Shown: positions 1 through 56,512 of the stretch, piece by piece
Position numbering within the stretch: the first letter of the stretch is position 1
Layout of the letters: every line of letters starts with the position of its first letter
Source: a virus
Strand: one strand, 5' to 3'
IMG/VR virus record: IMGVR_UViG_3300042868_007173
Location: 1 to 56,512 of that record
DNA length: 56,512 nucleotides
Notes under the pieces: generated by a model
Databases searched by the model: none
What the model was told of the DNA's origin: nothing
The model's input: the letters and a program-made list of their open reading frames with translations, nothing else
Made by a program: the position numbers and the translations under genes

Positions 1-81
1 TTGATCCTCTTTTGACTCCTCACTTACACCTTGAGCCGTAACACCACAACCAAATAAAAATATGAATACTAAGTATTTCAT
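1..81 (-). CDS. Signal-peptide protein, cut by the left edge
   Basis: Only the first 27 codons are inside the window; the gene runs off at base 1. It begins MKYLVFIFLFGCGVTAQG: a Lys after Met, a hydrophobic core, then FGC, which could be a degenerate lipobox, or TAQ|G, a plausible signal peptidase I site. The rest (VSEESKEDQ) is polar. The ATG shares one base with the stop codon of the upstream gene (TAATG), so the two are translationally coupled. It closes a run of small membrane proteins, so a cell-envelope role at lysis (for example an outer spanin-like lipoprotein) is possible but unproven. Confidence 0.6.
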   Translation of the reverse strand, partial: MKYLVFIFLFGCGVTAQGVSEESKEDQ

Positions 82-401
82 TATCTAAGTGATTTTATAG
101 CTCCTAAATCATTTAACATTTTTAATTGAGATGCGGTTACTGCACCTGATGAATCGCTTCTTCTCAATGCATCTTGTACTGCATCTAGTCTTGTTTCTAC
201 CTTATCCACCCTTCTATCTTGCTTATCTGCATTAGTCTGGAATGTGCTTCTTATATCTACATACAAATACCCCATTGCTATAATAGCTAGAAATGCAATT
301 GCTTCTTTTGGATGCTTGACAAAATCTTTAAAGCTTACTGGCAATGGATTTGCAGATACATTTACATCTTTTTTTTCATCTGTCTTTTTTGCTGCTGCCA
401 T
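81..401 (-). CDS. Small membrane protein with C-terminal coiled coil
   Basis: A 106-residue protein of unknown family. The first 30 residues are charged and Lys-rich, followed by one hydrophobic segment at about residues 33-50 (AIAFLAIIAMGYLYV). A heptad-like helix then runs from about 55 to 85 (RVDKVETRLDAVQDALR). One membrane span followed by a coiled coil resembles inner-membrane spanin or holin-accessory proteins, but I see no diagnostic motif. The stop codon overlaps the next ATG and the upstream gene ends 2 bases away, so it belongs to a compact leftward operon with the other membrane proteins here. Confidence 0.6.
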   Translation of the reverse strand: MAAAKKTDEKKDVNVSANPLPVSFKDFVKHPKEAIAFLAIIAMGYLYVDIRSTFQTNADKQDRRVDKVETRLDAVQDALRRSDSSGAVTASQLKMLNDLGAIKSLR

Positions 402-403
402 TG

Positions 404-958
404 TTAAAATATTTTAGAGTAGTATCCTAATTGGAACTGCTTGTTGTTAGTTATATTTAATTGGATAATGCCTTTGTTAGGTGATTTGTAAATCAAGCCC
501 CCTCCATATCCAAAATTATTTTCTTGCTTAGTTGCCATTACTCCCCAATATAATGCTGCTTTTGGTGGTAATATCGTACGTATTTCTCTTACCTTCACAA
601 TAGTTTTTTCAGTAAAATGCGCATTATATCCTCTACCAAAAATCTTATTTTGAGAAATTGTATCTTGAATAGATACGTAGTTATCCGTATTTATACGCAA
701 AGTATCTAAATAAACTTTTACCTTATTATAATCATTAACTATATAGGTGGTATCGTGTACCTCGCTAACTTGGTAAATTGTGTCTAAAACAACAAAAGGG
801 ATAGCATCCCCTTTTTTATATTTCCTTATTGTGTCGTGCTTTATCAGCGTGTCTATCTTAGTGATAACTTTGGTATCGCCTACCTTATTAGGGGCTAAAA
901 CGAAAAAAAGCACTACAAATATGAGTGCTACAATTAGTATGTTTTTAGCTGTTGCCAT
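404..958 (-). CDS. Membrane-anchored periplasmic protein, spanin-like candidate
   Basis: A 184-residue protein with an N-terminal signal anchor at about residues 6-23 (NILIVALIFVVLFFVLAP). A polar region follows, rich in DT dipeptides (TKIDTLIKHDTIRKY, LDTIYQ, VHDTTY). The C-terminus is Gly/aromatic-rich and beta-like (YWGVMATKQENNFGYGGG) and ends in aromatic residues. I do not recognise a characterised family. Topology suggests an inner-membrane anchor with a long periplasmic domain, which would suit a lysis or envelope role beside the adjacent holin-like gene, whose 3' end overlaps this start by about 14 bases. Confidence 0.6.
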   Translation of the reverse strand: MATAKNILIVALIFVVLFFVLAPNKVGDTKVITKIDTLIKHDTIRKYKKGDAIPFVVLDTIYQVSEVHDTTYIVNDYNKVKVYLDTLRINTDNYVSIQDTISQNKIFGRGYNAHFTEKTIVKVREIRTILPPKAALYWGVMATKQENNFGYGGGLIYKSPNKGIIQLNITNNKQFQLGYYSKIF

Positions 959-1154
959 TATTTTTATGTTTTACAAAATGCTTTTTAATAAAACCATACA
1001 TCTGCATCCCTAACCAAATAATAGTCATCAAATAAACTATAGTTTGTAATAGTGGGTTTAACACTACTATTCCTAAAATATTTAGCCATGATATAGCCAT
1101 TGTTATAACACCCAAAGGTGTAAAATCACTATCTATTTGGTCAAAATTGCTCAT
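945..1154 (-). CDS. Holin candidate
   Basis: A 69-residue protein with two hydrophobic segments (about residues 13-33 and 36-55) separated by a short turn. It ends in a strongly basic tail (KKHFVKHKNNGNS). Small size, two spans and a basic C-terminus fit class II holins, which perforate the inner membrane at lysis. The family is not recognisable by motif, so the call rests on topology and context. It is the first gene of a leftward cluster of membrane proteins, with a TATATTTG promoter element 17 bases upstream of its ATG. Confidence 0.5.
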   Translation of the reverse strand: MSNFDQIDSDFTPLGVITMAISWLNILGIVVLNPLLQTIVYLMTIIWLGMQMYGFIKKHFVKHKNNGNS

Positions 1155-1170
1155 TTCCCCTTTTTTAGAA

Positions 1171-1178
1171 CAAATATA
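1171..1178 (-). promoter_or_regulatory. Promoter -7 element for the membrane-protein cluster
   Basis: The minus strand reads TATATTTG, matching the Bacteroidota -7 consensus TAnnTTTG, 17 bases before the ATG of the holin-like gene. No clear TTTG -33 element lies 19-21 bases further upstream; the stretch there is almost pure A/T. Confidence 0.5.
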
Positions 1179-1199
1179 ACTAATATTATATTATATTTT

Positions 1200-1424
1200 T
1201 TAAATTGTCCACTTTTTTTCAGGACAAGCTCCTGCACCTACCGGACTAAATACTTTTGCACTAGTAGTACATCCGCATTTACCACAATAATCTCTTATTG
1301 TAGATTGCACCCAGAACTCACAACCAGCACATATTTCAAGTCTTTTTTCTGCTACTTCTTTTTGCTCTTCAGTTGGGTTAAATGCAGTTGCATAAGAAAT
1401 TATGATCTCTTTTATTTTGTTCAT
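1200..1424 (-). CDS. Small Cys-rich (zinc-ribbon-like) protein
   Basis: A 74-residue protein of unknown function. After a helical N-terminus it has Cys clusters CAGC at about residues 32-35 and CGKCGC at about 47-52, plus a late Cys (GACPEKK). This spacing suggests a small zinc-binding knuckle. The ATG overlaps the stop of the upstream glycosyltransferase-like gene by 4 bases (ATGA-type), so it is translated with the glycan cassette. It may be a small partner protein; no enzymatic motif is present. Confidence 0.65.
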   Translation of the reverse strand: MNKIKEIIISYATAFNPTEEQKEVAEKRLEICAGCEFWVQSTIRDYCGKCGCTTSAKVFSPVGAGACPEKKWTI

Positions 1425-2287
1425 ATAAATAAATTTTTATATTTATTATGTTCGCCCCAATATGGGTGTAATTGTGTTAAATTGTCTTTATCATAAATAG
1501 AATTATGGCTAGTAAAATGAACTCCATGATTTATATGTACTGCCTCGTTTTCGCAGTTCCATTGAGTCCTTGTTAGCTTTTGTGTTTCAATCATTCCGCT
1601 ATTTGTAACTAATGCATTAGGCAATATAGTTAAGCAATGTTCAATTGCATCATCAAAGCGCATGGTCATTTGGTGAAATGGTTGATCGTGTTGGTTTCTT
1701 TTTTGCCACCCATTTTTACATACGCCCCCGTAGTTCATATTTGTAAGCACCTGCCCATTCGGGAAATCAGGGAAATCAAAATATCCCTTTGGATACATTA
1801 CATCATGTTCAAGGAAAGAAACATAGTCGTATTGTCCCATATTCTTAGCAGTATAAAGACACTGCATAATTTGTAGTAATTGATTAAGATGGGATTGTTT
1901 AGTGTACCAGCTTTTTATTTGTTGAAATGGTACGTCAGGCATATGCTCCCAAGTACATACCACAATTTCTGCTACCCCGTCACTTGCTTCTTTAATAGTA
2001 TCTATTGATTTATATATTGCAGGCCATATCTCATGATTGTTATTATTTGAATAGAATATGCCCAATTTTCGGGTTTTAGACTTGGGATAGACTAAAGTAT
2101 TTCCTTCCATTACTTTCTCTTTGTGTCCATCGCTAAATTCAACTTCTAGGTACTTAACAATGCCTAAAGAGGGATCTCCTATTATCTTATTGTTTGCTCT
2201 AACTACTAATTTACCAGATACCATTAAACCTCGTAATTCATCGGAACAATCTGCGCCACCATAGGTAGCTTTTATAATTTTTAACAT
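1421..2287 (-). CDS. Glycosyltransferase-like protein with N-terminal DnaJ-C11-type (DUF3395) domain
   Basis: A 288-residue two-part protein. Residues 1 to about 65 have the pattern of the DUF3395 / DnaJ-like C11 C-terminal fold (IIKATYGGADCSDELR, GDPSLGIVKYLEV), often found as an add-on to glycan enzymes. From about 70 on it looks like a GT-A-type transferase: a beta-strand start (LGIFYSNNNN), then FLEHDVMYP at about 157-165, whose EHD could be the metal- and nucleotide-binding DxD equivalent. Several conserved-looking His/Trp follow. It sits in a tight operon with two further transferase-like genes (1-base gap to the upstream gene). The sugar donor and acceptor are unknown. Confidence 0.65.
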   Translation of the reverse strand: MLKIIKATYGGADCSDELRGLMVSGKLVVRANNKIIGDPSLGIVKYLEVEFSDGHKEKVMEGNTLVYPKSKTRKLGIFYSNNNNHEIWPAIYKSIDTIKEASDGVAEIVVCTWEHMPDVPFQQIKSWYTKQSHLNQLLQIMQCLYTAKNMGQYDYVSFLEHDVMYPKGYFDFPDFPNGQVLTNMNYGGVCKNGWQKRNQHDQPFHQMTMRFDDAIEHCLTILPNALVTNSGMIETQKLTRTQWNCENEAVHINHGVHFTSHNSIYDKDNLTQLHPYWGEHNKYKNLFI

Positions 2288-2288
2288 A

Positions 2289-2945
2289 TTATCTTACATT
2301 GAATTGATTACTCCAAAAAGTATCTGTTTTTATATTTTTAAAATAAAATTTTTCATCTTCTGGTAAAAGTTGAAAATCTGTATAATACCAAGGCACGTGT
2401 TTTGCAGTATAAGGATGATTTACTCTGACTGAAGAATATAATGCATGCTCATCTGTTCTATGTAAGGCAAAGGTAGTATCAATATGTGCTTCTGTATATA
2501 AATCATCAAGATATTTAGCTTTTGGGGTACAAAATTGACTTTCCCAATCAATTATTTGATTTCTAAAAACCGATTCGGGTAAATCGCTTGTTTTCAATGA
2601 AAAGCCTATTTTATTATATTGATATTTAGCTAATCCATTTAGTAGCACATCTAACCAATCTTCCGGTATTTCAGATAAATCTAAATCTGGATCAGATAAA
2701 ATATAATATCCTTCTTTAACATAAATATCATATAATTTTTTATTCCAAAAAACCGTATGTCCATAATTTTTATCCATGTGAATAATCTTATAAGGGCATG
2801 TAGCATACCAATCTAATAAAGGTTGATAAGTGCTATTGTTATCTATTATATATACATCTACATTTTCGTTTTTGGACAAAAACTCAGCCATATTTTTAGG
2901 TAATGTTAATCTATTATAATTGATTATAAAAGCTGGGATTTTCAT
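2289..2945 (-). CDS. Family 2-like glycosyltransferase
   Basis: A 218-residue GT-A fold protein. The N-terminus (IPAFIINYNRLTLPKNM) and IDNNSTYQPLLDWY at about residues 34-47 are the classic GT2 nucleotide-sugar binding strand and turn. SDPDLDLSEIP at about 83-93 supplies the DxD metal site. It is shorter than typical GT2 enzymes (about 250-330 residues), so the C-terminal acceptor region is minimal. The start overlaps the upstream gene's stop by 4 bases. With its neighbours it probably builds or extends a glycan on a phage or host product. Confidence 0.8.
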   Translation of the reverse strand: MKIPAFIINYNRLTLPKNMAEFLSKNENVDVYIIDNNSTYQPLLDWYATCPYKIIHMDKNYGHTVFWNKKLYDIYVKEGYYILSDPDLDLSEIPEDWLDVLLNGLAKYQYNKIGFSLKTSDLPESVFRNQIIDWESQFCTPKAKYLDDLYTEAHIDTTFALHRTDEHALYSSVRVNHPYTAKHVPWYYTDFQLLPEDEKFYFKNIKTDTFWSNQFNVR

Positions 2946-3874
2946 ATTAAAACTGATTTTTTTTCTACTTTTTGTATAATTTCATAATACTTTTTTGATG
3001 CCGTTCCTTCTTTGATATTTAAATTTAGATTGTAAGGTAATCTATTCATAAATTCTGCTTTATAAAATAAACCATCAGCAGAGCTAACGACACCGGCATT
3101 ATGCAATATATTTAATCTGTCAAAATCGCTTTCGGTGCTAGTTCCCCAAGCAAATTCTAAATCTGGATGGCAAACAGTTTCTTTGCCCAATTTCCAGCCA
3201 TTCCAAAGAACTGCCCACATGTCTGCGCACCATATTTGTAATTCATGATATTGGTTATTTTCAGCCTTTTTAATGTTATTCAACATTGTTATTTCATTAT
3301 ATAATCTCTCACAATCTTTTTCTACATTAGCCCAAAATTCAGCATTTATACCTTTCATTAAGTATTGTGCGCCAATTGAATTAAGCTCGTTGTCTTTAAT
3401 AATTGATTCTTCAATACCAACTATTTCACACATTTTATCTAAAACATCTTGACCTTTGCTTAATATGTAACTATGCGCTATATACCATCTAGTATCAGAT
3501 CCATACCATTTTTCATCTTCCAAAAATTGTTCCCAATTTATTGGTTTTGTCAATACAATATCGCAATCATGGTAAAGAATTGCTTCTTCTTCTAATTCAG
3601 GGTGAGCTGCAAAATGCTGCTTCAATATATTAGGACGGATAGAAGATATGTAATGTGTTGTAACTCTAGTATCATCATAAAAGAAGAACCTAACAGGATA
3701 TGCATTAGCTAGTTTTAACCATTCTTCAGGAATTACATTGTTCACTTTCCAAGATACAATATCAATGCTATTTGGGTTTATACCCATTTCTATAAAGTTA
3801 TTAATCATAACTTCTATTTGCCAAGCATAAAATATAGAGGTGGGTTGCGCGCAGACAAATCTGATGTTCTTCAT
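2942..3874 (-). CDS. Glycosyltransferase-like protein (GT-A type)
   Basis: A 310-residue protein. YHDCDIVLTKP at about residues 102-112 contains a DxD-like DCD after a hydrophobic strand, as in GT-A enzymes that bind nucleotide sugars with a divalent metal. Acidic and aromatic motifs follow (WYGSDTRWY, CADMWAVLWNGWKLG) that look like acceptor-side loops. I cannot place it in a numbered CAZy family by eye. It ends overlapping the GT2-like gene and begins 3 bases after the DUF6165-like gene, so all are one operon. Confidence 0.7.
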   Translation of the reverse strand: MKNIRFVCAQPTSIFYAWQIEVMINNFIEMGINPNSIDIVSWKVNNVIPEEWLKLANAYPVRFFFYDDTRVTTHYISSIRPNILKQHFAAHPELEEEAILYHDCDIVLTKPINWEQFLEDEKWYGSDTRWYIAHSYILSKGQDVLDKMCEIVGIEESIIKDNELNSIGAQYLMKGINAEFWANVEKDCERLYNEITMLNNIKKAENNQYHELQIWCADMWAVLWNGWKLGKETVCHPDLEFAWGTSTESDFDRLNILHNAGVVSSADGLFYKAEFMNRLPYNLNLNIKEGTASKKYYEIIQKVEKKSVLI

Positions 3875-3877
3875 AAA

Positions 3878-4255
3878 TTAGTGTTGTTTATATGATTTTT
3901 CTTCTATTAATTCAGAGCCATACTTTTGATTAATTTGTTTTTTTATTATAGCCCTAACATCATTTAATTGGTAAACTTCCCTTGCTAATTCAACAAACTT
4001 TTCGCCAAAATAGTTCTTATGCTCGCAATCCCTTAAATCATCTTCCACTTTCCATAGCTTTTTGTTTATGTCATAAAGCTCTTGGGTAAAGGGTTCTGTT
4101 AGTGTTTCTGGGTATTTTTTTAATAGAGCAGACTTGATTATTTTCCACTCTTTTTCTATGTTTACTAGCTTTTCATTATCATGGATGAATAGCTTTTTTA
4201 TAGTTAGAATAGTATATTTATCTACTACTTCACCGATACTTACTTCTATTTTCAT
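3878..4255 (-). CDS. DUF6165-like protein
   Basis: A 125-residue mostly helical protein beginning MKIEVSIGEVVDKYTILTIK, which matches the opening of the DUF6165 family as I remember it (I/VSIGE-VDK-TIL-IK). Family function is uncharacterised; members often lie beside glycan-synthesis genes, as here. There is no catalytic motif, and the charged helices suggest a binding or scaffolding role. It is the first gene of the leftward glycosyltransferase operon, downstream of the shared AT-rich element at 4291-4300. Confidence 0.6.
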   Translation of the reverse strand: MKIEVSIGEVVDKYTILTIKKLFIHDNEKLVNIEKEWKIIKSALLKKYPETLTEPFTQELYDINKKLWKVEDDLRDCEHKNYFGEKFVELAREVYQLNDVRAIIKKQINQKYGSELIEEKSYKQH

Positions 4256-4290
4256 GGGGTAAAGGTAATATTTATTTATTAATTATTTAA

Positions 4291-4317
4291 TTTAATTAAA
4301 AAAAATACATAGTTTTG
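4291..4317. promoter_or_regulatory. Divergent regulatory region with TTTAATTAAA palindrome and plus-strand -7 element
   Basis: The perfect palindrome TTTAATTAAA occupies 4291-4300, between the leftward DUF6165-like gene and the rightward methyltransferase gene. TAGTTTTG (TAnnTTTG) at 4310-4317 is a plus-strand -7 element, 15 bases before the ATG at 4333. The same palindrome recurs upstream of other gene clusters in this window. Confidence 0.55.
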
Positions 4318-4332
4318 TCAAAAATACATAAT

Positions 4333-4845
4333 ATGCCAAGTAGTTATCCTTATTACAAAGATTCAGTAAGAAATTGGTTCGTAGAAAACATACCTTTTGA
4401 TGCTAAAATTTTAGATATTGGAGCAGGATGCGGTACATACTCTGATTTATTAAAAGGGTATGATTATAAAATGGATGCAGTTGAAATATGGGAGCCATAT
4501 ATTATACAATATGATTTAAAAAACAAGTATAATGTGGTTTATAAAGAAAATGTTTTTAACATGCCGCTAAATGCACTAAAAGGATATGATTTTTATATTT
4601 TAGGGGATGTTTTAGAACATTTTTCAGTGGAAGATGCACAATGGTTTATGAATTTTTTAAAATCAACGGGCAAAGAATATCTTGTTGCAGTACCATACCA
4701 ATATGAGCAAGGTGAATATGAAGGCAATACCTATGAAACTCATCTGCAACCAGACTTAACACCAGACTTAGTTAAAGAAAGATACCCTGATTTAGAGCTT
4801 ATTTATGGTAATGAGGTTTATGGCTATTACATAAGAAAAAAATAA
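4333..4845 (+). CDS. Class I SAM-dependent methyltransferase
   Basis: A 170-residue Rossmann-fold methyltransferase. Motif I (ILDIGAGCG) is at residues 26-34; an acidic residue follows the second strand (MDAVEIWEP), and GDVLEHFSVED is the usual motif IV region. I chose ATG 4333 because the longer TTG-started frame begins at 4315, inside the promoter -7 element. The likely substrate is a sugar or glycan intermediate, judged by its neighbours. The next gene starts 1 base after its stop, so both are co-transcribed. Confidence 0.8.
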   Translation: MPSSYPYYKDSVRNWFVENIPFDAKILDIGAGCGTYSDLLKGYDYKMDAVEIWEPYIIQYDLKNKYNVVYKENVFNMPLNALKGYDFYILGDVLEHFSVEDAQWFMNFLKSTGKEYLVAVPYQYEQGEYEGNTYETHLQPDLTPDLVKERYPDLELIYGNEVYGYYIRKK

Positions 4846-4846
4846 T

Positions 4847-7800
4847 ATGGGTAAACACTACGATTTCATAGAAATAGGTACATCTGATTTTGATACTCTT
4901 ATTGAAAATGCAGATGATAATACCATTGGATTAAGTATAGAACCAATAAAATTCTATCTAGACAGGCTCCCAGATAAAAAAAATGTCACTAAAGTCAATG
5001 CTGCTATATCTGAATATAGCGGATTTATAGATATATACCACATAGAAGAAGATAAAATAATAGAAAATAATCTACCATATTGGGTTAGAGGATGCAATAG
5101 TGTAGATAAACCACATGAATATGTTATAAATAAGATAGGGAAAGATTTATATGACAAAATAGTGACAAAAACAAGAGTAATTAAGATGGATTGGTATTCT
5201 CTTGTTGATATGTTTAATATAGAAGGCATTACACACCTTAAAATAGATACTGAAGGGCATGACCATATTATACTTGAGTCATATTTAAACCAATGCAACA
5301 TTAACCCTAAATTGCTTGCAGATACTATAGAATTTGAGTGCAATGAAATATCAAATAAAGAGGCAATAGACAATATTCTATTAAAAATACAAAATATCTA
5401 CAATATTGATAGACGTGAAAATGATATATTTTTGAATAAAAAAAAACACGAACATGAAAAAGCTTACGTCCTTTATGCTGACGATTCCTATTTTGATCTT
5501 GTGGATGCTTGTTGTCGTTCCATTAGAAATTTTAGCACTTATCCTATTTACGTTTACATGCTTAATTCGGACAATAAAGTAGAAGTAGAAAACACCATAA
5601 CAATAAGATGGGATTGTGATGTAAAAAATTCGGTTAAAAGGAAAGATTATATAGACAGAGCAGACAAAGATATTTACAAGCTCCTTATAGAAAGACCCAA
5701 GATTACAAAAGATGCTTTAATCAATTACGCAGACACAGTAGCTTACATTGATACTGATTCTGTTGCAAGTCCTTACGTAGATAGGATTTTTGATTTTTAT
5801 GACTATAATTCAACTTGTCCTTATTTTGTAGAAGGGGTATATGACTATTTGCATATAAATGGTCGTGGTGGAGCCGATAGCAGAGATGATTTAAGCACTA
5901 CGTTAGAGCATCCAGCTTGTGATTTATTTGGTATAAACCAATATGTGAGGGAAAGATATAGGCAAACGGGGTATTATGTTGCTGGGCAAAAAACAATAGA
6001 CTTCTTGGACGAATGGTATTGGATGTGCAACCACCCCAAAATACTAGCAAATCATGAATGGTATGCGCCATATCACGAAGAAACAATAATGAACGTATTG
6101 CTATACAAAAGACTCGTTTTTAACGGCTTGCCTTGTATATATGTTAATGGATTACATAATAATTTAGAATTTACAGGAGAAGCTAGAATAGATGGCAACT
6201 GGCTTAGAATACCCGCAAAGAAAGAAGATTTATTATTTTATCATGGAGAAAAAAATATAGACAAGATAAACTTGTTTATTGGTGAAAAGAAAATGAGAAT
6301 ACTTTACCTAGCCCCACATTTAAGCACAGGCGGGATGCCCCAGTTTTTACTAAAAAGAATTGAAGCTCTTAAAGATTATACTGATTGTGAAATATATGTT
6401 GTTGAATATCAATGCTATAGCTTAGATTTTGTGGTTCAAAGAGATAAGATAAAAAGTTTACTAGGAGAAAACTTTACTACTTTATATGAAGATAAGATGG
6501 AGTTATTTAAGGTAATTGATAGATGGAAGCCCGATTTAATACACATAGATGAGCCATCAGAAAGATTAGATAGAGAGATGGTAAAAAGACTTTATGATTC
6601 AAATAGAAAATATAGAATTGTAGAAACTTGCCATGACGTGTCTTTTGATCCTGACAAGGAAAAGATATTTCACCCAGATTCGTACATATTCTGTAGTCCA
6701 TATCACGAGCAAACTTTTGCTAATATGGAATCTACATTTGTTACAATAGAATATCCGATAGATAAAAAAGAAGTTAATGCAGTAAAAGATGGAAAACATG
6801 TTTTAAATGTAGGGTTATGGACTAGTGGTAAAAATCAAGGTGAAGGCATTGAAATTGCGCGTAAATACCCTAATATGACATTTCATTTTGTTGGCAATCA
6901 AGCTGGGAACTTTAAGGATTATTGGGAACCATTGATGAAAGATTTGCCTAGTAATGTTAAAGTTTGGGGGGAAAGGAAAGACATAGATACTTTTATGGAG
7001 ATGGCTGATATATTTATGTTCAATAGCACTTGGGAATGTAACCCATTAGTTTTAAGAGAAGCAATAGGCTATGGCTTGCCTATTATAGCTAGAAATCTAC
7101 CTCAATATGGAGATATGTTTACCGATTACCTACAGCCAATTGATAGCGATTTAAATACCTTAGAATGTAATTACGAAGTACCTACAGACAATACCACCCC
7201 TATATTTGCTTTTAGACAAGAGGATGCCTATAAAAAAATAATTGAATTACCTATTCAAAAGCAGAAAGTATCTATTTCTCAGCACTTTGTTGACAATCCA
7301 TTTCTAGAAATTAAAGGTAATGTAGATAGTAAATTTAAAGTTCAATTTTTTGATGGGAATGGTAGTATTACTTACGAAAATATAATAAATTCAAACACTT
7401 GGATAAAATTAAATAGAACATACTTTACAAATTGGACAACTAAAGTTTGGGAAGGAAATGAAATGATATATGCAAATTACTTGCACTTACATAACAAAAG
7501 AGTATTTATTGTTATAGAAAGTAAATCATTGGGAGATACATTAGCTTGGGTTCCCTATGCTTTAGAATTTCAAAAGCTACATCAATGCAAGGTTATATTA
7601 TCCACTTTTTGGAATAGAATACTGCACTATCCAGAATTAGAATTGGTGGAACCGGGCATTGTGGTAAATAATGTTTATGCTTTATATAGAATAGGATGGT
7701 TTTACAATAGCGATAAGGAACCAGAAATCCCAAATACTATCCCATTACAAAAAGCCGCAACAAACATATTAGGATTAGATTTTACAGAACAAAGACCTGT

Positions 7801-8317
7801 ATTAGCTTATACTCCTGTCAAATTTGAAAGTGCTGGAAAATTTGTTACAATAGCCACGAACTCTACTTCAGGGTGCAAGTTTTGGACGAAAGAAGGTTGG
7901 CAAGAGCTTATAAACTATTTAGTTAGCCAAAACTATCTTGTTTATAATGTATCTAAAGAAAAGAATCCATTTGATAATTGCGTACAAATAGAAGATACCT
8001 CAATAGAGAACACCATAAATATGATTAGTAATAGCAAGTTTTTTATAGGGCTTAGTTCAGGTTTAAGCTGGCTTGCTTGGGCTTTAAATGTAAAAGTATT
8101 TATGATAAGCAATTTTACAGAGGCGGATCATGAATTTACTGATTGCGTAAGAATAACCAATACAAACGTATGTCATGGATGCTGGAATGAAGAAGGTATT
8201 ATCTTTGATAAGGGAGATTGGAATTGGTGCAAACACAAAGACACCGACAAACACTTTGAATGTCATAAATCAATAACAGCTCAAATGGTTATAGAAAAAA
8301 TAAAAGCAGCTTTTTAG
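4847..8317 (+). CDS. Four-domain glycan enzyme: FkbM-like methyltransferase, GT-A, GT-B and BAHT-like O-heptosyltransferase
   Basis: A 1156-residue fusion protein. Residues 1 to about 195 are FkbM-methyltransferase-like (IGTSDFDT near 10; LKIDTEGHD near 130). Residues about 205-480 form a GT-A module with AYIDTDSVA near 300 as its DxD. An internal Met at 483 (MRILYLAPHLSTGG) opens a GT4-like GT-B module, with NSTWECNPLVLREAIGYGLP near 725. Residues about 808-1156 resemble the bacterial autotransporter heptosyltransferase (BAHT, TibC) family: SKSLGDTLAWVPYALEF, FIGLSSGLSWLAWALNV, and four late cysteines (1109, 1112, 1128, 1139; CHGCWN, NWCKH, FECHKSIT) matching the iron-finger region. Known BAHT enzymes O-heptosylate Ser/Thr of autotransporters in the cytoplasm. 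Having all four activities in one chain is unusual. Confidence 0.8.
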   Translation: MGKHYDFIEIGTSDFDTLIENADDNTIGLSIEPIKFYLDRLPDKKNVTKVNAAISEYSGFIDIYHIEEDKIIENNLPYWVRGCNSVDKPHEYVINKIGKDLYDKIVTKTRVIKMDWYSLVDMFNIEGITHLKIDTEGHDHIILESYLNQCNINPKLLADTIEFECNEISNKEAIDNILLKIQNIYNIDRRENDIFLNKKKHEHEKAYVLYADDSYFDLVDACCRSIRNFSTYPIYVYMLNSDNKVEVENTITIRWDCDVKNSVKRKDYIDRADKDIYKLLIERPKITKDALINYADTVAYIDTDSVASPYVDRIFDFYDYNSTCPYFVEGVYDYLHINGRGGADSRDDLSTTLEHPACDLFGINQYVRERYRQTGYYVAGQKTIDFLDEWYWMCNHPKILANHEWYAPYHEETIMNVLLYKRLVFNGLPCIYVNGLHNNLEFTGEARIDGNWLRIPAKKEDLLFYHGEKNIDKINLFIGEKKMRILYLAPHLSTGGMPQFLLKRIEALKDYTDCEIYVVEYQCYSLDFVVQRDKIKSLLGENFTTLYEDKMELFKVIDRWKPDLIHIDEPSERLDREMVKRLYDSNRKYRIVETCHDVSFDPDKEKIFHPDSYIFCSPYHEQTFANMESTFVTIEYPIDKKEVNAVKDGKHVLNVGLWTSGKNQGEGIEIARKYPNMTFHFVGNQAGNFKDYWEPLMKDLPSNVKVWGERKDIDTFMEMADIFMFNSTWECNPLVLREAIGYGLPIIARNLPQYGDMFTDYLQPIDSDLNTLECNYEVPTDNTTPIFAFRQEDAYKKIIELPIQKQKVSISQHFVDNPFLEIKGNVDSKFKVQFFDGNGSITYENIINSNTWIKLNRTYFTNWTTKVWEGNEMIYANYLHLHNKRVFIVIESKSLGDTLAWVPYALEFQKLHQCKVILSTFWNRILHYPELELVEPGIVVNNVYALYRIGWFYNSDKEPEIPNTIPLQKAATNILGLDFTEQRPVLAYTPVKFESAGKFVTIATNSTSGCKFWTKEGWQELINYLVSQNYLVYNVSKEKNPFDNCVQIEDTSIENTINMISNSKFFIGLSSGLSWLAWALNVKVFMISNFTEADHEFTDCVRITNTNVCHGCWNEEGIIFDKGDWNWCKHKDTDKHFECHKSITAQMVIEKIKAAF

Positions 8318-8330
8318 CTGCTCTTTTTTT
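8305..8330. terminator. Bidirectional terminator between convergent genes
   Basis: Stem AGCAGC (8305-8310) pairs with GCTGCT (8317-8322), followed by CTTTTTTT on the plus strand. On the minus strand the same stem is followed by TTTATTTTTT. The stop codon of the 1156-residue enzyme lies in the hairpin, and the leftward gene ending at 8333 uses it from the other side. Confidence 0.8.
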
Positions 8331-8332
8331 AA

Positions 8333-8668
8333 TTATTTATTTAATTGTTCGCTAATTTCAACTAGAAACTTAGAAACAATTATGAATTTCATATTCTTAT
8401 ACAAATCCCTTAATTTGTTAAATTCATTATCTTCTAATTCTAATGTTGCCGTCCTTTGCAATAAATCTTCTGGAGGCGCAGTTAATTCAAAAATGTCTTT
8501 AAATTTGTCTAACTTATCAAGAAGTTTTAATCTTACAAGCATTTCCTCTACATTAATGCCACTTTCTGATGCATTATTGATAACTGCTCTTAAAATAGCG
8601 TATGTGCTTACATACTGATCTTGCCCTTCTTGGGTTTCTTTTGCAATCTTTAATTCTATTGATTTCAT
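8333..8668 (-). CDS. Helical hypothetical protein
   Basis: A 111-residue protein, predicted largely alpha-helical from its Leu/Lys/Glu pattern, with no Cys and no membrane segment. I recognise no family. It is the last gene at the left end of the fibre and structural region, convergent with the glycan cassette, and has its own TAATTTTG promoter element and a TTTAATTAAA palindrome upstream. It might be a small assembly factor or chaperone for the adjacent fibre proteins; nothing in the sequence proves this. Confidence 0.6.
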   Translation of the reverse strand: MKSIELKIAKETQEGQDQYVSTYAILRAVINNASESGINVEEMLVRLKLLDKLDKFKDIFELTAPPEDLLQRTATLELEDNEFNKLRDLYKNMKFIIVSKFLVEISEQLNK

Positions 8669-8683
8669 GTTTTATATTTTAAA

Positions 8684-8711
8684 CAAAATTAGGTTAATTA
8701 ATTTAATTAAA
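8684..8711 (-). promoter_or_regulatory. Promoter element plus TTTAATTAAA palindrome
   Basis: The minus strand has TAATTTTG (TAnnTTTG; 8684-8691), 15 bases before the ATG at 8668, preceded by the AT-rich element TTTAATTAAA (8702-8711) and its extension TTAATT. No TTTG lies 19-21 bases upstream. Confidence 0.5.
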
Positions 8712-8715
8712 AAAA

Positions 8716-10920
8716 TTATTTTGATAAATTATTAAAGGTTATTCCTGTAATATTAGGAACAAAATTCCCATCTCCAGTAGTGCAAGTAAATGAATACCCC
8801 CCGGCATTACTTGATACTGCAGACCAATATGTTCCATCTGAAGAAACATTTACCCCGCTTATGGTTGGTGGTAATAATGGTCCGGGATATATATCGGTAT
8901 TGTAAGAGTTTATACTACCCCATCCATTTGTTGTAGAATATATTCTACTAGTTGTGGCTAATGGTATTTGCCCTCCCGTAAATGATACCACTGCCACACG
9001 ACCAGAATCATCCATAGAACATGAAGTAGCATAAAAATATTCTAAAAGAAATACGTCACTAAAACCTACACCATACTGTGTTGAATAAGAAATTCTAGCA
9101 CCACCATCTCCAGAATCTGAACTTACAAGTGTTCTAAATCTACCTTGTCCAGACATAGCAATATCAACGAATGTTCTTCCTGTATTGTTAAAGGCTTGCC
9201 CTGCCCAGTTCAACCCATAATCATTAGAGCTAGCTAAATATGAATTGTAAAGACCAGGGCGATTAGCATTATTTACCACCATGCTTATATATTGCCCAGT
9301 ATTTGACATAGCACAGTTTCCTGCCCGACCAGTAACACCATCCACATAGCTCCAAGTCACTCCTGAATCAGTAGATCTATATATGAATGAATAGTTTGAT
9401 AGTCCATCATATGCAGCAGCAAACCAATAAACTCCATCATCAGATACAGCGCAACAACTTAATACTTGTCCACCAAAAGACAGAATTGTGTTCCATGTTG
9501 CCCCATAATCATAAGATTGGTAAAGATTATAGTTAGGGAATCCGCCGGGATCATTATCTTTAATAGCAGCTACATACTTACCATTATTTGAGCCACCAGA
9601 AGTAGCAACTTTAGTAAAATACCCAGTTAAATATATAATGCTAAAACTATTTCCTTGATCAACAGATTTATATAAATTTCCACCAGTAGATGTTCCGTAA
9701 GTGTATGGGGTTGTAAATGTTGTTGGATTTACAGAAATAGAATTAGCAGCAGATATAAGATTATAGTTAACCCATGTATTGCCATAATCAATAGATTGCC
9801 TACCTTTTTGATATTGAAATTGACCAGAACTATCTACAGCTTGAGCAAGACTCCCCCCAATAATAATAGTCCAATTAACTCCCCAATCACTTGATATATA
9901 AGTTCTAAGTTGACCTACTGTAAGCGAGTAAGCAACTACTGTCATGTAATCACCACCTGCTGAAACAGAACATCCTTTAAAAATATCATTTGGAGCTAAT
10001 GGTATATCTGGGAGTGTAACAGATGTCCAACTATTTCCATAATCATTTGAAACATAAAAATAACCTAGAGAAGAACCAGTTGGCTCTGGAGGTGTTAATA
10101 ATTGGTATTGTCCTGACTTAGACATGCCAACACAGCCTGTTATTGTAGTCTTTATTCCTTGACACAAATATGTTCTAGTATAACTTGAACCAAAACTAGT
10201 AGACCTAAATACATAATAACTTGTACCATCAGAACCTAAAACTGTAGCATACCCTCCATTTCCAGACATTGCAGCTCCGTTAAAGTTATATCTTACCCCT
10301 CCTGCATTATAAGCTATAGTCCATGTTGCCCCTGAATTGGATGAAAAATATATTTTGGCTCTATCAGCATCAAATGAACCAACCTGCCTTGTTAAAATCA
10401 TTAATTCACCATCACTGCTCATAGCAGTCGCTAAACACGCATCATTAGTTGTCATTACAGAATCTAACCTTCTAAAAGATTCTCCGTAATCATTAGACAC
10501 GTGAGCGCCACCACCACCAGATCCGGGATCATAAGATTTACCATATAATATACATCTATTATCTGTGGAAGAAGCGACTGAACCAATTCTATCCCCACTA
10601 GGACTATCTATACTATATAACCAATATCTATTAGTATTCCCAATAAGTATCTGACTAGTACCCTCACCTCCAGCAGCATATACCTGATTAGACTGTACAG
10701 CTAGATTAGATTTAACAGGTAGTTGATTTGGTGCTTTGTTATTAAGAGCAGGATTAAGTTCCCAAGCATAAATATAATCTAAAACATTAGCTTTTGTAAC
10801 TTCCCTATTAGGCTCTGTTGCAGGAACTCCGTTTCTTACTACAAAAACACCGGTATCTATAGCATTTTGCAAATTTGCTCTAGATATAGTTTGATTTCCA
10901 GCTATTGATTTCCAACTCAT
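8716..10920 (-). CDS. BNR/Asp-box beta-propeller protein, probable receptor-binding tail protein
   Basis: A 734-residue protein made of about 10-12 Asp-box (BNR) repeats of the type S-x-D-x-G-x-x-W. Examples are SNDYGNSWTS, SSDWGVNWTI, SYDYGATWNT, STDSGVTWSY and SNDYGLNWAG, each preceded by a CxxSxxGxY strand. The pattern predicts a large beta-propeller like sortilin or sialidase folds; the Asp-box alone does not make it an enzyme. Residues 1 to about 55 (MSWKSIAGNQTISRANLQNA) look like an attachment domain. Its start is adjacent to the stop of the Gly-Thr-Ser fibre gene. Binding to a surface glycan or protein is the likely job. Confidence 0.75.
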   Translation of the reverse strand: MSWKSIAGNQTISRANLQNAIDTGVFVVRNGVPATEPNREVTKANVLDYIYAWELNPALNNKAPNQLPVKSNLAVQSNQVYAAGGEGTSQILIGNTNRYWLYSIDSPSGDRIGSVASSTDNRCILYGKSYDPGSGGGGAHVSNDYGESFRRLDSVMTTNDACLATAMSSDGELMILTRQVGSFDADRAKIYFSSNSGATWTIAYNAGGVRYNFNGAAMSGNGGYATVLGSDGTSYYVFRSTSFGSSYTRTYLCQGIKTTITGCVGMSKSGQYQLLTPPEPTGSSLGYFYVSNDYGNSWTSVTLPDIPLAPNDIFKGCSVSAGGDYMTVVAYSLTVGQLRTYISSDWGVNWTIIIGGSLAQAVDSSGQFQYQKGRQSIDYGNTWVNYNLISAANSISVNPTTFTTPYTYGTSTGGNLYKSVDQGNSFSIIYLTGYFTKVATSGGSNNGKYVAAIKDNDPGGFPNYNLYQSYDYGATWNTILSFGGQVLSCCAVSDDGVYWFAAAYDGLSNYSFIYRSTDSGVTWSYVDGVTGRAGNCAMSNTGQYISMVVNNANRPGLYNSYLASSNDYGLNWAGQAFNNTGRTFVDIAMSGQGRFRTLVSSDSGDGGARISYSTQYGVGFSDVFLLEYFYATSCSMDDSGRVAVVSFTGGQIPLATTSRIYSTTNGWGSINSYNTDIYPGPLLPPTISGVNVSSDGTYWSAVSSNAGGYSFTCTTGDGNFVPNITGITFNNLSK

Positions 10921-12758
10921 TATTTTAATTTAGCTTCTAATTCAGCAATACGTTTTTCTAAAGCAGCTATTTTAGCTGTATGAACTTGACGATAAGATAA
11001 ACTTAAAACATCATCTTTATCTTTAAGAATGGCACTATCTAAAACTCCTTCAAGATCTTGAGCAAAATAACCTAATTCTTCTTTGCCTTCTTTTATATAG
11101 CTTTTTGCAGTGATTGATTCTATGCCAGCAATTGTAGGATTTTCTTTAACTAGTGTTTTAAATCTTTTATCTGAAAATTCATAAAATGCATCTGCATATA
11201 CTCCTCCATTTGCTAATACTTTTAATCTTACGTTAACATTACTTTCATTTAAATACCAATCATTTCCAAACATAGATATATCCCATGTTTTATTACCTGA
11301 AGATTCATTAACAAATACATTATATGAACTAGTATTATTACCTAGAGCTATTATTGGTCCTGTAGTTCCTACAAAAAATATTACACCAGCATTTCTTGTT
11401 ACTTTAGCAATTGCTGTACTATCTGCCATTAATAATAAAGCACCACCATTATAATTGCCTACAGCTGCATCATATCCTGCTGTTGGATGTATTTGAAGCC
11501 CTGCTGTGTTTGATGCCCCTGTGGCACGAATTGATGGGAATGGTTGTACTGATGATATTTGAAAACAATCATCTTGACCTCCTGCAACTTGCACTTTTGT
11601 AGCATCAGCAAAAATAATACTATTACCTATAGTGGTAGCTGATGTAAATTTAGCTAAACAATTTGTAGTACCTGAAACAGTTACAGAAGTACCTGAAGTA
11701 CCAGAACTACCTGATGTGCCTGAAGTACCTGAACTACCATTTCCACCATTTACTCCTGATGTACCAGAAGTGCCTGATGTTCCAGAAGTTCCAGACGTTC
11801 CTGTGGTACCTGATGTTCCTGAAGTTCCAGACGTTCCTGTGGTACCTGATGTTCCTGAAGTACCATTGCCACCAACTGCTCCGGATGTACCGGAAGTACC
11901 CGATGTACCTGTCGTACCTGAAGTACCTCTCGTACCAGAAGTTCCAGAAGTGCCTGTAGTACCTGAACTACCTGAAACACCAGATGATCCTGATGTGCCT
12001 GTAGTACCACTAGTTCCGTTAACTCCACTAGATCCTGAACTCCCTGAAGTTCCTGTGGTACCAGATGATCCTGATGTACCATTACTTCCTGAAGTACCCG
12101 TAGCACCAGAACTACCAGAACTACCTGAAGTACCTGAAGAACCAGAACTACCATCACCACCACTAGCACCAGCTAAGTTTACAATCCATGCTGCATAAGT
12201 ACCTGAACCAACTGTGATTACCGGAGCGCCAAATGAAAGAGATCCCGTAATAGGATCATACGCTGTAACTACTGATTCTTGATAATTTGTAATATTATAT
12301 ACAATAAGGATAGTTTGACTAATTGTATATGCCAATGCTGTCTGTACTGTTATCGTACCGCTATTGCCTAAAGTAAAAGAAGTTGTTGAAGTAGTATAAT
12401 ACTTATCACCCGCATACCCTGATGTACCACTTGTACCACTTGAACCTGTATTACCACTTGAACCTGATGTTCCACTAGTCCCTGAAGTCCCTGTTGTACC
12501 AGAACTACCAGAACTACCTGACGTACCAGAACTACCTGACGTACCAGAACTACCAGCTGTACCAGAAGATGAGCTATAAATAGGCACATTCAATACATTA
12601 CCACTAAATGTAGATGGTCCACTACTGCCATTGGTCGTAAGACTTAAAGGCAATTGGTAGTCAACGTCAGGAACTGCTGTGCTAAAGTTAGCATCTAAGT
12701 TTCCTTTAATTATACCATCAATGTTAGGTAATTCGCTTAAAATTGTATTTTTAGTCAT
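10920..12758 (-). CDS. Gly-Thr-Ser repeat tail fibre with S74 intramolecular chaperone
   Basis: A 612-residue fibre. A short N-terminal domain is followed by GTSGTSG-type tripeptide repeats (about 75-115 and 200-355), split by a beta module (YYTTSTTSFTLGNSGT to VGSGTYAAWIVNL) that also occurs in the 1447-residue fibre. The C-terminal domain is Peptidase_S74-like: SDKRFK places Ser529 and Lys534 at the usual dyad spacing, with GYFAQDLEGVL and a final coiled coil. In this family the domain folds the trimer and then cleaves itself off. The repeats resemble a collagen-like or Ser/Thr-rich stalk and are obvious candidates for O-glycosylation. Confidence 0.8.
   Translation of the reverse strand: MTKNTILSELPNIDGIIKGNLDANFSTAVPDVDYQLPLSLTTNGSSGPSTFSGNVLNVPIYSSSSGTAGSSGTSGSSGTSGSSGSSGTTGTSGTSGTSGSSGNTGSSGTSGTSGYAGDKYYTTSTTSFTLGNSGTITVQTALAYTISQTILIVYNITNYQESVVTAYDPITGSLSFGAPVITVGSGTYAAWIVNLAGASGGDGSSGSSGTSGSSGSSGATGTSGSNGTSGSSGTTGTSGSSGSSGVNGTSGTTGTSGSSGVSGSSGTTGTSGTSGTRGTSGTTGTSGTSGTSGAVGGNGTSGTSGTTGTSGTSGTSGTTGTSGTSGTSGTSGTSGVNGGNGSSGTSGTSGSSGTSGTSVTVSGTTNCLAKFTSATTIGNSIIFADATKVQVAGGQDDCFQISSVQPFPSIRATGASNTAGLQIHPTAGYDAAVGNYNGGALLLMADSTAIAKVTRNAGVIFFVGTTGPIIALGNNTSSYNVFVNESSGNKTWDISMFGNDWYLNESNVNVRLKVLANGGVYADAFYEFSDKRFKTLVKENPTIAGIESITAKSYIKEGKEELGYFAQDLEGVLDSAILKDKDDVLSLSYRQVHTAKIAALEKRIAELEAKLK
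11690..12160 (-). repeat. Gly-Thr-Ser tripeptide repeat tract of the 612-residue fibre
   Basis: Coding tract of consecutive GTS, GSS and GTT triplets interrupted only by short variants (GVN, GAV, GGN). A shorter tract of the same kind lies at about 12420-12560. Codons vary between copies (GGT/GGA, ACT/ACA/ACG, TCT/TCA/AGT), so the DNA is much less repetitive than the protein. Confidence 0.85.
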
Positions 12759-12769
12759 CTTTTAAAGAA

Positions 12770-13153
12770 TTATGCTATTGGCGTTGATTCTGTTGTTGTT
12801 GTAGTTGTTGGCGCTATTGTTGTTGTCGTTGGTGCTAATGTTGTTGTTGTAAATATTGGTGGCATTGGTGGGTATGGTGTTGGTATATACTCGCCTGTAA
12901 TTGTTAAGTTAAGTTGAGCGGCTACCCAATCCCAAGCAAATGCGTCTTGATCCCAATCTTGGTAAGCTTGACCTTCCATTTTTAATATTCCACTATTTAC
13001 TTGACTTATATTGTATTCATTAACAATAACGTATAAAGTGTAATAAAAACTAGCAGAAACATTTAATTCCACATTACTTGCGTATGCGTTTAAAACTGTT
13101 GCATTTACTTCTTGTCCATTATACCAAACTTGTACTGGTTCAATTGTTTTCAT
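12770..13153 (-). CDS. Small virion-type protein with Thr-rich tail
   Basis: A 127-residue protein. The first 95 residues look beta-rich (VQVWYNGQEVNATVLNAYAS, FYYTLYVIVNEY). The last 30 are a Pro/Thr tail (TTTTLAPTTTTIAPTTTTTT). The same tail type occurs on several other small proteins in the structural region. I recognise no family. Lying between the two big fibre genes, it may decorate or connect the fibre assembly; the tail could be a flexible linker or a glycosylation target. Confidence 0.65.
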   Translation of the reverse strand: MKTIEPVQVWYNGQEVNATVLNAYASNVELNVSASFYYTLYVIVNEYNISQVNSGILKMEGQAYQDWDQDAFAWDWVAAQLNLTITGEYIPTPYPPMPPIFTTTTLAPTTTTIAPTTTTTTESTPIA

Positions 13154-13156
13154 TTT

Positions 13157-13393
13157 TTATTGATTTATTTTATTTAAAATATTTTGTTTTACAAAGTTAA
13201 AACCTTCTTCTGATATTACAATCCATTCACCATCTGCATTATCAGATGCAATCTTGGATATGCTTGTAAAAGCTTTTTCGTTTTTATATACACCAACAGA
13301 TGATGCATCTTCGGCATCAGTAACTTGAGTAAAATATTTAGAATCAGTATCTATTTTATAGTAACTAACTCTGAATTTGTAATAATTTATCAT
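13157..13393 (-). CDS. Small hypothetical protein
   Basis: A 78-residue protein without a recognisable family, mixed alpha/beta, containing one aromatic strand (YYKFRVSYYKIDTDSKYF) and IVISEEGFNFVKQNILNK at the end. It is 3 bases from the next gene in the same direction, so it is part of the fibre operon. Its position suggests a small tail-tip accessory protein, by context only. Confidence 0.55.
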   Translation of the reverse strand: MINYYKFRVSYYKIDTDSKYFTQVTDAEDASSVGVYKNEKAFTSISKIASDNADGEWIVISEEGFNFVKQNILNKINQ

Positions 13394-13415
13394 AATTTAT
13401 TATATATAAAATTTA

Positions 13416-13715
13416 TTAAATACATGTCAACGAACTATTATAAGCAGGACCAGAATACCAAACCGATACACAAAAAAAATCGCCAGGGACAGTATAGGTA
13501 TATGTAGGAGTTCCAATGCAATCCACAAAATCAGCGTATCCATAATCATAAACATCATATAAATAACAAGTTGTAGGTGGTGGATTATAATTATAATAAC
13601 CATTTGCACAATACCCCCTTCCGCTTGCAGCATTAAAATCAGACATACAATAGCCGCCTCCTGCAACAGCTTGTATATCACTCCAACATATAGTACCGCT
13701 ACTCGGGGTTCCCAT
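13416..13715 (-). CDS. Cys/Tyr/Gly-rich small protein
   Basis: A 99-residue protein with unusual composition: about seven Cys, many Tyr and Gly, and few charged residues (GGGYCMSDFNAASGRGYCANG, YLYDVYDYGYADF). There is no signal peptide. It starts 1 base from the stop of the 1447-residue fibre gene, so the two are coupled. The composition suggests an exposed structural protein, perhaps a fibre-tip subunit; no family recognised. Confidence 0.55.
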   Translation of the reverse strand: MGTPSSGTICWSDIQAVAGGGYCMSDFNAASGRGYCANGYYNYNPPPTTCYLYDVYDYGYADFVDCIGTPTYTYTVPGDFFCVSVWYSGPAYNSSLTCI

Positions 13716-13716
13716 G

Positions 13717-16700
13717 TTACTTATTTAATAATTGGTTAACTAATTTTTTAAGTTCTTGTATTTCAGTTTGTTGTTCTTTGAAAGCTTCAATAAACAATCC
13801 AGACATGTTTCCATACATTACACTATATTCATCTACATCTGCTGCATATGTTACTACCTCTGGTAATACTAGTTCTGTTTCTTGAGCAATAACACCAATC
13901 TTTCGCGTCTTGGTATCATCATCAATCCTATTGTAATTAACACCGCGAAGCTTTAAAACCTTTTCAAGAGCATTTTCTACAGTTACAACATTTTCTTTCT
14001 TACGAGCATCTGAATAAGCGCATATATTATCTGTTGAATATATAGCTCCAGTAACATATAATCCATAAGAAGAAGATGTAGTAGAACCATTAACACCCAT
14101 ACAGCTATTAGCTAGAAGATAATACCAATACCATTTACCATTAGCTTGTCTATACACGCCACCATTACCAGAAGCATCATACATTATACCTGCTACTGCA
14201 CTATGTTCATCATATATACCACTATAACCATTTTTACTACCTCTAATCGCAAATTGAGTATAACTGCTAAGATCATTTGGTGAAAAATGTCCTCCATATT
14301 GACTAGGCCAGTACAAACCATAAGCGCCATTAAATTGCATCCAAGTATTTGTCTGATAATAAGATGTTCCTGCTTTATTAGGGGCATCTAGAAAAGATGC
14401 ATAATTTGAAGTATCAAAAACAGTAGCAACAGTACCACCACCATAAGTTCCTTTATGACAATATGCGGTACCGTTTTGCCATCTAAATTGCCAACTATAT
14501 GTATTGTTATGGAATCCAACTTCACCTGAGCCTTGAGCAAACATTAAAGTAATGTTTCCATTAGTTAAACCTCCTACTTCTATACCACCATATCCGTTTC
14601 TAAAACCTTCTATTTTCCATGCACCATATGAACCATTATTTGCATAAAGTTGAGCATTATTAGTTCCCGGACAAAGTAATCCATAAACTGTATTCATTCT
14701 AATCCAATCATTAGTATAAATTGAACTAAATGTTGGTGAATCAGAAGTTCTAACGTACTGATTCATATTAGCAGCATATGGATAAGCAGCCGTATTCATA
14801 TAATAAACCCAACCTCCAAAACTATTACCAGTAATATTTCTTGTAGCTAATCTATTAGCATTATCTTCCCATCCCCATGCTACTTGAGTACCCCAGAAAT
14901 TACTCGCGTTACTATGTCTAAAGTTTTCAATAAACCACCAAGTACCTCCCGGATTATTAGTTTGACTTGGCTCATCTCCATTATATCTATATGTACCTGC
15001 CGGTGTATTTTGAAAGTCTGTATTACAATTGGCACTAAATCCTCCTCTAAAAATATACCCCCCAGCTCCTAAATATGTTGCAGAAGTTGCTGAAGCTGAA
15101 TTACCATTATATTGTGAACCATTAGCACTAATAAAATATGTACTCCCATTTAAGTATATCGTGCCATTGCGATAATAGTTTAAATACATTTGTTTACCAG
15201 TACCATTATCCATATGTAGGTTCCCATCTGTAGCTTGAACAACAGCGAGATTAGCAACGGCCCCCGGATCACCATTACCCCCTAACTGTATTCTAGCTCC
15301 CCATGTAGCATTATTTTGTGTTTGAAAAGTCGCATTTTGCGCTGCTGTTGCTGTTGCAGCATTACCTCCAATACTCAAAGAAGCCGCTGTTCCTGTTAAC
15401 CCTGTTCCGGCCCCAGTAAATGCTCCACTTGTCCATATTCCAGACCCCAGTGCAGCAGTAGTAACACCTGCTTGCATTAATAGAAGCTGATGATTTAATC
15501 CTGCTTTTGATTGTGGGTTATTACCAGCGCCCCCATAGTCTGGATTATACGACCAAGCCAACCCGTAAAGATTACCTATAACATTTGATGCTCCACCATC
15601 TGTTAACACATAAGCCGCTCCCATAGCAAATATAGCTTGAGTTTGTGCAGGATCATAAAGTCCTACTAAACCCTTTCTACCATTAGAAAATGCAATATTG
15701 CCAGACATTGTTCCTCCAGCCAAAGGCAAATACCCTGATACAGATGGAGATACGCCACTACTTCCCGAAGTTCCAGATGTGCCATTAGCTCCACTAGTTC
15801 CAGATGTACCATTAGCTCCACTTGTACCTGATGTACCATTTGTACCAGTAGCACCATTTGTGCCAGAAGTACCGGATGTACCAGTAGAACCAGTAGCGCC
15901 ACTTGTACCAGAGGTGCCGCTTGTTCCAGTAGAACCAGTAGCGCCAGAGGTACCACTTGTACCTGAAGATCCAGTAACACCTGAAGATCCAGACGTACCT
16001 GAAGTTCCAGATGTACCTGTTGTCCCGGATGTGCCATTTGTACCATTTTCACCTGAAGTACCTGAAGTTCCTGTTGTTCCAGAAGTTCCTGTTGTTCCCG
16101 AAGTTCCCGTAGTTCCGCTAGAACCTGAAGTTCCAGAACTACCGCTTGTACCATTTTCACCTGAAGTTCCAGATGTTCCTGTTGTTCCTGAAGTTCCAGA
16201 TGTACCAGATGTACCGCTTGTACCATTAGATCCAGAAGTTCCATCTATTCCTGAAGTACCTGAAGTACCAGACGTACCACTTGGTGGATTGAATGTTGTT
16301 TGTGCAAAAGAGTAATTACTTATTCCTTCAGTATAAAAATTTATATCAGCATTCCCACCATGATTATGCAGAACATATATTTTGCAATAAAGTCTATCGG
16401 TAGCGTTTAAAGATTGTGATATTAAAAATAAATCAGTAAAAAATTCTTTAATAGTATTTGACGATACTGGTTCAGTATCTATGTTAGTAGTACCTAAAAG
16501 TGTTGATACTCCGCCTGTTGTATATTTGTAAAGTTCAACATCTACCGCTAAATCACAATTATGGTTTATGTCAAAATGTGTTGTCCACGCCCATAACCCT
16601 GAAGGTATTGTGGTGACATTAGGTACTCCTGAATCAGTCGCATAAGTAGCAATAAGAGTTCTTGTGTTGTTGGGTACATTATTTAATGCTACCGATTGCT

Positions 16701-18060
16701 CTGCGCCTCCCGTTGGAATTGACGACCATTGCTTATATGTTGGAGTGCCAAACGCAGTATTTGTATTTAAAGATTGATTTAGATAGTACACAAGACCCCC
16801 TGCAACACCATTCATACCATTTATACCTGAAGTGCCTGCCGTTCCATTTGTACCAGATGTGCCAGTCGTCCCCGAAGTGCCACTAGTTCCTGACGTACCA
16901 GTTGTACCCGACGTACCGCTAGTGCCATCTATTGCAGAAGTGCCTGACGTACCAGATGTGCCGGTTGTACCTGATGTACCAGAAGTGCCGGTTGTACCTG
17001 ACGTCCCTGATGTACCAGAACTACCACTTGTACCATCTGTTGCAGAAGTTCCTGATGTACCAGTTGTACCTGAAGTCCCAGAAGTCCCAGATGTGCCAGT
17101 TGTACCAGACGTACCGGTTGTGCCAGAGCTACCAGAAGTTCCAGCCGTACCGCTTGTAGCACTTGAACCAGAACTACCTGAAGTTCCTGATGTGCCTGAA
17201 GTCGCTGAAGTTCCAGAAGTTCCAGAAGTTCCAGATGTACCTGATGCACCATCTAAGTTAACTGACCAGTTAGAATAAGTACCCGAACCAACTGTTCTAT
17301 TGGGTTCTGCAAATTGCAATTGCCCAGTTGTTGAATTATATGAAATAACTTCACACTCTTGGAAGTTTGTATTATCGTAAACAATAACTATTGATTGCGC
17401 AGGACTAAATGACAAATTTGTTCCTACAATCAAAGTTCCAGAATTACCTAAAGTAAATGTAGTGTTGGATGTAGTAAAATATCTATCCCCACTAAAACCA
17501 GAAGAGCCTGCTGTTCCTGATGTACCTGAAGTCCCAGTTGTTCCAGAAGAACCCGATGTTCCAGATGTTCCAGAAGAACCTGATGTACCTGAAGTACCAG
17601 AAGAACCCGATGTACCTGAAGTACCACTAGTACCAGAAGTTCCAGAAGTTCCAGAAGTTCCAGAAGTAGAAACATAACTAGCAACAAAATTATCTATTTC
17701 TACAATATCCCCTACGGTAAGAGGTGTATTTAAAATTACATTAAAACCATCTAATGATGTAAAATCTAATGGTGATAATTTAACACCATTAACAAATACA
17801 GCAAGCATCCCATTAACATATCCACTAGGAATATTAAAAACAGTTTGACCTTCATTTGCTATGAATGTATAAACTATCATGGCACTTGTACCAGCGAAAC
17901 CAGAAGTTCCACTTGTGCCTGATGTGCCGCTAGTACCACTTGATCCAGATGTACCAGATGTAATATTACCAACCGCATCAACGATACCATTGGTAGCTAC
18001 AAGAACTCCATTTAATTTCCTGATCTGAAATTCACCTGTTATTAAATTCTGTATTGCCAA
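13717..18060 (-). CDS. Giant Gly-Thr-Ser repeat tail fibre with S74 intramolecular chaperone
   Basis: A 1447-residue fibre. The N-terminus (MAIQNLITGEFQIRKLNGVL) likely attaches to the tail. Three main GTSGTSG-type tracts (about 30-60 and 130-190; 270-415; 590-770) alternate with globular beta modules. One module (RYFTTSNTTFTLGNSGT to VGSGTYSNWSVNL) is shared with the 612-residue fibre. Residues about 775-1345 form a large receptor-type region. The C-terminal S74 domain has SDARKK (Ser1350, Lys1355 at dyad spacing), IGVIAQETELVLPEVV and a terminal coiled coil. Trimerisation followed by self-release of about 98 residues is expected from the family. It is the largest protein in the window. Confidence 0.85.
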   Translation of the reverse strand: MAIQNLITGEFQIRKLNGVLVATNGIVDAVGNITSGTSGSSGTSGTSGTSGTSGFAGTSAMIVYTFIANEGQTVFNIPSGYVNGMLAVFVNGVKLSPLDFTSLDGFNVILNTPLTVGDIVEIDNFVASYVSTSGTSGTSGTSGTSGTSGTSGSSGTSGTSGSSGTSGTSGSSGTTGTSGTSGTAGSSGFSGDRYFTTSNTTFTLGNSGTLIVGTNLSFSPAQSIVIVYDNTNFQECEVISYNSTTGQLQFAEPNRTVGSGTYSNWSVNLDGASGTSGTSGTSGTSATSGTSGTSGSSGSSATSGTAGTSGSSGTTGTSGTTGTSGTSGTSGTTGTSGTSATDGTSGSSGTSGTSGTTGTSGTSGTTGTSGTSGTSAIDGTSGTSGTTGTSGTSGTSGTTGTSGTNGTAGTSGINGMNGVAGGLVYYLNQSLNTNTAFGTPTYKQWSSIPTGGAEQSVALNNVPNNTRTLIATYATDSGVPNVTTIPSGLWAWTTHFDINHNCDLAVDVELYKYTTGGVSTLLGTTNIDTEPVSSNTIKEFFTDLFLISQSLNATDRLYCKIYVLHNHGGNADINFYTEGISNYSFAQTTFNPPSGTSGTSGTSGIDGTSGSNGTSGTSGTSGTSGTTGTSGTSGENGTSGSSGTSGSSGTTGTSGTTGTSGTTGTSGTSGENGTNGTSGTTGTSGTSGTSGSSGVTGSSGTSGTSGATGSTGTSGTSGTSGATGSTGTSGTSGTNGATGTNGTSGTSGANGTSGTSGANGTSGTSGSSGVSPSVSGYLPLAGGTMSGNIAFSNGRKGLVGLYDPAQTQAIFAMGAAYVLTDGGASNVIGNLYGLAWSYNPDYGGAGNNPQSKAGLNHQLLLMQAGVTTAALGSGIWTSGAFTGAGTGLTGTAASLSIGGNAATATAAQNATFQTQNNATWGARIQLGGNGDPGAVANLAVVQATDGNLHMDNGTGKQMYLNYYRNGTIYLNGSTYFISANGSQYNGNSASATSATYLGAGGYIFRGGFSANCNTDFQNTPAGTYRYNGDEPSQTNNPGGTWWFIENFRHSNASNFWGTQVAWGWEDNANRLATRNITGNSFGGWVYYMNTAAYPYAANMNQYVRTSDSPTFSSIYTNDWIRMNTVYGLLCPGTNNAQLYANNGSYGAWKIEGFRNGYGGIEVGGLTNGNITLMFAQGSGEVGFHNNTYSWQFRWQNGTAYCHKGTYGGGTVATVFDTSNYASFLDAPNKAGTSYYQTNTWMQFNGAYGLYWPSQYGGHFSPNDLSSYTQFAIRGSKNGYSGIYDEHSAVAGIMYDASGNGGVYRQANGKWYWYYLLANSCMGVNGSTTSSSYGLYVTGAIYSTDNICAYSDARKKENVVTVENALEKVLKLRGVNYNRIDDDTKTRKIGVIAQETELVLPEVVTYAADVDEYSVMYGNMSGLFIEAFKEQQTEIQELKKLVNQLLNK
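15750..17680 (-). repeat. Gly-Thr-Ser tripeptide repeat tracts of the 1447-residue fibre
   Basis: Three coding tracts (about 15750-16290, 16820-17250 and 17500-17680) encode GTS/GSS/GTT triplets with occasional GEN, GAN, GAT and GID units. Synonymous codons are mixed from unit to unit. The complementary strand therefore reads as long open VPEVPDVP-type frames, which are shadows. Confidence 0.85.
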
Positions 18061-18072
18061 TGTAAAAACTTT

Positions 18073-18606
18073 TTATTGTTGAACAACTACCCTTATAAAT
18101 TCTTGATTGTAAAAAGGAACTGTTGACGCAACTGTTAATGATGCCGAATCTTTATCCCAAACAACTTGATTTCCGGTTGGGGTACCTGCTGTTAGTATAG
18201 TACCAACATCATTACCTTGTCTAAATGCATTTACGCATCTTTTTCCAACTGCTTCTGGGAAGTATATTGTAACAGAATTTTCAACTGCGTTAGATGAATA
18301 TTCAAATACGCTGAAGTTTCCGCCACCGCCCGGTATTACACCACCACCACCACCACCATTTCCTAATATATCAATTGCTATTTGTAATTTAGAACCACAA
18401 AGAGCATAAACATAATTAGATGTTCCCGGCAGTCCTGATAATGACTCATCAATACCATATTGTAAAGCTTTTCTTTCCATGTAAAGCTGTTGTGCTTTGC
18501 GTGGATCAATGCTTCCATTAAAAAATACATTTTGCTTAGGAATAGAATCATTCCATAAGTATTGCGAAATTTCCGCTATTGATACTACGGTTTGTGGATC
18601 TAACAT
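18073..18606 (-). CDS. Virion-type protein, fibre-operon member
   Basis: A 177-residue protein. The helical N-terminus (MLDPQTVVSIAEISQYLW) is followed by a poly-Gly linker near residue 80-95 (GNGGGGGGVIPGGGGN). The second half is beta-rich (NSVTIYFPEAVGKRCV, FYNQEFIRVVVQQ). It is 12 bases upstream of the giant fibre gene and 1 base downstream of the next structural gene. No known family; an adaptor linking fibre and tail is a reasonable guess from position. Confidence 0.6.
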   Translation of the reverse strand: MLDPQTVVSIAEISQYLWNDSIPKQNVFFNGSIDPRKAQQLYMERKALQYGIDESLSGLPGTSNYVYALCGSKLQIAIDILGNGGGGGGVIPGGGGNFSVFEYSSNAVENSVTIYFPEAVGKRCVNAFRQGNDVGTILTAGTPTGNQVVWDKDSASLTVASTVPFYNQEFIRVVVQQ

Positions 18607-18607
18607 A

Positions 18608-19126
18608 TTAGAAGAAATATGATTGGTTAGTAGAAATATATGTTGCTCTATTTAATGCAGCTTGTGCTGAATAAATATCAGATGCAAATGTAATTGCTTG
18701 ATCTGCGCTATCAATTTCAACTCTAAGTATTAATTTAGTTTGATACCAATTCGTACTTGCGCTTAAATTTGAATTTGCAACTTGACTTTCTGTTAATCCA
18801 TAATAGAAAGTTTCATTGTATGCAGTAAATGCGAATGAAGTTGTTTTTGATGTAACCACCGCATTTGCAGAAGTTAACCATTGAACAGTAATACTTAATG
18901 CACTATCTTGTGATAATACATCTAAACTAATACTTGTATTTGCTAAAGGCCAATCAATATAAGTAGTAAGAGTACCAGCTGGAACTAACATAGTACCATT
19001 AGCTTGCAATAGATAAATTCTACGCTTAGCAATAGTAACATCAGAGCCTGTACTTGTATCTGTTAAAGTGATAACCGATGGTGTGCCACTATACTGGCTA
19101 GCTGTAAAATTCGGTACTAAAGGCAT
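18608..19126 (-). CDS. Beta-rich virion-type protein
   Basis: A 172-residue protein with alternating hydrophobic/Ser-Thr strands (PSVITLTDTSTGSDVTIAKR, ISLDVLSQDSALSITVQWL), typical of phage baseplate or tail-tip jelly-roll domains. There are no catalytic or metal motifs. It is the first gene after a TATATTTG promoter element, so it may head the fibre transcription unit, with the 177-residue protein 1 base downstream. Confidence 0.6.
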   Translation of the reverse strand: MPLVPNFTASQYSGTPSVITLTDTSTGSDVTIAKRRIYLLQANGTMLVPAGTLTTYIDWPLANTSISLDVLSQDSALSITVQWLTSANAVVTSKTTSFAFTAYNETFYYGLTESQVANSNLSASTNWYQTKLILRVEIDSADQAITFASDIYSAQAALNRATYISTNQSYFF

Positions 19127-19143
19127 TGTATTAAATTTTACAT

Positions 19144-19151
19144 CAAATATA
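19144..19151 (-). promoter_or_regulatory. Promoter -7 element for the fibre operon
   Basis: The minus strand reads TATATTTG, a match to TAnnTTTG, 18 bases before the ATG at 19126. The -33 region shows no TTTG. It lies in the short gap between the 25-codon gene and the beta-rich protein gene, where a new transcript for the fibres would start. Confidence 0.45.
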
Positions 19152-19168
19152 AGAAAAATATAGGAAAT

Positions 19169-19246
19169 CTACCCCATTTTTCTTTTCCTCATAGCTTTTT
19201 TGTGGATATTGAAGTAGGCTTGTTGTGCTTTTGACTTGTATGGCAT
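19169..19246 (-). CDS. Very small basic protein (25 residues)
   Basis: The reading frame encodes MPYKSKAQQAYFNIHKKAMR then KRKMG. The opening MPYKSKAQQAYF-H is a motif I associate with short basic proteins found in many phages, usually about 40-60 residues, so this copy is short. It has a proper ATG 10 bases from the next gene and sits between the ejection block and the fibres. Function unknown; its basic charge suggests nucleic-acid or virion binding. Confidence 0.55.
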   Translation of the reverse strand: MPYKSKAQQAYFNIHKKAMRKRKMG

Positions 19247-19256
19247 AATTTTAATA

Positions 19257-22200
19257 TTATTGATCTTCTTCTAAACCTAATATATCTTCCCAAGCTAATT
19301 TCAAATCTTCTTGCAAATATTCTTCTGGTTCTGGCCTTTCCCCAAATAGGTCTTTTTTAACCTTTTTGGTTGCAAGTGTTTTTATTTTACTTATGGCTTT
19401 CATCAAGTCCTCTTTTGAAATGTCTTTAATTGGCTTCAAAATTGTATTTTCACCCTCTGTAACTGGCACACCTTTTTGATATATATCGGTAACATATTTG
19501 CCTATTAACTTATCTCTTTGCTTTATAAACTCGTTAAATTCATCTTTTGTTACAGGGTTGCCAATTGGATTTTGTTTATAATTAACCATAAGGTTCTTAT
19601 CCATTGCACTTGATGTTTGAGTGTCTTTTAAAAGTGATTCTAAGTCCCTTTTATCGTACATTTTTTCATTTACCACTTTAATACCCATAAAGGCTGGTAT
19701 TCCTCTAGTTAAAATAGCTTCTGTGCCATCTATCTTCATTTGCTCTCTTAATTCCTTGATAAATAACGGCTCAAACAAGTCACTAGCTATTTGTCCTTTG
19801 TCATCTAAATTATACTGTTTACCTTGAAAATTCTGCGAAAACATTAAGTCCGCTGCTACACCTGTAAAAGGAGCTGCTTTACCTCTTGCAAACTTATAAG
19901 TTTCTGCTTTAGCATCAAATTTAACAGGCTTGCCGTTTATTACCTTATCCCTTAAAGTCATCATTGTTAAATACCTTACATAAGGCGTAAATCTACCAAA
20001 TACGTTATATGCCCACCCGTTTACAGAATCTTTTACTTGGGCAAATGATACACTTGTTGGGTCTGAATCTACTTCTTTATCAGGATCTAACGCCATTGCA
20101 GCCATAACTAAAACGCCCATTGCTATCCCATATGACGTTTCTCTCGCTGCATATTTTGCTACATCTTTAGTCATAGCTCTATAATAACCCTTATCTTTAC
20201 CTAAATTAACAGCATCGCCAAGCCCCATTATATTTAAAGAAGATGACATAAGTCCGGGCGCCCATACTAATGCAGATATAAGTGGATCTGATGATTTTAA
20301 AAAATTATGTATTTTACCTCTACCAGTAATGTTATTTGCATAACTTGCCAAACTTTTAAAATCTTCAATATTATTATCTAAGGTTTTCCCTTTAGCCATT
20401 AATCTTTCTGCACCTCTGATAAATATTTGCAACCTAAATTCATTACTAAATGCAGCAAAAATTCTTTCAAATGGAGATATTAGGTCTGATGCTTTGTATG
20501 TTTTAGTTTTAATTTCACCTAATTCTGTTTTTTCAGTAATCTTAAACTTCAGTTTATCTAACCAGTTTTGGCCGCCAAATTGCTCATTTGCAATTGATTG
20601 CCTAAATCCTTTTGGATCAATTAAATCTAGTCCAGATCTAGTTACCATATCTATTAATGGCTTATTTTCATAAATTTCAACTAATCTTCTTCTAAAATTA
20701 TTTTCGCTACCAAAAACCTCTATTTGCGATTTTAATCCTTTTGCTGTAGCTTTGATATTCATTGGGTTTAAAACAGCAATACCATTTTGAATAAATACAA
20801 CGGAGTTATCTATTCCCGCCTTCAATGCCTTTACAGTATTAAATCCTTCTTGAGCAAACTTCCCAGCTACAGCTACCCCTTTTTCAAAACCTCTTTTTGA
20901 CTCCATTTCTTCTCTAGCCATTTTGTTGGCGTACTCAAATTTTAAATTATCTAACTTATCACTCGCATCTAATAGCTTATTAAATAATTCTGGATTTTTC
21001 TTTTTTAATTCAGTATCATCTAATATGTTTATACGTTTTGGTTTTTTTGAATAATCTCCTTCTTTAATTCTTCTTTCAAATTCAGCTATTTGTGCTTCAA
21101 CATTTTTAATAGAACTTTCTAATCTTGTTTGATCTTTATCTTTTTTTACTTTGCCCTCATTCTTTAATTCATTAAATTCATTCCTAAGTGCTTTTTGTTC
21201 TTCCCTTAATTCTTCTAATTTTGGGCTGCTTATTTTTTCAGCTTTTTCTACTTCAAAATCCTTTTCTTCTATCCTTCTTTTTAAATCTTCTATATTTTTA
21301 GATACAGTTTTTTCTGCCTGTTTAATTCTTACGTCATCATAATACCCAGCTTGTCTTTTAGCTTCAACTAATTGCTTATTTAAATTAGCAATTCTTTGAT
21401 TTTTTCGTATTTCTTCCTTTTCAGTCTTTGGCTTTCCAGCTTTTACCGCTTCAATTTCATTAAGCAACTTTGCTTCTTTTCTTAAACTTTCAACTTTGTA
21501 TTGTAGTTCTGATTTTGTTGGTCTTGGCTCATTGTATTTGCCAGCAATCATATCTTGCACATCTTGCTTTGTGAGTCCAGCTAATTCCGTTCTTAATACA
21601 TCATGTATTCTAGTAACTAAATCTCCAAGATTTTCTACTCCTTCTTGAACATACAATCTTGCTAATTTTGCTACATCTGGAGCAATTTCAATAAATTCTT
21701 TTACGCCCGGCAATGGGACAGCATTAACACCATCTCTTCCCTCTCTAATATTCTTCAATTTCTGCCTAATATCTCCAATTACCTTGCTTCTTTCTTTTGC
21801 ATAATCTATTTTTTTACCCGTTTTACCCGTTACAGATTTCTTGGTTTCGTTTATCTCTCTTTGAGTTAATTCTTTTGCAGCTGCATCATTTACTTGCTCC
21901 CTTAACTTTTCTACTTCTTTCTCAAGCTTTGATATTTTTTCAAAATCTGCTTTTGTTTCTTCTTTTTGAGCTTTAGTCAATACATCTACTCCATTTCTAT
22001 TCATTTTATCAATGTAGTAATCAGAAATAGTTGTCATTGGTGCTGGCATACCCTTTCTTGCTTGCAATACTCTAGCCGCATCAGTACCAATTATATCATT
22101 TATTATTGTTAATCTTCTTTGTTTAGCAAGTAGTTCGTCTGTTGGATTCTCTGCTATTTTAGCATCCAATTCCATATTTAAAATCTTAACTACTTCTTGC

Positions 22201-22499
22201 TCAAACAAACTAACGGGACCACCATTTTCTAACTTATCAAGCAATTCATTTACATCTCCACCTTCCTTTAGCCATTCTTCAGCTTCTTGATTTGCCTTAA
22301 AATTGGTTATTACATCTGGATCATAGCTTTCCATATTAAGATATTGCCTTCTCATTTCATTAGCGGCTTTATTAATACCTCTAACCTCAGACTCTTCCCC
22401 AGCCAATTCGCCAGAAAATGCTTCTAAATTATTGGCTAAATACTCTTTAAGCTGTGCTTCGTTGTACTCAACTCCATCTATAACGTAAATGCAACCCAT
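19257..22499 (-). CDS. Large coiled-coil protein, probable ejection/internal virion protein
   Basis: A 1080-residue protein. Residues about 130-560 are highly charged with long coiled-coil stretches (KLEKEVEKLREQV, ELREEQKALRNEFNELKNEG). Residues about 560-850 look globular and partly membrane-active (GLMSSSLNIMGLGDAVN; hydrophobic IAMGVLVMAAMALDP). The rest is again charged. No family is recognised with certainty. Size, coiled coils and position beside a DdrB/ParB polyvalent protein and a gp14-like protein suggest it is packaged and injected with the genome. A transglycosylase or other enzymatic motif is not visible. Confidence 0.6.
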   Translation of the reverse strand: MGCIYVIDGVEYNEAQLKEYLANNLEAFSGELAGEESEVRGINKAANEMRRQYLNMESYDPDVITNFKANQEAEEWLKEGGDVNELLDKLENGGPVSLFEQEVVKILNMELDAKIAENPTDELLAKQRRLTIINDIIGTDAARVLQARKGMPAPMTTISDYYIDKMNRNGVDVLTKAQKEETKADFEKISKLEKEVEKLREQVNDAAAKELTQREINETKKSVTGKTGKKIDYAKERSKVIGDIRQKLKNIREGRDGVNAVPLPGVKEFIEIAPDVAKLARLYVQEGVENLGDLVTRIHDVLRTELAGLTKQDVQDMIAGKYNEPRPTKSELQYKVESLRKEAKLLNEIEAVKAGKPKTEKEEIRKNQRIANLNKQLVEAKRQAGYYDDVRIKQAEKTVSKNIEDLKRRIEEKDFEVEKAEKISSPKLEELREEQKALRNEFNELKNEGKVKKDKDQTRLESSIKNVEAQIAEFERRIKEGDYSKKPKRINILDDTELKKKNPELFNKLLDASDKLDNLKFEYANKMAREEMESKRGFEKGVAVAGKFAQEGFNTVKALKAGIDNSVVFIQNGIAVLNPMNIKATAKGLKSQIEVFGSENNFRRRLVEIYENKPLIDMVTRSGLDLIDPKGFRQSIANEQFGGQNWLDKLKFKITEKTELGEIKTKTYKASDLISPFERIFAAFSNEFRLQIFIRGAERLMAKGKTLDNNIEDFKSLASYANNITGRGKIHNFLKSSDPLISALVWAPGLMSSSLNIMGLGDAVNLGKDKGYYRAMTKDVAKYAARETSYGIAMGVLVMAAMALDPDKEVDSDPTSVSFAQVKDSVNGWAYNVFGRFTPYVRYLTMMTLRDKVINGKPVKFDAKAETYKFARGKAAPFTGVAADLMFSQNFQGKQYNLDDKGQIASDLFEPLFIKELREQMKIDGTEAILTRGIPAFMGIKVVNEKMYDKRDLESLLKDTQTSSAMDKNLMVNYKQNPIGNPVTKDEFNEFIKQRDKLIGKYVTDIYQKGVPVTEGENTILKPIKDISKEDLMKAISKIKTLATKKVKKDLFGERPEPEEYLQEDLKLAWEDILGLEEDQ

Positions 22500-22509
22500 T
22501 ATTTATATA

Positions 22510-23010
22510 TTATTGTTTTGACAAATATCTATCAAATTCTAAAATAGCTGCTTCATTTGTACCACATCTATTGTAACGACTAATCAAATCACCATAAGCT
22601 CCTACCGCTTTTAATTGGATAGTAACAAACTGCTGTAAGAATATACCTACTGCGCAATCTTCTTCTTCAGCTTCTTGGTAGAATTTTTTGTATTGGTTAT
22701 ATACATCTAATTCCATATCATAAGCTACCTGTAAAGCTGTTGCGATTGAGTCAATTTCATCTTCAATTGCATCTATTTTTGGCACATCTGCCACATCACC
22801 CATATCATTGATAAAATCAACAAATATTTGGTAATGGGTAAGTTCTTCTGCGCTTTCTGCTAGGAAGTACTTTTGACCTCCAAAAAAGCCTAATCTCTGT
22901 AATTGGTTAGCAATATGCTTCCAAAGGTTAGACTGGTACAATTCGGCATATATAGCCTTTTGCAAGCCCTTTTTCATACTAGGGCTTAATAAATTTTTTA
23001 CGTTGGGCAT
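22510..23010 (-). CDS. Ferritin homologue
   Basis: A 166-residue four-helix protein of ferritin length. AEELTHYQIFVDFINDMGDV (residues 54-73) aligns by memory with the E. coli FtnA segment containing Glu50 and His53. Candidate ferroxidase ligands are Glu23, Glu56, His59 and Glu100, and the QQF-VTIQ segment keeps the equivalent of Gln127. The acidic site-C residues of FtnA (Glu126, Glu129, Glu130) are replaced by Ile, Lys and Ala. It may therefore oxidise or bind iron, or be a structural shell derived from ferritin. The gene lies between two giant ejection-type genes: its start overlaps the upstream stop by 13 bases and it ends 10 bases before the next gene. Confidence 0.8.
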   Translation of the reverse strand: MPNVKNLLSPSMKKGLQKAIYAELYQSNLWKHIANQLQRLGFFGGQKYFLAESAEELTHYQIFVDFINDMGDVADVPKIDAIEDEIDSIATALQVAYDMELDVYNQYKKFYQEAEEEDCAVGIFLQQFVTIQLKAVGAYGDLISRYNRCGTNEAAILEFDRYLSKQ

Positions 23011-26000
23011 TTTATTTGAATTTTTAATTTTTCTATAATAAGGTCAAAGTTACGATCTACAAATTCTTTTTTAGCATTTTCCTTAGCTTTTTTACTAGCC
23101 TTAGTAACCGCCTCTTTATAATATTTTACTGCTTGGCTTTCGGTAGGCTTTGGCTTTGACTTTGGCTTTGGCTTTGTTTTTTCAATGGCTTCCTGCTTTC
23201 CAATAGCCTCTTTACCGCCTCTTGTACCAATTGCTTTTTGTTCTGCTGTTTCATTATATTCTGTTTTAAATATTTGTTGTATTGCTTCTTTTTTAGATAC
23301 GCCTTTTTGAGCTTCTTCAAACATAGTTGCAGGCTTATCTTTTACGGCATCTGCATATTTTGCAAATTCCGCAGCTATCTCTTTTTGACTTCCAATGTTC
23401 AATATTTTTGCTATTGCTATTGCCGTAGGTGAAAATGTGTCATTTGGGGTTTTGCCTTCATTAAACATATCTGTCTGACTAAGCCAATTATCAAAATTAC
23501 CTATACCGCTTTCATTAAAAGAATTAATAGCTATAATAGCTTCTTGAATTTGAGGTGTTATGCTTTTTTCTGAAGTTGTAGAAAAAATGCTTGGCAAAGA
23601 CTTTCTTAATCCTTCCTTTTGTGTGTAAGATAAACTTTCAAATAAATCTGGTAACGCTACATCTCCTCCGTCAAATAAAAAGTGCTGAACCACTGCTTCC
23701 AAATCCTTTGCACCAGCTTCTGTCAATGCCCCATCTTTAAATAATGTATTCCTCTGCGACTGATTCAAGTAAGGGCTTAGTAATTCTAATATTTTTTTGG
23801 AATTATCCCTAAGTGATTTATTAAGCGTATCATCCCCTTTAAATAAAACATCTGATATTCTACCCTTTAACTCAAAAGGCATTCTTCTTGTTATTGAAAC
23901 AGGATCTAATCTTCTTTTACCACCAGTTTCTAAATCCTTAACATCATAGTTACCTAATTCAATAGCCCCAACATCCGAAACAGCAATTTCTCTTACAAGT
24001 ACTGGATTACCCATGCTTTCAACTTGCTCTTTTGTAAATCCAAATTTTTCTGCATTATTTGCAAGATCATTTTTATATTGAGCATTACCTCTCTTATAGC
24101 CTTTTCTTAACCCGGCAGACCTGTTATTACCTTGTATTACCTCTCCTCTTTCATTGACCACAGGAGAACCACTGTAAGCATTTGTATTTTCTCCCAATTC
24201 TTCAAATCTTGGGTTGTTCGCGAAACTTTCTTCCGCTTGCAAACTACCTACATCATTTCTATTCTTAGGCTGCGCTTCTGGTATAAAATGCAAAGGGTTT
24301 CTAATTCCATTTTCATGGGAAGGCTGTATAGTTTCAGCTTCAACCAATTTATACTTAAAAGGTAGAGATACATCGTTAGTAAATCTAACTTCACCATTAT
24401 TACCTACTTCACCTTTTTGCTTTTCATTTCTATTATACTCAATACCATCTTTAGTGAATTTACCTTCTTTTCTTCTTTTTTCAGCTTCACCACTTAGTAA
24501 TAATTCTGTTTCAGCTAATTGTTTGTTAGTTTCTTCTTCTTTTGTTATTTCGGCTACTTCTGGTTCTTCTACTTCAACTTCTTCCTCTTCTTCAAATTCT
24601 TTAGCTTTCCCTTCTTTTTGTTCTTTCTTTGATAAGTCTTGTTCTCTTAATAAATTACCATTCTTATCTACTCTTATTAATTTAATGCTCGTCTTGTCTG
24701 GATTTTTTTTATTTTCAATAAATCCACCAACAACATAATCTTTTTTAAATATATTAATAACATCTCCAATTTTTGCATTTTCAAAACCATTGTTTTTCAA
24801 ACTAACCATATCAGTAAATAGCTTCACAAAACTTTTTGGATAAGTTAAACTATAATAATCTTTATCTTCTTCTAAAACTTTTGGGTTTGCTTTTAAATCT
24901 TTAGCATTATAAACTTTTACTTCTCCTTCCTTTGGTATTACTTCTGCTGCTTTTGTTTTTACTTCAGTTGGTTTAACTTCTTCAGTTACTTCAACTTCAG
25001 TAGGCTTAACTTCTTCTAACGCAGCTAATTCTGCATCATATTTAGCATTTATTTCCTTATTTTTAGATATTAATTTTTCATTTTCCTCTTTAGTCAAATT
25101 TAATGACAATGGAGGTTCCGCTGCTAATTCTTCTTTTCTTCTTTTTTCTATATCAGAAACTTCAGGCGCTGGCTTAATTTCTGCTTTAATAATTTCCTTT
25201 GTACCTACCGGCTTTCCTTGCAATGCTTCAAATTCAGCTTGAGTTACTTCTTCTCCATCTACTATATATTTTTTACCTCCAAATTCTTTTGATGGCTTCT
25301 TTGCAATGTTATATACTTCTGAATCTAATTTTTTAATTCTTTCTTCGTTGGCTTTTATTTCTTCATCTATACCTGCATGATAAGCTACGTCTGTATTTTG
25401 TTTTTGCTGAAGTAAATTTTGGTTAGCTTGGTTTATGTCGTTTCTCTCAACCAATAGCTCAATTGATTTCGCTCTACTTTCGCCCGTTACTGTTTCAGGT
25501 ATTTTATTTGCAACTTGTGCTGCCTTTTCTGCAAAAACAATACCTTCTTGGTACTGTTCAGGAGTAATAACATTATTAGCTAAATCTCTATCTAAATTTT
25601 TAACTGCTTTTTGAGTACCTATTTCAACTCCTTGTGTAACAATATCCTTAGCAGATACTTTATTACCAGAAGTTACTTTAGGGTTTTCTAAATTATCTTC
25701 GTATTGCTTAATCTGATTTTCTAAAACATCTGCTTCTTTTTGCTTGCCTTCCTTTCTTAAAATCTTAGCATTAGCACCCATAGCGTTAAGTAAAAAACCA
25801 ACGCCAAAACCAATTCCACCAGACGTACCTACGCCATCTAATATATCTTGGTTAATATTATATATATCTTTTGCTGTCTTATTAGAATAAATTTGCTGCA
25901 ATACCTCTGTTGTCATTTCCTCAATACCACCCGTAAGACCAGCAACACCTTTTGTTTTAATATAGTTAGCTACGCTTCCTCCTGTTGTATTATTAAATCT

Positions 26001-26819
26001 TTTGAAGAATTGCATTACTGGGATGGTTTCTAATACCGAACCAACTGCTGCGTTTTTGTAAAATGCCTCAAATGCTTGATCATCATTAGCGCCTTCTTGT
26101 TTTGCTCTATCAAATTCAGCTTGTCCCATAGAAAGACCTGCGCTTACTGCTGTAGGGGAAGCTAATTGTGATCCAAGTGTCTTAACTGCCGTTGCAGCTG
26201 CTGAAGCTTTAGGCGCTTGGCTAACTAATGCTGCACCTTTTCCTGCTGCTCCCGCAATACCCCCAGTAGCTATTAAAGACCCTACTTGTCCAAATGCTTG
26301 TGCAACTTGATCAGTAAGTGAGCCTTTAAATTCTTCATCTTGTGGAGTTAGTTCATCTATTGCGTTATTTAAATAATCGCCAAGTTTTATTAAGTTGTCA
26401 CTTATAATACCCTCTCCAGTTCCACCCAAAGCCTTTTTGGTTGCACCCTGAAGAACTGTACCTAATCCTTTAATCGGACTACTAATGAAATTTTTTGCGA
26501 AACCTTTGTCTAATGCAGACACTGTATTCAATAGCCATCCTTGTTTTTCTACAGGTTCAACTTTTACTTCTTTTGGAGATTTTGTACCCTCCGGCTGCAT
26601 TAAAAAACCCTTTTCAGCAAAAGCCTTACCTTTCTCAAAGTCTGGTAAAGCCAATTGTGATTTTGTAAGGGAAGATTCTTCGCCACCAACTTTTTTTTTT
26701 ACAACTTCTGTATCTAATGTAAACCCTTTAGGCAATTTCACATTAGGCGTTTCAATAGATTCGTCTAATTCGTCTAATTTAAACCCTTTAGGTAATTGTA
26801 TTTTATCGTTATCTGGCAT
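22998..26819 (-). CDS. Polyvalent protein with DdrB-like ParB domain, probable injected protein
   Basis: A 1273-residue protein. The N-terminus has repeated LPKGF-LD units (LPKGFKLDELD, LPKGFTLDTEV), a motif seen in phage polyvalent proteins. Residues about 120-350 contain Gly/Ala-rich hydrophobic stretches. A long charged Glu/Lys region follows. Residues about 830-960 carry the DdrB-type ParB-like core (NPRFEELGENTNAYSGSPVV, ERGEVIQGNNRSAGL, GNPVLVREIAVSD). Such proteins are thought to enter the cell with the DNA and counter restriction or process DNA. The tail is basic (KPKPKSKPKP). It abuts the ferritin and 445-residue genes with overlaps. Confidence 0.7.
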   Translation of the reverse strand: MPDNDKIQLPKGFKLDELDESIETPNVKLPKGFTLDTEVVKKKVGGEESSLTKSQLALPDFEKGKAFAEKGFLMQPEGTKSPKEVKVEPVEKQGWLLNTVSALDKGFAKNFISSPIKGLGTVLQGATKKALGGTGEGIISDNLIKLGDYLNNAIDELTPQDEEFKGSLTDQVAQAFGQVGSLIATGGIAGAAGKGAALVSQAPKASAAATAVKTLGSQLASPTAVSAGLSMGQAEFDRAKQEGANDDQAFEAFYKNAAVGSVLETIPVMQFFKRFNNTTGGSVANYIKTKGVAGLTGGIEEMTTEVLQQIYSNKTAKDIYNINQDILDGVGTSGGIGFGVGFLLNAMGANAKILRKEGKQKEADVLENQIKQYEDNLENPKVTSGNKVSAKDIVTQGVEIGTQKAVKNLDRDLANNVITPEQYQEGIVFAEKAAQVANKIPETVTGESRAKSIELLVERNDINQANQNLLQQKQNTDVAYHAGIDEEIKANEERIKKLDSEVYNIAKKPSKEFGGKKYIVDGEEVTQAEFEALQGKPVGTKEIIKAEIKPAPEVSDIEKRRKEELAAEPPLSLNLTKEENEKLISKNKEINAKYDAELAALEEVKPTEVEVTEEVKPTEVKTKAAEVIPKEGEVKVYNAKDLKANPKVLEEDKDYYSLTYPKSFVKLFTDMVSLKNNGFENAKIGDVINIFKKDYVVGGFIENKKNPDKTSIKLIRVDKNGNLLREQDLSKKEQKEGKAKEFEEEEEVEVEEPEVAEITKEEETNKQLAETELLLSGEAEKRRKEGKFTKDGIEYNRNEKQKGEVGNNGEVRFTNDVSLPFKYKLVEAETIQPSHENGIRNPLHFIPEAQPKNRNDVGSLQAEESFANNPRFEELGENTNAYSGSPVVNERGEVIQGNNRSAGLRKGYKRGNAQYKNDLANNAEKFGFTKEQVESMGNPVLVREIAVSDVGAIELGNYDVKDLETGGKRRLDPVSITRRMPFELKGRISDVLFKGDDTLNKSLRDNSKKILELLSPYLNQSQRNTLFKDGALTEAGAKDLEAVVQHFLFDGGDVALPDLFESLSYTQKEGLRKSLPSIFSTTSEKSITPQIQEAIIAINSFNESGIGNFDNWLSQTDMFNEGKTPNDTFSPTAIAIAKILNIGSQKEIAAEFAKYADAVKDKPATMFEEAQKGVSKKEAIQQIFKTEYNETAEQKAIGTRGGKEAIGKQEAIEKTKPKPKSKPKPTESQAVKYYKEAVTKASKKAKENAKKEFVDRNFDLIIEKLKIQIKCPT

Positions 26820-28156
26820 TATTGAATTTTTTTACCGGCTTTATCAAACCAATTTACACCATCTTTTGAATATATTTTAACTCCATTTGCTCCTGTTGCA
26901 GTGTACTTACTTTTGCTAAAATCTAATTGAGGTCCGCTTTTTGGCTCAGTATTGTATTTTCTTTGATAATTAAGCATAGACTGCCTATTTATATTACCAA
27001 CTCTCTTATTGCCTATTTTCTCTGGATTACCATCAACAAATGTTATATCAAACCCTGAAACACCTTTAGGATTGCCAATAACAGAAAACCATTCACTCGG
27101 TAAATCATCTTTCCCTAAATAAATTTTTCCATTTAATGGCGAACCACTTTTATCGTATGCCACTCCTTTTGATATTTTACCTCCAGAAGCTAAATTAATA
27201 TCTGGTATTTGATCTAATAAATTACCTTCCTCTACTACACTGACTACTTCATTTTTCTTTTGTCTAGCTAGAGCTAATCTTGTTTCTTCGGATTCTGTTA
27301 ATTTAGGAATACTTCTATCTTTAATAAGAGGTGCTTGAGATAAAACATTAGCATAAGATAATTCACCTAAATTATTAATATCTAATTTTTTTCCAGTATT
27401 GTCTTGATATACTTTAGCTAATGCTTGTGCAAAAACTGGATCTTTTTGAATATTTAACAAATAATCTTTATACCCGTCATCATTCAATTCACTATAAGCT
27501 AAAGATTTTGCTTCATCTTTATTAATTTCTTTAGGAGTTACCCATTGATATTCAATCTTTGAACCCGGTAAAAATTCTTTTGTTGCAACTCCCTCTGTTC
27601 TTTTAAGAAGTGTGTCTAATTTTTGACCAAATTTAACTGGATCAAATGAATCATATATTTTTATTTGATCTATAGCGGGAGCTACATAACCAGCACCATA
27701 AGGCTTCATTGCATTGCCCCATATATCTAAATAATTAGGAGATACATTCTTGCCTTCAGCTATTGCTTTATCATGAATAGTTTTAAAAGCTTTCCTTTCT
27801 CCTGCTGCTTGCTTTGCCCCACCAAGATAATTTGATAATTCTCTAAAACCAGCATCTACTGTAGCTTGCGTATCATAACCATATTTTGAAGGATTTGTAA
27901 GCTTTTCTTTATTTTTGATTGCAAATCCTTTTACTTCATTTAATTTATCAGTAAATATTTTTTGCTCTTCAGGTGTTAGTCCTGCTGAATTTAAAGATTT
28001 TTCATAATCTTTATAATATTTATCAATAGCTTCAGCCTTAGCTTGTTGCTTTTGCTGCATTTGCAAATATACTTGAAGTGGCTTAGATGTAAAATCTACT
28101 GCAACATTACCACCTCTATATGGGTTAACACCCGCTAATAATCCTGTAGATGCCAT
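26819..28156 (-). CDS. Probable internal virion / ejection protein
   Basis: A 445-residue protein. The N-terminus (GLLAGVNPYRGGNVAVDF) is followed by a long helical region rich in Gln/Lys (QVYLQMQQKQQAKAEAIDKY) and mixed domains ending in GVNWFDKAGKKIQ. I recognise no enzyme signature. It is flanked by the gp14-like protein gene and the DdrB/ParB gene, whose start shares one base with its stop, so it is part of the ejectosome block. A role in the ejected channel or as cargo is likely by context. Confidence 0.6.
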   Translation of the reverse strand: MASTGLLAGVNPYRGGNVAVDFTSKPLQVYLQMQQKQQAKAEAIDKYYKDYEKSLNSAGLTPEEQKIFTDKLNEVKGFAIKNKEKLTNPSKYGYDTQATVDAGFRELSNYLGGAKQAAGERKAFKTIHDKAIAEGKNVSPNYLDIWGNAMKPYGAGYVAPAIDQIKIYDSFDPVKFGQKLDTLLKRTEGVATKEFLPGSKIEYQWVTPKEINKDEAKSLAYSELNDDGYKDYLLNIQKDPVFAQALAKVYQDNTGKKLDINNLGELSYANVLSQAPLIKDRSIPKLTESEETRLALARQKKNEVVSVVEEGNLLDQIPDINLASGGKISKGVAYDKSGSPLNGKIYLGKDDLPSEWFSVIGNPKGVSGFDITFVDGNPEKIGNKRVGNINRQSMLNYQRKYNTEPKSGPQLDFSKSKYTATGANGVKIYSKDGVNWFDKAGKKIQ

Positions 28157-28162
28157 TTTTAA

Positions 28163-28882
28163 TTATTTTGATGGTTTCCAGTATTGACTATAATTAATTT
28201 TTGGACTATATGCCTTATCAAAATTACCATAAGGAGAACCAATAGTACGATCAAAAGACGCATTAGCCGATAGAGAGTCTGGACTATTTTTTACACCACC
28301 CCCATACCCAGAAGCTGCTATTGTTCCCGCTGCACTTAATCCCTGTCCTATCATTTGCATACCAGCATTAAATTGTTCACCTGCTGCTGCTCCTTTCATT
28401 TGCTCCAATTGTAATTTACGGTTGTACGGTGTAATTTGGTTAAAATCAAATTGTCTTTGATAATCAGCACTCTTCATTTGAGTAGCGTTACCAAATTGAT
28501 TAAATCTTTGATTTCTTTGAGCTTCAGCTTGAACGCCTAAATTTTGCATGGCATAATTTTGCCCCGCTTCTAATCTACTAATACCACCTATCGCTGATCT
28601 CCTGTCTTGCAATGCCCTTAGACCTTGAGCTGTTGCTCTTCTAGCATTCATAGCCCCCATTTGATATTGTTGAGATTGATATGGGTTTTCATTAAATCTA
28701 TTTAATGCTTGTTGATAATATTCATCAATAGATTTATCTGCTTTATATAATGGCGAATTTTTAGCAAGATCTTCAAGATTGCGTTGCGCTCTTTTTTGTT
28801 TTGTATCTGCTGATATTGCACTGTAAGCACCAAGCCCGGTTGAAATGACGGCTGATGTTATTCCAATTGCTGCAAAACTCAT
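28163..28882 (-). CDS. T7 gp14-like internal core protein
   Basis: A 239-residue protein. A hydrophobic N-terminal segment (AAIGITSAVISTGLGAYSAI, about residues 4-23) is followed by helical Ala/Gln/Arg-rich sequence (RRATAQGLRALQDRR, QNLGVQAEAQRNQRFNQFGN). A Gly-rich hydrophobic patch lies near 170-195. This layout matches podoviral internal virion proteins of the gp14 type, which insert in the outer membrane during ejection. It overlaps the upstream cupin-like gene by 4 bases and leads the ejection-protein cluster. Confidence 0.65.
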   Translation of the reverse strand: MSFAAIGITSAVISTGLGAYSAISADTKQKRAQRNLEDLAKNSPLYKADKSIDEYYQQALNRFNENPYQSQQYQMGAMNARRATAQGLRALQDRRSAIGGISRLEAGQNYAMQNLGVQAEAQRNQRFNQFGNATQMKSADYQRQFDFNQITPYNRKLQLEQMKGAAAGEQFNAGMQMIGQGLSAAGTIAASGYGGGVKNSPDSLSANASFDRTIGSPYGNFDKAYSPKINYSQYWKPSK

Positions 28883-29376
28883 AATTCTAATTTTTTATTA
28901 TTACACAATATTTTTTTATACTCTTGCCCAACATCTGAACCAGTAATCTGATTAATGTGTGGCTCTAATATTTTATCTTCTATCTCTTTTACTATTACCT
29001 CAATTTCTTGCTCACTTAAATCATTGTATTCAGATTTCATTCCTTCTATTCTGTGAAATGTAGTCCAAATACAATCTTCCAATATATATAAAACTCTTCT
29101 TGTTCCCGGCTTTGTTATACCAGTATAAGGAGCTGTTATTTCATACCATTCATCAGTATCAATAGATACAGCAACTTTTCCATAAGAAACAACATATGGA
29201 TGTTCTGTTTTATGTATCTTACTTGTCCATAAAGATCCAGCGGGCATAAAGATTTCTCTTATATACATTCCTTCAGTAAATTTATGAACTAAGGGACCTT
29301 CTATTAATTCATCAGGGAATTGCATTATTGCAGCTTCAATATTATCTACAATCTCATCATTTTCCCTAATAATCAT
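28879..29376 (-). CDS. Cupin-fold-like protein
   Basis: A 165-residue protein. The core (PAGSLWTSKIHKTEHPYVVS, SYGKVAVSI, GTRRVLYILEDCIWTTFHRI) has the strand pattern of a small cupin, with HKTEH and TTFH placed where metal-binding His residues lie. The C-terminus is an acidic helix. Similar small cupins occur in phage structural clusters, but their function is not known. It may be a virion protein or bind a sugar. It starts at the exact stop of the neighbouring tail gene. Confidence 0.6.
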   Translation of the reverse strand: MIIRENDEIVDNIEAAIMQFPDELIEGPLVHKFTEGMYIREIFMPAGSLWTSKIHKTEHPYVVSYGKVAVSIDTDEWYEITAPYTGITKPGTRRVLYILEDCIWTTFHRIEGMKSEYNDLSEQEIEVIVKEIEDKILEPHINQITGSDVGQEYKKILCNNKKLEL

Positions 29377-29930
29377 TATCTATTATTCAATGGTGAATTA
29401 ATATACTTAGTCGTTGCGCTGTTCAAATATACGAAAGAATTTGCACTTGTTTTCTCAAATTTTATAACTATGTAATTACCCTTTAGGCTATCCCCCTCTA
29501 TTAGCCCTCCCGGACTGTTAAAATCCCTTAAAAACGATGCTTGATACTCAGACTCCAAAGTTACAAAATCAGACTCTAAAAGCTGACTTACCTGCTTTAC
29601 AGCTTCATTTCCACCTGTCCCCATTTGGGTATATATAATTGGACAAGACCATGTAGTATTGCCTGTTTCCATTATTGAAACCCATGTCTTTTTATCCAAT
29701 GAATTTGAGTTAAATACGCTTGTTATTGATGCATTATATTGAACCCCATAGAAATTACAATATGTATTGTTTTTATGCATCCAAATTGCTCCATTTTTAA
29801 ACGTAAATAGTGTAATATTCAAACATCCCATCATTTCTGGATGATATGAGTAAAATGATTCAAAAGAGTTACCTACCTCATCAAATGAGATAGTATATGG
29901 ATCTTGATGATATAATAATGTATTTGCCAT
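29376..29930 (-). CDS. Tail-hub-associated structural protein
   Basis: A 184-residue protein starting MANTLLYHQDPYTISFDEVG. The segments NSFESFYSYHPEMMGCLNIT, TFKNGAIWMHKNNTYCNFYG and FVTLESEYQASFLRDFNSPGG resemble what I remember as the C-terminal part of large tail-hub proteins in crAss-like and related Bacteroidota phages. Here that part would be a separate gene. A TTTAATTAAA palindrome lies immediately before the ATG. Likely a tail-tube or nozzle component. Confidence 0.6.
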   Translation of the reverse strand: MANTLLYHQDPYTISFDEVGNSFESFYSYHPEMMGCLNITLFTFKNGAIWMHKNNTYCNFYGVQYNASITSVFNSNSLDKKTWVSIMETGNTTWSCPIIYTQMGTGGNEAVKQVSQLLESDFVTLESEYQASFLRDFNSPGGLIEGDSLKGNYIVIKFEKTSANSFVYLNSATTKYINSPLNNR

Positions 29931-29942
29931 TTAATTAAATTT

Positions 29943-30173
29943 TTAACACCCAATTGTTATATTAATATCTAAATAATTAACACAATAAAGACTTGATTTT
30001 ACTCTTACTGTGGTAGCTATACCCGGTAAATTGTTTGATAAAAACCCTGCTAAAAGCTGCGCCCTTGTCAATCCCGTTTCAAATGGGGTAGTATAAGAAT
30101 CCACATTTGTATACAAATTAAAAGGGCCTGCTGCCGTACCTATTGTTGTTAATTTTATTGTAGCTGTTGCCAT
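29943..30173 (-). CDS. Small beta-rich virion-type protein
   Basis: A 76-residue protein (MATATIKLTTIGTAAGPFNL) dominated by beta-prone Thr/Val/Leu residues, with two Cys near the end. No known family. Its core (GPFNLYTNVDSYTTPFETGL) resembles the start of the next upstream protein (LGPNFTLTANVGSLSPATAT), suggesting that the two derive from one repeated domain. Confidence 0.55.
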   Translation of the reverse strand: MATATIKLTTIGTAAGPFNLYTNVDSYTTPFETGLTRAQLLAGFLSNNLPGIATTVRVKSSLYCVNYLDINITIGC

Positions 30174-30193
30174 ATATTTTTATTTTATATATT

Positions 30194-30769
30194 TTATAAA
30201 CATGATGATACATAAGATCCCACTGCACCAGTAGAAGTATTATAATTATAAATAGAACTAGGAAGTCCAAATAAAGAATCTCTAACATATGGATATTGCG
30301 TAAACGGAACTAACCCACAAGGATCTAAAAATAAAAATGCCGGCATATCAAATATACCAACAGGCACAGACCCATATACTGACGTTGTTATGCCTAAACA
30401 TATATTATTTGTACCACTTCCAGACAAATTACCAAATATAAAACGATTTGGATAATAAACATATGGAGCTTTCTTAACAGTTCCCCCAGCTAATAAGCAA
30501 TCTGTACTTGTAGTTGTAGTAGTTGTGGTTGAACTAGTTGTAGTGGTAGTGGTAGGCGGTAATACACCAAGCGTTATTGAATTAGTACATATCCCTTGAG
30601 AAGTTATAACAATTGAACTAACACCCTCATCAGCACGAACTGTTACACCGGCTAATAATTGAGTTAATGTAGCTGTTGCAGGAGATAAGCTTCCAACATT
30701 GGCAGTTAATGTAAAATTTGGGCCTAAATCTGCACCTTGATCGGGGTTTAATGTAACTAGTATATACAT
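30194..30769 (-). CDS. Virion-type protein with internal poly-Thr linker
   Basis: A 191-residue protein. Residues 1 to about 75 are a small beta domain (MYILVTLNPDQGADLGPNFT). Residues about 76-93 are almost pure Thr/Ser (TTTTTTSSTTTTTTTS). A second domain with several Cys and Pro/Tyr follows. The Thr linker is the same type as tails on other proteins here. It lies directly downstream of the 1380-residue tail-hub gene. Probably exposed on the tail; family unknown. Confidence 0.6.
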   Translation of the reverse strand: MYILVTLNPDQGADLGPNFTLTANVGSLSPATATLTQLLAGVTVRADEGVSSIVITSQGICTNSITLGVLPPTTTTTTSSTTTTTTTSTDCLLAGGTVKKAPYVYYPNRFIFGNLSGSGTNNICLGITTSVYGSVPVGIFDMPAFLFLDPCGLVPFTQYPYVRDSLFGLPSSIYNYNTSTGAVGSYVSSCL

Positions 30770-30793
30770 AATTTTTTTATAATTTTAAATTAA

Positions 30794-33700
30794 TTAGCAT
30801 GAAGTATAATTACTTACTAAACCATTAGAATCAGTAATTACAGCGTATGTTGTAGATGTGGCTACAAAAACTAATGATTTCCATTGTCCTCCTGTATCTA
30901 AAGGTACTACTGTAGGTGATGTTGAATCATAAATATAAGTTACACCTGACTGCATAAAGTTTACATTACTTTGATAACTTCTACCACTATTATAACCTAA
31001 ACAAGCATTATTAGATGTGCTAAATAATCCTACAGGTCCCAACAATGTATAATATGTAGGAGCTGCTGTTGTTGTAGTAGTTGTAGATGTAGAGGTTGTT
31101 GTAGATGTAGTTGTAGTTGTAGAGGTAGTTGTAGTGGTCGGACAAGCTTGACAATTAGCTTGATATACTGCTATATTTGTACCATCCGGACCAAGACCCG
31201 CCCCAAATTGTCTACTAATTCCATTGCAAGTGCTTATCCAAACTTCGCCCGTTATACTTCCATCTAAAATTCCGGGACTTGTTAATACTTGTGCAGTGCA
31301 TAATGTATTAGCATAAGCTGGTTCTAAAATAGTAAATACCTCTAGCGGGTGTACCCCGTTACAATTATCACAAACAGTGTTAGCACTTACCATACTATAA
31401 GAAGCAATAAAAGTAGCATTAGCAATAGCTCTTGCAGTACCACCATTAAAAGTACAATCAGAATATCTATTGATTTCTTCCATTGCTATAATATACTTAT
31501 TTGTATAAGCATCAAAAACTCCATAAATACATGGATTACCAGTATAAATTGCCCCATCAGCTGCTGCTCCATTATTTAATGATTGTCTATAATCAGGCAA
31601 ATTTGCAGTAAAAAACGCATTTGTAAAATAAACTATACTAATAGGAGTTATTCCATCTTGACTTAATCTACATACTACACCTCTATAATTATCTACAAAA
31701 TAGTCTGCAAAGTTATTCCAAGCAAGACTTGTAGAAGCATCTCCAATACCATAATCACCTGCGAAATACTGTATCTTGTTAATTAATTTATCAGTATTTG
31801 CTTGTAGCGGGTTATCAGCACTATCTTTAATAATTTGTGTCAAAATAGGTACATTACCAACTTTAAATTTTTGATAAACTTTTAAATACCTATCCCTAAC
31901 ATGCAATCTCATAACATCACCAAAACTTCTATCGTATTCATCAAAATTTTCAAATAAAAAATTATTTGTTCCGTTTATATTTGTATTAATTTGATAAGCT
32001 TGGCTATATCTTATTAATGTAGGATAATACACTTGTCTAGCATTTTCATCAATAACAGAAGATCTGCCATTGCTATTCATTGTCAAGTAATATGCATCAT
32101 TAAAACTACTTTCAATAATTTCAATAGTTTTGCTTTGCAATACACTCATAGTCAAATCAAAAGATGCCACATAAGCATTATCCCCATATACGCCTATCCA
32201 CATTTTTGTATTAGCTGGGATAGTTACTTTTGTATCGCATGAGTATATATATCCAGTGCTATCTGTTACGCGACTTGTTTGAATATTTTGATATGTTTTT
32301 TCTGTTGCGCTTACTAAAAACATTTCAAATTGAGGCAATACATTAGTTGTAGATGTATTAACTGTTATTCTAACATCAAAAACTATATTTAATAAAATTA
32401 ATCCAGATGTTTTGTTATAAAAAACTCCATCATCTGTAAATTCTGGGTAAAAAGGAACAACTCCTCCTATTTTTAACTGAACGACAGTGGGCTGTATTGA
32501 AACTTGATAATCACTATTGGAAAAAGGCATTTGGCCATTTTGAATATTAAGGTTCATTATTAAGCTATCAATAATATACAATGTCGTACTTGGTATTAAA
32601 TCAATATCTTGATTGCCGCAATTATAAACCCATGTATTATTTAATATAATGCTTCTTTTTCTATAAAATAAATCACCATTTGTTCCACTAACAATTGCAG
32701 GAACTGTTGATGGACTTGTTGGAGATTGCGTTTGTTCAAGACCTATATGATAAGCATTAGCCGTACCATAATTACCTATGCCAAAACATTTACCAAATTC
32801 ATAAAAAAACTTTTGTGATTCATCGGAATTTGTGGAATAATTATACAAAAATATTTGATAATGCATAAAGTCCTTATCTCCATTAAAATTAAAATTATTT
32901 GGCTCTTCATCAACAGCAGCTTGTGGATATTTTATTTTTATAAAATTACCCACTCTTGTACCAACCGTTGTGTTAATAGATGCTTCAGTTCCTAATATTT
33001 CACAATCATATAAATTTATATTACTAATAGTGCCTGTTGAATCATATCTGCTTAAAAATGTAATTCTATCACCGGGTGTAAATGAATAAGAAACAACATT
33101 TACTGAAGAGCTGAATTGTTTATTATATTCAGAAATGTTAGAAATATCAACATAAGCATATGACTCTAAATCATAAACAGATGTTATTATATTTAATGAT
33201 AACGGGCTTCTATATGCACTATTACTTATCCAATACAATCTTTTATTATAAGTAGTATTGTTTGATCTTACTACTTGATAATATCTTGCCTCTAAAGGAG
33301 GTCTATTCTTAATCTCTAAATATGTTTGAGGGAATTGTGTACCATTATTTATATATGTAGTAAAAGTAGCTAACTTATTAGTTTGCGTACCTATTGTTCT
33401 TCCTTGCCCATCAAAATATTGTAACCCATACTGATACCCAGAATCCCATGAATTTGCAAATTGAGTATTATCTGGATTATTTGTACTAGAACTAATGTAT
33501 TTAACACCACTTGAATATAGGGTGAAATCATTTGTATTTGACATTATTAAAATATTGCCAACTAATGATACCTGTGTCCAATTATTGCCATTCGCAACCA
33601 ATCCTGCTGATATATCAGTAAGTATTGATGAAACAGTTTTAGGGGTAGTTAAATTTTGATAAGTATAACCTATATTTACATTATTAGAATTTACTACATT

Positions 33701-34936
33701 TATAACATATTGACCTACAGGATTATTTAATGTAGTTACTTGTCCATTTGTATTTGTACCTGTTCCATATAAATATATTTTCAATGTTCTACCAGTTGAT
33801 CCGCTATCTAAACCGTTACAAGTAGCAAAGAATAATAAACCACAATAATCCTTAAAGAAATATATTGGTACCGGAATATCTAAAGATGAATTAGGCGTAT
33901 AAGCTAACAATTCCATATTTGTTTTATTATACCCTTCTGTAATTCCGGCATATAATAAAGTATTACCATTTGCTAATTCTGCGGCATTTGCTTTTTGAGG
34001 AACATAATCTTGTAATTGACTAGATTCAATAACATCAATTTGAGAATAAATACTATCATTATAAAATTTATATGTAAATATGTCGTTATGAGGGATAGCA
34101 TTTTCTGCTTTGTCAAATTGACTAATTAAAAACCAATCAGAAATTACGCTATTGTTGTTTTCTCTAAAACTTAATTCAATGCCTTTTACATCTGTACCAC
34201 CACTTGAAACTGAAATAGAAATTCTAGCATTTAAACTTAAATCAGAATTTGTTAAAAATAAAGTAGGCTGCTGTGGAAGCGGAACTATACTTTTTGAACT
34301 CCATACAGATTTTTCATTATTATCATACACAAATCTGTAACAAAATTGATATAATGAATTTCTTAAATTATTTACAGTAACAATTGTATCATTTTCGTAA
34401 GTAACCTTTGGCGGCATTACTGGAGGAGCTTTAGCTATCAATAGATATTCTAATTTCCAAGATGTACCGTAATCCGCATCTATATTTATACTTTTAGGTG
34501 GGTTTAAGCCATCATTAAAATACAAAATATCTCCTTCATCATCTCTGTAAAATACATTAACCGATAAAACTTTATATGAAGGATCAAAATTTAGAATATC
34601 AATACCATCACTATCTGTTTTACTTACTAAAACTTTTACAATTATATCATTACTTAAATCATAATACAAAATACTATTAAACCCATTGCTATTCCACAAA
34701 AAATAATATGCTCTATTCCTTATTTTATCTGGGTAAAAACCAATAATTTTATTTGTGCCAGCTGGTAAAGTGTATGGCAATAAGCTATTCCCTAATATAT
34801 TAGATATAACCTTATCTTGACCAGTACCCTCTGCATCTTTTGTAACATTTAATGCATCAATGTAATCGCCATTAGATATTCTATATTGTGCAGTATCTAA
34901 ATTTAATTTACCATTAAAAGGGTTATTTATGATCAT
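30794..34936 (-). CDS. Large tail hub / stabilisation-like protein
   Basis: A 1380-residue beta-rich protein. Its opening (MIINNPFNGKLNLDTAQYRI, GDYIDALNVTKDAEGTGQDK) and the GDILYFNDGLNPPKSINID segment near 135-153 are typical of the large tail-hub (P22 gp10 / T7 gp12-like, beta-propeller) proteins of crAss-like and other podoviruses. The C-terminus differs: several Cys (VCDNCNGVHPLE, CQACPTTTT) lead to a 25-residue Thr/Ser tract and a final small domain. It sits 3 bases from the gp4/gp11-like adaptor gene, the usual order. Expected to form the tail nozzle. Confidence 0.75.
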   Translation of the reverse strand: MIINNPFNGKLNLDTAQYRISNGDYIDALNVTKDAEGTGQDKVISNILGNSLLPYTLPAGTNKIIGFYPDKIRNRAYYFLWNSNGFNSILYYDLSNDIIVKVLVSKTDSDGIDILNFDPSYKVLSVNVFYRDDEGDILYFNDGLNPPKSINIDADYGTSWKLEYLLIAKAPPVMPPKVTYENDTIVTVNNLRNSLYQFCYRFVYDNNEKSVWSSKSIVPLPQQPTLFLTNSDLSLNARISISVSSGGTDVKGIELSFRENNNSVISDWFLISQFDKAENAIPHNDIFTYKFYNDSIYSQIDVIESSQLQDYVPQKANAAELANGNTLLYAGITEGYNKTNMELLAYTPNSSLDIPVPIYFFKDYCGLLFFATCNGLDSGSTGRTLKIYLYGTGTNTNGQVTTLNNPVGQYVINVVNSNNVNIGYTYQNLTTPKTVSSILTDISAGLVANGNNWTQVSLVGNILIMSNTNDFTLYSSGVKYISSSTNNPDNTQFANSWDSGYQYGLQYFDGQGRTIGTQTNKLATFTTYINNGTQFPQTYLEIKNRPPLEARYYQVVRSNNTTYNKRLYWISNSAYRSPLSLNIITSVYDLESYAYVDISNISEYNKQFSSSVNVVSYSFTPGDRITFLSRYDSTGTISNINLYDCEILGTEASINTTVGTRVGNFIKIKYPQAAVDEEPNNFNFNGDKDFMHYQIFLYNYSTNSDESQKFFYEFGKCFGIGNYGTANAYHIGLEQTQSPTSPSTVPAIVSGTNGDLFYRKRSIILNNTWVYNCGNQDIDLIPSTTLYIIDSLIMNLNIQNGQMPFSNSDYQVSIQPTVVQLKIGGVVPFYPEFTDDGVFYNKTSGLILLNIVFDVRITVNTSTTNVLPQFEMFLVSATEKTYQNIQTSRVTDSTGYIYSCDTKVTIPANTKMWIGVYGDNAYVASFDLTMSVLQSKTIEIIESSFNDAYYLTMNSNGRSSVIDENARQVYYPTLIRYSQAYQINTNINGTNNFLFENFDEYDRSFGDVMRLHVRDRYLKVYQKFKVGNVPILTQIIKDSADNPLQANTDKLINKIQYFAGDYGIGDASTSLAWNNFADYFVDNYRGVVCRLSQDGITPISIVYFTNAFFTANLPDYRQSLNNGAAADGAIYTGNPCIYGVFDAYTNKYIIAMEEINRYSDCTFNGGTARAIANATFIASYSMVSANTVCDNCNGVHPLEVFTILEPAYANTLCTAQVLTSPGILDGSITGEVWISTCNGISRQFGAGLGPDGTNIAVYQANCQACPTTTTTSTTTTTSTTTSTSTTTTTTAAPTYYTLLGPVGLFSTSNNACLGYNSGRSYQSNVNFMQSGVTYIYDSTSPTVVPLDTGGQWKSLVFVATSTTYAVITDSNGLVSNYTSC

Positions 34937-34939
34937 CTA

Positions 34940-35710
34940 TTATGCTTTTACAGTCATTCTTTGAGTGTCTAAATTTTGTTCGTAAGCTTGCATTAAGTAC
35001 AATGGCTTAAATTGAGCATTAGCAATTCTTCTTTGGTTATAAAATTCTTGCTTTCTATCTCTTTTATCACCTAAATTACCTTTTCTTGTACTTGGCATAC
35101 TTGCTATATCTCTCCAAGCTAACCATGAAAGCAATGCCTCCCTAAATTGAATAGGTATAGAAAAAGTTTCTTCCGGATTACCACTAGATAAATATTCTAT
35201 CATCAAATAAGAATAATAAAAATATTGATTTAAAAGAACCACACCATTTGAATCATCAATATTAAATTGACCTACAAATGGAGAGCCACTTGGTAATCCA
35301 TAAATATTTTGGAAACCATATCCATCCCAATAATTAAACCACAATGGCAAATCTGATTGATACCATGTAGCCAAAGTATTATCTTGAGTCAATGCCAATC
35401 TATCTGGCTGTTGATCTGCATAATATGTCATTTTGTTATTAAACTTCAATGGGATAATTTCTCCTACTGAATTTAATACACCTATCTTAGTATAACTAAT
35501 ATAATCATTAGGCAACTGAGCCGTATAATTTGTTGTATCAATAGCAACTTTAACTGTTCTTATTTTGTAAAAAAAGTCAAGCCCTAATTTCTCCATACCT
35601 CTTACAGCTATATTGTATAATTTAGCGTATTTATGTACGGATTGTTCACTTTCATCAATATAATCATTGATTACAGAATCTAGTGTTATATAATTTCTAA
35701 CTTGTGACAT
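34940..35710 (-). CDS. Tail tubular / head-tail adaptor protein (gp11-like)
   Basis: A 256-residue protein starting MSQVRNYITLDSVINDYIDE. An N-terminal helical bundle precedes beta segments (VAIDTTNYTAQLPNDYISYT, KIGVLNSVGEIIPLKFN) and a C-terminal helical part (IQFREALLSWLAWRDIASMP). This is the arrangement of T7 gp11 / P22 gp4-type adaptors and of their crAss-like equivalents. It lies between the tail hub and the GroES-like gene, at the centre of the connector cluster. Confidence 0.65.
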   Translation of the reverse strand: MSQVRNYITLDSVINDYIDESEQSVHKYAKLYNIAVRGMEKLGLDFFYKIRTVKVAIDTTNYTAQLPNDYISYTKIGVLNSVGEIIPLKFNNKMTYYADQQPDRLALTQDNTLATWYQSDLPLWFNYWDGYGFQNIYGLPSGSPFVGQFNIDDSNGVVLLNQYFYYSYLMIEYLSSGNPEETFSIPIQFREALLSWLAWRDIASMPSTRKGNLGDKRDRKQEFYNQRRIANAQFKPLYLMQAYEQNLDTQRMTVKA

Positions 35711-35712
35711 AT

Positions 35713-35985
35713 TTAATTATTTGATGCGTAAGCTAATATATCGTTTTGACGAATTAAGAAAACAAGTTCATTATCTAATATAATTGGTTCTCCTGCTCCT
35801 TTTACATGGAAAACAATATCATCCTTTTTAGCCTCCATTTTAACTTTAGCCGTTCCGTTACCTACAGAAATTACCTTTGCCTTACAATTTCTTTCTCTAT
35901 ACCCTTCTGGCAATAATAGTCCGCCTTCGGTAACTTCTTCTGGTGCAAATGGTTTTACTAAAACAAAATCTCTAATTGGTTTCAT
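35713..35985 (-). CDS. GroES (Cpn10) co-chaperonin homologue
   Basis: A 90-residue protein, close to the usual 95-97 of bacterial GroES. The N-terminal strand MKPIRDFVLVKPFAPE corresponds to the RPLHDRVIVKR region. EVTEGGLLLPEG is a mobile loop with a hydrophobic LLL tripeptide, the part that docks onto GroEL. Then come AKVISVGNGTAKVKM, KKDDIVFH and LDNELVFLIRQNDILAYA, which track the GroES core and end. It is expected to cap host GroEL and adapt it to a phage protein such as the capsid, as T4 gp31 does. Its position among the connector genes implies late expression. Confidence 0.9.
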   Translation of the reverse strand: MKPIRDFVLVKPFAPEEVTEGGLLLPEGYRERNCKAKVISVGNGTAKVKMEAKKDDIVFHVKGAGEPIILDNELVFLIRQNDILAYASNN

Positions 35986-35992
35986 ATATTAT

Positions 35993-36625
35993 TTAGTTGT
36001 TGTTATCTACTCCGTCATTACTTGTGTCTATTGGTCTTGATCTTTCAAAAGCTAATTGCCCCTTAATATATTCTACTATCAAAGGAATATAATCATCAGG
36101 TATATTTAATGTTGAATTCAAGTCTGTTGAAATTCCACCACTAACCATTCTTATCGTAGCCTTATACGATGTTAATTGTATTGCACTTTTAATATAAACA
36201 TTTTTACCTTCAATCCAATAAAGTATTTTATTTTGTATTGGTCTTAATTGCTCTTGATAAGCAACTTGATTCATGCTTAATGGTATTGCGGTCTGAGATG
36301 TTTTTTTATCACCAACAAATTGCAACATAGCAATACCTTCATCCTTTCCTAAAGCTACTGGTATTTGAGGTAAATCTACACTGTAAGTAACAGTATCAAC
36401 TGGCTCAGCTGCAATATCTAAATTTGTAAATGTGGTATAAAAAGAATTGTTTACATAAGCAATTCCATCCATTTGAATACCATCAGTATAATTTCTTTTA
36501 GCCGCTAATCCAATAGCATCATTAAGCCATTGATTAACTAGATTATAAGTAATGCTGCTATCATCAGATGGTTGCCCATTATAAATCTGTCTTAATATTC
36601 TTTCTATAAATGCGTTTCTAGTCAT
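35993..36625 (-). CDS. Connector-region structural protein
   Basis: A 210-residue protein. The helical N-terminus (NAFIERILRQIYNGQPSDDS, LVNQWLNDAIGLAAKRNY) resembles small head-tail connector proteins. A beta-rich middle (VDTVTYSVDLPQIPVALGKD) follows, then IPDDYIPLIVEYIKGQLAFER near the end, a motif common in these adaptor proteins. It shares one base with the upstream gene. Probably a head-tail joining ring. Confidence 0.6.
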   Translation of the reverse strand: MTRNAFIERILRQIYNGQPSDDSSITYNLVNQWLNDAIGLAAKRNYTDGIQMDGIAYVNNSFYTTFTNLDIAAEPVDTVTYSVDLPQIPVALGKDEGIAMLQFVGDKKTSQTAIPLSMNQVAYQEQLRPIQNKILYWIEGKNVYIKSAIQLTSYKATIRMVSGGISTDLNSTLNIPDDYIPLIVEYIKGQLAFERSRPIDTSNDGVDNNN

Positions 36626-37320
36626 TATTGCCCAATTTGTGTTACTTGATTAGCATATTGTTGCACTTGTCCGTCTTGTAAATTTAAGCCAATTAATTTT
36701 AATGCCCTAGATATTATTTCTAATAAATCTACGTCATCCCATACTGGCTGTACTGTCCCTGTTGTCGGAGTAACTCCTGACCCCGTTTGAGTAGGAGCAT
36801 AAAAAGGCCTACCGCTTACAGTTGTATAAGCCCAAACTATTTCAGGTGCGTTTTTTACATAAGTTAAAATGGCACTCCCAAGTGTTACAGGATAAAACTG
36901 AAATCCAGCAGGCTCTAATAAATAAATAGGATTAGTTGCAATTGGATCAATTTCGCTATTGTAATAAGAATACAAAGTATCTTGTTGAGAATATCTAACT
37001 CTCTTAAAAGCTGGTGTTATAATTGCATCTGTTTGCAAATAATCAACTGGATAAGGTGATTGACCGGTTGTGCTATTTATTGTTAATGTAGCCTCTGCAA
37101 TCAATGGGGTTAACCTTTGTCTAATATTTTGATTTTGGCTATAACTAACCCTAGCTTGAGGTCTGCCATATTGATATTGCTGAAACTCGCCCAACAAGTA
37201 GTCTTGATATGAAACTTGTGCTTGATTTATAACAAGATTAAATTCAGATGGAGTCAAATAGCCATTTTGCGCTTTATTAACTGCAAACTGACAAATACGA
37301 TACATATCATTAACATTCAT
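36625..37320 (-). CDS. Connector-region structural protein
   Basis: A 231-residue protein. The N-terminal helices (MYRICQFAVNKAQNGYLTPS, FNLVINQAQVSYQDYLLGEF) look like an adaptor bundle. The middle is beta-rich and the end is helical (DVDLLEIISRALKLIGLNLQ). This pattern is typical of one of the connector proteins between portal/capsid and tail in crAss-like genomes. It is the first gene of a unit that starts just after a terminator, with its own TATATTTG element. Confidence 0.6.
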   Translation of the reverse strand: MNVNDMYRICQFAVNKAQNGYLTPSEFNLVINQAQVSYQDYLLGEFQQYQYGRPQARVSYSQNQNIRQRLTPLIAEATLTINSTTGQSPYPVDYLQTDAIITPAFKRVRYSQQDTLYSYYNSEIDPIATNPIYLLEPAGFQFYPVTLGSAILTYVKNAPEIVWAYTTVSGRPFYAPTQTGSGVTPTTGTVQPVWDDVDLLEIISRALKLIGLNLQDGQVQQYANQVTQIGQ

Positions 37321-37337
37321 TGGAATAAGTTATACAA

Positions 37338-37345
37338 CAAATATA
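37338..37345 (-). promoter_or_regulatory. Promoter -7 element for the connector/tail unit
   Basis: The minus strand TATATTTG matches TAnnTTTG and lies 17 bases before the ATG at 37320, directly after the terminator of the preceding gene. The -33 region overlaps that terminator hairpin and lacks TTTG. Confidence 0.5.
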
Positions 37346-37347
37346 CG

Positions 37348-37379
37348 AAAAAAGCCCCGTAATTTTTAGGCTACAGGGC
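37348..37379 (-). terminator. Rho-independent terminator
   Basis: On the minus strand GCCCTGTA (37372-37379) pairs with TACGGGGC (37354-37361), with one G-T pair and a 10-base loop, followed by TTTTTT (37348-37353). It ends the transcript of the 299-residue protein gene. Confidence 0.8.
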
Positions 37380-37403
37380 TTATTTTATTTAGAGGGGAAA
37401 GAA

Positions 37404-38303
37404 CTACATTAATTTCTTTAATTGCTCTAAAAATGCTTTACTCTCATCTTGAGGGAACATTGCGAAATCAACCAAATAATTCTGTGGCTTTTTGTCTGCT
37501 GGAATTTTGCAGATAAAACCACCATTATTTGACCAATAAGCTGAACCCGCTTTTGTAGTAGTGTCAATTTTATTGTCAATTAAAGCTTTTTTAACTATAA
37601 ATGCTATTTCAACTTCTTTAGTACCAGCACTTTGCATAAATTTATTAGGCTGTGCTTCTGCATAAAGTTCATAGTCATTTCTTAAAGCCTCCATAGACTT
37701 AGGCATACCTAAATCATCTACAAACGAAATTCCTAAGAAATTGCAATGTTTGCGCATTTCCTCGTCACTAGCTAATGAAGCATATTTAATAGCTTCAACC
37801 TTAGCAACTCGTTTTGCTCTTTCAAGCTCTGCTGTTCTTTGTGGATTCCATTGGAAGAATGTAATTTTTCTAGTTCCTTTTCTATTTGGATTATCTAAAT
37901 TAGCATTGCAAAGATTCAAAAACTCAAGTGCTTCTACATCATAGTCAGCTACCCTTAATACTCTACGATCAAAGATTAAACTTCTTCTATTTTGTTCTAC
38001 AAATGATTTTTCAAGACCTTTTTGATCTTCTACCCAAATGCTTGGATAACCTCTCAAAAGTCTAATTCTTTCCATTCTGCCTTTCTTTTCATTCCATACA
38101 TCATCAATACCTTCCATATGGTATTTACCATTCTTTTTAGTATCTGATAACTTGAAAATTTTGAAAGTAGTACCGTTATTTGATGCAGGAGCTAATTCAA
38201 TAGCTTGAGCTGCTTCTTCATACTGTCTTTGTACCTTTATTTCACCTTGTACTGAATAGTTGGAATCTGATATTCCTACTGATCTTGCCTTTAACTTAGC
38301 CAT
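37404..38303 (-). CDS. Head-region hypothetical protein
   Basis: A 299-residue protein. I chose the ATG at 38303 (MAKLKARSVGISDSNYSVQG) over an upstream ATG at 38339 because the longer frame would begin in the terminator hairpin. The sequence is mixed alpha/beta and rich in Lys/Arg (RMERIRLLRGYPS, NRRSLIFDRRVLRV), without catalytic motifs. It lies immediately after the capsid gene and is isolated by terminators on both sides, suggesting separately controlled amounts. It may be a capsid-associated protein; the family is unknown to me. Confidence 0.65.
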   Translation of the reverse strand: MAKLKARSVGISDSNYSVQGEIKVQRQYEEAAQAIELAPASNNGTTFKIFKLSDTKKNGKYHMEGIDDVWNEKKGRMERIRLLRGYPSIWVEDQKGLEKSFVEQNRRSLIFDRRVLRVADYDVEALEFLNLCNANLDNPNRKGTRKITFFQWNPQRTAELERAKRVAKVEAIKYASLASDEEMRKHCNFLGISFVDDLGMPKSMEALRNDYELYAEAQPNKFMQSAGTKEVEIAFIVKKALIDNKIDTTTKAGSAYWSNNGGFICKIPADKKPQNYLVDFAMFPQDESKAFLEQLKKLM

Positions 38304-38322
38304 AAAATGGTTTTTAAGTGTT

Positions 38323-38359
38323 AAAAAAGGTAGAGGCAATCAATAAAGTTGCCCCTACC
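38323..38359 (-). terminator. Rho-independent terminator after the capsid gene
   Basis: On the minus strand GGTAGGGGCAA (38349-38359) pairs with TTGCCTCTACC (38329-38339), 11 pairs with one G-T, and a 9-base loop, followed by TTTTTT (38323-38328). It is among the strongest hairpins seen here and lies 22 bases after the capsid stop codon. Confidence 0.85.
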
Positions 38360-38381
38360 CGATAAATATTCAAATAACTAA

Positions 38382-39794
38382 TTAGTTACCTTGAACGATA
38401 ATGAACTGGTTTGCTGCACAAACACGAGTACCACGATAAGTGATCATCGCAATTTGATTAGTCATTGTACCATCTGTTGGATTAGGAGATCCACCACCAA
38501 ATTGCCATACACGAATACCATTACCAACTGTTCCACCTTGAGGAGGTTGTTGATACATAATAGTGATGTTCTTGTAAGCTTGAGCAGTTTTTGCATCCTT
38601 AGTTTCACCCATTGGATAGATTAAACCGAAATTACGGAAGTAATCAACGTTTGGAGTTAAACCAGTTGTAACCTCAGTGTTGAATTGAGAGTACTTCTTA
38701 ACAGATAATAAATATCCATCAATAAAGATTTCTTGGAAACCATAAGCAACAGAAGCTTCTTTAGACTTCTCGCCTTGTCCATAAACGAAAGCACCAGCTG
38801 GGTAAGCAGCGAAGATACCATCAGAGAAATCTTGTCTTTGGAAGATGTCAGTTAACCAAGCAGATTGCTTAGCACAACCATTAACGTCCATGATACGAGT
38901 AATCTCATGTAATTTTTGGATATCTAAAGTACCCGGAGTGTAACCAACAGTTTCACCGTCAGCAACTACTTTAGGGATGATACCTACAGAACCTTGAGAA
39001 TTAGAATCAATTGCAGAGTTATTTTGTAAATCACCACGCATTAATTTTGCTTCTACGTTGTTCTTGAAACGAACAAGAGTCTTATACATACCCTTGTAAG
39101 TGAAAGCTGTAACGCCATTAGCAGCCATATCTGGAGATACTGGGAACTCATAATATGTTTCAGCCATTTGCGCTAAGTCAGTGTTAGACCAACCATCACG
39201 AATTTCAGTTACATAGTTATCATATCTTTGATCCAATTGGATTAAAGGATTGATTTGTTGAGAAGCTTCACCAGCATCTGCATCACCACCGAATAATAAA
39301 ACCTCACCTGCTAACAATGAGTTTACACCAGCAGAAGCAAATCTTTGAGATGTTTGCTTAGGTGCAACTTGGAAAGTCCATGCATAAGCTACGCTATCGT
39401 CAATTGAGATGATAACACCCTCAATGTTAGAAGAAGCCACACGCAAAGTTTCGTTAACTCTTAATGGAGATTGAGTACCATTGTTGTAGTACGCTTCTTG
39501 TCCTAAAGTTAAAGTTAAAGTAGAACCAACGCCTGCAGCAACTGTAGATTCGTTAGTAACACCCGGCATTAATTTACCTCTGTTTTCAAACCAGAAGTAA
39601 TTTAAGTTTTTAACTTCTTCCATGCCGCTATGAGCAGCTAACCACCAAGTAAAATCTTCATTGCCATACTTTTGAGTGTATTGCTTGTAATACTGTGGAG
39701 TCAATAATTGTAGATCAACCATAAGTTGTCTATTCTGGGTTTGCAACGATATATTACCCGGCTGCAAAATATTTGAGGTAGGTATTCCTGCCAT
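38382..39794 (-). CDS. Major capsid protein
   Basis: A 470-residue protein of the size and style of crAss-like and related major capsid proteins. The N-terminus (SLQTQNRQLMVDLQLLTPQY, NEDFTWWLAAHSGMEEVKN) is helical. A long mixed region contains Gly-rich loops, then IIVQGN ends the chain. An HK97 fold is inferred from position rather than from motifs: it follows the scaffold-like gene and is set off by a strong terminator. Its codons are richer in CGT, AAC, TAC and TTC than its AGA- and T-ending-rich neighbours, as expected for a highly expressed gene. Confidence 0.8.
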   Translation of the reverse strand: MAGIPTSNILQPGNISLQTQNRQLMVDLQLLTPQYYKQYTQKYGNEDFTWWLAAHSGMEEVKNLNYFWFENRGKLMPGVTNESTVAAGVGSTLTLTLGQEAYYNNGTQSPLRVNETLRVASSNIEGVIISIDDSVAYAWTFQVAPKQTSQRFASAGVNSLLAGEVLLFGGDADAGEASQQINPLIQLDQRYDNYVTEIRDGWSNTDLAQMAETYYEFPVSPDMAANGVTAFTYKGMYKTLVRFKNNVEAKLMRGDLQNNSAIDSNSQGSVGIIPKVVADGETVGYTPGTLDIQKLHEITRIMDVNGCAKQSAWLTDIFQRQDFSDGIFAAYPAGAFVYGQGEKSKEASVAYGFQEIFIDGYLLSVKKYSQFNTEVTTGLTPNVDYFRNFGLIYPMGETKDAKTAQAYKNITIMYQQPPQGGTVGNGIRVWQFGGGSPNPTDGTMTNQIAMITYRGTRVCAANQFIIVQGN

Positions 39795-39841
39795 AATATT
39801 GAATTTTGTTTTTTAACGCCTCCTCCAAAGGCAATAACAAG

Positions 39842-41008
39842 TTACGAACTAAAGGCCCATTCTGCCATTCTCTGCCTTTCAGCTTCTATGCCATTAAGAT
39901 CCGGTTTCGCTCCTTGTGGAGTTGGTGTTTGGTTGATATTAATATTCCCGTTCTTTTTTAAATGAGCTAACAATCTTTGAGATGCAGCTTCATTTGCTAT
40001 TTTTGAAAAGATTTTTTCACGATTCTCAAGCAGATATTTATCTGCCATTATTTGTTGAACATTTGGTTTCCCTTCCTTGTTAAACCATCTATTCTCAAAA
40101 TATAAATCTGTATCAAAATCCTCCAAATCATTCTTCATTGCCAATCTTTCTTCTTCAGCTACATTAAATGAAATCGGTATTTCAACATCCTCGTCTTTTA
40201 CCGAAACATTAAATCCATTGAAGGACTGGAATTCAGAATCTAAAGTTTTTTCATAAATTGACCTAGCTTCTTGCATTATCTCAAATTCCTCTTGAGATGC
40301 AGCTTGCCTAGCACTTTCATTATAAATATCTGGCAAAGTAATTTCGCTTCTTAATTTTTCAATTTCTGGCTTTAAAACTTTTGCCTCTATCATCAATCGT
40401 CTTTCAGTGTAATCAACTTGTGATTGCCATTGACTTACTTTTGCAGCATAATCATCATCTGATTCATCATAACCTTGTTCAGGTTTTAAAGGTACGAAAA
40501 ATTGATCATAAAACAAAAGCTCAACATCTTCGTCTGATAAACTTTTATGTTTATTTTTAATATTTGTTTTCACGATCTCGGCAGCAATTTCAGAATTCAA
40601 GTCTGAATTTACTAATTTTTCTAACCTTTTTTGTTGGTTCAAAACTTCATAAACATCATCTGCTTTACCTTCTTTAATGGCATCAAATAATGTTTTACTT
40701 ACATCGTCTTTGAATTCAAAACTTGGTGTTTCTTTAAGTTTTTTAAATTCTTGTTCTGCTTGTTCAACACTTTCAAATCCAAATCTTTCTCTAACGAATT
40801 CGTTTGGATCAAAAGATGGTGGTGAAACTTGTTGTTGATTTGACTCATCATTTTGAACTGTTTGAGGCTGTTGCTCATTTGGTTCATCATTTGTTGCAGT
40901 AGGGGCTACTTCTACTTGCTGTTGCACTTGTGGTGCATTTTCATCCGAAAACGGATTGTAACCTTCTGCCAGCGTAATTGGTGCTGACATGTCTGTATTC
41001 TCTGGCAT
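39842..41008 (-). CDS. Scaffold-like protein
   Basis: A 388-residue acidic, mostly helical protein. The N-terminal 65 residues are Gln/Pro/Asn-rich and disordered-looking (NEQQPQTVQNDESNQQQ). The middle is charged helix (EQAEQEFKKLKETPSFEF, LKPEIEKLRSEITLPDIY). The C-terminus ends RQRMAEWAFSS. Location just before the capsid gene and composition fit a capsid scaffolding protein. No protease triad is visible, so a protease-scaffold fusion is unlikely. Confidence 0.65.
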   Translation of the reverse strand: MPENTDMSAPITLAEGYNPFSDENAPQVQQQVEVAPTATNDEPNEQQPQTVQNDESNQQQVSPPSFDPNEFVRERFGFESVEQAEQEFKKLKETPSFEFKDDVSKTLFDAIKEGKADDVYEVLNQQKRLEKLVNSDLNSEIAAEIVKTNIKNKHKSLSDEDVELLFYDQFFVPLKPEQGYDESDDDYAAKVSQWQSQVDYTERRLMIEAKVLKPEIEKLRSEITLPDIYNESARQAASQEEFEIMQEARSIYEKTLDSEFQSFNGFNVSVKDEDVEIPISFNVAEEERLAMKNDLEDFDTDLYFENRWFNKEGKPNVQQIMADKYLLENREKIFSKIANEAASQRLLAHLKKNGNININQTPTPQGAKPDLNGIEAERQRMAEWAFSS

Positions 41009-41044
41009 AAATGCTGATTTGGTTTATTTTTATTTAGAGCATAC

Positions 41045-41428
41045 CTATACTGCCGCTGTTGTTGTAGTAGTAGTCGGAGCCGCTGTCGTTGTTGTTGTTG
41101 GAGCAGCTGTCGTTGTTGTAGTAGTCGGACCTGCTGTTGTTGTTGTTGTTGTTGTTGTTCCAGAACCAATAGCTATTACTCCACTCTCACTTATAGTAAT
41201 AGGATATACAACAGAAGTATTTGTTAATAATTGCACACCATACCAACTTGTTCCATCCCCATAAATAGGTTGTGTTAATCTACTATCGGCAAATAATACA
41301 TTTGCTGATGATAATGTACTTGTTGTTGCATATACAATTTGAGTACCTTGACTAACGCCTATAAGATTTGCCTGATAGGCATCAGGGTATGTATTTCTAG
41401 ATAATACATATGCTATTGAATTTGCCAT
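41045..41428 (-). CDS. Small virion-type protein with poly-Thr tail
   Basis: A 127-residue protein. The first 90 residues form a likely compact alpha/beta domain (NSIAYVLSRNTYPDAYQANL, VLFADSRLTQPIYGDGTSWY). The last 37 are Thr runs separated by AGP, AAP and AAV (TTTTTTTAGPTTTTTTAAP). Its core resembles the tail-bearing protein encoded at 47528 in overall design. It lies between the portal and scaffold genes. A capsid decoration protein is possible; the family is unknown. Confidence 0.6.
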   Translation of the reverse strand: MANSIAYVLSRNTYPDAYQANLIGVSQGTQIVYATTSTLSSANVLFADSRLTQPIYGDGTSWYGVQLLTNTSVVYPITISESGVIAIGSGTTTTTTTTAGPTTTTTTAAPTTTTTAAPTTTTTTAAV

Positions 41429-41448
41429 TTTATTTCTATTTTATAATT

Positions 41449-41829
41449 TTAAGGTGCAGACGTTGTTGTAGTAGTTGTAGAGCCTTGTAATAATAAATAA
41501 TTACCAATAATACCAAATGCAACAATACCACTTGCGGCAATTGATGTAACATCAGCTTTTGATGTTAAATTAACACCAGCGACAGATACCCAGTTAATAG
41601 GCACTTCTGGAGCTGGCAATAATTGTCCTGTAATAGAACCATTATCATTTGTAGTGCTAAAATTAATTGTTCCAGATGTTCCTACAAATTGAACTACCGC
41701 TGAATCCCATCCAGATAAGTCTTGATAAAAAGAATTATTTGTGTTAAATGATTCAGTTGCATCTACAGTTGTACTGATTTTTGAACTAAATTTTTGTAGT
41801 CTTATTAAAAGCTTACTTACCGTTGCCAT
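41449..41829 (-). CDS. Small virion-type protein with short Thr tail
   Basis: A 126-residue beta-rich protein (MATVSKLLIRLQKFSSKIST, DLSGWDSAVVQFVGTSGTIN, GIVAFGIIGNYLLLQGS) ending TTTTTTSAP. It looks like a small beta-sandwich of the kind used for head decoration. It is the gene between the portal and the 127-residue Thr-tailed protein, each spaced about 20 bases apart. No family recognised. Confidence 0.6.
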   Translation of the reverse strand: MATVSKLLIRLQKFSSKISTTVDATESFNTNNSFYQDLSGWDSAVVQFVGTSGTINFSTTNDNGSITGQLLPAPEVPINWVSVAGVNLTSKADVTSIAASGIVAFGIIGNYLLLQGSTTTTTTSAP

Positions 41830-41854
41830 TTTTTTTTATTTTAATTTTTTATAA

Positions 41855-44260
41855 TTATTGTTGTTGCATTTGTTGTTGTTCCATCATCATTTGTTCTTCC
41901 GGTGACATCTGTTGACCTTGTTGCATCCCCATTTGCTCCTGTTCCATCTGTTGCTGTTGTTGCTGTGCTTGTTGTTCTAAAGCTTGTATCTGTTGTTGAT
42001 TTTGAACTTCAATTGGGACAGTTACATTTTGCAATATTCCATTTACTAGTTGCTGTAATTGCGGCGGAATAGGTATATTAGCTTTAGCAAGATCAAAAAC
42101 TCCTTGTAATATAATTTCTTTTTCTTTAACCAATGACTGCTGTTGAGCCAAAGATGTGTCTGCTTGCATTTTTGCTTGAATACTAGCTTGTTGTGATTGA
42201 GCATTTTGCTCACTATTCATTTGAGCTTTTTCTTGTTCCGTTTTAATGTATCTTTTTTGAGCCTGTCTAAAATACAATTCTCCTAACTCAACATTCTCTC
42301 TTGCGATTCTCATTGCTTTAAATGGATCTAAATATACAATTAATTGAGGGTTAGATGCTATTGCATTGTTCATCATTGCTTGTAAATTTGCTATTTGCAT
42401 ATCACTAGGCAGCATTTTTACTGTAGCAACAAAGTTTCTATCTACAACATCTTTTTCTTTTAATAAATCTCTATATTTCTTAGAACCGTATGTAACACTT
42501 TTATTAATTAAACAAGATATTTTTTTAGCTGTTTCTTCCATTACATAGATATATGCATCATACATATATTCAGTAGCATTATTTGCTAAAATTCTTGAAG
42601 CTTCAATATTTGAAGCAGCAACTCTTGGTTGTGCGGCTTGGTTCATTAAATTAGGATCTTCGCCTAACTCATCTTTTAAAACTTGATAATGGAATTGATA
42701 CAATTGAATTAAAGCTTGTAGTTGAGGAGCAAAACCAGTATTAGCTAATTCAGTAATTGGAACTGGAATTCTATTACCTTCGGCATCTCTACCACGATAA
42801 TAAAGCTTACCCGTTTGTTCCCAAATCTTTTGAACTTCTAATGGCTTTACAGAATCTCCTAATCCTAAATCAAGTTCTTGTAATGCATCTACATCAATTG
42901 AAGCTCCTGCTGGTACCATTTTAGCTACCATTTGCTGTATCTTCAATCTAGCTAAAATCATTTGCTCAATAGGCTCTTCTATTTTTTCAGGTACAGCCAC
43001 ATTACGCATATCGTAAGGGTCGTACATATAAAAGCTATATGAAAATTCTGCGTTTCCTAATTCTTTTGGATCTTGAGGGCGAATCATATTCTTTTTGATA
43101 CCCCACTTAATCATTGTTTGAGTAACTGGACAATATACACCTTCGTATATATTCCATTTTTTCTCTTCTAAATATTCTTGATTTTCGTCTAATTTTTCCG
43201 GTTTACCTTTTCTAATGATTGTGCTACCATTCTTTTTAGTTTTGGTAACAGTATATCCATCAGAATCTAATGTTCTAATTTCAAATTGCACTAAATCAAT
43301 ATTCCATTCATCATAAGGTCTTAACCAAGCAACATTCCAGTCTTGCATCCACTTAATCTTATCTGTTAATTGGTATTCTTTTGATGATTGAGCTAATCTA
43401 AAAATATCTTCTTCTGTTAATGTACCACCAGATGCAACACTATATCTTGCTCTAATTTCACTAACTTTCATTGACAAAATGTGTCCTCTATAAGTAGTAT
43501 CTCTAAAGTCAGGGAAATCAGAATAAGAATAAATTGCATTTTCAGGCCTAATCCATTGAACATGAACTTCCCCTTCTTCATCCATGTATGTATAAGTACA
43601 CACTAAACCAACTTCAGCAGAATCATGTAATAATCTTTGTTTTAAAACATCATTCCAACCATTAGCTTCTAATACATTATTACATCCAATACTATATAAA
43701 ATTTCTTCTGGCAAATGGTTAAATTCCATTATCCATTGATCTAATTCATCTTTATCTTCTGCAACAAATTGATCTTTTGGTATAAGTTCTATACCAGATT
43801 GTTCTTGTAACGCAGCTAAATTTTCTTTATTTCTATATACAAATTCTACTTCATCGGCAGCTGCTTTTTTCATCATTGCTGATGCTGTGTCAGTAGCAAC
43901 TACGCTAATCTTTTCTTTACGACTCATCCATGAACCAACTAATCTTGCAACAATTGTATTACCAATAATAATTGATTTCCAATTAATATTTACAAAGTTA
44001 GCTTTACTATTCATCTCCAAACGATCCATAAACACACTCATGTCTATTTTACCGTTTGCGATTTGTCTGTTTTTTCTAAATCTATTATTTCTTAACCAAA
44101 AATAAGTTTGATTACCGTAAATTGTAGAATATATGCTTTGTGCAACATTTTTACCATATGCATAATCTTTTTTAGATGCTACATCTGTAGTAATTTGAAA
44201 CTTTTTTAAGGCTTCGCCATTGCTATTTGCTGCTGATATGAATAACGGACTATCTGCCAA
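41855..44260 (-). CDS. Portal protein
   Basis: An 801-residue protein following the terminase gene. Its N-terminal part (YFWLRNNRFRKNRQIANGKI, WKSIIIGNTIVARLVGSWMS), central beta part (VHVQWIRPENAIYSYSDFPD) and long helices (QAMMNNAIASNPQLIVYLDP) are typical of the large portals of crAss-like phages. The last about 150 residues are Gln-rich helix (QALEQQAQQQQQQMEQEQMG), encoded mostly by CAA. The dodecameric portal would form the DNA entry and exit ring. It has a dedicated promoter with an inverted repeat in its spacer. Confidence 0.85.
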   Translation of the reverse strand: MADSPLFISAANSNGEALKKFQITTDVASKKDYAYGKNVAQSIYSTIYGNQTYFWLRNNRFRKNRQIANGKIDMSVFMDRLEMNSKANFVNINWKSIIIGNTIVARLVGSWMSRKEKISVVATDTASAMMKKAAADEVEFVYRNKENLAALQEQSGIELIPKDQFVAEDKDELDQWIMEFNHLPEEILYSIGCNNVLEANGWNDVLKQRLLHDSAEVGLVCTYTYMDEEGEVHVQWIRPENAIYSYSDFPDFRDTTYRGHILSMKVSEIRARYSVASGGTLTEEDIFRLAQSSKEYQLTDKIKWMQDWNVAWLRPYDEWNIDLVQFEIRTLDSDGYTVTKTKKNGSTIIRKGKPEKLDENQEYLEEKKWNIYEGVYCPVTQTMIKWGIKKNMIRPQDPKELGNAEFSYSFYMYDPYDMRNVAVPEKIEEPIEQMILARLKIQQMVAKMVPAGASIDVDALQELDLGLGDSVKPLEVQKIWEQTGKLYYRGRDAEGNRIPVPITELANTGFAPQLQALIQLYQFHYQVLKDELGEDPNLMNQAAQPRVAASNIEASRILANNATEYMYDAYIYVMEETAKKISCLINKSVTYGSKKYRDLLKEKDVVDRNFVATVKMLPSDMQIANLQAMMNNAIASNPQLIVYLDPFKAMRIARENVELGELYFRQAQKRYIKTEQEKAQMNSEQNAQSQQASIQAKMQADTSLAQQQSLVKEKEIILQGVFDLAKANIPIPPQLQQLVNGILQNVTVPIEVQNQQQIQALEQQAQQQQQQMEQEQMGMQQGQQMSPEEQMMMEQQQMQQQ

Positions 44261-44278
44261 TGTGATTGTATTTTACGT

Positions 44279-44309
44279 CAAATATACTAAATATTAAGAA
44301 TTTAGTAAA
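44279..44309 (-). promoter_or_regulatory. Portal promoter with inverted repeat in the spacer
   Basis: On the minus strand a TTTA (44306-44309), a 19-base spacer and TATATTTG (44279-44286) approximate the Bacteroidota consensus. The spacer (44287-44305) is exactly filled by an inverted repeat CTAAAT-N7-ATTTAG, a plausible operator. The ATG is 18 bases downstream. Confidence 0.6.
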
Positions 44310-44317
44310 ATTTTTAA

Positions 44318-46366
44318 TTAATTGAACTCTGGCTTATAGCTTCTAACCAATGGTTCTCGTTTAATTTGTTTTTGAACTGGCTCCATAAGACACACTATTA
44401 ACATCAAAAATGACACCGTTTGGTCAAAATCAGTTCTGTTATTTGGATCAAATTTTTTGGCATCCTCTAATAAATTTTCAAAATCTATAGAATCAATATG
44501 GGATTCAAAATACATAATTCCAACATCTGTTTGCTTTGTTAAGCTAAACGGAGTTGTTGGGAAACCTTTATGCCTTTCTGCTAATTCTCTTTTAGAAGGA
44601 TCAATCGTAGAAAGTGGGTAAGAACCTAAATAGCCAACCCTGCCTCTATCTCTAAAATATGATAAATAATCATCACTATTATGCTCATACCAAGCTTGAT
44701 AACCATAAAATTCGGCTGCCAAAAGAACTTGCTCATGCAATGTTTCTTTAATTTGTGGTCTGCCGTACAAATGACCTATTGCCTTACCTGTATTACCCGG
44801 ATCTAATAAATCATATCTTCTACCAATCCAAGCGGATGCTTTTGAACCATATTTACCACCCTGACTATTACTATATCCGTCAATAGCTATCGCTCCATCA
44901 GATACCCTTCCCGGTTTTCTTGTTTTAACATCAAATGTATGCTTGTTTTCTTCGCCCGGTTTGGGGAATTGAGTTATAACCCAATGAAAATCTTCTTCTT
45001 TATCATTAATGTTTCTCCACCTTACGGTTTGGTCAATATCTCTGTAAAAAATGATATGCCTCTTTAATACAGGATTTTCTTTTAAATATTGTTCTCTTGC
45101 TCCTATGTTCATTACATTAAAAATACACTTATCGGAATCTGTGCTAAACGCTTCGTCAATAGTCAATGGTTCTTTTCTAACACGAGCAGACAAAGCTCTT
45201 GGGTTATTTTTAACTGTTTCTCTATCTGCTAAAATTTGGTCTAAAGTCTTATTTTCATCAGGGAAACCAAAGTCGTCAAAGTTTCTAGTTCGTTTAGCAG
45301 ACATAAAAAATCTATAAAGACCGCTTGAAGTTGTCCCATTATCTTGTCTTTTATCTTGATTACTTTCTTCCCATAATAACTTAAATGCATCTTGTACCCC
45401 ATCTTTTTCCGTAGTTAATTTCTCTACTGTTGTAGTGTATAAAGCCTTCCCAATAATTTTACCTTCGTCATCTAGCAAACAATAACGCACAACCTCATGT
45501 CTATCATAAACATTAACCTCTGTGGTTTTACCGCACTCATCTGCTACATATCTATGGAGTTTTTGTCCATCATAAGCAACTGTATCTGCTGATTGGTGGT
45601 CAATGATTGATCCTAATTCATCCTTGTCAACGCTATCTTCTGCTTTCTTACCTCTTACGTTTGTCTTTTGGAATCTCATCTCCGTTTTAGGATTAACACC
45701 CAAAGACATATCATATTCTGGTCTAAAAAACTTAGGAAGCCTTCTGAAAGGATTTACAACCGTCTTAGCAAAGAATTTTTTAGCATCCGAACCTGTTTTA
45801 GACTGAATACCACCATTTGTCATTTTAGTTCTAGTAATGTATTCAGAAACAAATAAGCCAGCCACAAATGATTTACCAAAACGTCTTTTTGTTACTTCAA
45901 GCATCCCCATACATAACGGATCTTGAATGCAATAGTCCATAAAATAGAATTTTTCCAAATCTGGAATACGAAACTTAGGATAACCAATATCAATAGGCCA
46001 CCATTGTAAATATAAATAATGCAATCCTGTTAAATAAGTGGGAGTGCCATTGTTCATGTACCAAAAACCATTCAATCTTCTATCCCACTCTTGTTTCTTG
46101 TATTCTTCTAGTCTTTCATCATAAAATTCGGCTTCGTCATCTTTTTTCTTTTTATCAAATTCATCCCATTTCTTCATTGTATCTTGATACCAATCTGGCA
46201 ATGAAATCCTTTTCCAATATTGGTCTGACTCAATTTCAGATCTTTTATATACGCCCCTAAATTCTACTTGTTTTGTAATTATATTAAACACATAACCTTC
46301 TGGAGGCAAATTGCACTTTAGCCCTTGTATATCTACGACACTTCCGCCTTCAATTTTTTCGTACAT
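44318..46366 (-). CDS. Terminase large subunit
   Basis: A 682-residue DNA-packaging ATPase/nuclease. MLEVTKRRFGKSFVAGLF near residue 160 is the Walker A-like loop, in the KRRxGKS form seen in crAss-like terminases. HRYVADECGKTTEV near 275 supplies Walker B acidic residues (DE). DGAIAIDGYSNSQGGKYGSK near 490 is the RNase H-like nuclease entry with its first acidic residues. The N-terminal 150 residues are an added region with aromatic motifs (NGTPTYLTGLHYLYLQWW). It lies 2 bases from the probable small subunit gene. Confidence 0.9.
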   Translation of the reverse strand: MYEKIEGGSVVDIQGLKCNLPPEGYVFNIITKQVEFRGVYKRSEIESDQYWKRISLPDWYQDTMKKWDEFDKKKKDDEAEFYDERLEEYKKQEWDRRLNGFWYMNNGTPTYLTGLHYLYLQWWPIDIGYPKFRIPDLEKFYFMDYCIQDPLCMGMLEVTKRRFGKSFVAGLFVSEYITRTKMTNGGIQSKTGSDAKKFFAKTVVNPFRRLPKFFRPEYDMSLGVNPKTEMRFQKTNVRGKKAEDSVDKDELGSIIDHQSADTVAYDGQKLHRYVADECGKTTEVNVYDRHEVVRYCLLDDEGKIIGKALYTTTVEKLTTEKDGVQDAFKLLWEESNQDKRQDNGTTSSGLYRFFMSAKRTRNFDDFGFPDENKTLDQILADRETVKNNPRALSARVRKEPLTIDEAFSTDSDKCIFNVMNIGAREQYLKENPVLKRHIIFYRDIDQTVRWRNINDKEEDFHWVITQFPKPGEENKHTFDVKTRKPGRVSDGAIAIDGYSNSQGGKYGSKASAWIGRRYDLLDPGNTGKAIGHLYGRPQIKETLHEQVLLAAEFYGYQAWYEHNSDDYLSYFRDRGRVGYLGSYPLSTIDPSKRELAERHKGFPTTPFSLTKQTDVGIMYFESHIDSIDFENLLEDAKKFDPNNRTDFDQTVSFLMLIVCLMEPVQKQIKREPLVRSYKPEFN

Positions 46367-46368
46367 AA

Positions 46369-46758
46369 TTAATATCTTTTGCCAGCTAATTCACCTACAG
46401 CATCAGCCATATTTTCTGGAGAAAATGGTTTTCTAGTAACTTGAATTTGTTCCTTTTTATCTTCTTTCACTTCTTGGTTAATTCCTGCAAGCACTTCCAA
46501 AGCCTTTATTGATGATGAAATTGTGCCTGCATCCACCCATATTTTCTGAAGCCTTTCAAATGTTTTAATTTTAGGATCATCAATATCAATAGCCGTAAGA
46601 CTTGTTTTATTTAACAATTCAGCCATTTCGTTTGCCTTTCTATTGAGAGCATGATATAATTTCCCTATACCGTCTTGCTCATAATAAGCATTTTTTCCTT
46701 GCAAATACGCAATTTGCTTTTCTAAATCTTTTATTTTAGATTCTAATTCTGCTGACAT
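46369..46758 (-). CDS. Probable small terminase subunit
   Basis: A 129-residue protein. The N-terminal coiled coil (LESKIKDLEKQIAYLQGKNA) is followed by helices and a charged C-terminal tail (KEDKKEQIQVTRKPFSPENM). No clear helix-turn-helix can be read. Its size and its position just before the large terminase suggest the small subunit that recognises DNA. The start overlaps the stop of the upstream gene by one base, so the packaging genes are coupled. Confidence 0.5.
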   Translation of the reverse strand: MSAELESKIKDLEKQIAYLQGKNAYYEQDGIGKLYHALNRKANEMAELLNKTSLTAIDIDDPKIKTFERLQKIWVDAGTISSSIKALEVLAGINQEVKEDKKEQIQVTRKPFSPENMADAVGELAGKRY

Positions 46759-47423
46759 TAATTTAGTTTTTTAGCATCTGAAATATTATAACCAACCAAT
46801 AAATCACCCTTTACTACTTTATCGGTCATTTCATGCTCAACCGAAATCACTTCGTTTCTATCATTACCTTCTGGATAATATCTCAATCTTATAATCTTAC
46901 CTTCTGTTCCGTCATCATTTTGGTAAATAATTTCATAATCGCTTGATATTACAGTACCTACAACATTCCCAGCCAAATCACCACTTGTAACATAAATCTT
47001 ATTTTTAATTAGAGTAGGCTCAACTCCTTGCAAAAAACCTGTGTATGGCTCAAAAATCCTCAATCCAGTAATAAAATTATTCAAAGCGTTCCATGTGGAA
47101 CCTTTTTCGCTTCTCCACATAAAACACTCTTCAATTGGTATTGAGAAATATTGCATATCGGAAGATGCTTCAGCTGTTGGTCTTTGGTAATTAAATATTT
47201 TATAAGTATCATGGGTAGCATTATGATGAATCAATATTTCAGATCCAACAGGTATTCCATCAGCATCAACTACTTCGGCATTAACCGGCTTAACATAACG
47301 CATATTAAAATTATCATATACTCTTTCTAATTTAATCTTTGTGCCATCTTTAAATGTATGGCTGTTTTTGCTTTCTAAATCAACCTTGATGATTACTCTA
47401 TTACTTGGAGCTTTCAATTTCAT
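46758..47423 (-). CDS. GroES-like-fold candidate, first gene of the late operon
   Basis: A 221-residue protein. The start (APSNRVIIKVDLESKNSHTF) resembles the first strand and loop of GroES, and AEVVDADGIPVGSEILIHHN followed by IPIEECFMW resembles the GroES core and end. A second part (GNVVGTVISSDYEIIYQNDD, KVVKGDLLVGYN) has similar strand order, so it may contain two such barrels. There is no mobile-loop hydrophobic tripeptide as clear as in the 90-residue GroES. It could be a chaperone-like assembly factor or an unrelated beta-barrel. The promoter and TTTAATTAAA element lie directly upstream. Confidence 0.45.
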   Translation of the reverse strand: MKLKAPSNRVIIKVDLESKNSHTFKDGTKIKLERVYDNFNMRYVKPVNAEVVDADGIPVGSEILIHHNATHDTYKIFNYQRPTAEASSDMQYFSIPIEECFMWRSEKGSTWNALNNFITGLRIFEPYTGFLQGVEPTLIKNKIYVTSGDLAGNVVGTVISSDYEIIYQNDDGTEGKIIRLRYYPEGNDRNEVISVEHEMTDKVVKGDLLVGYNISDAKKLN

Positions 47424-47433
47424 AATTAATTAA

Positions 47434-47470
47434 TTTAATTAAAATTACACGATTTTTTATATCTACCAAA
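47434..47470 (-). promoter_or_regulatory. Late leftward promoter with TTTAATTAAA element
   Basis: On the minus strand TTTG (47467-47470), a 19-base spacer and TAATTTTA (47440-47447) differ from the Bacteroidota consensus only at the last base. The palindrome TTTAATTAAA (47434-47443) overlaps the -7 element and extends toward the ATG at 47423. Confidence 0.6.
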
Positions 47471-47476
47471 ATTTAT

Positions 47477-47484
47477 TATATTTG
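47477..47484 (+). promoter_or_regulatory. Rightward promoter -7 element for the paralogue island
   Basis: TATATTTG (TAnnTTTG) lies 43 bases before the ATG at 47528. The -33 position holds TTTTTT rather than TTTG. It diverges from the late leftward promoter with about 7 bases between the two sets of elements. Confidence 0.5.
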
Positions 47485-47527
47485 TATTGCCCAAAAAAAA
47501 ATTTATAACAAAAAAAACAATTAAAAA

Positions 47528-47857
47528 ATGGCAAATCATTTATCAGTTTATGTTTATCGTAGAAACCAATACGATTTAACAAACCCTAACGGAACCCCTG
47601 CAACTAACGGTGTATTATTTTCATTACCAACCGTTAATTTACAAGTTCAACCTACTACAGTAGTAGCAAATGGCGTACAAATGAATTCATTGATTCTTAT
47701 GTATCCTAGTGGTCTTAATCAACCTGCTGAAAAATTATATAGCGCTGCATCAGTTGCTACTTTAATTTCAGCAATTAATGGCGGTGGATCTTATACTACA
47801 ACTAGTACAACAACCACAACTGCGGCTCCTTCAACTACCACTACAACAGCAGCTTAA
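47528..47857 (+). CDS. Small virion-type protein with poly-Thr tail, paralogue 1
   Basis: A 109-residue protein. Its 85-residue core (VYVYRRNQYDLTNPNGTPAT, VANGVQMNSLILMYPSGLNQ, ASVATLISAIN) is clearly homologous to the next gene's product: RNQY, NPNGTPA, ANGV-MNS, GLNQ and ASVAT are shared. It ends in a Thr tail (TTTSTTTTTAAPSTTTTTAA). The core size and tail resemble the proteins at 41045 and 41449. Probably abundant and structural, since the two-gene island has its own promoter and a strong terminator and points against the late operon. Confidence 0.7.
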   Translation: MANHLSVYVYRRNQYDLTNPNGTPATNGVLFSLPTVNLQVQPTTVVANGVQMNSLILMYPSGLNQPAEKLYSAASVATLISAINGGGSYTTTSTTTTTAAPSTTTTTAA

Positions 47858-47893
47858 TTCAAAAAATTTAAAAACAATTAAAAACATTAAAAA

Positions 47894-48157
47894 ATGGCAA
47901 GTATAGTATCAATTACAGCATATCAAAGAAACCAATATGCTTTATTAAACCCTAACGGAACTCCTGCATCATCTGGTATTGCTTATGGATTCCCAGTAAA
48001 CACATTTGCGGCTTACCCATGTCCTTCAGGTACAGTAGCTAATGGAGTAACTATGAACTCAATAGTTGAAGTAGCACCTACTGGTTTAAACCAAGTACCC
48101 GTATTATTTTATACGGATGCTTCTGTAGCAACAATTAATGCAGCAGCAAACGCTTAG
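47894..48157 (+). CDS. Small virion-type protein without Thr tail, paralogue 2
   Basis: An 87-residue protein homologous to paralogue 1 across its whole length (YQRNQYALLNPNGTPASSGI, VANGVTMNSIVEVAPTGLNQ, ASVATINAAANA). It ends where the Thr tail of paralogue 1 begins and carries an extra YPCPSG insert. A 36-base AT-rich gap separates the two, and the terminator follows 21 bases after the stop. The pair looks like a tandem duplication after which one copy gained or lost the tail. Confidence 0.7.
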   Translation: MASIVSITAYQRNQYALLNPNGTPASSGIAYGFPVNTFAAYPCPSGTVANGVTMNSIVEVAPTGLNQVPVLFYTDASVATINAAANA

Positions 48158-48177
48158 TCTTAAAAAAAACGTAAATT

Positions 48178-48206
48178 AGCCCCTTTTTAACGAGGGGCTT
48201 TTTTAT
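48178..48206 (+). terminator. Rho-independent terminator of the paralogue island
   Basis: AGCCCC (48178-48183) pairs with GGGGCT (48194-48199) around a 10-base loop, followed by TTTTTTATTTT. The 3' end of a leftward 46-codon gene lies within the same hairpin. Confidence 0.85.
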
Positions 48207-48327
48207 TTTCCTTATGTACTGTTTTTAGGTTTTTGTAAATCCTTTTAGCATCTTCTAATGTTTTGCCAGCACCTGATGCCATGAATACCGATAATCTTCT
48301 TAATTTTTTAGCTGCTTTGTTATTCAT
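48187..48327 (-). CDS. Small basic protein (46 residues)
   Basis: The frame encodes MNNKAAKKLRRLSVFMASGA followed by GKTLEDAKRIYKNLKTVHKE and a basic end (NKKAPR). About a third of the residues are Lys/Arg. GAGKT is a chance P-loop-like string in a protein far too small to be an NTPase. It is the last gene of the leftward replication operon, ending in the hairpin of the neighbouring terminator. Function unknown; nucleic-acid binding is likely from charge. Confidence 0.6.
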   Translation of the reverse strand: MNNKAAKKLRRLSVFMASGAGKTLEDAKRIYKNLKTVHKENKKAPR

Positions 48328-48336
48328 AAATTGAAT

Positions 48337-48459
48337 TTATCTCCCCTGACCCCTGTATTGCTTGGGTTTTGGAGAATGTTTGTTATACGATTTCTTTGCG
48401 CTGCCTGTTTTTCTACTACCAAATGTTACCTTTCTTGAATCTGTTTTAACTTTTGCCAT
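48337..48459 (-). CDS. Small basic protein (40 residues)
   Basis: The frame encodes MAKVKTDSRKVTFGSRKTGS and ends YRGQGR. It is Lys/Arg/Ser/Gly-rich and likely unfolded alone, like the ribosomal-type basic tails seen in several small phage proteins. The ATG is 2 bases from the stop of the winged-helix gene, and the next small basic gene follows 10 bases later. Unknown function; RNA or DNA binding inferred from composition only. Confidence 0.6.
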   Translation of the reverse strand: MAKVKTDSRKVTFGSRKTGSAKKSYNKHSPKPKQYRGQGR

Positions 48460-48460
48460 T

Positions 48461-48733
48461 TTATGTGTTATTTAGGATTAATTGGTACGAATATAAGCCA
48501 TTTTCTAAATAATTTTTATTTAGGGTATGCCTACCAAACTTTTCTTTCCTAAAATCACGCAAGCCTGCCGATACTGATGCTTCTGGAATATGAGTAATAG
48601 CAGAAATTTCACTAAGGGTTCTAAACCTTTGATCTTGCATAAGTTCTTTTAATTTAAAATGATTCTTAGCTAATCTTTTGCCATCTCTTTCATGAACATA
48701 ATCAGTTCCGTCAAATACTAATTCTTGTTGCAT
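48461..48733 (-). CDS. Winged-helix DNA-binding protein
   Basis: A 90-residue protein. Residues about 35-65 (FRTLSEISAITHIPEASVSA, GLRDFRKEKFG) form a helix-turn-helix with a recognition helix rich in Ser/Arg. The following HTLNKNYLENGLYSYQLIL looks like a wing. Similar short proteins are common in phage replication regions, where they probably act as regulators or loaders. It lies 1 base from the next upstream gene, so it is co-expressed with SSB and the primase-helicase. Confidence 0.7.
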   Translation of the reverse strand: MQQELVFDGTDYVHERDGKRLAKNHFKLKELMQDQRFRTLSEISAITHIPEASVSAGLRDFRKEKFGRHTLNKNYLENGLYSYQLILNNT

Positions 48734-48734
48734 A

Positions 48735-48956
48735 TTATTGGGTTTTAAAATACTTTAAATCTATGTCCCCACCGTCCATTTTATTGGGGTAGATGAGTAT
48801 GTCTTTATCGTAAAAGTTCCGCACCATACCATTGTGGTAAAATACGACTTTCCAAACGGTGTTGACTTCTGATCCATAGTCAATCCATGCGATTGCTTTG
48901 CCTCTTCCAAGTGGTGTTTCAACTTCTATAGGATTTAATAATTCGTGAATATACAT
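48735..48956 (-). CDS. Small beta-rich protein of the replication operon
   Basis: A 73-residue protein (MYIHELLNPIEVETPLGRGK, AIAWIDYGSEVNTVWKVVFY) with the strand pattern of a small SH3- or KOW-like barrel. No metal or catalytic motif. It shares its first base with the last base of the SSB stop and lies 1 base from the winged-helix gene. Function unknown; a replication accessory role is suggested by context only. Confidence 0.6.
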   Translation of the reverse strand: MYIHELLNPIEVETPLGRGKAIAWIDYGSEVNTVWKVVFYHNGMVRNFYDKDILIYPNKMDGGDIDLKYFKTQ

Positions 48957-49294
48957 TATGCATTATTTTCTTCTTGTTTACCTGATAAAAGCTGTAAAGA
49001 GGTAACTCTAGCATGCAACTGCGCAATTACTTCTTTTGTCTTATCATTGTTGTAAGTTTTTGCTTCTGGCTTACCTTCCATGTAAATCATTGTACCTTTT
49101 TTTAAGTAGTTAGATACATTTAATTTGTCTGTCCAATAAGCACATGAAACCCATGTAGTTTTATCTACATCTTCACCTTGTTGGTTTTTAAATTTTTCAC
49201 TGTAAGCCATTGAAAAATTAATCACTGTTTTACCATTCACTGTGTTAACTACCGCATCTTGTCCTAATCTTCCGATTACGCTAATTCTGATCAT
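48956..49294 (-). CDS. ssb: Single-stranded DNA-binding protein
   Basis: A 112-residue OB-fold protein. The N-terminus (MIRISVIGRLGQDAVVNTVN) and the core (KTVINFSMAYSEKF, TTWVSCAYWTDKLNVSNYLK, KGTMIYMEGKPEAKTY) follow bacterial SSB: the G-RLGQDA strand, W-CA-W and YL-KG--Y-EG motifs. It ends with a short tail (SGKQEENNA), lacking the DDDIPF-type tip that binds host partners. It lies 18 bases after the primase-helicase gene in the same operon. Confidence 0.9.
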   Translation of the reverse strand: MIRISVIGRLGQDAVVNTVNGKTVINFSMAYSEKFKNQQGEDVDKTTWVSCAYWTDKLNVSNYLKKGTMIYMEGKPEAKTYNNDKTKEVIAQLHARVTSLQLLSGKQEENNA

Positions 49295-49312
49295 TGTGTT
49301 TGTTTTTTATTA

Positions 49313-51178
49313 TTAAAATATTATTTCTCCACCTTCTTCATCTTTGTATGGAAGCCATGATTGATTAGCTTCTTTTCTTTTCCAAAAATCAAGTCCTTTT
49401 TTATTCAACATCTCTTGTATAAAATCCCTTCCCTCAATAAAAAATCTTCTTCTATCCCAAATATACTCAACCATAACAAATCCTTTTCTACCAACACTTT
49501 TCTTTTTAATTTTCTTAGAATGAAATTCAGCCACAGGACTACTTGGATCTGTCTGCGCAAATGGTCTATGGTAAACGGTAATGTTATCCATTTTATTGTT
49601 CCACATAGCACCATCATTCACATCAAATACATCAGGACATTTGTAGTTTCCACCTCTATCTCTTTCCATTAATTTTGGATGCGCAATTACCCAAAAATAA
49701 ACATCATTCTTCTTTGCAAATCTTGAGAAATCTGCTAATAATGTTTCCAAATACTTATCTGTTCTACCACCAAATCCTTTGTAATCATTGGTCATTTGGT
49801 TAAACGGATCTATACAACAAAAATCAACCTTCTCTTGCACAATCAATTCCAAAAACTTTTCTTTGATATATTGGGGTGTAGGTGAAAGCATCTCAGCGCT
49901 AATATAAAAAATATGCTTTGAAATATAATCATAGGCTGCCTCGTAAATATCATTAGCCGGTCTATTTGGGTTAAACGGAGTACACTCACAACCCAAAAGC
50001 ATCTCAACAAAGTCGTGGAAATACTCTTCCGCAGGTGTATCTTCCGGAGAAAATGTAGCAATCTTTTCGCCATACATGATTATTCTGCTTAGTAATTGGG
50101 ATTTTTGCCAAGCTGTTTTACCGTAGTTACCAATACCGGTAAGCAAAGTAATTTCCCCTCTTTTTGGCTTAAAAATATAGTCAAGCTCTGGGACGCCAAC
50201 ACCCAATACTTTGTCAAAACCATTTTGGTTGATAAGCAAAGCTTTATCCTTTACATCAATCCCATAAACCACATCTTCAACCCTGTAATTATCCCCTTTC
50301 TCATCTACAAATTCCTTTTTAACATCAATCTCGTAATTAGTGGTTTTATTAACCAACTTCTCCTTTTGTAAGATAGCCGAACCAGCAATAGCCCTATTTG
50401 CCCTATATCCGCTCTTTACGGCGCTTCTCATCTCAGACATGGTAAAGTCATTACTAACTAAATACTCGGCTGAAATGAGGCTTAATGCGGCCTCCTCGTT
50501 GATTCCAAACCTACAACACGCAGATGCCAACTTAAAAATGTAAGTATTTCGTTCTCCGGTAACAAAAGCATCGTTTTTATTCGTAAGCCACTTGAGTATT
50601 CTACGAAAGTTTTCAGAATCGTCAATTGTTTCAATTTCATTGACTACAACTTTTTCTATTTTTTTAGCTTTGGTAAAAACCGCAGCATTATCGTTGATGT
50701 AAATATCGGGATCAAAACTTTCATAACAAACCCTGCTTACATTAATTCCACTTCGGTCAATTTCTGGAAAAACCTCTTGTAGTGACTGAAAATGCTCTCT
50801 ATGCTTTTTACCTTCTGCTATTTTAACCAAAGCTTTTAACCCATTACCTGAAGGACTAACCCAACAAGCGTACACAAAATCTTTTTGGATAATTTCAGTC
50901 TGCTTATCCCTTAAATCAGAAATATCATCAAAATCTAGAACTATAAATCCGCTATGCGCAACCAATTGCTCATCCTTTCTATCTGCTCCAAACTTACCGC
51001 TAAAGCAAATTGAAGGTAAATTGAGTTTGAGCTTATTAGCTTTTTCCTTATCCAAAGCCAACCGAATATCTAAAACCAAAGCCTTACTTGCCCCTAACTT
51101 AATCCTTTCAAGCGCCTTGTCAACGGTTATGAAATGTGGCTCCTTGCTAAAAATGTTTTTAAAAATAGTAGCTATCAT
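49313..51178 (-). CDS. Primase-helicase fusion
   Basis: A 621-residue replication enzyme. Residues 1 to about 180 resemble the BT4734/VirE-N type primase-associated domain of Bacteroidota (GFIVLDFDDISDLRDKQTEI, YACWVSPSGNGLKALVKIAE). From about 320 on it is a RecA-fold DnaB/Twinkle-like helicase: LLTGIGNYGKTAWQKS near 345-360 is Walker A, VDFCCIDPFNQMTNDYKGFG near 450 is Walker B, and VYFWVIAHPKLMERDRGG follows. It would unwind DNA and probably lay primers. No polymerase gene accompanies it, so host polymerase may be used. Confidence 0.85.
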   Translation of the reverse strand: MIATIFKNIFSKEPHFITVDKALERIKLGASKALVLDIRLALDKEKANKLKLNLPSICFSGKFGADRKDEQLVAHSGFIVLDFDDISDLRDKQTEIIQKDFVYACWVSPSGNGLKALVKIAEGKKHREHFQSLQEVFPEIDRSGINVSRVCYESFDPDIYINDNAAVFTKAKKIEKVVVNEIETIDDSENFRRILKWLTNKNDAFVTGERNTYIFKLASACCRFGINEEAALSLISAEYLVSNDFTMSEMRSAVKSGYRANRAIAGSAILQKEKLVNKTTNYEIDVKKEFVDEKGDNYRVEDVVYGIDVKDKALLINQNGFDKVLGVGVPELDYIFKPKRGEITLLTGIGNYGKTAWQKSQLLSRIIMYGEKIATFSPEDTPAEEYFHDFVEMLLGCECTPFNPNRPANDIYEAAYDYISKHIFYISAEMLSPTPQYIKEKFLELIVQEKVDFCCIDPFNQMTNDYKGFGGRTDKYLETLLADFSRFAKKNDVYFWVIAHPKLMERDRGGNYKCPDVFDVNDGAMWNNKMDNITVYHRPFAQTDPSSPVAEFHSKKIKKKSVGRKGFVMVEYIWDRRRFFIEGRDFIQEMLNKKGLDFWKRKEANQSWLPYKDEEGGEIIF

Positions 51179-51182
51179 CGTA

Positions 51183-51914
51183 TTAATTTAAAGTTTTTCC
51201 TAATTCTTGTTGGCGTTTCTTGTACGCCTCAAAGTCATCGTTTTTATAAATTTGTTGTTTTGGTATTTCTCCCGAACCTATAAGTTCATCGTTCCAAGAT
51301 TTGTTGTTTAAAAATGTTTGTGGATCTTTTCTAAATTTTTTATCAGGCTGGCAAATCTTGTAATTTGGAATAAATCTCATAATTTCTGTTCTTTCAGAGT
51401 CAGACAACTTATTCCATTTTTCAGTTAGCTTTCCTTTTTCACCTGTTTTCTTGTCATACAAATCCCAAAAAGAATCAAACGAAATGTTTATTTCCTTTAT
51501 TTCCTTTCCTTTTATTTCCTTTCCTTTCCTTTCCTTTTTAGCATTGCTATCGGATAGCGTTTGCATTGCGTTCGCATTAGTCCATCTATAACTAGCTGAT
51601 TTTCTTGCACTTTCGCTTTTTATATTTCTCTGATCAAGTCTTTCTTGTACCGAATTACTACCAAAAAAATCACCATCAAAAACGAATAAATCAAAGTCAT
51701 TTACTACGGATGCAACAACATCGCTATCCGTCCTTAAATCATACGCAATGCCATCGTAATCCGTTCGCAATGCGTTCGCATTATTATATAAATCCTCCAC
51801 TATTGACCAAAATATACCATAGCCTATCATGCCATGCTTTCTTATTAGTCTTTTTATCTTCTCATCATTGCGCGCATTGTAGTCGTGTGAGAAGTAGAAT
51901 GTATCTTTTGGCAT
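51183..51914 (-). CDS. DUF4373 (Lin1244/Lin1753 N-terminal domain) replication protein
   Basis: A 243-residue protein. Residues 1-90 (KDTFYFSHDYNARNDEKIKR, KHGMIGYGIFWSIVEDLYNN) match the DUF4373 domain found in phage and element replication initiators. A linker around 125-145 is Lys/Glu/Gly-repetitive (ERKGKEIKGKEIKEI) and is encoded by an AAAGG-rich simple repeat. The C-terminal half (FDSFWDLYDKKTGEKGKLTE) resembles the DnaD/DnaT-like tails of these proteins. It likely helps load the adjacent primase-helicase. Confidence 0.75.
   Translation of the reverse strand: MPKDTFYFSHDYNARNDEKIKRLIRKHGMIGYGIFWSIVEDLYNNANALRTDYDGIAYDLRTDSDVVASVVNDFDLFVFDGDFFGSNSVQERLDQRNIKSESARKSASYRWTNANAMQTLSDSNAKKERKGKEIKGKEIKEINISFDSFWDLYDKKTGEKGKLTEKWNKLSDSERTEIMRFIPNYKICQPDKKFRKDPQTFLNNKSWNDELIGSGEIPKQQIYKNDDFEAYKKRQQELGKTLN
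51490..51538 (-). repeat. AAAGG/AAATAAAGG simple repeat within a coding sequence
   Basis: Minus strand purine tract of AAAGG units with AAATAAAGG variants, encoding the basic linker of the DUF4373 protein. Slippage of one 5-base unit would shift the reading frame. Confidence 0.7.
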
Positions 51915-51924
51915 TTTTTTTATC

Positions 51925-52122
51925 TTAATCGTTTATAAAATCGGTTTTCAACGCCTCGTTTATACGAGTTATTTCTGCGTCAGTAAATAATAATTTACCT
52001 TGCATCTTTCGTGATAATTCCGATTCTGGTATCTTTGCATTTAATGACAGCCACCTTTGTGTACGGCCATCTAAAGCTTCTTTTATTCTTTCATGAAGCC
52101 TTAGTTCAGTTTTGATTTCCAT
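51925..52122 (-). CDS. Cro-like helix-turn-helix regulator
   Basis: A 65-residue protein from the ATG at 52122 (MEIKTELRLHERIKEALDGR). Helix-turn-helix: RWLSLNAKIPESELSRKMQG, with LLFTDAEITRINEALKTDF after it, as in small Xre/Cro repressors. A longer TTG-started frame begins at 52149, inside the -7 element, so I reject it. It opens the leftward replication operon opposite the rightward early genes and may control the divergent promoters. Confidence 0.75.
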   Translation of the reverse strand: MEIKTELRLHERIKEALDGRTQRWLSLNAKIPESELSRKMQGKLLFTDAEITRINEALKTDFIND

Positions 52123-52146
52123 AAATTTGTTTTGATTATTGGATGA

Positions 52147-52177
52147 CAAAAATAGTGTTATTTTTTAAATACCCAAA
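52147..52177 (-). promoter_or_regulatory. Leftward early promoter
   Basis: On the minus strand TTTG (52174-52177), a 19-base spacer and TATTTTTG (52147-52154) exactly match the Bacteroidota consensus. The ATG of the Cro-like gene is 25 bases downstream. Confidence 0.75.
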
Positions 52178-52203
52178 TTTTTTTAACTTTTTTTTAAATT
52201 TAT

Positions 52204-52233
52204 TTTGTGGTTTAATTAAATTAATTATCTTTG
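52204..52233 (+). promoter_or_regulatory. Rightward early promoter with TTTAATTAAA element
   Basis: TTTG (52204-52207), an 18-base spacer and TATCTTTG (52226-52233). The spacer contains the palindrome TTTAATTAAA (52211-52220). The ATG at 52255 is 21 bases downstream. It diverges from the leftward early promoter. Confidence 0.7.
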
Positions 52234-52254
52234 CCCTACCAAAACAAATAACCT

Positions 52255-52533
52255 ATGTTAAAGTCAGAATTAATTAAAGAAAACGAAAGACTAAAAATGG
52301 AATTAAGTATGGTATGTAATAGCCCTAATTCTTTTGAATCATTAATTATAATTAAAAGAGAACAACACAAAGATAGATTAGAAAGAGCAATTTGGTTTGG
52401 GGATTTTACCAAATCAGAACAAAAAGAAGATATTATAAAAGCAGATGAAGATGATGGATTTTATAAAATGTCTGAAGAAGAAATAAGAGATTGGCATATG
52501 ATTCAAAGTTTAAAAGAAAAATATGGAGAATAG
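52255..52533 (+). CDS. Hypothetical early protein
   Basis: A 92-residue charged helical protein (MLKSELIKENERLKMELSMV) with an acidic second half (KADEDDGFYKMSEEEIRDWH). No family or motif is recognised. It is the first gene of the rightward early operon, right after a strong promoter, which is a common place for host-takeover or anti-defence proteins; nothing in the sequence shows such a role directly. Confidence 0.6.
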   Translation: MLKSELIKENERLKMELSMVCNSPNSFESLIIIKREQHKDRLERAIWFGDFTKSEQKEDIIKADEDDGFYKMSEEEIRDWHMIQSLKEKYGE

Positions 52534-52693
52534 AGAGCTTATATACGAAATGGCTAAAAGGTTAGATATGATTATAGAGGTTACAAAAGAAGGAAAATAT
52601 ATAGGTAAATACAGATTTATAAATGACAAACTACATAAACTAAAAGAAGATGAGAAATTCAACAATAATAGTGAAAAAGAAAAGGTGCGTTAG
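52523..52693 (+). CDS. Small early protein (56 residues)
   Basis: The frame starts MENRELIYEMAKRLDMIIEV and ends SEKEKVR. It overlaps the previous gene by 11 bases and the NinG gene by 44 bases, typical of packed phage early operons. It is charged and mixed alpha/beta, without known motifs. The length and overlaps make it plausible but less certain than its neighbours. Confidence 0.45.
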   Translation: MENRELIYEMAKRLDMIIEVTKEGKYIGKYRFINDKLHKLKEDEKFNNNSEKEKVR

Positions 52694-53186
52694 TTGCGGG
52701 AATATTGATTATCATTTTTCTAAAAAGATGTGTAAGCAATGTGCTACGGTAGTTTCTACGCAAAAGAGAATGGAAGAATTTGAAGATGATTCAGAAAGTT
52801 TTCAGAATTTAGTTTCAGATCTTGACCATGTATTTAGTCAGTATTTAAGAAATAAATACGCAGACAAAACAGGTATGGTAGAATGTTATACTTGTGGTGG
52901 TAAACATAAAATTTCTGAAATACAATGTGGTCATTTTATGGGTAGGGTAAATTTGGGAACAAGGTGGATGGAAGCTAATTGCAGACCACAATGTATGGAA
53001 TGTAATTATTTTAAAACAGGCGATATTGAAGAATTTGAAAATAAACTTAACGAAGAGAATGGAGCATTAGTTGAATACCTTAGAGAAACAGCTAGGCAGA
53101 CAGTAAGACCAACAAGAGATGAGCTTAAATCTTTGATCCTAGAATACAGGGCAAAGCTTAACTTAGTAAAAAAGAAATTTATTTAA
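52650..53186 (+). CDS. ninG: NinG-like (Rap) recombination endonuclease
   Basis: A 178-residue protein of the lambda NinG family. It has an N-terminal zinc knuckle (CVSCGNIDYH...CKQC, residues 13-31) and the core CYTCGGKHKISEIQCGHFMG followed by RWMEANCRPQCMECN and a Lys-rich tail. CGHF--R and the paired CxxC are the family signature. NinG (Rap) cuts branched recombination intermediates such as D-loops and Holliday junctions. It heads the recombination genes and ends before a terminator. Confidence 0.85.
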   Translation: MRNSTIIVKKKRCVSCGNIDYHFSKKMCKQCATVVSTQKRMEEFEDDSESFQNLVSDLDHVFSQYLRNKYADKTGMVECYTCGGKHKISEIQCGHFMGRVNLGTRWMEANCRPQCMECNYFKTGDIEEFENKLNEENGALVEYLRETARQTVRPTRDELKSLILEYRAKLNLVKKKFI

Positions 53187-53229
53187 TTTTACAGAAGTAA
53201 TTGTAGATTGGTGGTTTTAAGCAAATATA

Positions 53230-53262
53230 CCCTCCTGTATTTCTATACTGGGAGGGTTTTTT
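53230..53262 (+). terminator. Rho-independent terminator after the NinG gene
   Basis: CCCTCC (53230-53235) pairs with GGAGGG (53251-53256), extended by inner GTAT/ATAC pairing, followed by TTTTTT (53257-53262). It separates the NinG unit from the next rightward transcript. Confidence 0.85.
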
Positions 53263-53373
53263 ATCAATCAAATAAAGTTGATTTATCAATCAAAAAGGTA
53301 GTAATACTACTTTTAATTAAATTAATTTTGGTTAGTATATTTAATTAAATTAATTTTACAAAAAATATATAAA
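53260..53373 (+). promoter_or_regulatory. Compound operator and promoter region
   Basis: The region holds direct repeats TTTATCAATCAAA at 53260-53272 and 53282-53294 (22 bases apart), the near-perfect palindrome GTAGTAATACTAC (53298-53310), and two TTTAATTAAA elements (53312-53321 and 53340-53349). Promoter candidates are TAATTTTG at 53323-53330, or TTTG (53327-53330), a 20-base spacer and TAATTTTA (53351-53358), before the ATG at 53374. Confidence 0.6.
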
Positions 53374-53571
53374 ATGGCAAGAAAAATAGATCCAAAATCA
53401 GTTTCAAGTAAGGTAGCTGATTTAACACTAGGCGAAAGTATTAGATTAGATAATCCATATACATCAGTTATGGTTATGGTTTCAAATCTTAAAAAGAAAA
53501 AAGGACACGAAAGTAAAATGTTTAAAATTAAGTTTATTGACGAACAAACAATTGTAACAAGATCAAAATAA
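53374..53571 (+). CDS. Small early protein (65 residues)
   Basis: Starts MARKIDPKSVSSKVADLTLG and includes SVMVMVSNLKKKKGHESKMF. It is basic and possibly beta-alpha, with no definite DNA-binding motif. It is the first gene after an elaborate operator region, so its expression is apparently tightly controlled. It may itself bind that region, but no evidence is direct. The next gene begins 5 bases later. Confidence 0.6.
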   Translation: MARKIDPKSVSSKVADLTLGESIRLDNPYTSVMVMVSNLKKKKGHESKMFKIKFIDEQTIVTRSK

Positions 53572-53576
53572 GTATT

Positions 53577-53936
53577 ATGCACATCCAAACCGTTAACTAC
53601 ACTAGAACATTTAATTTAGGCAATTACTCGTCTGAAAAAATTGGCGTTGAATTTTCTCTTAATCAAGGTGAATCTGCAAACAAAGCTCTTGATATTGCAA
53701 GAGAGTTGGTAGAAGAATACCACAAACAAAATGTAGAAAGATTAAAAAACTTGGGGTATTTTCATGATGAAGTTATTGAAGTAATCCCTACTCAATCAAA
53801 GCAAACATTAGCTGAAAAAACAAAAAATTTTATTGACTCTTGCAAAACGAAAGAGGAATTAAAAGCTTGGGAGTTAATGAGTAAAAGCAACCCAGAATTA
53901 CTAGAACATTACAACAACAAACTAAACACACTTTAA
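53577..53936 (+). CDS. Recombination-operon hypothetical protein
   Basis: A 119-residue protein beginning MHIQTVNYTRTFNLGNYSSE. An N-terminal beta part is followed by helix (ANKALDIARELVEEYHKQNV) and a charged C-terminal helical part (LKAWELMSKSNPELLEHYNN). I have an impression of similar proteins beside phage exonucleases, but cannot name a family. Its stop codon overlaps the exonuclease start by one base, so translation is coupled. Confidence 0.65.
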   Translation: MHIQTVNYTRTFNLGNYSSEKIGVEFSLNQGESANKALDIARELVEEYHKQNVERLKNLGYFHDEVIEVIPTQSKQTLAEKTKNFIDSCKTKEELKAWELMSKSNPELLEHYNNKLNTL

Positions 53937-54679
53937 TGAATTGGAACGAAACACTAATCAGAGCAAGCTCTGTCGGTTATTTAATGACTGAACCTGTAAC
54001 TAAAGCTGACAAAGAAGCTGGAGTGCTTTCTAAAACTGCACAAAGACATTTACTTGATGTTTATGTTGCCGAAAAATATGGCAGAAAGAAAGATATTCAA
54101 ACTAAACAAATGCGTAAGGGTAATGAGGTTGAAGAAGAGGCAATTAAATTTTTATGCAATTACAAATGGTTGGATGAAAATAAATATGCAAAAAACACAG
54201 AGAGATATTTAAATGATTTTATAGCTGGGACCCCTGATATAGTTGCTATTGACGCTAATGGAGTTGATATATATGATGTGAAATCAAGTTATGATTTATG
54301 GACTTTTACAGGCAATATATTGGACAAAGTAGATAATTTATACTATTGGCAAATGCAATCTTATATGTGGTTAACTGGAGCAAAAAAAGCATATGTTGTT
54401 TTTTGTTTATTAGATACTCCATTTGGGATTATTGAACAAGAAAAAAAATCATTGCTTTATAAAATGAATGTAATTTCAGAAGAAAGTCCAGAGTATGTAA
54501 AAGAAGCATGGAAACTTGAATTTAATATGACATTTGAAGATGTACCTGCTAATGAAAGAATATTGTTTTTCCCTATTGAAAGAAGTGAAGATGATATTTT
54601 ACGCATACAAGTTAAAGTAGAAAAGGCAAGAAGTTTTTTACAGACAATAGAAGATTTACATTCAAAATTTAACAAATGA
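53936..54679 (+). CDS. YqaJ-like PD-(D/E)XK exonuclease
   Basis: A 247-residue nuclease. RASSVGYLM near residues 9-17 is the usual YqaJ opening; GNEVEEEAIKFL near 63 holds an early acidic residue. GTPDIVAI near 98 with DIYDVKSSYDLW near 112 supplies the catalytic D...(D/E)XK. YYWQMQSYMWLTGAKKAYVV near 136 is the Q-x2-x-Y motif (motif IV). Such enzymes chew 5' ends of double-stranded DNA for single-strand annealing. No RecT/Erf annealase is recognised beside it; SSB or the following small protein could assist. Confidence 0.85.
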   Translation: MNWNETLIRASSVGYLMTEPVTKADKEAGVLSKTAQRHLLDVYVAEKYGRKKDIQTKQMRKGNEVEEEAIKFLCNYKWLDENKYAKNTERYLNDFIAGTPDIVAIDANGVDIYDVKSSYDLWTFTGNILDKVDNLYYWQMQSYMWLTGAKKAYVVFCLLDTPFGIIEQEKKSLLYKMNVISEESPEYVKEAWKLEFNMTFEDVPANERILFFPIERSEDDILRIQVKVEKARSFLQTIEDLHSKFNK

Positions 54680-55029
54680 GTGCAAACATCATAAGTGCTA
54701 TCCAAAATCTAAAAATGGCGCAAGAGCAATTTGATGATTTTTGCAGACAATTCCCTGATACTAAAGGTGAAAAATTATTTAAAGTTTATGTAGGTAAAAT
54801 TAATTGGATGTTTAATGACATTGTAACTCATCCATTTTTAACCGAAGAAGTAAGATATGGTATAAAAAAAGAAATAAATAGTGATATATTTGCTATACCT
54901 GCCATCCACGAAAAGATTGCATTGTTAACTCCAGAACAAAGAGAGATGATTGAGTCAACCTTAGATGCAATGATTGACGGGGAGGAGGTAAAAATAGTAG
55001 ATATAAAAGATATAAATGATGGAGGTTAG
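54676..55029 (+). CDS. Hypothetical protein next to the exonuclease
   Basis: A 117-residue helical protein (MSANIISAIQNLKMAQEQFD, EKIALLTPEQREMIESTLDA). It overlaps the exonuclease stop by 4 bases, so the two are probably stoichiometric partners. No annealase or nuclease motif is visible. Its function is unknown. Confidence 0.6.
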   Translation: MSANIISAIQNLKMAQEQFDDFCRQFPDTKGEKLFKVYVGKINWMFNDIVTHPFLTEEVRYGIKKEINSDIFAIPAIHEKIALLTPEQREMIESTLDAMIDGEEVKIVDIKDINDGG

Positions 55030-55195
55030 CGTTGTATATGAAGTAGCTGAAATAGTTTGTGACGTATGTTTAAATTATCATGTAGCAGTTATAGAAACTG
55101 ATATGATTAAATGGTTTGATGAAAGTGTTGAAATAAGATATTTAGAAGAAGTAGAATGTCCGCATTGTGAAAAAACAACAAAAATAAAAAGATAG
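55016..55195 (+). CDS. Small zinc-ribbon-like protein (59 residues)
   Basis: Translates from ATG 55016 (or the adjacent in-frame ATG at 55019) as MMEVSVVYEVAEIVCDVCLN and ends with VECPHCEKTTKIKR. Two CxxC pairs (CDVC and CPHC, 31 residues between them) form a likely zinc ribbon. It overlaps the previous gene by 14 bases. Probably DNA, RNA or protein binding; family not identified. Confidence 0.6.
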   Translation: MMEVSVVYEVAEIVCDVCLNYHVAVIETDMIKWFDESVEIRYLEEVECPHCEKTTKIKR

Positions 55196-55197
55196 AT

Positions 55198-55464
55198 ATG
55201 GCAAAGAAAAAAACAGAGATTCCAAAAGAAATTCAAGTTTATACAGAAGGATGTGATTTTTGTATGCAATTTGATTATGATGAACCTCATGTAGTAGGCG
55301 CAAGCCCTGATGGCGATGGTGGGTTAGAAATAGTATTAAAAGCATACCAAGATGCCGGTATTACTTTTGTATGTCCAAACACTGGCAAAAAGCTTAGATT
55401 ATTTTCAAGACCTTTGTCAGATGCAGGTAAAAAAATATTAGAAGATCAACCCCCAGTTCAATAA
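55198..55464 (+). CDS. Hypothetical early protein with CxxC motif
   Basis: An 88-residue protein beginning MAKKKTEIPKEIQVYTEGCD, with GCDFCMQF near residue 18-25 and FVCPNTGKKLRL near 58-69; these three Cys may form part of a metal site. It ends GKKILEDQPPVQ. It follows the zinc-ribbon gene by 2 bases and precedes the tRNA by 4 bases, so the tRNA probably rides on the same transcript. Function unknown. Confidence 0.6.
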   Translation: MAKKKTEIPKEIQVYTEGCDFCMQFDYDEPHVVGASPDGDGGLEIVLKAYQDAGITFVCPNTGKKLRLFSRPLSDAGKKILEDQPPVQ

Positions 55465-55468
55465 CAAA

Positions 55469-55539
55469 TGCTGGTTGGTGTAATTGGCAACACTACAGAT
55501 TTTGATTCTGTCATTTTAGGTTCAAGTCCTAAACCAGTA
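55469..55539 (+). tRNA. tRNA-Gln (anticodon TTG)
   Basis: A full 71-base cloverleaf: acceptor TGCTGGT/ACCAGTA (7 pairs, one G-T), D stem GTG/CAC, anticodon stem ACAGA/TCTGT with loop TTTTGAT and anticodon TTG, a 4-base variable loop and T stem TTAGG/CCTAA around TTCAAGT. The CCA end is not encoded. It reads CAA, the Gln codon used heavily in the portal tail. It follows the + strand early operon directly. Confidence 0.9.
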
Positions 55540-55540
55540 A

Positions 55541-55825
55541 CTAAGATTTTTTATGTGCGTTAGCAAACTTACGAGCTGCTTCAACACTACCAAATCCCCA
55601 AGCTTTAAGAGCTAGTGCTTTACGAGTTGGTTCGCCATTTGGTTTTTTCATTGCACCTAACATGCCAGCGAAGCGAGCTGCAAAAGAAACTCTACGAGGA
55701 TTAACACCAGATTTAACAGGAGCTTTTAAATTACCGCCTGTTTCTGCATTGTAAGATGCACGACCTTTTGCGTTTAAGCCACCTTCAGGATTTTTACCTT
55801 CTTTTCTTTGCCAAGCTCCAGACAT
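55541..55825 (-). CDS. DUF6321-like basic protein
   Basis: A 94-residue protein starting MSGAWQRKEGKNPEGGLNAK, then GRASYNAETGGNLKAPVKSG and MKKPNGEPTRKALALKAWGF. The opening and the GLNAKGRASYN / GEPTRKALALK blocks match my memory of the DUF6321 family of phages. It is highly basic and Gly/Ala-rich, suggesting DNA or virion binding. Its start lies 3 bases after the stop of the next small basic gene, so they are one leftward unit. Confidence 0.7.
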   Translation of the reverse strand: MSGAWQRKEGKNPEGGLNAKGRASYNAETGGNLKAPVKSGVNPRRVSFAARFAGMLGAMKKPNGEPTRKALALKAWGFGSVEAARKFANAHKKS

Positions 55826-55828
55826 AAA

Positions 55829-55984
55829 TTACATTTTTTCTTGTGCTTTAATCTTTTTTTCTTGTTTTAACATAGCCGCAGTTGGTTTTTTACCACTACC
55901 CTTGTTAGCACGAATATTATCCCATAAACCACGAGGTGAATATGAGCCATCCGCGCGTTTCATCATCTTTAATTTACTTTTCAT
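55829..55984 (-). CDS. Small basic protein (51 residues)
   Basis: The frame encodes MKSKLKMMKRADGSYSPRGL with WDNIRANKGSGKKPTAAMLK and ends AQEKM. The RADGSYSPRGLWDNIR-NKGSGKKPT segment is a pattern I associate with a widespread but uncharacterised phage protein. It lies between the ribbon-helix-helix gene and the DUF6321-like gene, each within 16 bases. Function unknown. Confidence 0.65.
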   Translation of the reverse strand: MKSKLKMMKRADGSYSPRGLWDNIRANKGSGKKPTAAMLKQEKKIKAQEKM

Positions 55985-56000
55985 ACGCTAATTTACGAAT

Positions 56001-56288
56001 TTATTTCCAATTTTCAGCTTTCCAAATAACTAAATCTATCCCTTTTAAGCCCTCTGGAGGCGTTTTTTTATTTTCGTGAGGTATTGCTACCACTTTTGGA
56101 TAATTTGCCGCTATTGAGCTTATTTCATTGGCAGAATAACCACTAAAAGTACTCTGCGGTTCTTTTTTGCCATAATTATCCATTAAATAGTTCACTACTT
56201 GCTGAACAGATGTCAAATTTTGCTCTTTTTGAATCATATCCAACTTATATAAGTCAAATCTAACTCCAATTGGTTTGCTTTTTGCCAT
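56001..56288 (-). CDS. Ribbon-helix-helix regulator
   Basis: A 95-residue protein. Residues 1-40 (KPIGVRFDLYKLDMIQKEQN, TSVQQVVNYLMDNYG) form a beta strand and two helices typical of Arc/CopG/MetJ DNA-binding domains. The C-terminal part (ANEISSIAANYPKVVAIPHE) would carry oligomerisation or a second role. Three TGTAGCTACA sites with 32-33 base spacing lie upstream, the first overlapping its own -7 element. It most likely represses its own promoter. Confidence 0.75.
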   Translation of the reverse strand: MAKSKPIGVRFDLYKLDMIQKEQNLTSVQQVVNYLMDNYGKKEPQSTFSGYSANEISSIAANYPKVVAIPHENKKTPPEGLKGIDLVIWKAENWK

Positions 56289-56296
56289 AATTTTAA

Positions 56297-56372
56297 TTGT
56301 AGCTACAAAATTAAATTAATTTCTCCAAATGTAGCTACAAAATATGGTTTATTTTTTCGCAATGTAGCTACA
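56297..56372 (-). promoter_or_regulatory. Three spaced operator-like repeats and autoregulated promoter
   Basis: Palindrome TTGTAGCTACAA at 56297-56308 and TGTAGCTACA at 56330-56339 and 56363-56372. Centre spacing of 32 and 33 bases is close to three helical turns, so all face one side. A minus-strand -7 element TAATTTTG (56306-56313) is overlapped by the first site, and the second covers the -33 position. Confidence 0.75.
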
Positions 56373-56512
56373 AATACTAATACATTACCCCCATAAATAC
56401 CCCCCACCAAGCAAAGAGCAAGAGAGAAACCAACCACAACCAACCAACCGCAAGGGGATTGCAAGAGCCAAGCCAAAGACCACAGCCCAACCGCCAAACC
56501 CAAGACAACAAA
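56373..56512. other. Compositionally unusual right edge
   Basis: From about 56390 to the end the plus strand is A/C-rich and nearly free of T (AACCAACCACAACCAACCAA and similar). It is far less AT-rich than the rest of the window. I find no gene I can defend here; a TTG-started minus frame crosses the operators and translates to a low-information Leu/Val/Gly-rich sequence. It could be a leader, a packaging-site region or a foreign segment. Confidence 0.4.

Follow-up and report, generated by a model that had tools for sequence, protein, structure and literature searches.

A Phage-Specific Ferritin Encoded among Predicted Virion Cargo and Head Genes of Tailed Phages

The Ferritin Gene and Its Neighborhood

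We analyzed a stretch of viral DNA of 56,512 nt (hereafter the window), which carries on its minus strand an intact open reading frame (ORF) of 166 aa with an ATG start at 22510..23010. This gene, designated FER, was identified as a ferritin gene from the ORF list, Pfam, a PDB sequence search, AlphaFold, Foldseek, and the invariance of its metal ligands. Its start overlaps by 13 nt (22998..23010, minus strand) the 3' end of the gene for a giant protein of 1273 aa (22998..26819, minus strand) with a DdrB-like ParB domain at residues 816-944 (PF18763, E = 3e-25), and it ends 10 nt before the gene for a second giant of 1080 aa (19257..22499, minus strand), in agreement with the arrangement given in the original prediction. 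Overlaps of 1-16 nt between FER and its neighbor recur in most relatives with such a cargo block. The 1273-aa giant also matched phrog_5143 and phrog_2206 (E = 7e-6), and one of its stretches matches part of the PHROG of the N4 virion RNA polymerase. The 1080-aa giant, taken from the ORF list, was mostly helical in a low-confidence model (pLDDT 53.6), and because this model was too poor for a fold search, the ejection role proposed for the protein rests on its position.

Beyond the 1273-aa giant, on the same strand, lie the genes for a 445-aa cargo-block protein (26819..28156; ORF and synteny) and a 239-aa cargo-block protein with a hydrophobic N-terminus (28163..28882; ORF, hydropathy, and synteny), the latter possibly an ejection or channel protein. 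The following gene (29376..29930, minus strand) showed a weak match to the C-terminal domain of the crassvirus muzzle protein (PF25729, E = 2.6e-4, 21.8 bits, below the cut-off of 27) and forms the end of the tail module, adjoining the cargo block. Thus, the order is muzzle-like, 239 aa, 445 aa, 1273-aa DdrB-ParB, FER, and 1080 aa. The virion structural and packaging module, recognized from PHROG matches and TerL relatives, extends over 30794..47423 on the strand of FER and contains a large tail protein, ring proteins, a putative major capsid protein (MCP) and scaffold, both assigned by position against an annotated elemovirus, the portal (41855-44260), and TerL (44318-46366).

The genes that come after the muzzle gene in crassviruses code for virion cargo that has been detected by mass spectrometry (PMC10172136). 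DdrB-ParB domains are found in late phage genes, the DdrB and DarB proteins of P1 are head proteins, and packaging and injection are established or predicted for polyvalent phage proteins (PMC5512222). The 1273-aa DdrB-ParB giant is likewise predicted to be a packaged or ejected polyvalent protein, and the expectation that FER lies among ejection-type proteins was supported, as the surrounding block contains giants of the phage-cargo kind.

FER Is a Non-Heme Maxi-Ferritin

FER matched the Pfam ferritin family (PF00210) with 54.2 bits against a curated cut-off of 24.5 (E = 1.9e-14), with rubrerythrin as a weaker second match at 28 bits. In PHROGs, FER and all 43 relatives tested fell into phrog_16594, a family of unknown function. 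In a phmmer search of PDB sequences, residues 8-164 were matched to the ferritin of Archaeoglobus fulgidus (E = 2.7e-12), and a profile of the phage family reached 2.4e-17 against the same sequences. A monomer model built by AlphaFold with 43 phage sequences (pLDDT 95.7) comprised five helices (residues 10-40, 43-69, 89-117, 119-147, and 153-165), the last of which is the C-terminal helix E. All of the best 50 Foldseek matches of this model in the PDB were ferritins (query-length TM 0.87-0.94, rmsd 1.1-1.7 Å), with no non-ferritin helical bundle among them, and comparison with bacterial and archaeal maxi-ferritins gave TM values of 0.92-0.95. FER thus shows the features of a maxi-ferritin, i.e., a Pfam score above the cut-off, a four-helix bundle with helix E, and the ferroxidase ligand set. 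These results confirmed the ferritin-like frame predicted at this locus by ORF, Pfam, phmmer, and Foldseek evidence, and the profile searches proposed along with it separated FER, as a PF00210 ferritin, from the Dps and rubrerythrin families. We concluded that FER is well supported as a true ferritin of the non-heme maxi type.

Several related assignments were considered and rejected. FER is not an FtnA-type equivalog, as the NCBIfam non-heme ferritin equivalog model gave only 33 bits against a cut-off of 178 and site C is incomplete. Dps was ruled out by helix E, the intra-subunit ligand set, and the lack of a BC-loop helix in the model, and only ferritins occurred among the best 50 Foldseek matches. 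For rubrerythrin there was the 28-bit Pfam match only, and the second, rubredoxin-like domain is absent from the 166 aa. FER is also distinct from encapsulated ferritin-like proteins, being a five-helix subunit rather than the short two-helix type; a by-eye check revealed no known encapsulin loading peptide, and no capsid-targeting signal was identified in FER.

The Ferroxidase Ligands Are Invariant among Phage Sequences

We compared the active site in an alignment of 56 distinct phage sequences with a reference sequence of Escherichia coli FtnA that is consistent with the PDB matches. Glu23, Glu56, His59, Glu100, and Gln132 of FER correspond to E17, E50, H53, E94, and Q127 of FtnA; the four ligands and the conserved Gln that had been proposed from the window sequence therefore all align with FtnA, the Gln being Gln132. 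These five ferroxidase ligands were unchanged in 56/56 phage sequences, at identities down to about 40%. The claim that the acidic residues of site C are replaced held for two of the three positions: FtnA E126 and E129 are replaced by Ile131 and Lys134 (Ile in 54/56 and Lys in 45/56 phage sequences, respectively), but the equivalent of E49 is retained as Glu55 and is Glu in 48/56. The position of the site-B residue E130 is occupied by Ala135 in FER and by Ala or Ser across the phage sequences. Site C is likewise missing from eukaryotic H-chain ferritins, which have Ala in place of E130 and yet are active; the ferroxidase center of FER is therefore expected to be intact and catalytically competent, with metal ligands that, judging from the alignment and the fold, would converge.

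Other residues are characteristic of the phage sequences. The position of FtnA Tyr24 is Trp in 45/56 and Tyr in 11/56, and it is directly followed by Lys in all 56. The phage proteins have an N-terminal extension of 5-6 residues with invariant Lys5 and Leu7, and further invariant residues outside the ligand set are Lys31, Gln38, and Tyr139-Gly140-Asp141.

Distribution of and Selection on the Phage FER Clade

Scans of IMG/VR revealed 74 FER loci, whose identities ranged between 98% and 41%. A conserved-peptide scan of 84,980 prokaryote genomes, which required exact peptide patterns such that more distant cellular relatives could escape, yielded one FER relative, and this was located on a phage-like 6.3-kb contig of a Burkholderiales metagenome-assembled genome with the same giant-FER-giant layout. 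The phage FERs formed one clade apart from the sampled cellular ferritins, a small set in which the ferritins of Bacteroidota were not widely represented. A search of the GenBank phage collection with the window FER gave no credible phage match. Its only match, MT838721, is labeled "Bacteriophage sp." but is actually a bacterial contig, with two ferritin-like genes and genes for aldolase, phosphoglycerate mutase, Hsp20, and a sigma factor. Of two distant FERs compared with GenBank phages, one (locus L108) gave only a weak partial match to two Staphylococcus phage records and the other (L122) gave no match. No isolate or proteome with a FER gene was found.

The pN/pS values, calculated from NG86 counts for the window and its closest relatives, were 0.03-0.11 for FER, whereas those of three neighboring genes in the same genomes were 0.17-0.36. 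Purifying selection is thus stronger on FER than on the neighboring genes, and the constraint at the protein level is unusually strong.

FER Occurs in Different Contexts of the Structural Module

FER was located between two giants in the window and in loci L001-L007, L010-L012, L062, L065, L066, L122, and L123, and after one fused giant in L025, L040, and L041. The giants flanking FER in L066 contain ART-PolyVal, InPase, LPD39, and DarB-like stretches, and those in L122 contain a helicase/methyltransferase region. In a second group of podophages (about 40 loci), FER lies between the portal and the scaffold-MCP genes; in L108 it lies between the p129 gene and TerL, and in L119-L121 it precedes ring-protein genes. 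In a myophage with a tail sheath (L116 and L117), unrelated to the window, FER directly follows, with a 14-nt overlap, a gene matching "minor head protein and DNA pilot", and is itself followed by a neck protein gene. In all 75 of 75 FER loci, a neighbor of 150 aa or more lay on the same strand no further than 60 nt away, FER mostly overlapped or abutted its neighbors, and every readable context was one of head, cargo, or packaging genes. Because the structural module makes up more than half of such genomes, each placement taken alone counts for little; the agreement among the contexts is suggestive but no proof. In the FER tree, the portal context appeared in several separate branches amid cargo contexts, and thus genes or alleles have passed from one phage lineage to another within the structural module; instead of relocating, FER could have kept its positions while only alleles were exchanged.

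FER is an optional gene. With the neighboring 172-aa protein as an anchor, FER was present in 30 of 43 readable contigs and absent from 13, and a search throughout these 13 records, several of which are 60-70 kb, gave no FER match elsewhere. At the place of FER, the FER-negative relatives resembling the window mostly have a single giant ORF (about 1900-3300 aa); in L079, L084, L088, L089, L093, L094, and L099, a single giant of about 1900-2700 aa takes the place of two giants and FER. The 1080-aa protein of the window matched, with weak E-values, the C-terminal part of the FER-negative giants, and in two cases the ParB protein matched upstream in the same giant ORF, which indicated that FER sits at a split of a giant cargo protein. 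In the FER-negative L088, a 265-aa ORF that by eye resembles a GIY-YIG homing endonuclease was observed at the place that FER occupies in L040.

L040 itself is nearly identical to the window except for window positions 19246-27247 (L040 3324-10489), with flanks of 96-98% identity. Within this block, the giant genes and FER were swapped together as one clean cassette, although this co-exchange alone does not demonstrate an interaction between FER and the giants.

The giant directly after FER opens with the motif C-x-Y-x-I..G..YTE.ELK.YL in the window (19257-22499) and in L010, L062, L065, L066, L122, and L123. This N-terminal motif was observed only in FER-bearing loci, which belong to very diverged phages, and in none of the FER-negative loci; when it was searched against GenBank phages, all matches were insignificant. 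The motif might serve in packaging or in the docking of FER, and it is inseparable from the split-giant layout.

Comparison with Known Ferritins and Packaged Phage Proteins

The ferritins of E. coli (FtnA), A. fulgidus, and Thermotoga maritima share with FER the fold, helix E, the five ligands, and an acidic charge. FER differs from bacterial and archaeal ferritins in sequence (21-26% identity), in its N-terminal extension, and in being encoded by phages in a structural module. The closest precedents in phages are the Dps and Mn-catalase proteins reported in gut Bacteroidetes phages (Gratiaviridae and Flandersviridae) and Lactobacillus phages, which are likewise enzymes of the ferritin superfamily (PMC8008677, PMC6669764). 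These proteins belong to other families, however, and no link to packaged cargo has been described for them; the Dps gene of Lactobacillus phages, unlike FER, lies near DNA metabolism genes. Among predicted viral structures, the nearest to FER was a putative non-heme ferritin of an uncultured marine phage (BFVD A0A8D9C9X5; TM 0.90, 22% identity); this protein and A0A8S5Q7U4 of Siphoviridae sp. ctrzs15 share the ferritin fold with FER (TM 0.83-0.90) at identities of only 19-22%. Two further BFVD entries from uncultured Caudovirales, A0A6J7WIS1 and A0A6J7WPK9, are named prohead protease and match the ferritin-like fold (query TM 0.64-0.67, high rmsd). In them, a Dps-like domain is possibly fused to a head protease, which would be another link to the head.

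The setting of FER resembles those of P1 DarB/DdrB, the N4 virion RNA polymerase, and crassvirus gp45-gp50 in neighborhood, neighboring domains, and late virion genes, but FER differs from the polyvalent cargo proteins in being a small single-domain enzyme. Neither the paper on polyvalent proteins (PMC5512222) nor the crassvirus atlas (PMC10172136) mentions ferritin, and no description of a ferritin in a phage cargo or head module was found in the open-access literature searched. If FER is packaged, encapsulins with encapsulated ferritin-like proteins would offer a parallel, with a ferritin-type cargo in an HK97-type shell. Encapsulated ferritins are described as decamers recognized via loading sequences, whereas FER is a full five-helix ferritin of a DNA-packaging phage. 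We also considered gp217 of the Vi01-like Salmonella phage Sajous1, published as a ferritin by Phyre2 from a virion preparation (PMC10892097), as a precedent for a virion ferritin. This candidate (L155, 4448-4801) was rejected: Pfam assigned it to DUF5856 (100 bits) rather than PF00210, with no ferritin match, which places it outside the FER family.

A Proposed Role of FER in the Phage Particle

The fold, the ligand set, the purifying selection, the phage-specific clade, and the structural-module placement of FER are well supported by the computations. We proposed, at a probability of about 0.45, that FER is a competent ferritin of a phage-specific clade that is produced late, packaged with the giants, and oxidizes Fe(II). 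Judging from its position, FER would be expressed late, from a co-directional block with the head and cargo genes. It would assemble into a cage of 24 subunits and enter the virion, where its probable place is inside the head, alongside or close to the giant cargo proteins. In the particle and in the dying host, FER could bind Fe(II) at its ferroxidase center and oxidize it with O2 or H2O2; iron held in the ferric state would then cause less Fenton damage, sparing the packaged genome and the proteins of the virion. Alternatively, FER might act as a small iron-handling enzyme that is carried into the next cell. A 12-nm cage is too large for the tail when folded; delivery would therefore require subunits or unfolded protein, or else the cage stays in the head. 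Such handling of iron would presumably benefit the phage. Slightly more tentatively, active FER may be a packaged virion protein loaded into the head of tailed phages together with polyvalent ejection proteins. If so, the particle would carry iron or an iron-oxidizing enzyme, as a guard of the genome or for delivery to the next host cell, and the portal/scaffold and myophage minor-head positions would represent more placements of one virion part.

A serious competitor, to which we would still give less than an even chance, is that FER is a soluble late auxiliary protein that acts in the infected cell only and is never packaged; while that cell is failing, FER would sequester Fe(II) and use up oxidants, and its location in the structural module would serve only late, high expression. 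The complete ferroxidase site and ferritin fold would suit this function, the phage Dps and Mn-catalase proteins provide a precedent connected with oxidative-stress tolerance in infection (PMC8008677, PMC6669764), and FER is optional, with no targeting signal seen. A general stress protein, however, has no need of such a neighborhood, and in differing lineages FER is repeatedly found next to packaged proteins (giants, portal, and minor head protein), the gene starts overlapping or abutting.

The location within an assembly module is also what would be expected if FER had been exapted as a scaffold, plug, or spacer in the head, neck, or cargo and iron chemistry played no part. That two glutamates of site C and the counterpart of E130 have been lost is consistent with such a change, and the invariant Lys5, Lys31, Gln38, and Tyr139-Gly140-Asp141 might form a docking surface. 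Pure structure, though, does not need five ligands that stay invariant down to about 40% identity, and site C is missing from active eukaryotic H-chains as well. Because the ligands were invariant in 56 phage sequences and dN/dS was very low, the suggestion that a ferritin cage became a structural component is disfavored, and we regard it as improbable. An iron role in the phage tail, which had also been raised, fared no better. In this published "Ferrojan" hypothesis (as cited in PMC10892097), iron-loaded FER on the tail or fibers would aid adsorption to iron-uptake receptors; a ferritin is able to hold iron, but FER adjoins cargo, portal, scaffold, terminase, minor-head, and ring/neck genes (the last in L119-L121) and no fiber genes, and Vi01-like phages do not depend on TonB or FeoB (PMC10892097). 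Since the neighbors are not fiber genes, this tail role is unsupported, and we consider it highly improbable. Finally, ferritins are widespread in bacteria, and FER might be a recently captured host gene or an assembly artifact with no role in the phage. Its presence in dozens of independent viral contigs as a distinct clade, with a conserved position and very low dN/dS, and the giant-FER-giant layout of the only relative in the genome collection, a 6.3-kb contig, make this scarcely credible.

That phage particles carry iron, inside or on their surface, is a long-standing conjecture with little direct evidence. What is new here is the association of FER with packaged phage proteins, and FER itself is a new member of the ferritin family. 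FER defines a ferritin family that is specific to phages, retains an intact active site, and is present in at least two phage types, and it leads to a sharp prediction, namely that ferritin peptides and iron occur in purified virions. The FER-negative sister phages, with one giant in place of two giants and FER, offer a natural comparison. FER would possibly add an iron or redox function to the proteins co-packaged with DNA, which have hitherto been mainly associated with anti-restriction, transcription, and cell entry.

Host and Other Features of the Window

The TerL of the window resembles those of Flavobacterium, Cellulophaga, Tenacibaculum, and Maribacter phages, and the host is therefore probably a flavobacterium. 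Beside the tail module, a glycan-related island (1421-8317) encodes a 1156-aa protein in which an FkbM methyltransferase is fused to GT1 and GT9 glycosyltransferases, a GT2-like protein, and a DUF6165 protein; a comparable island appears to lie between TerL and the portal in the phages with the portal context. Two proteins with collagen-like GTSGTSG repeats (10920-12758 and 13717-18060; the Pfam Collagen model was run on the first only) are probably fibers.
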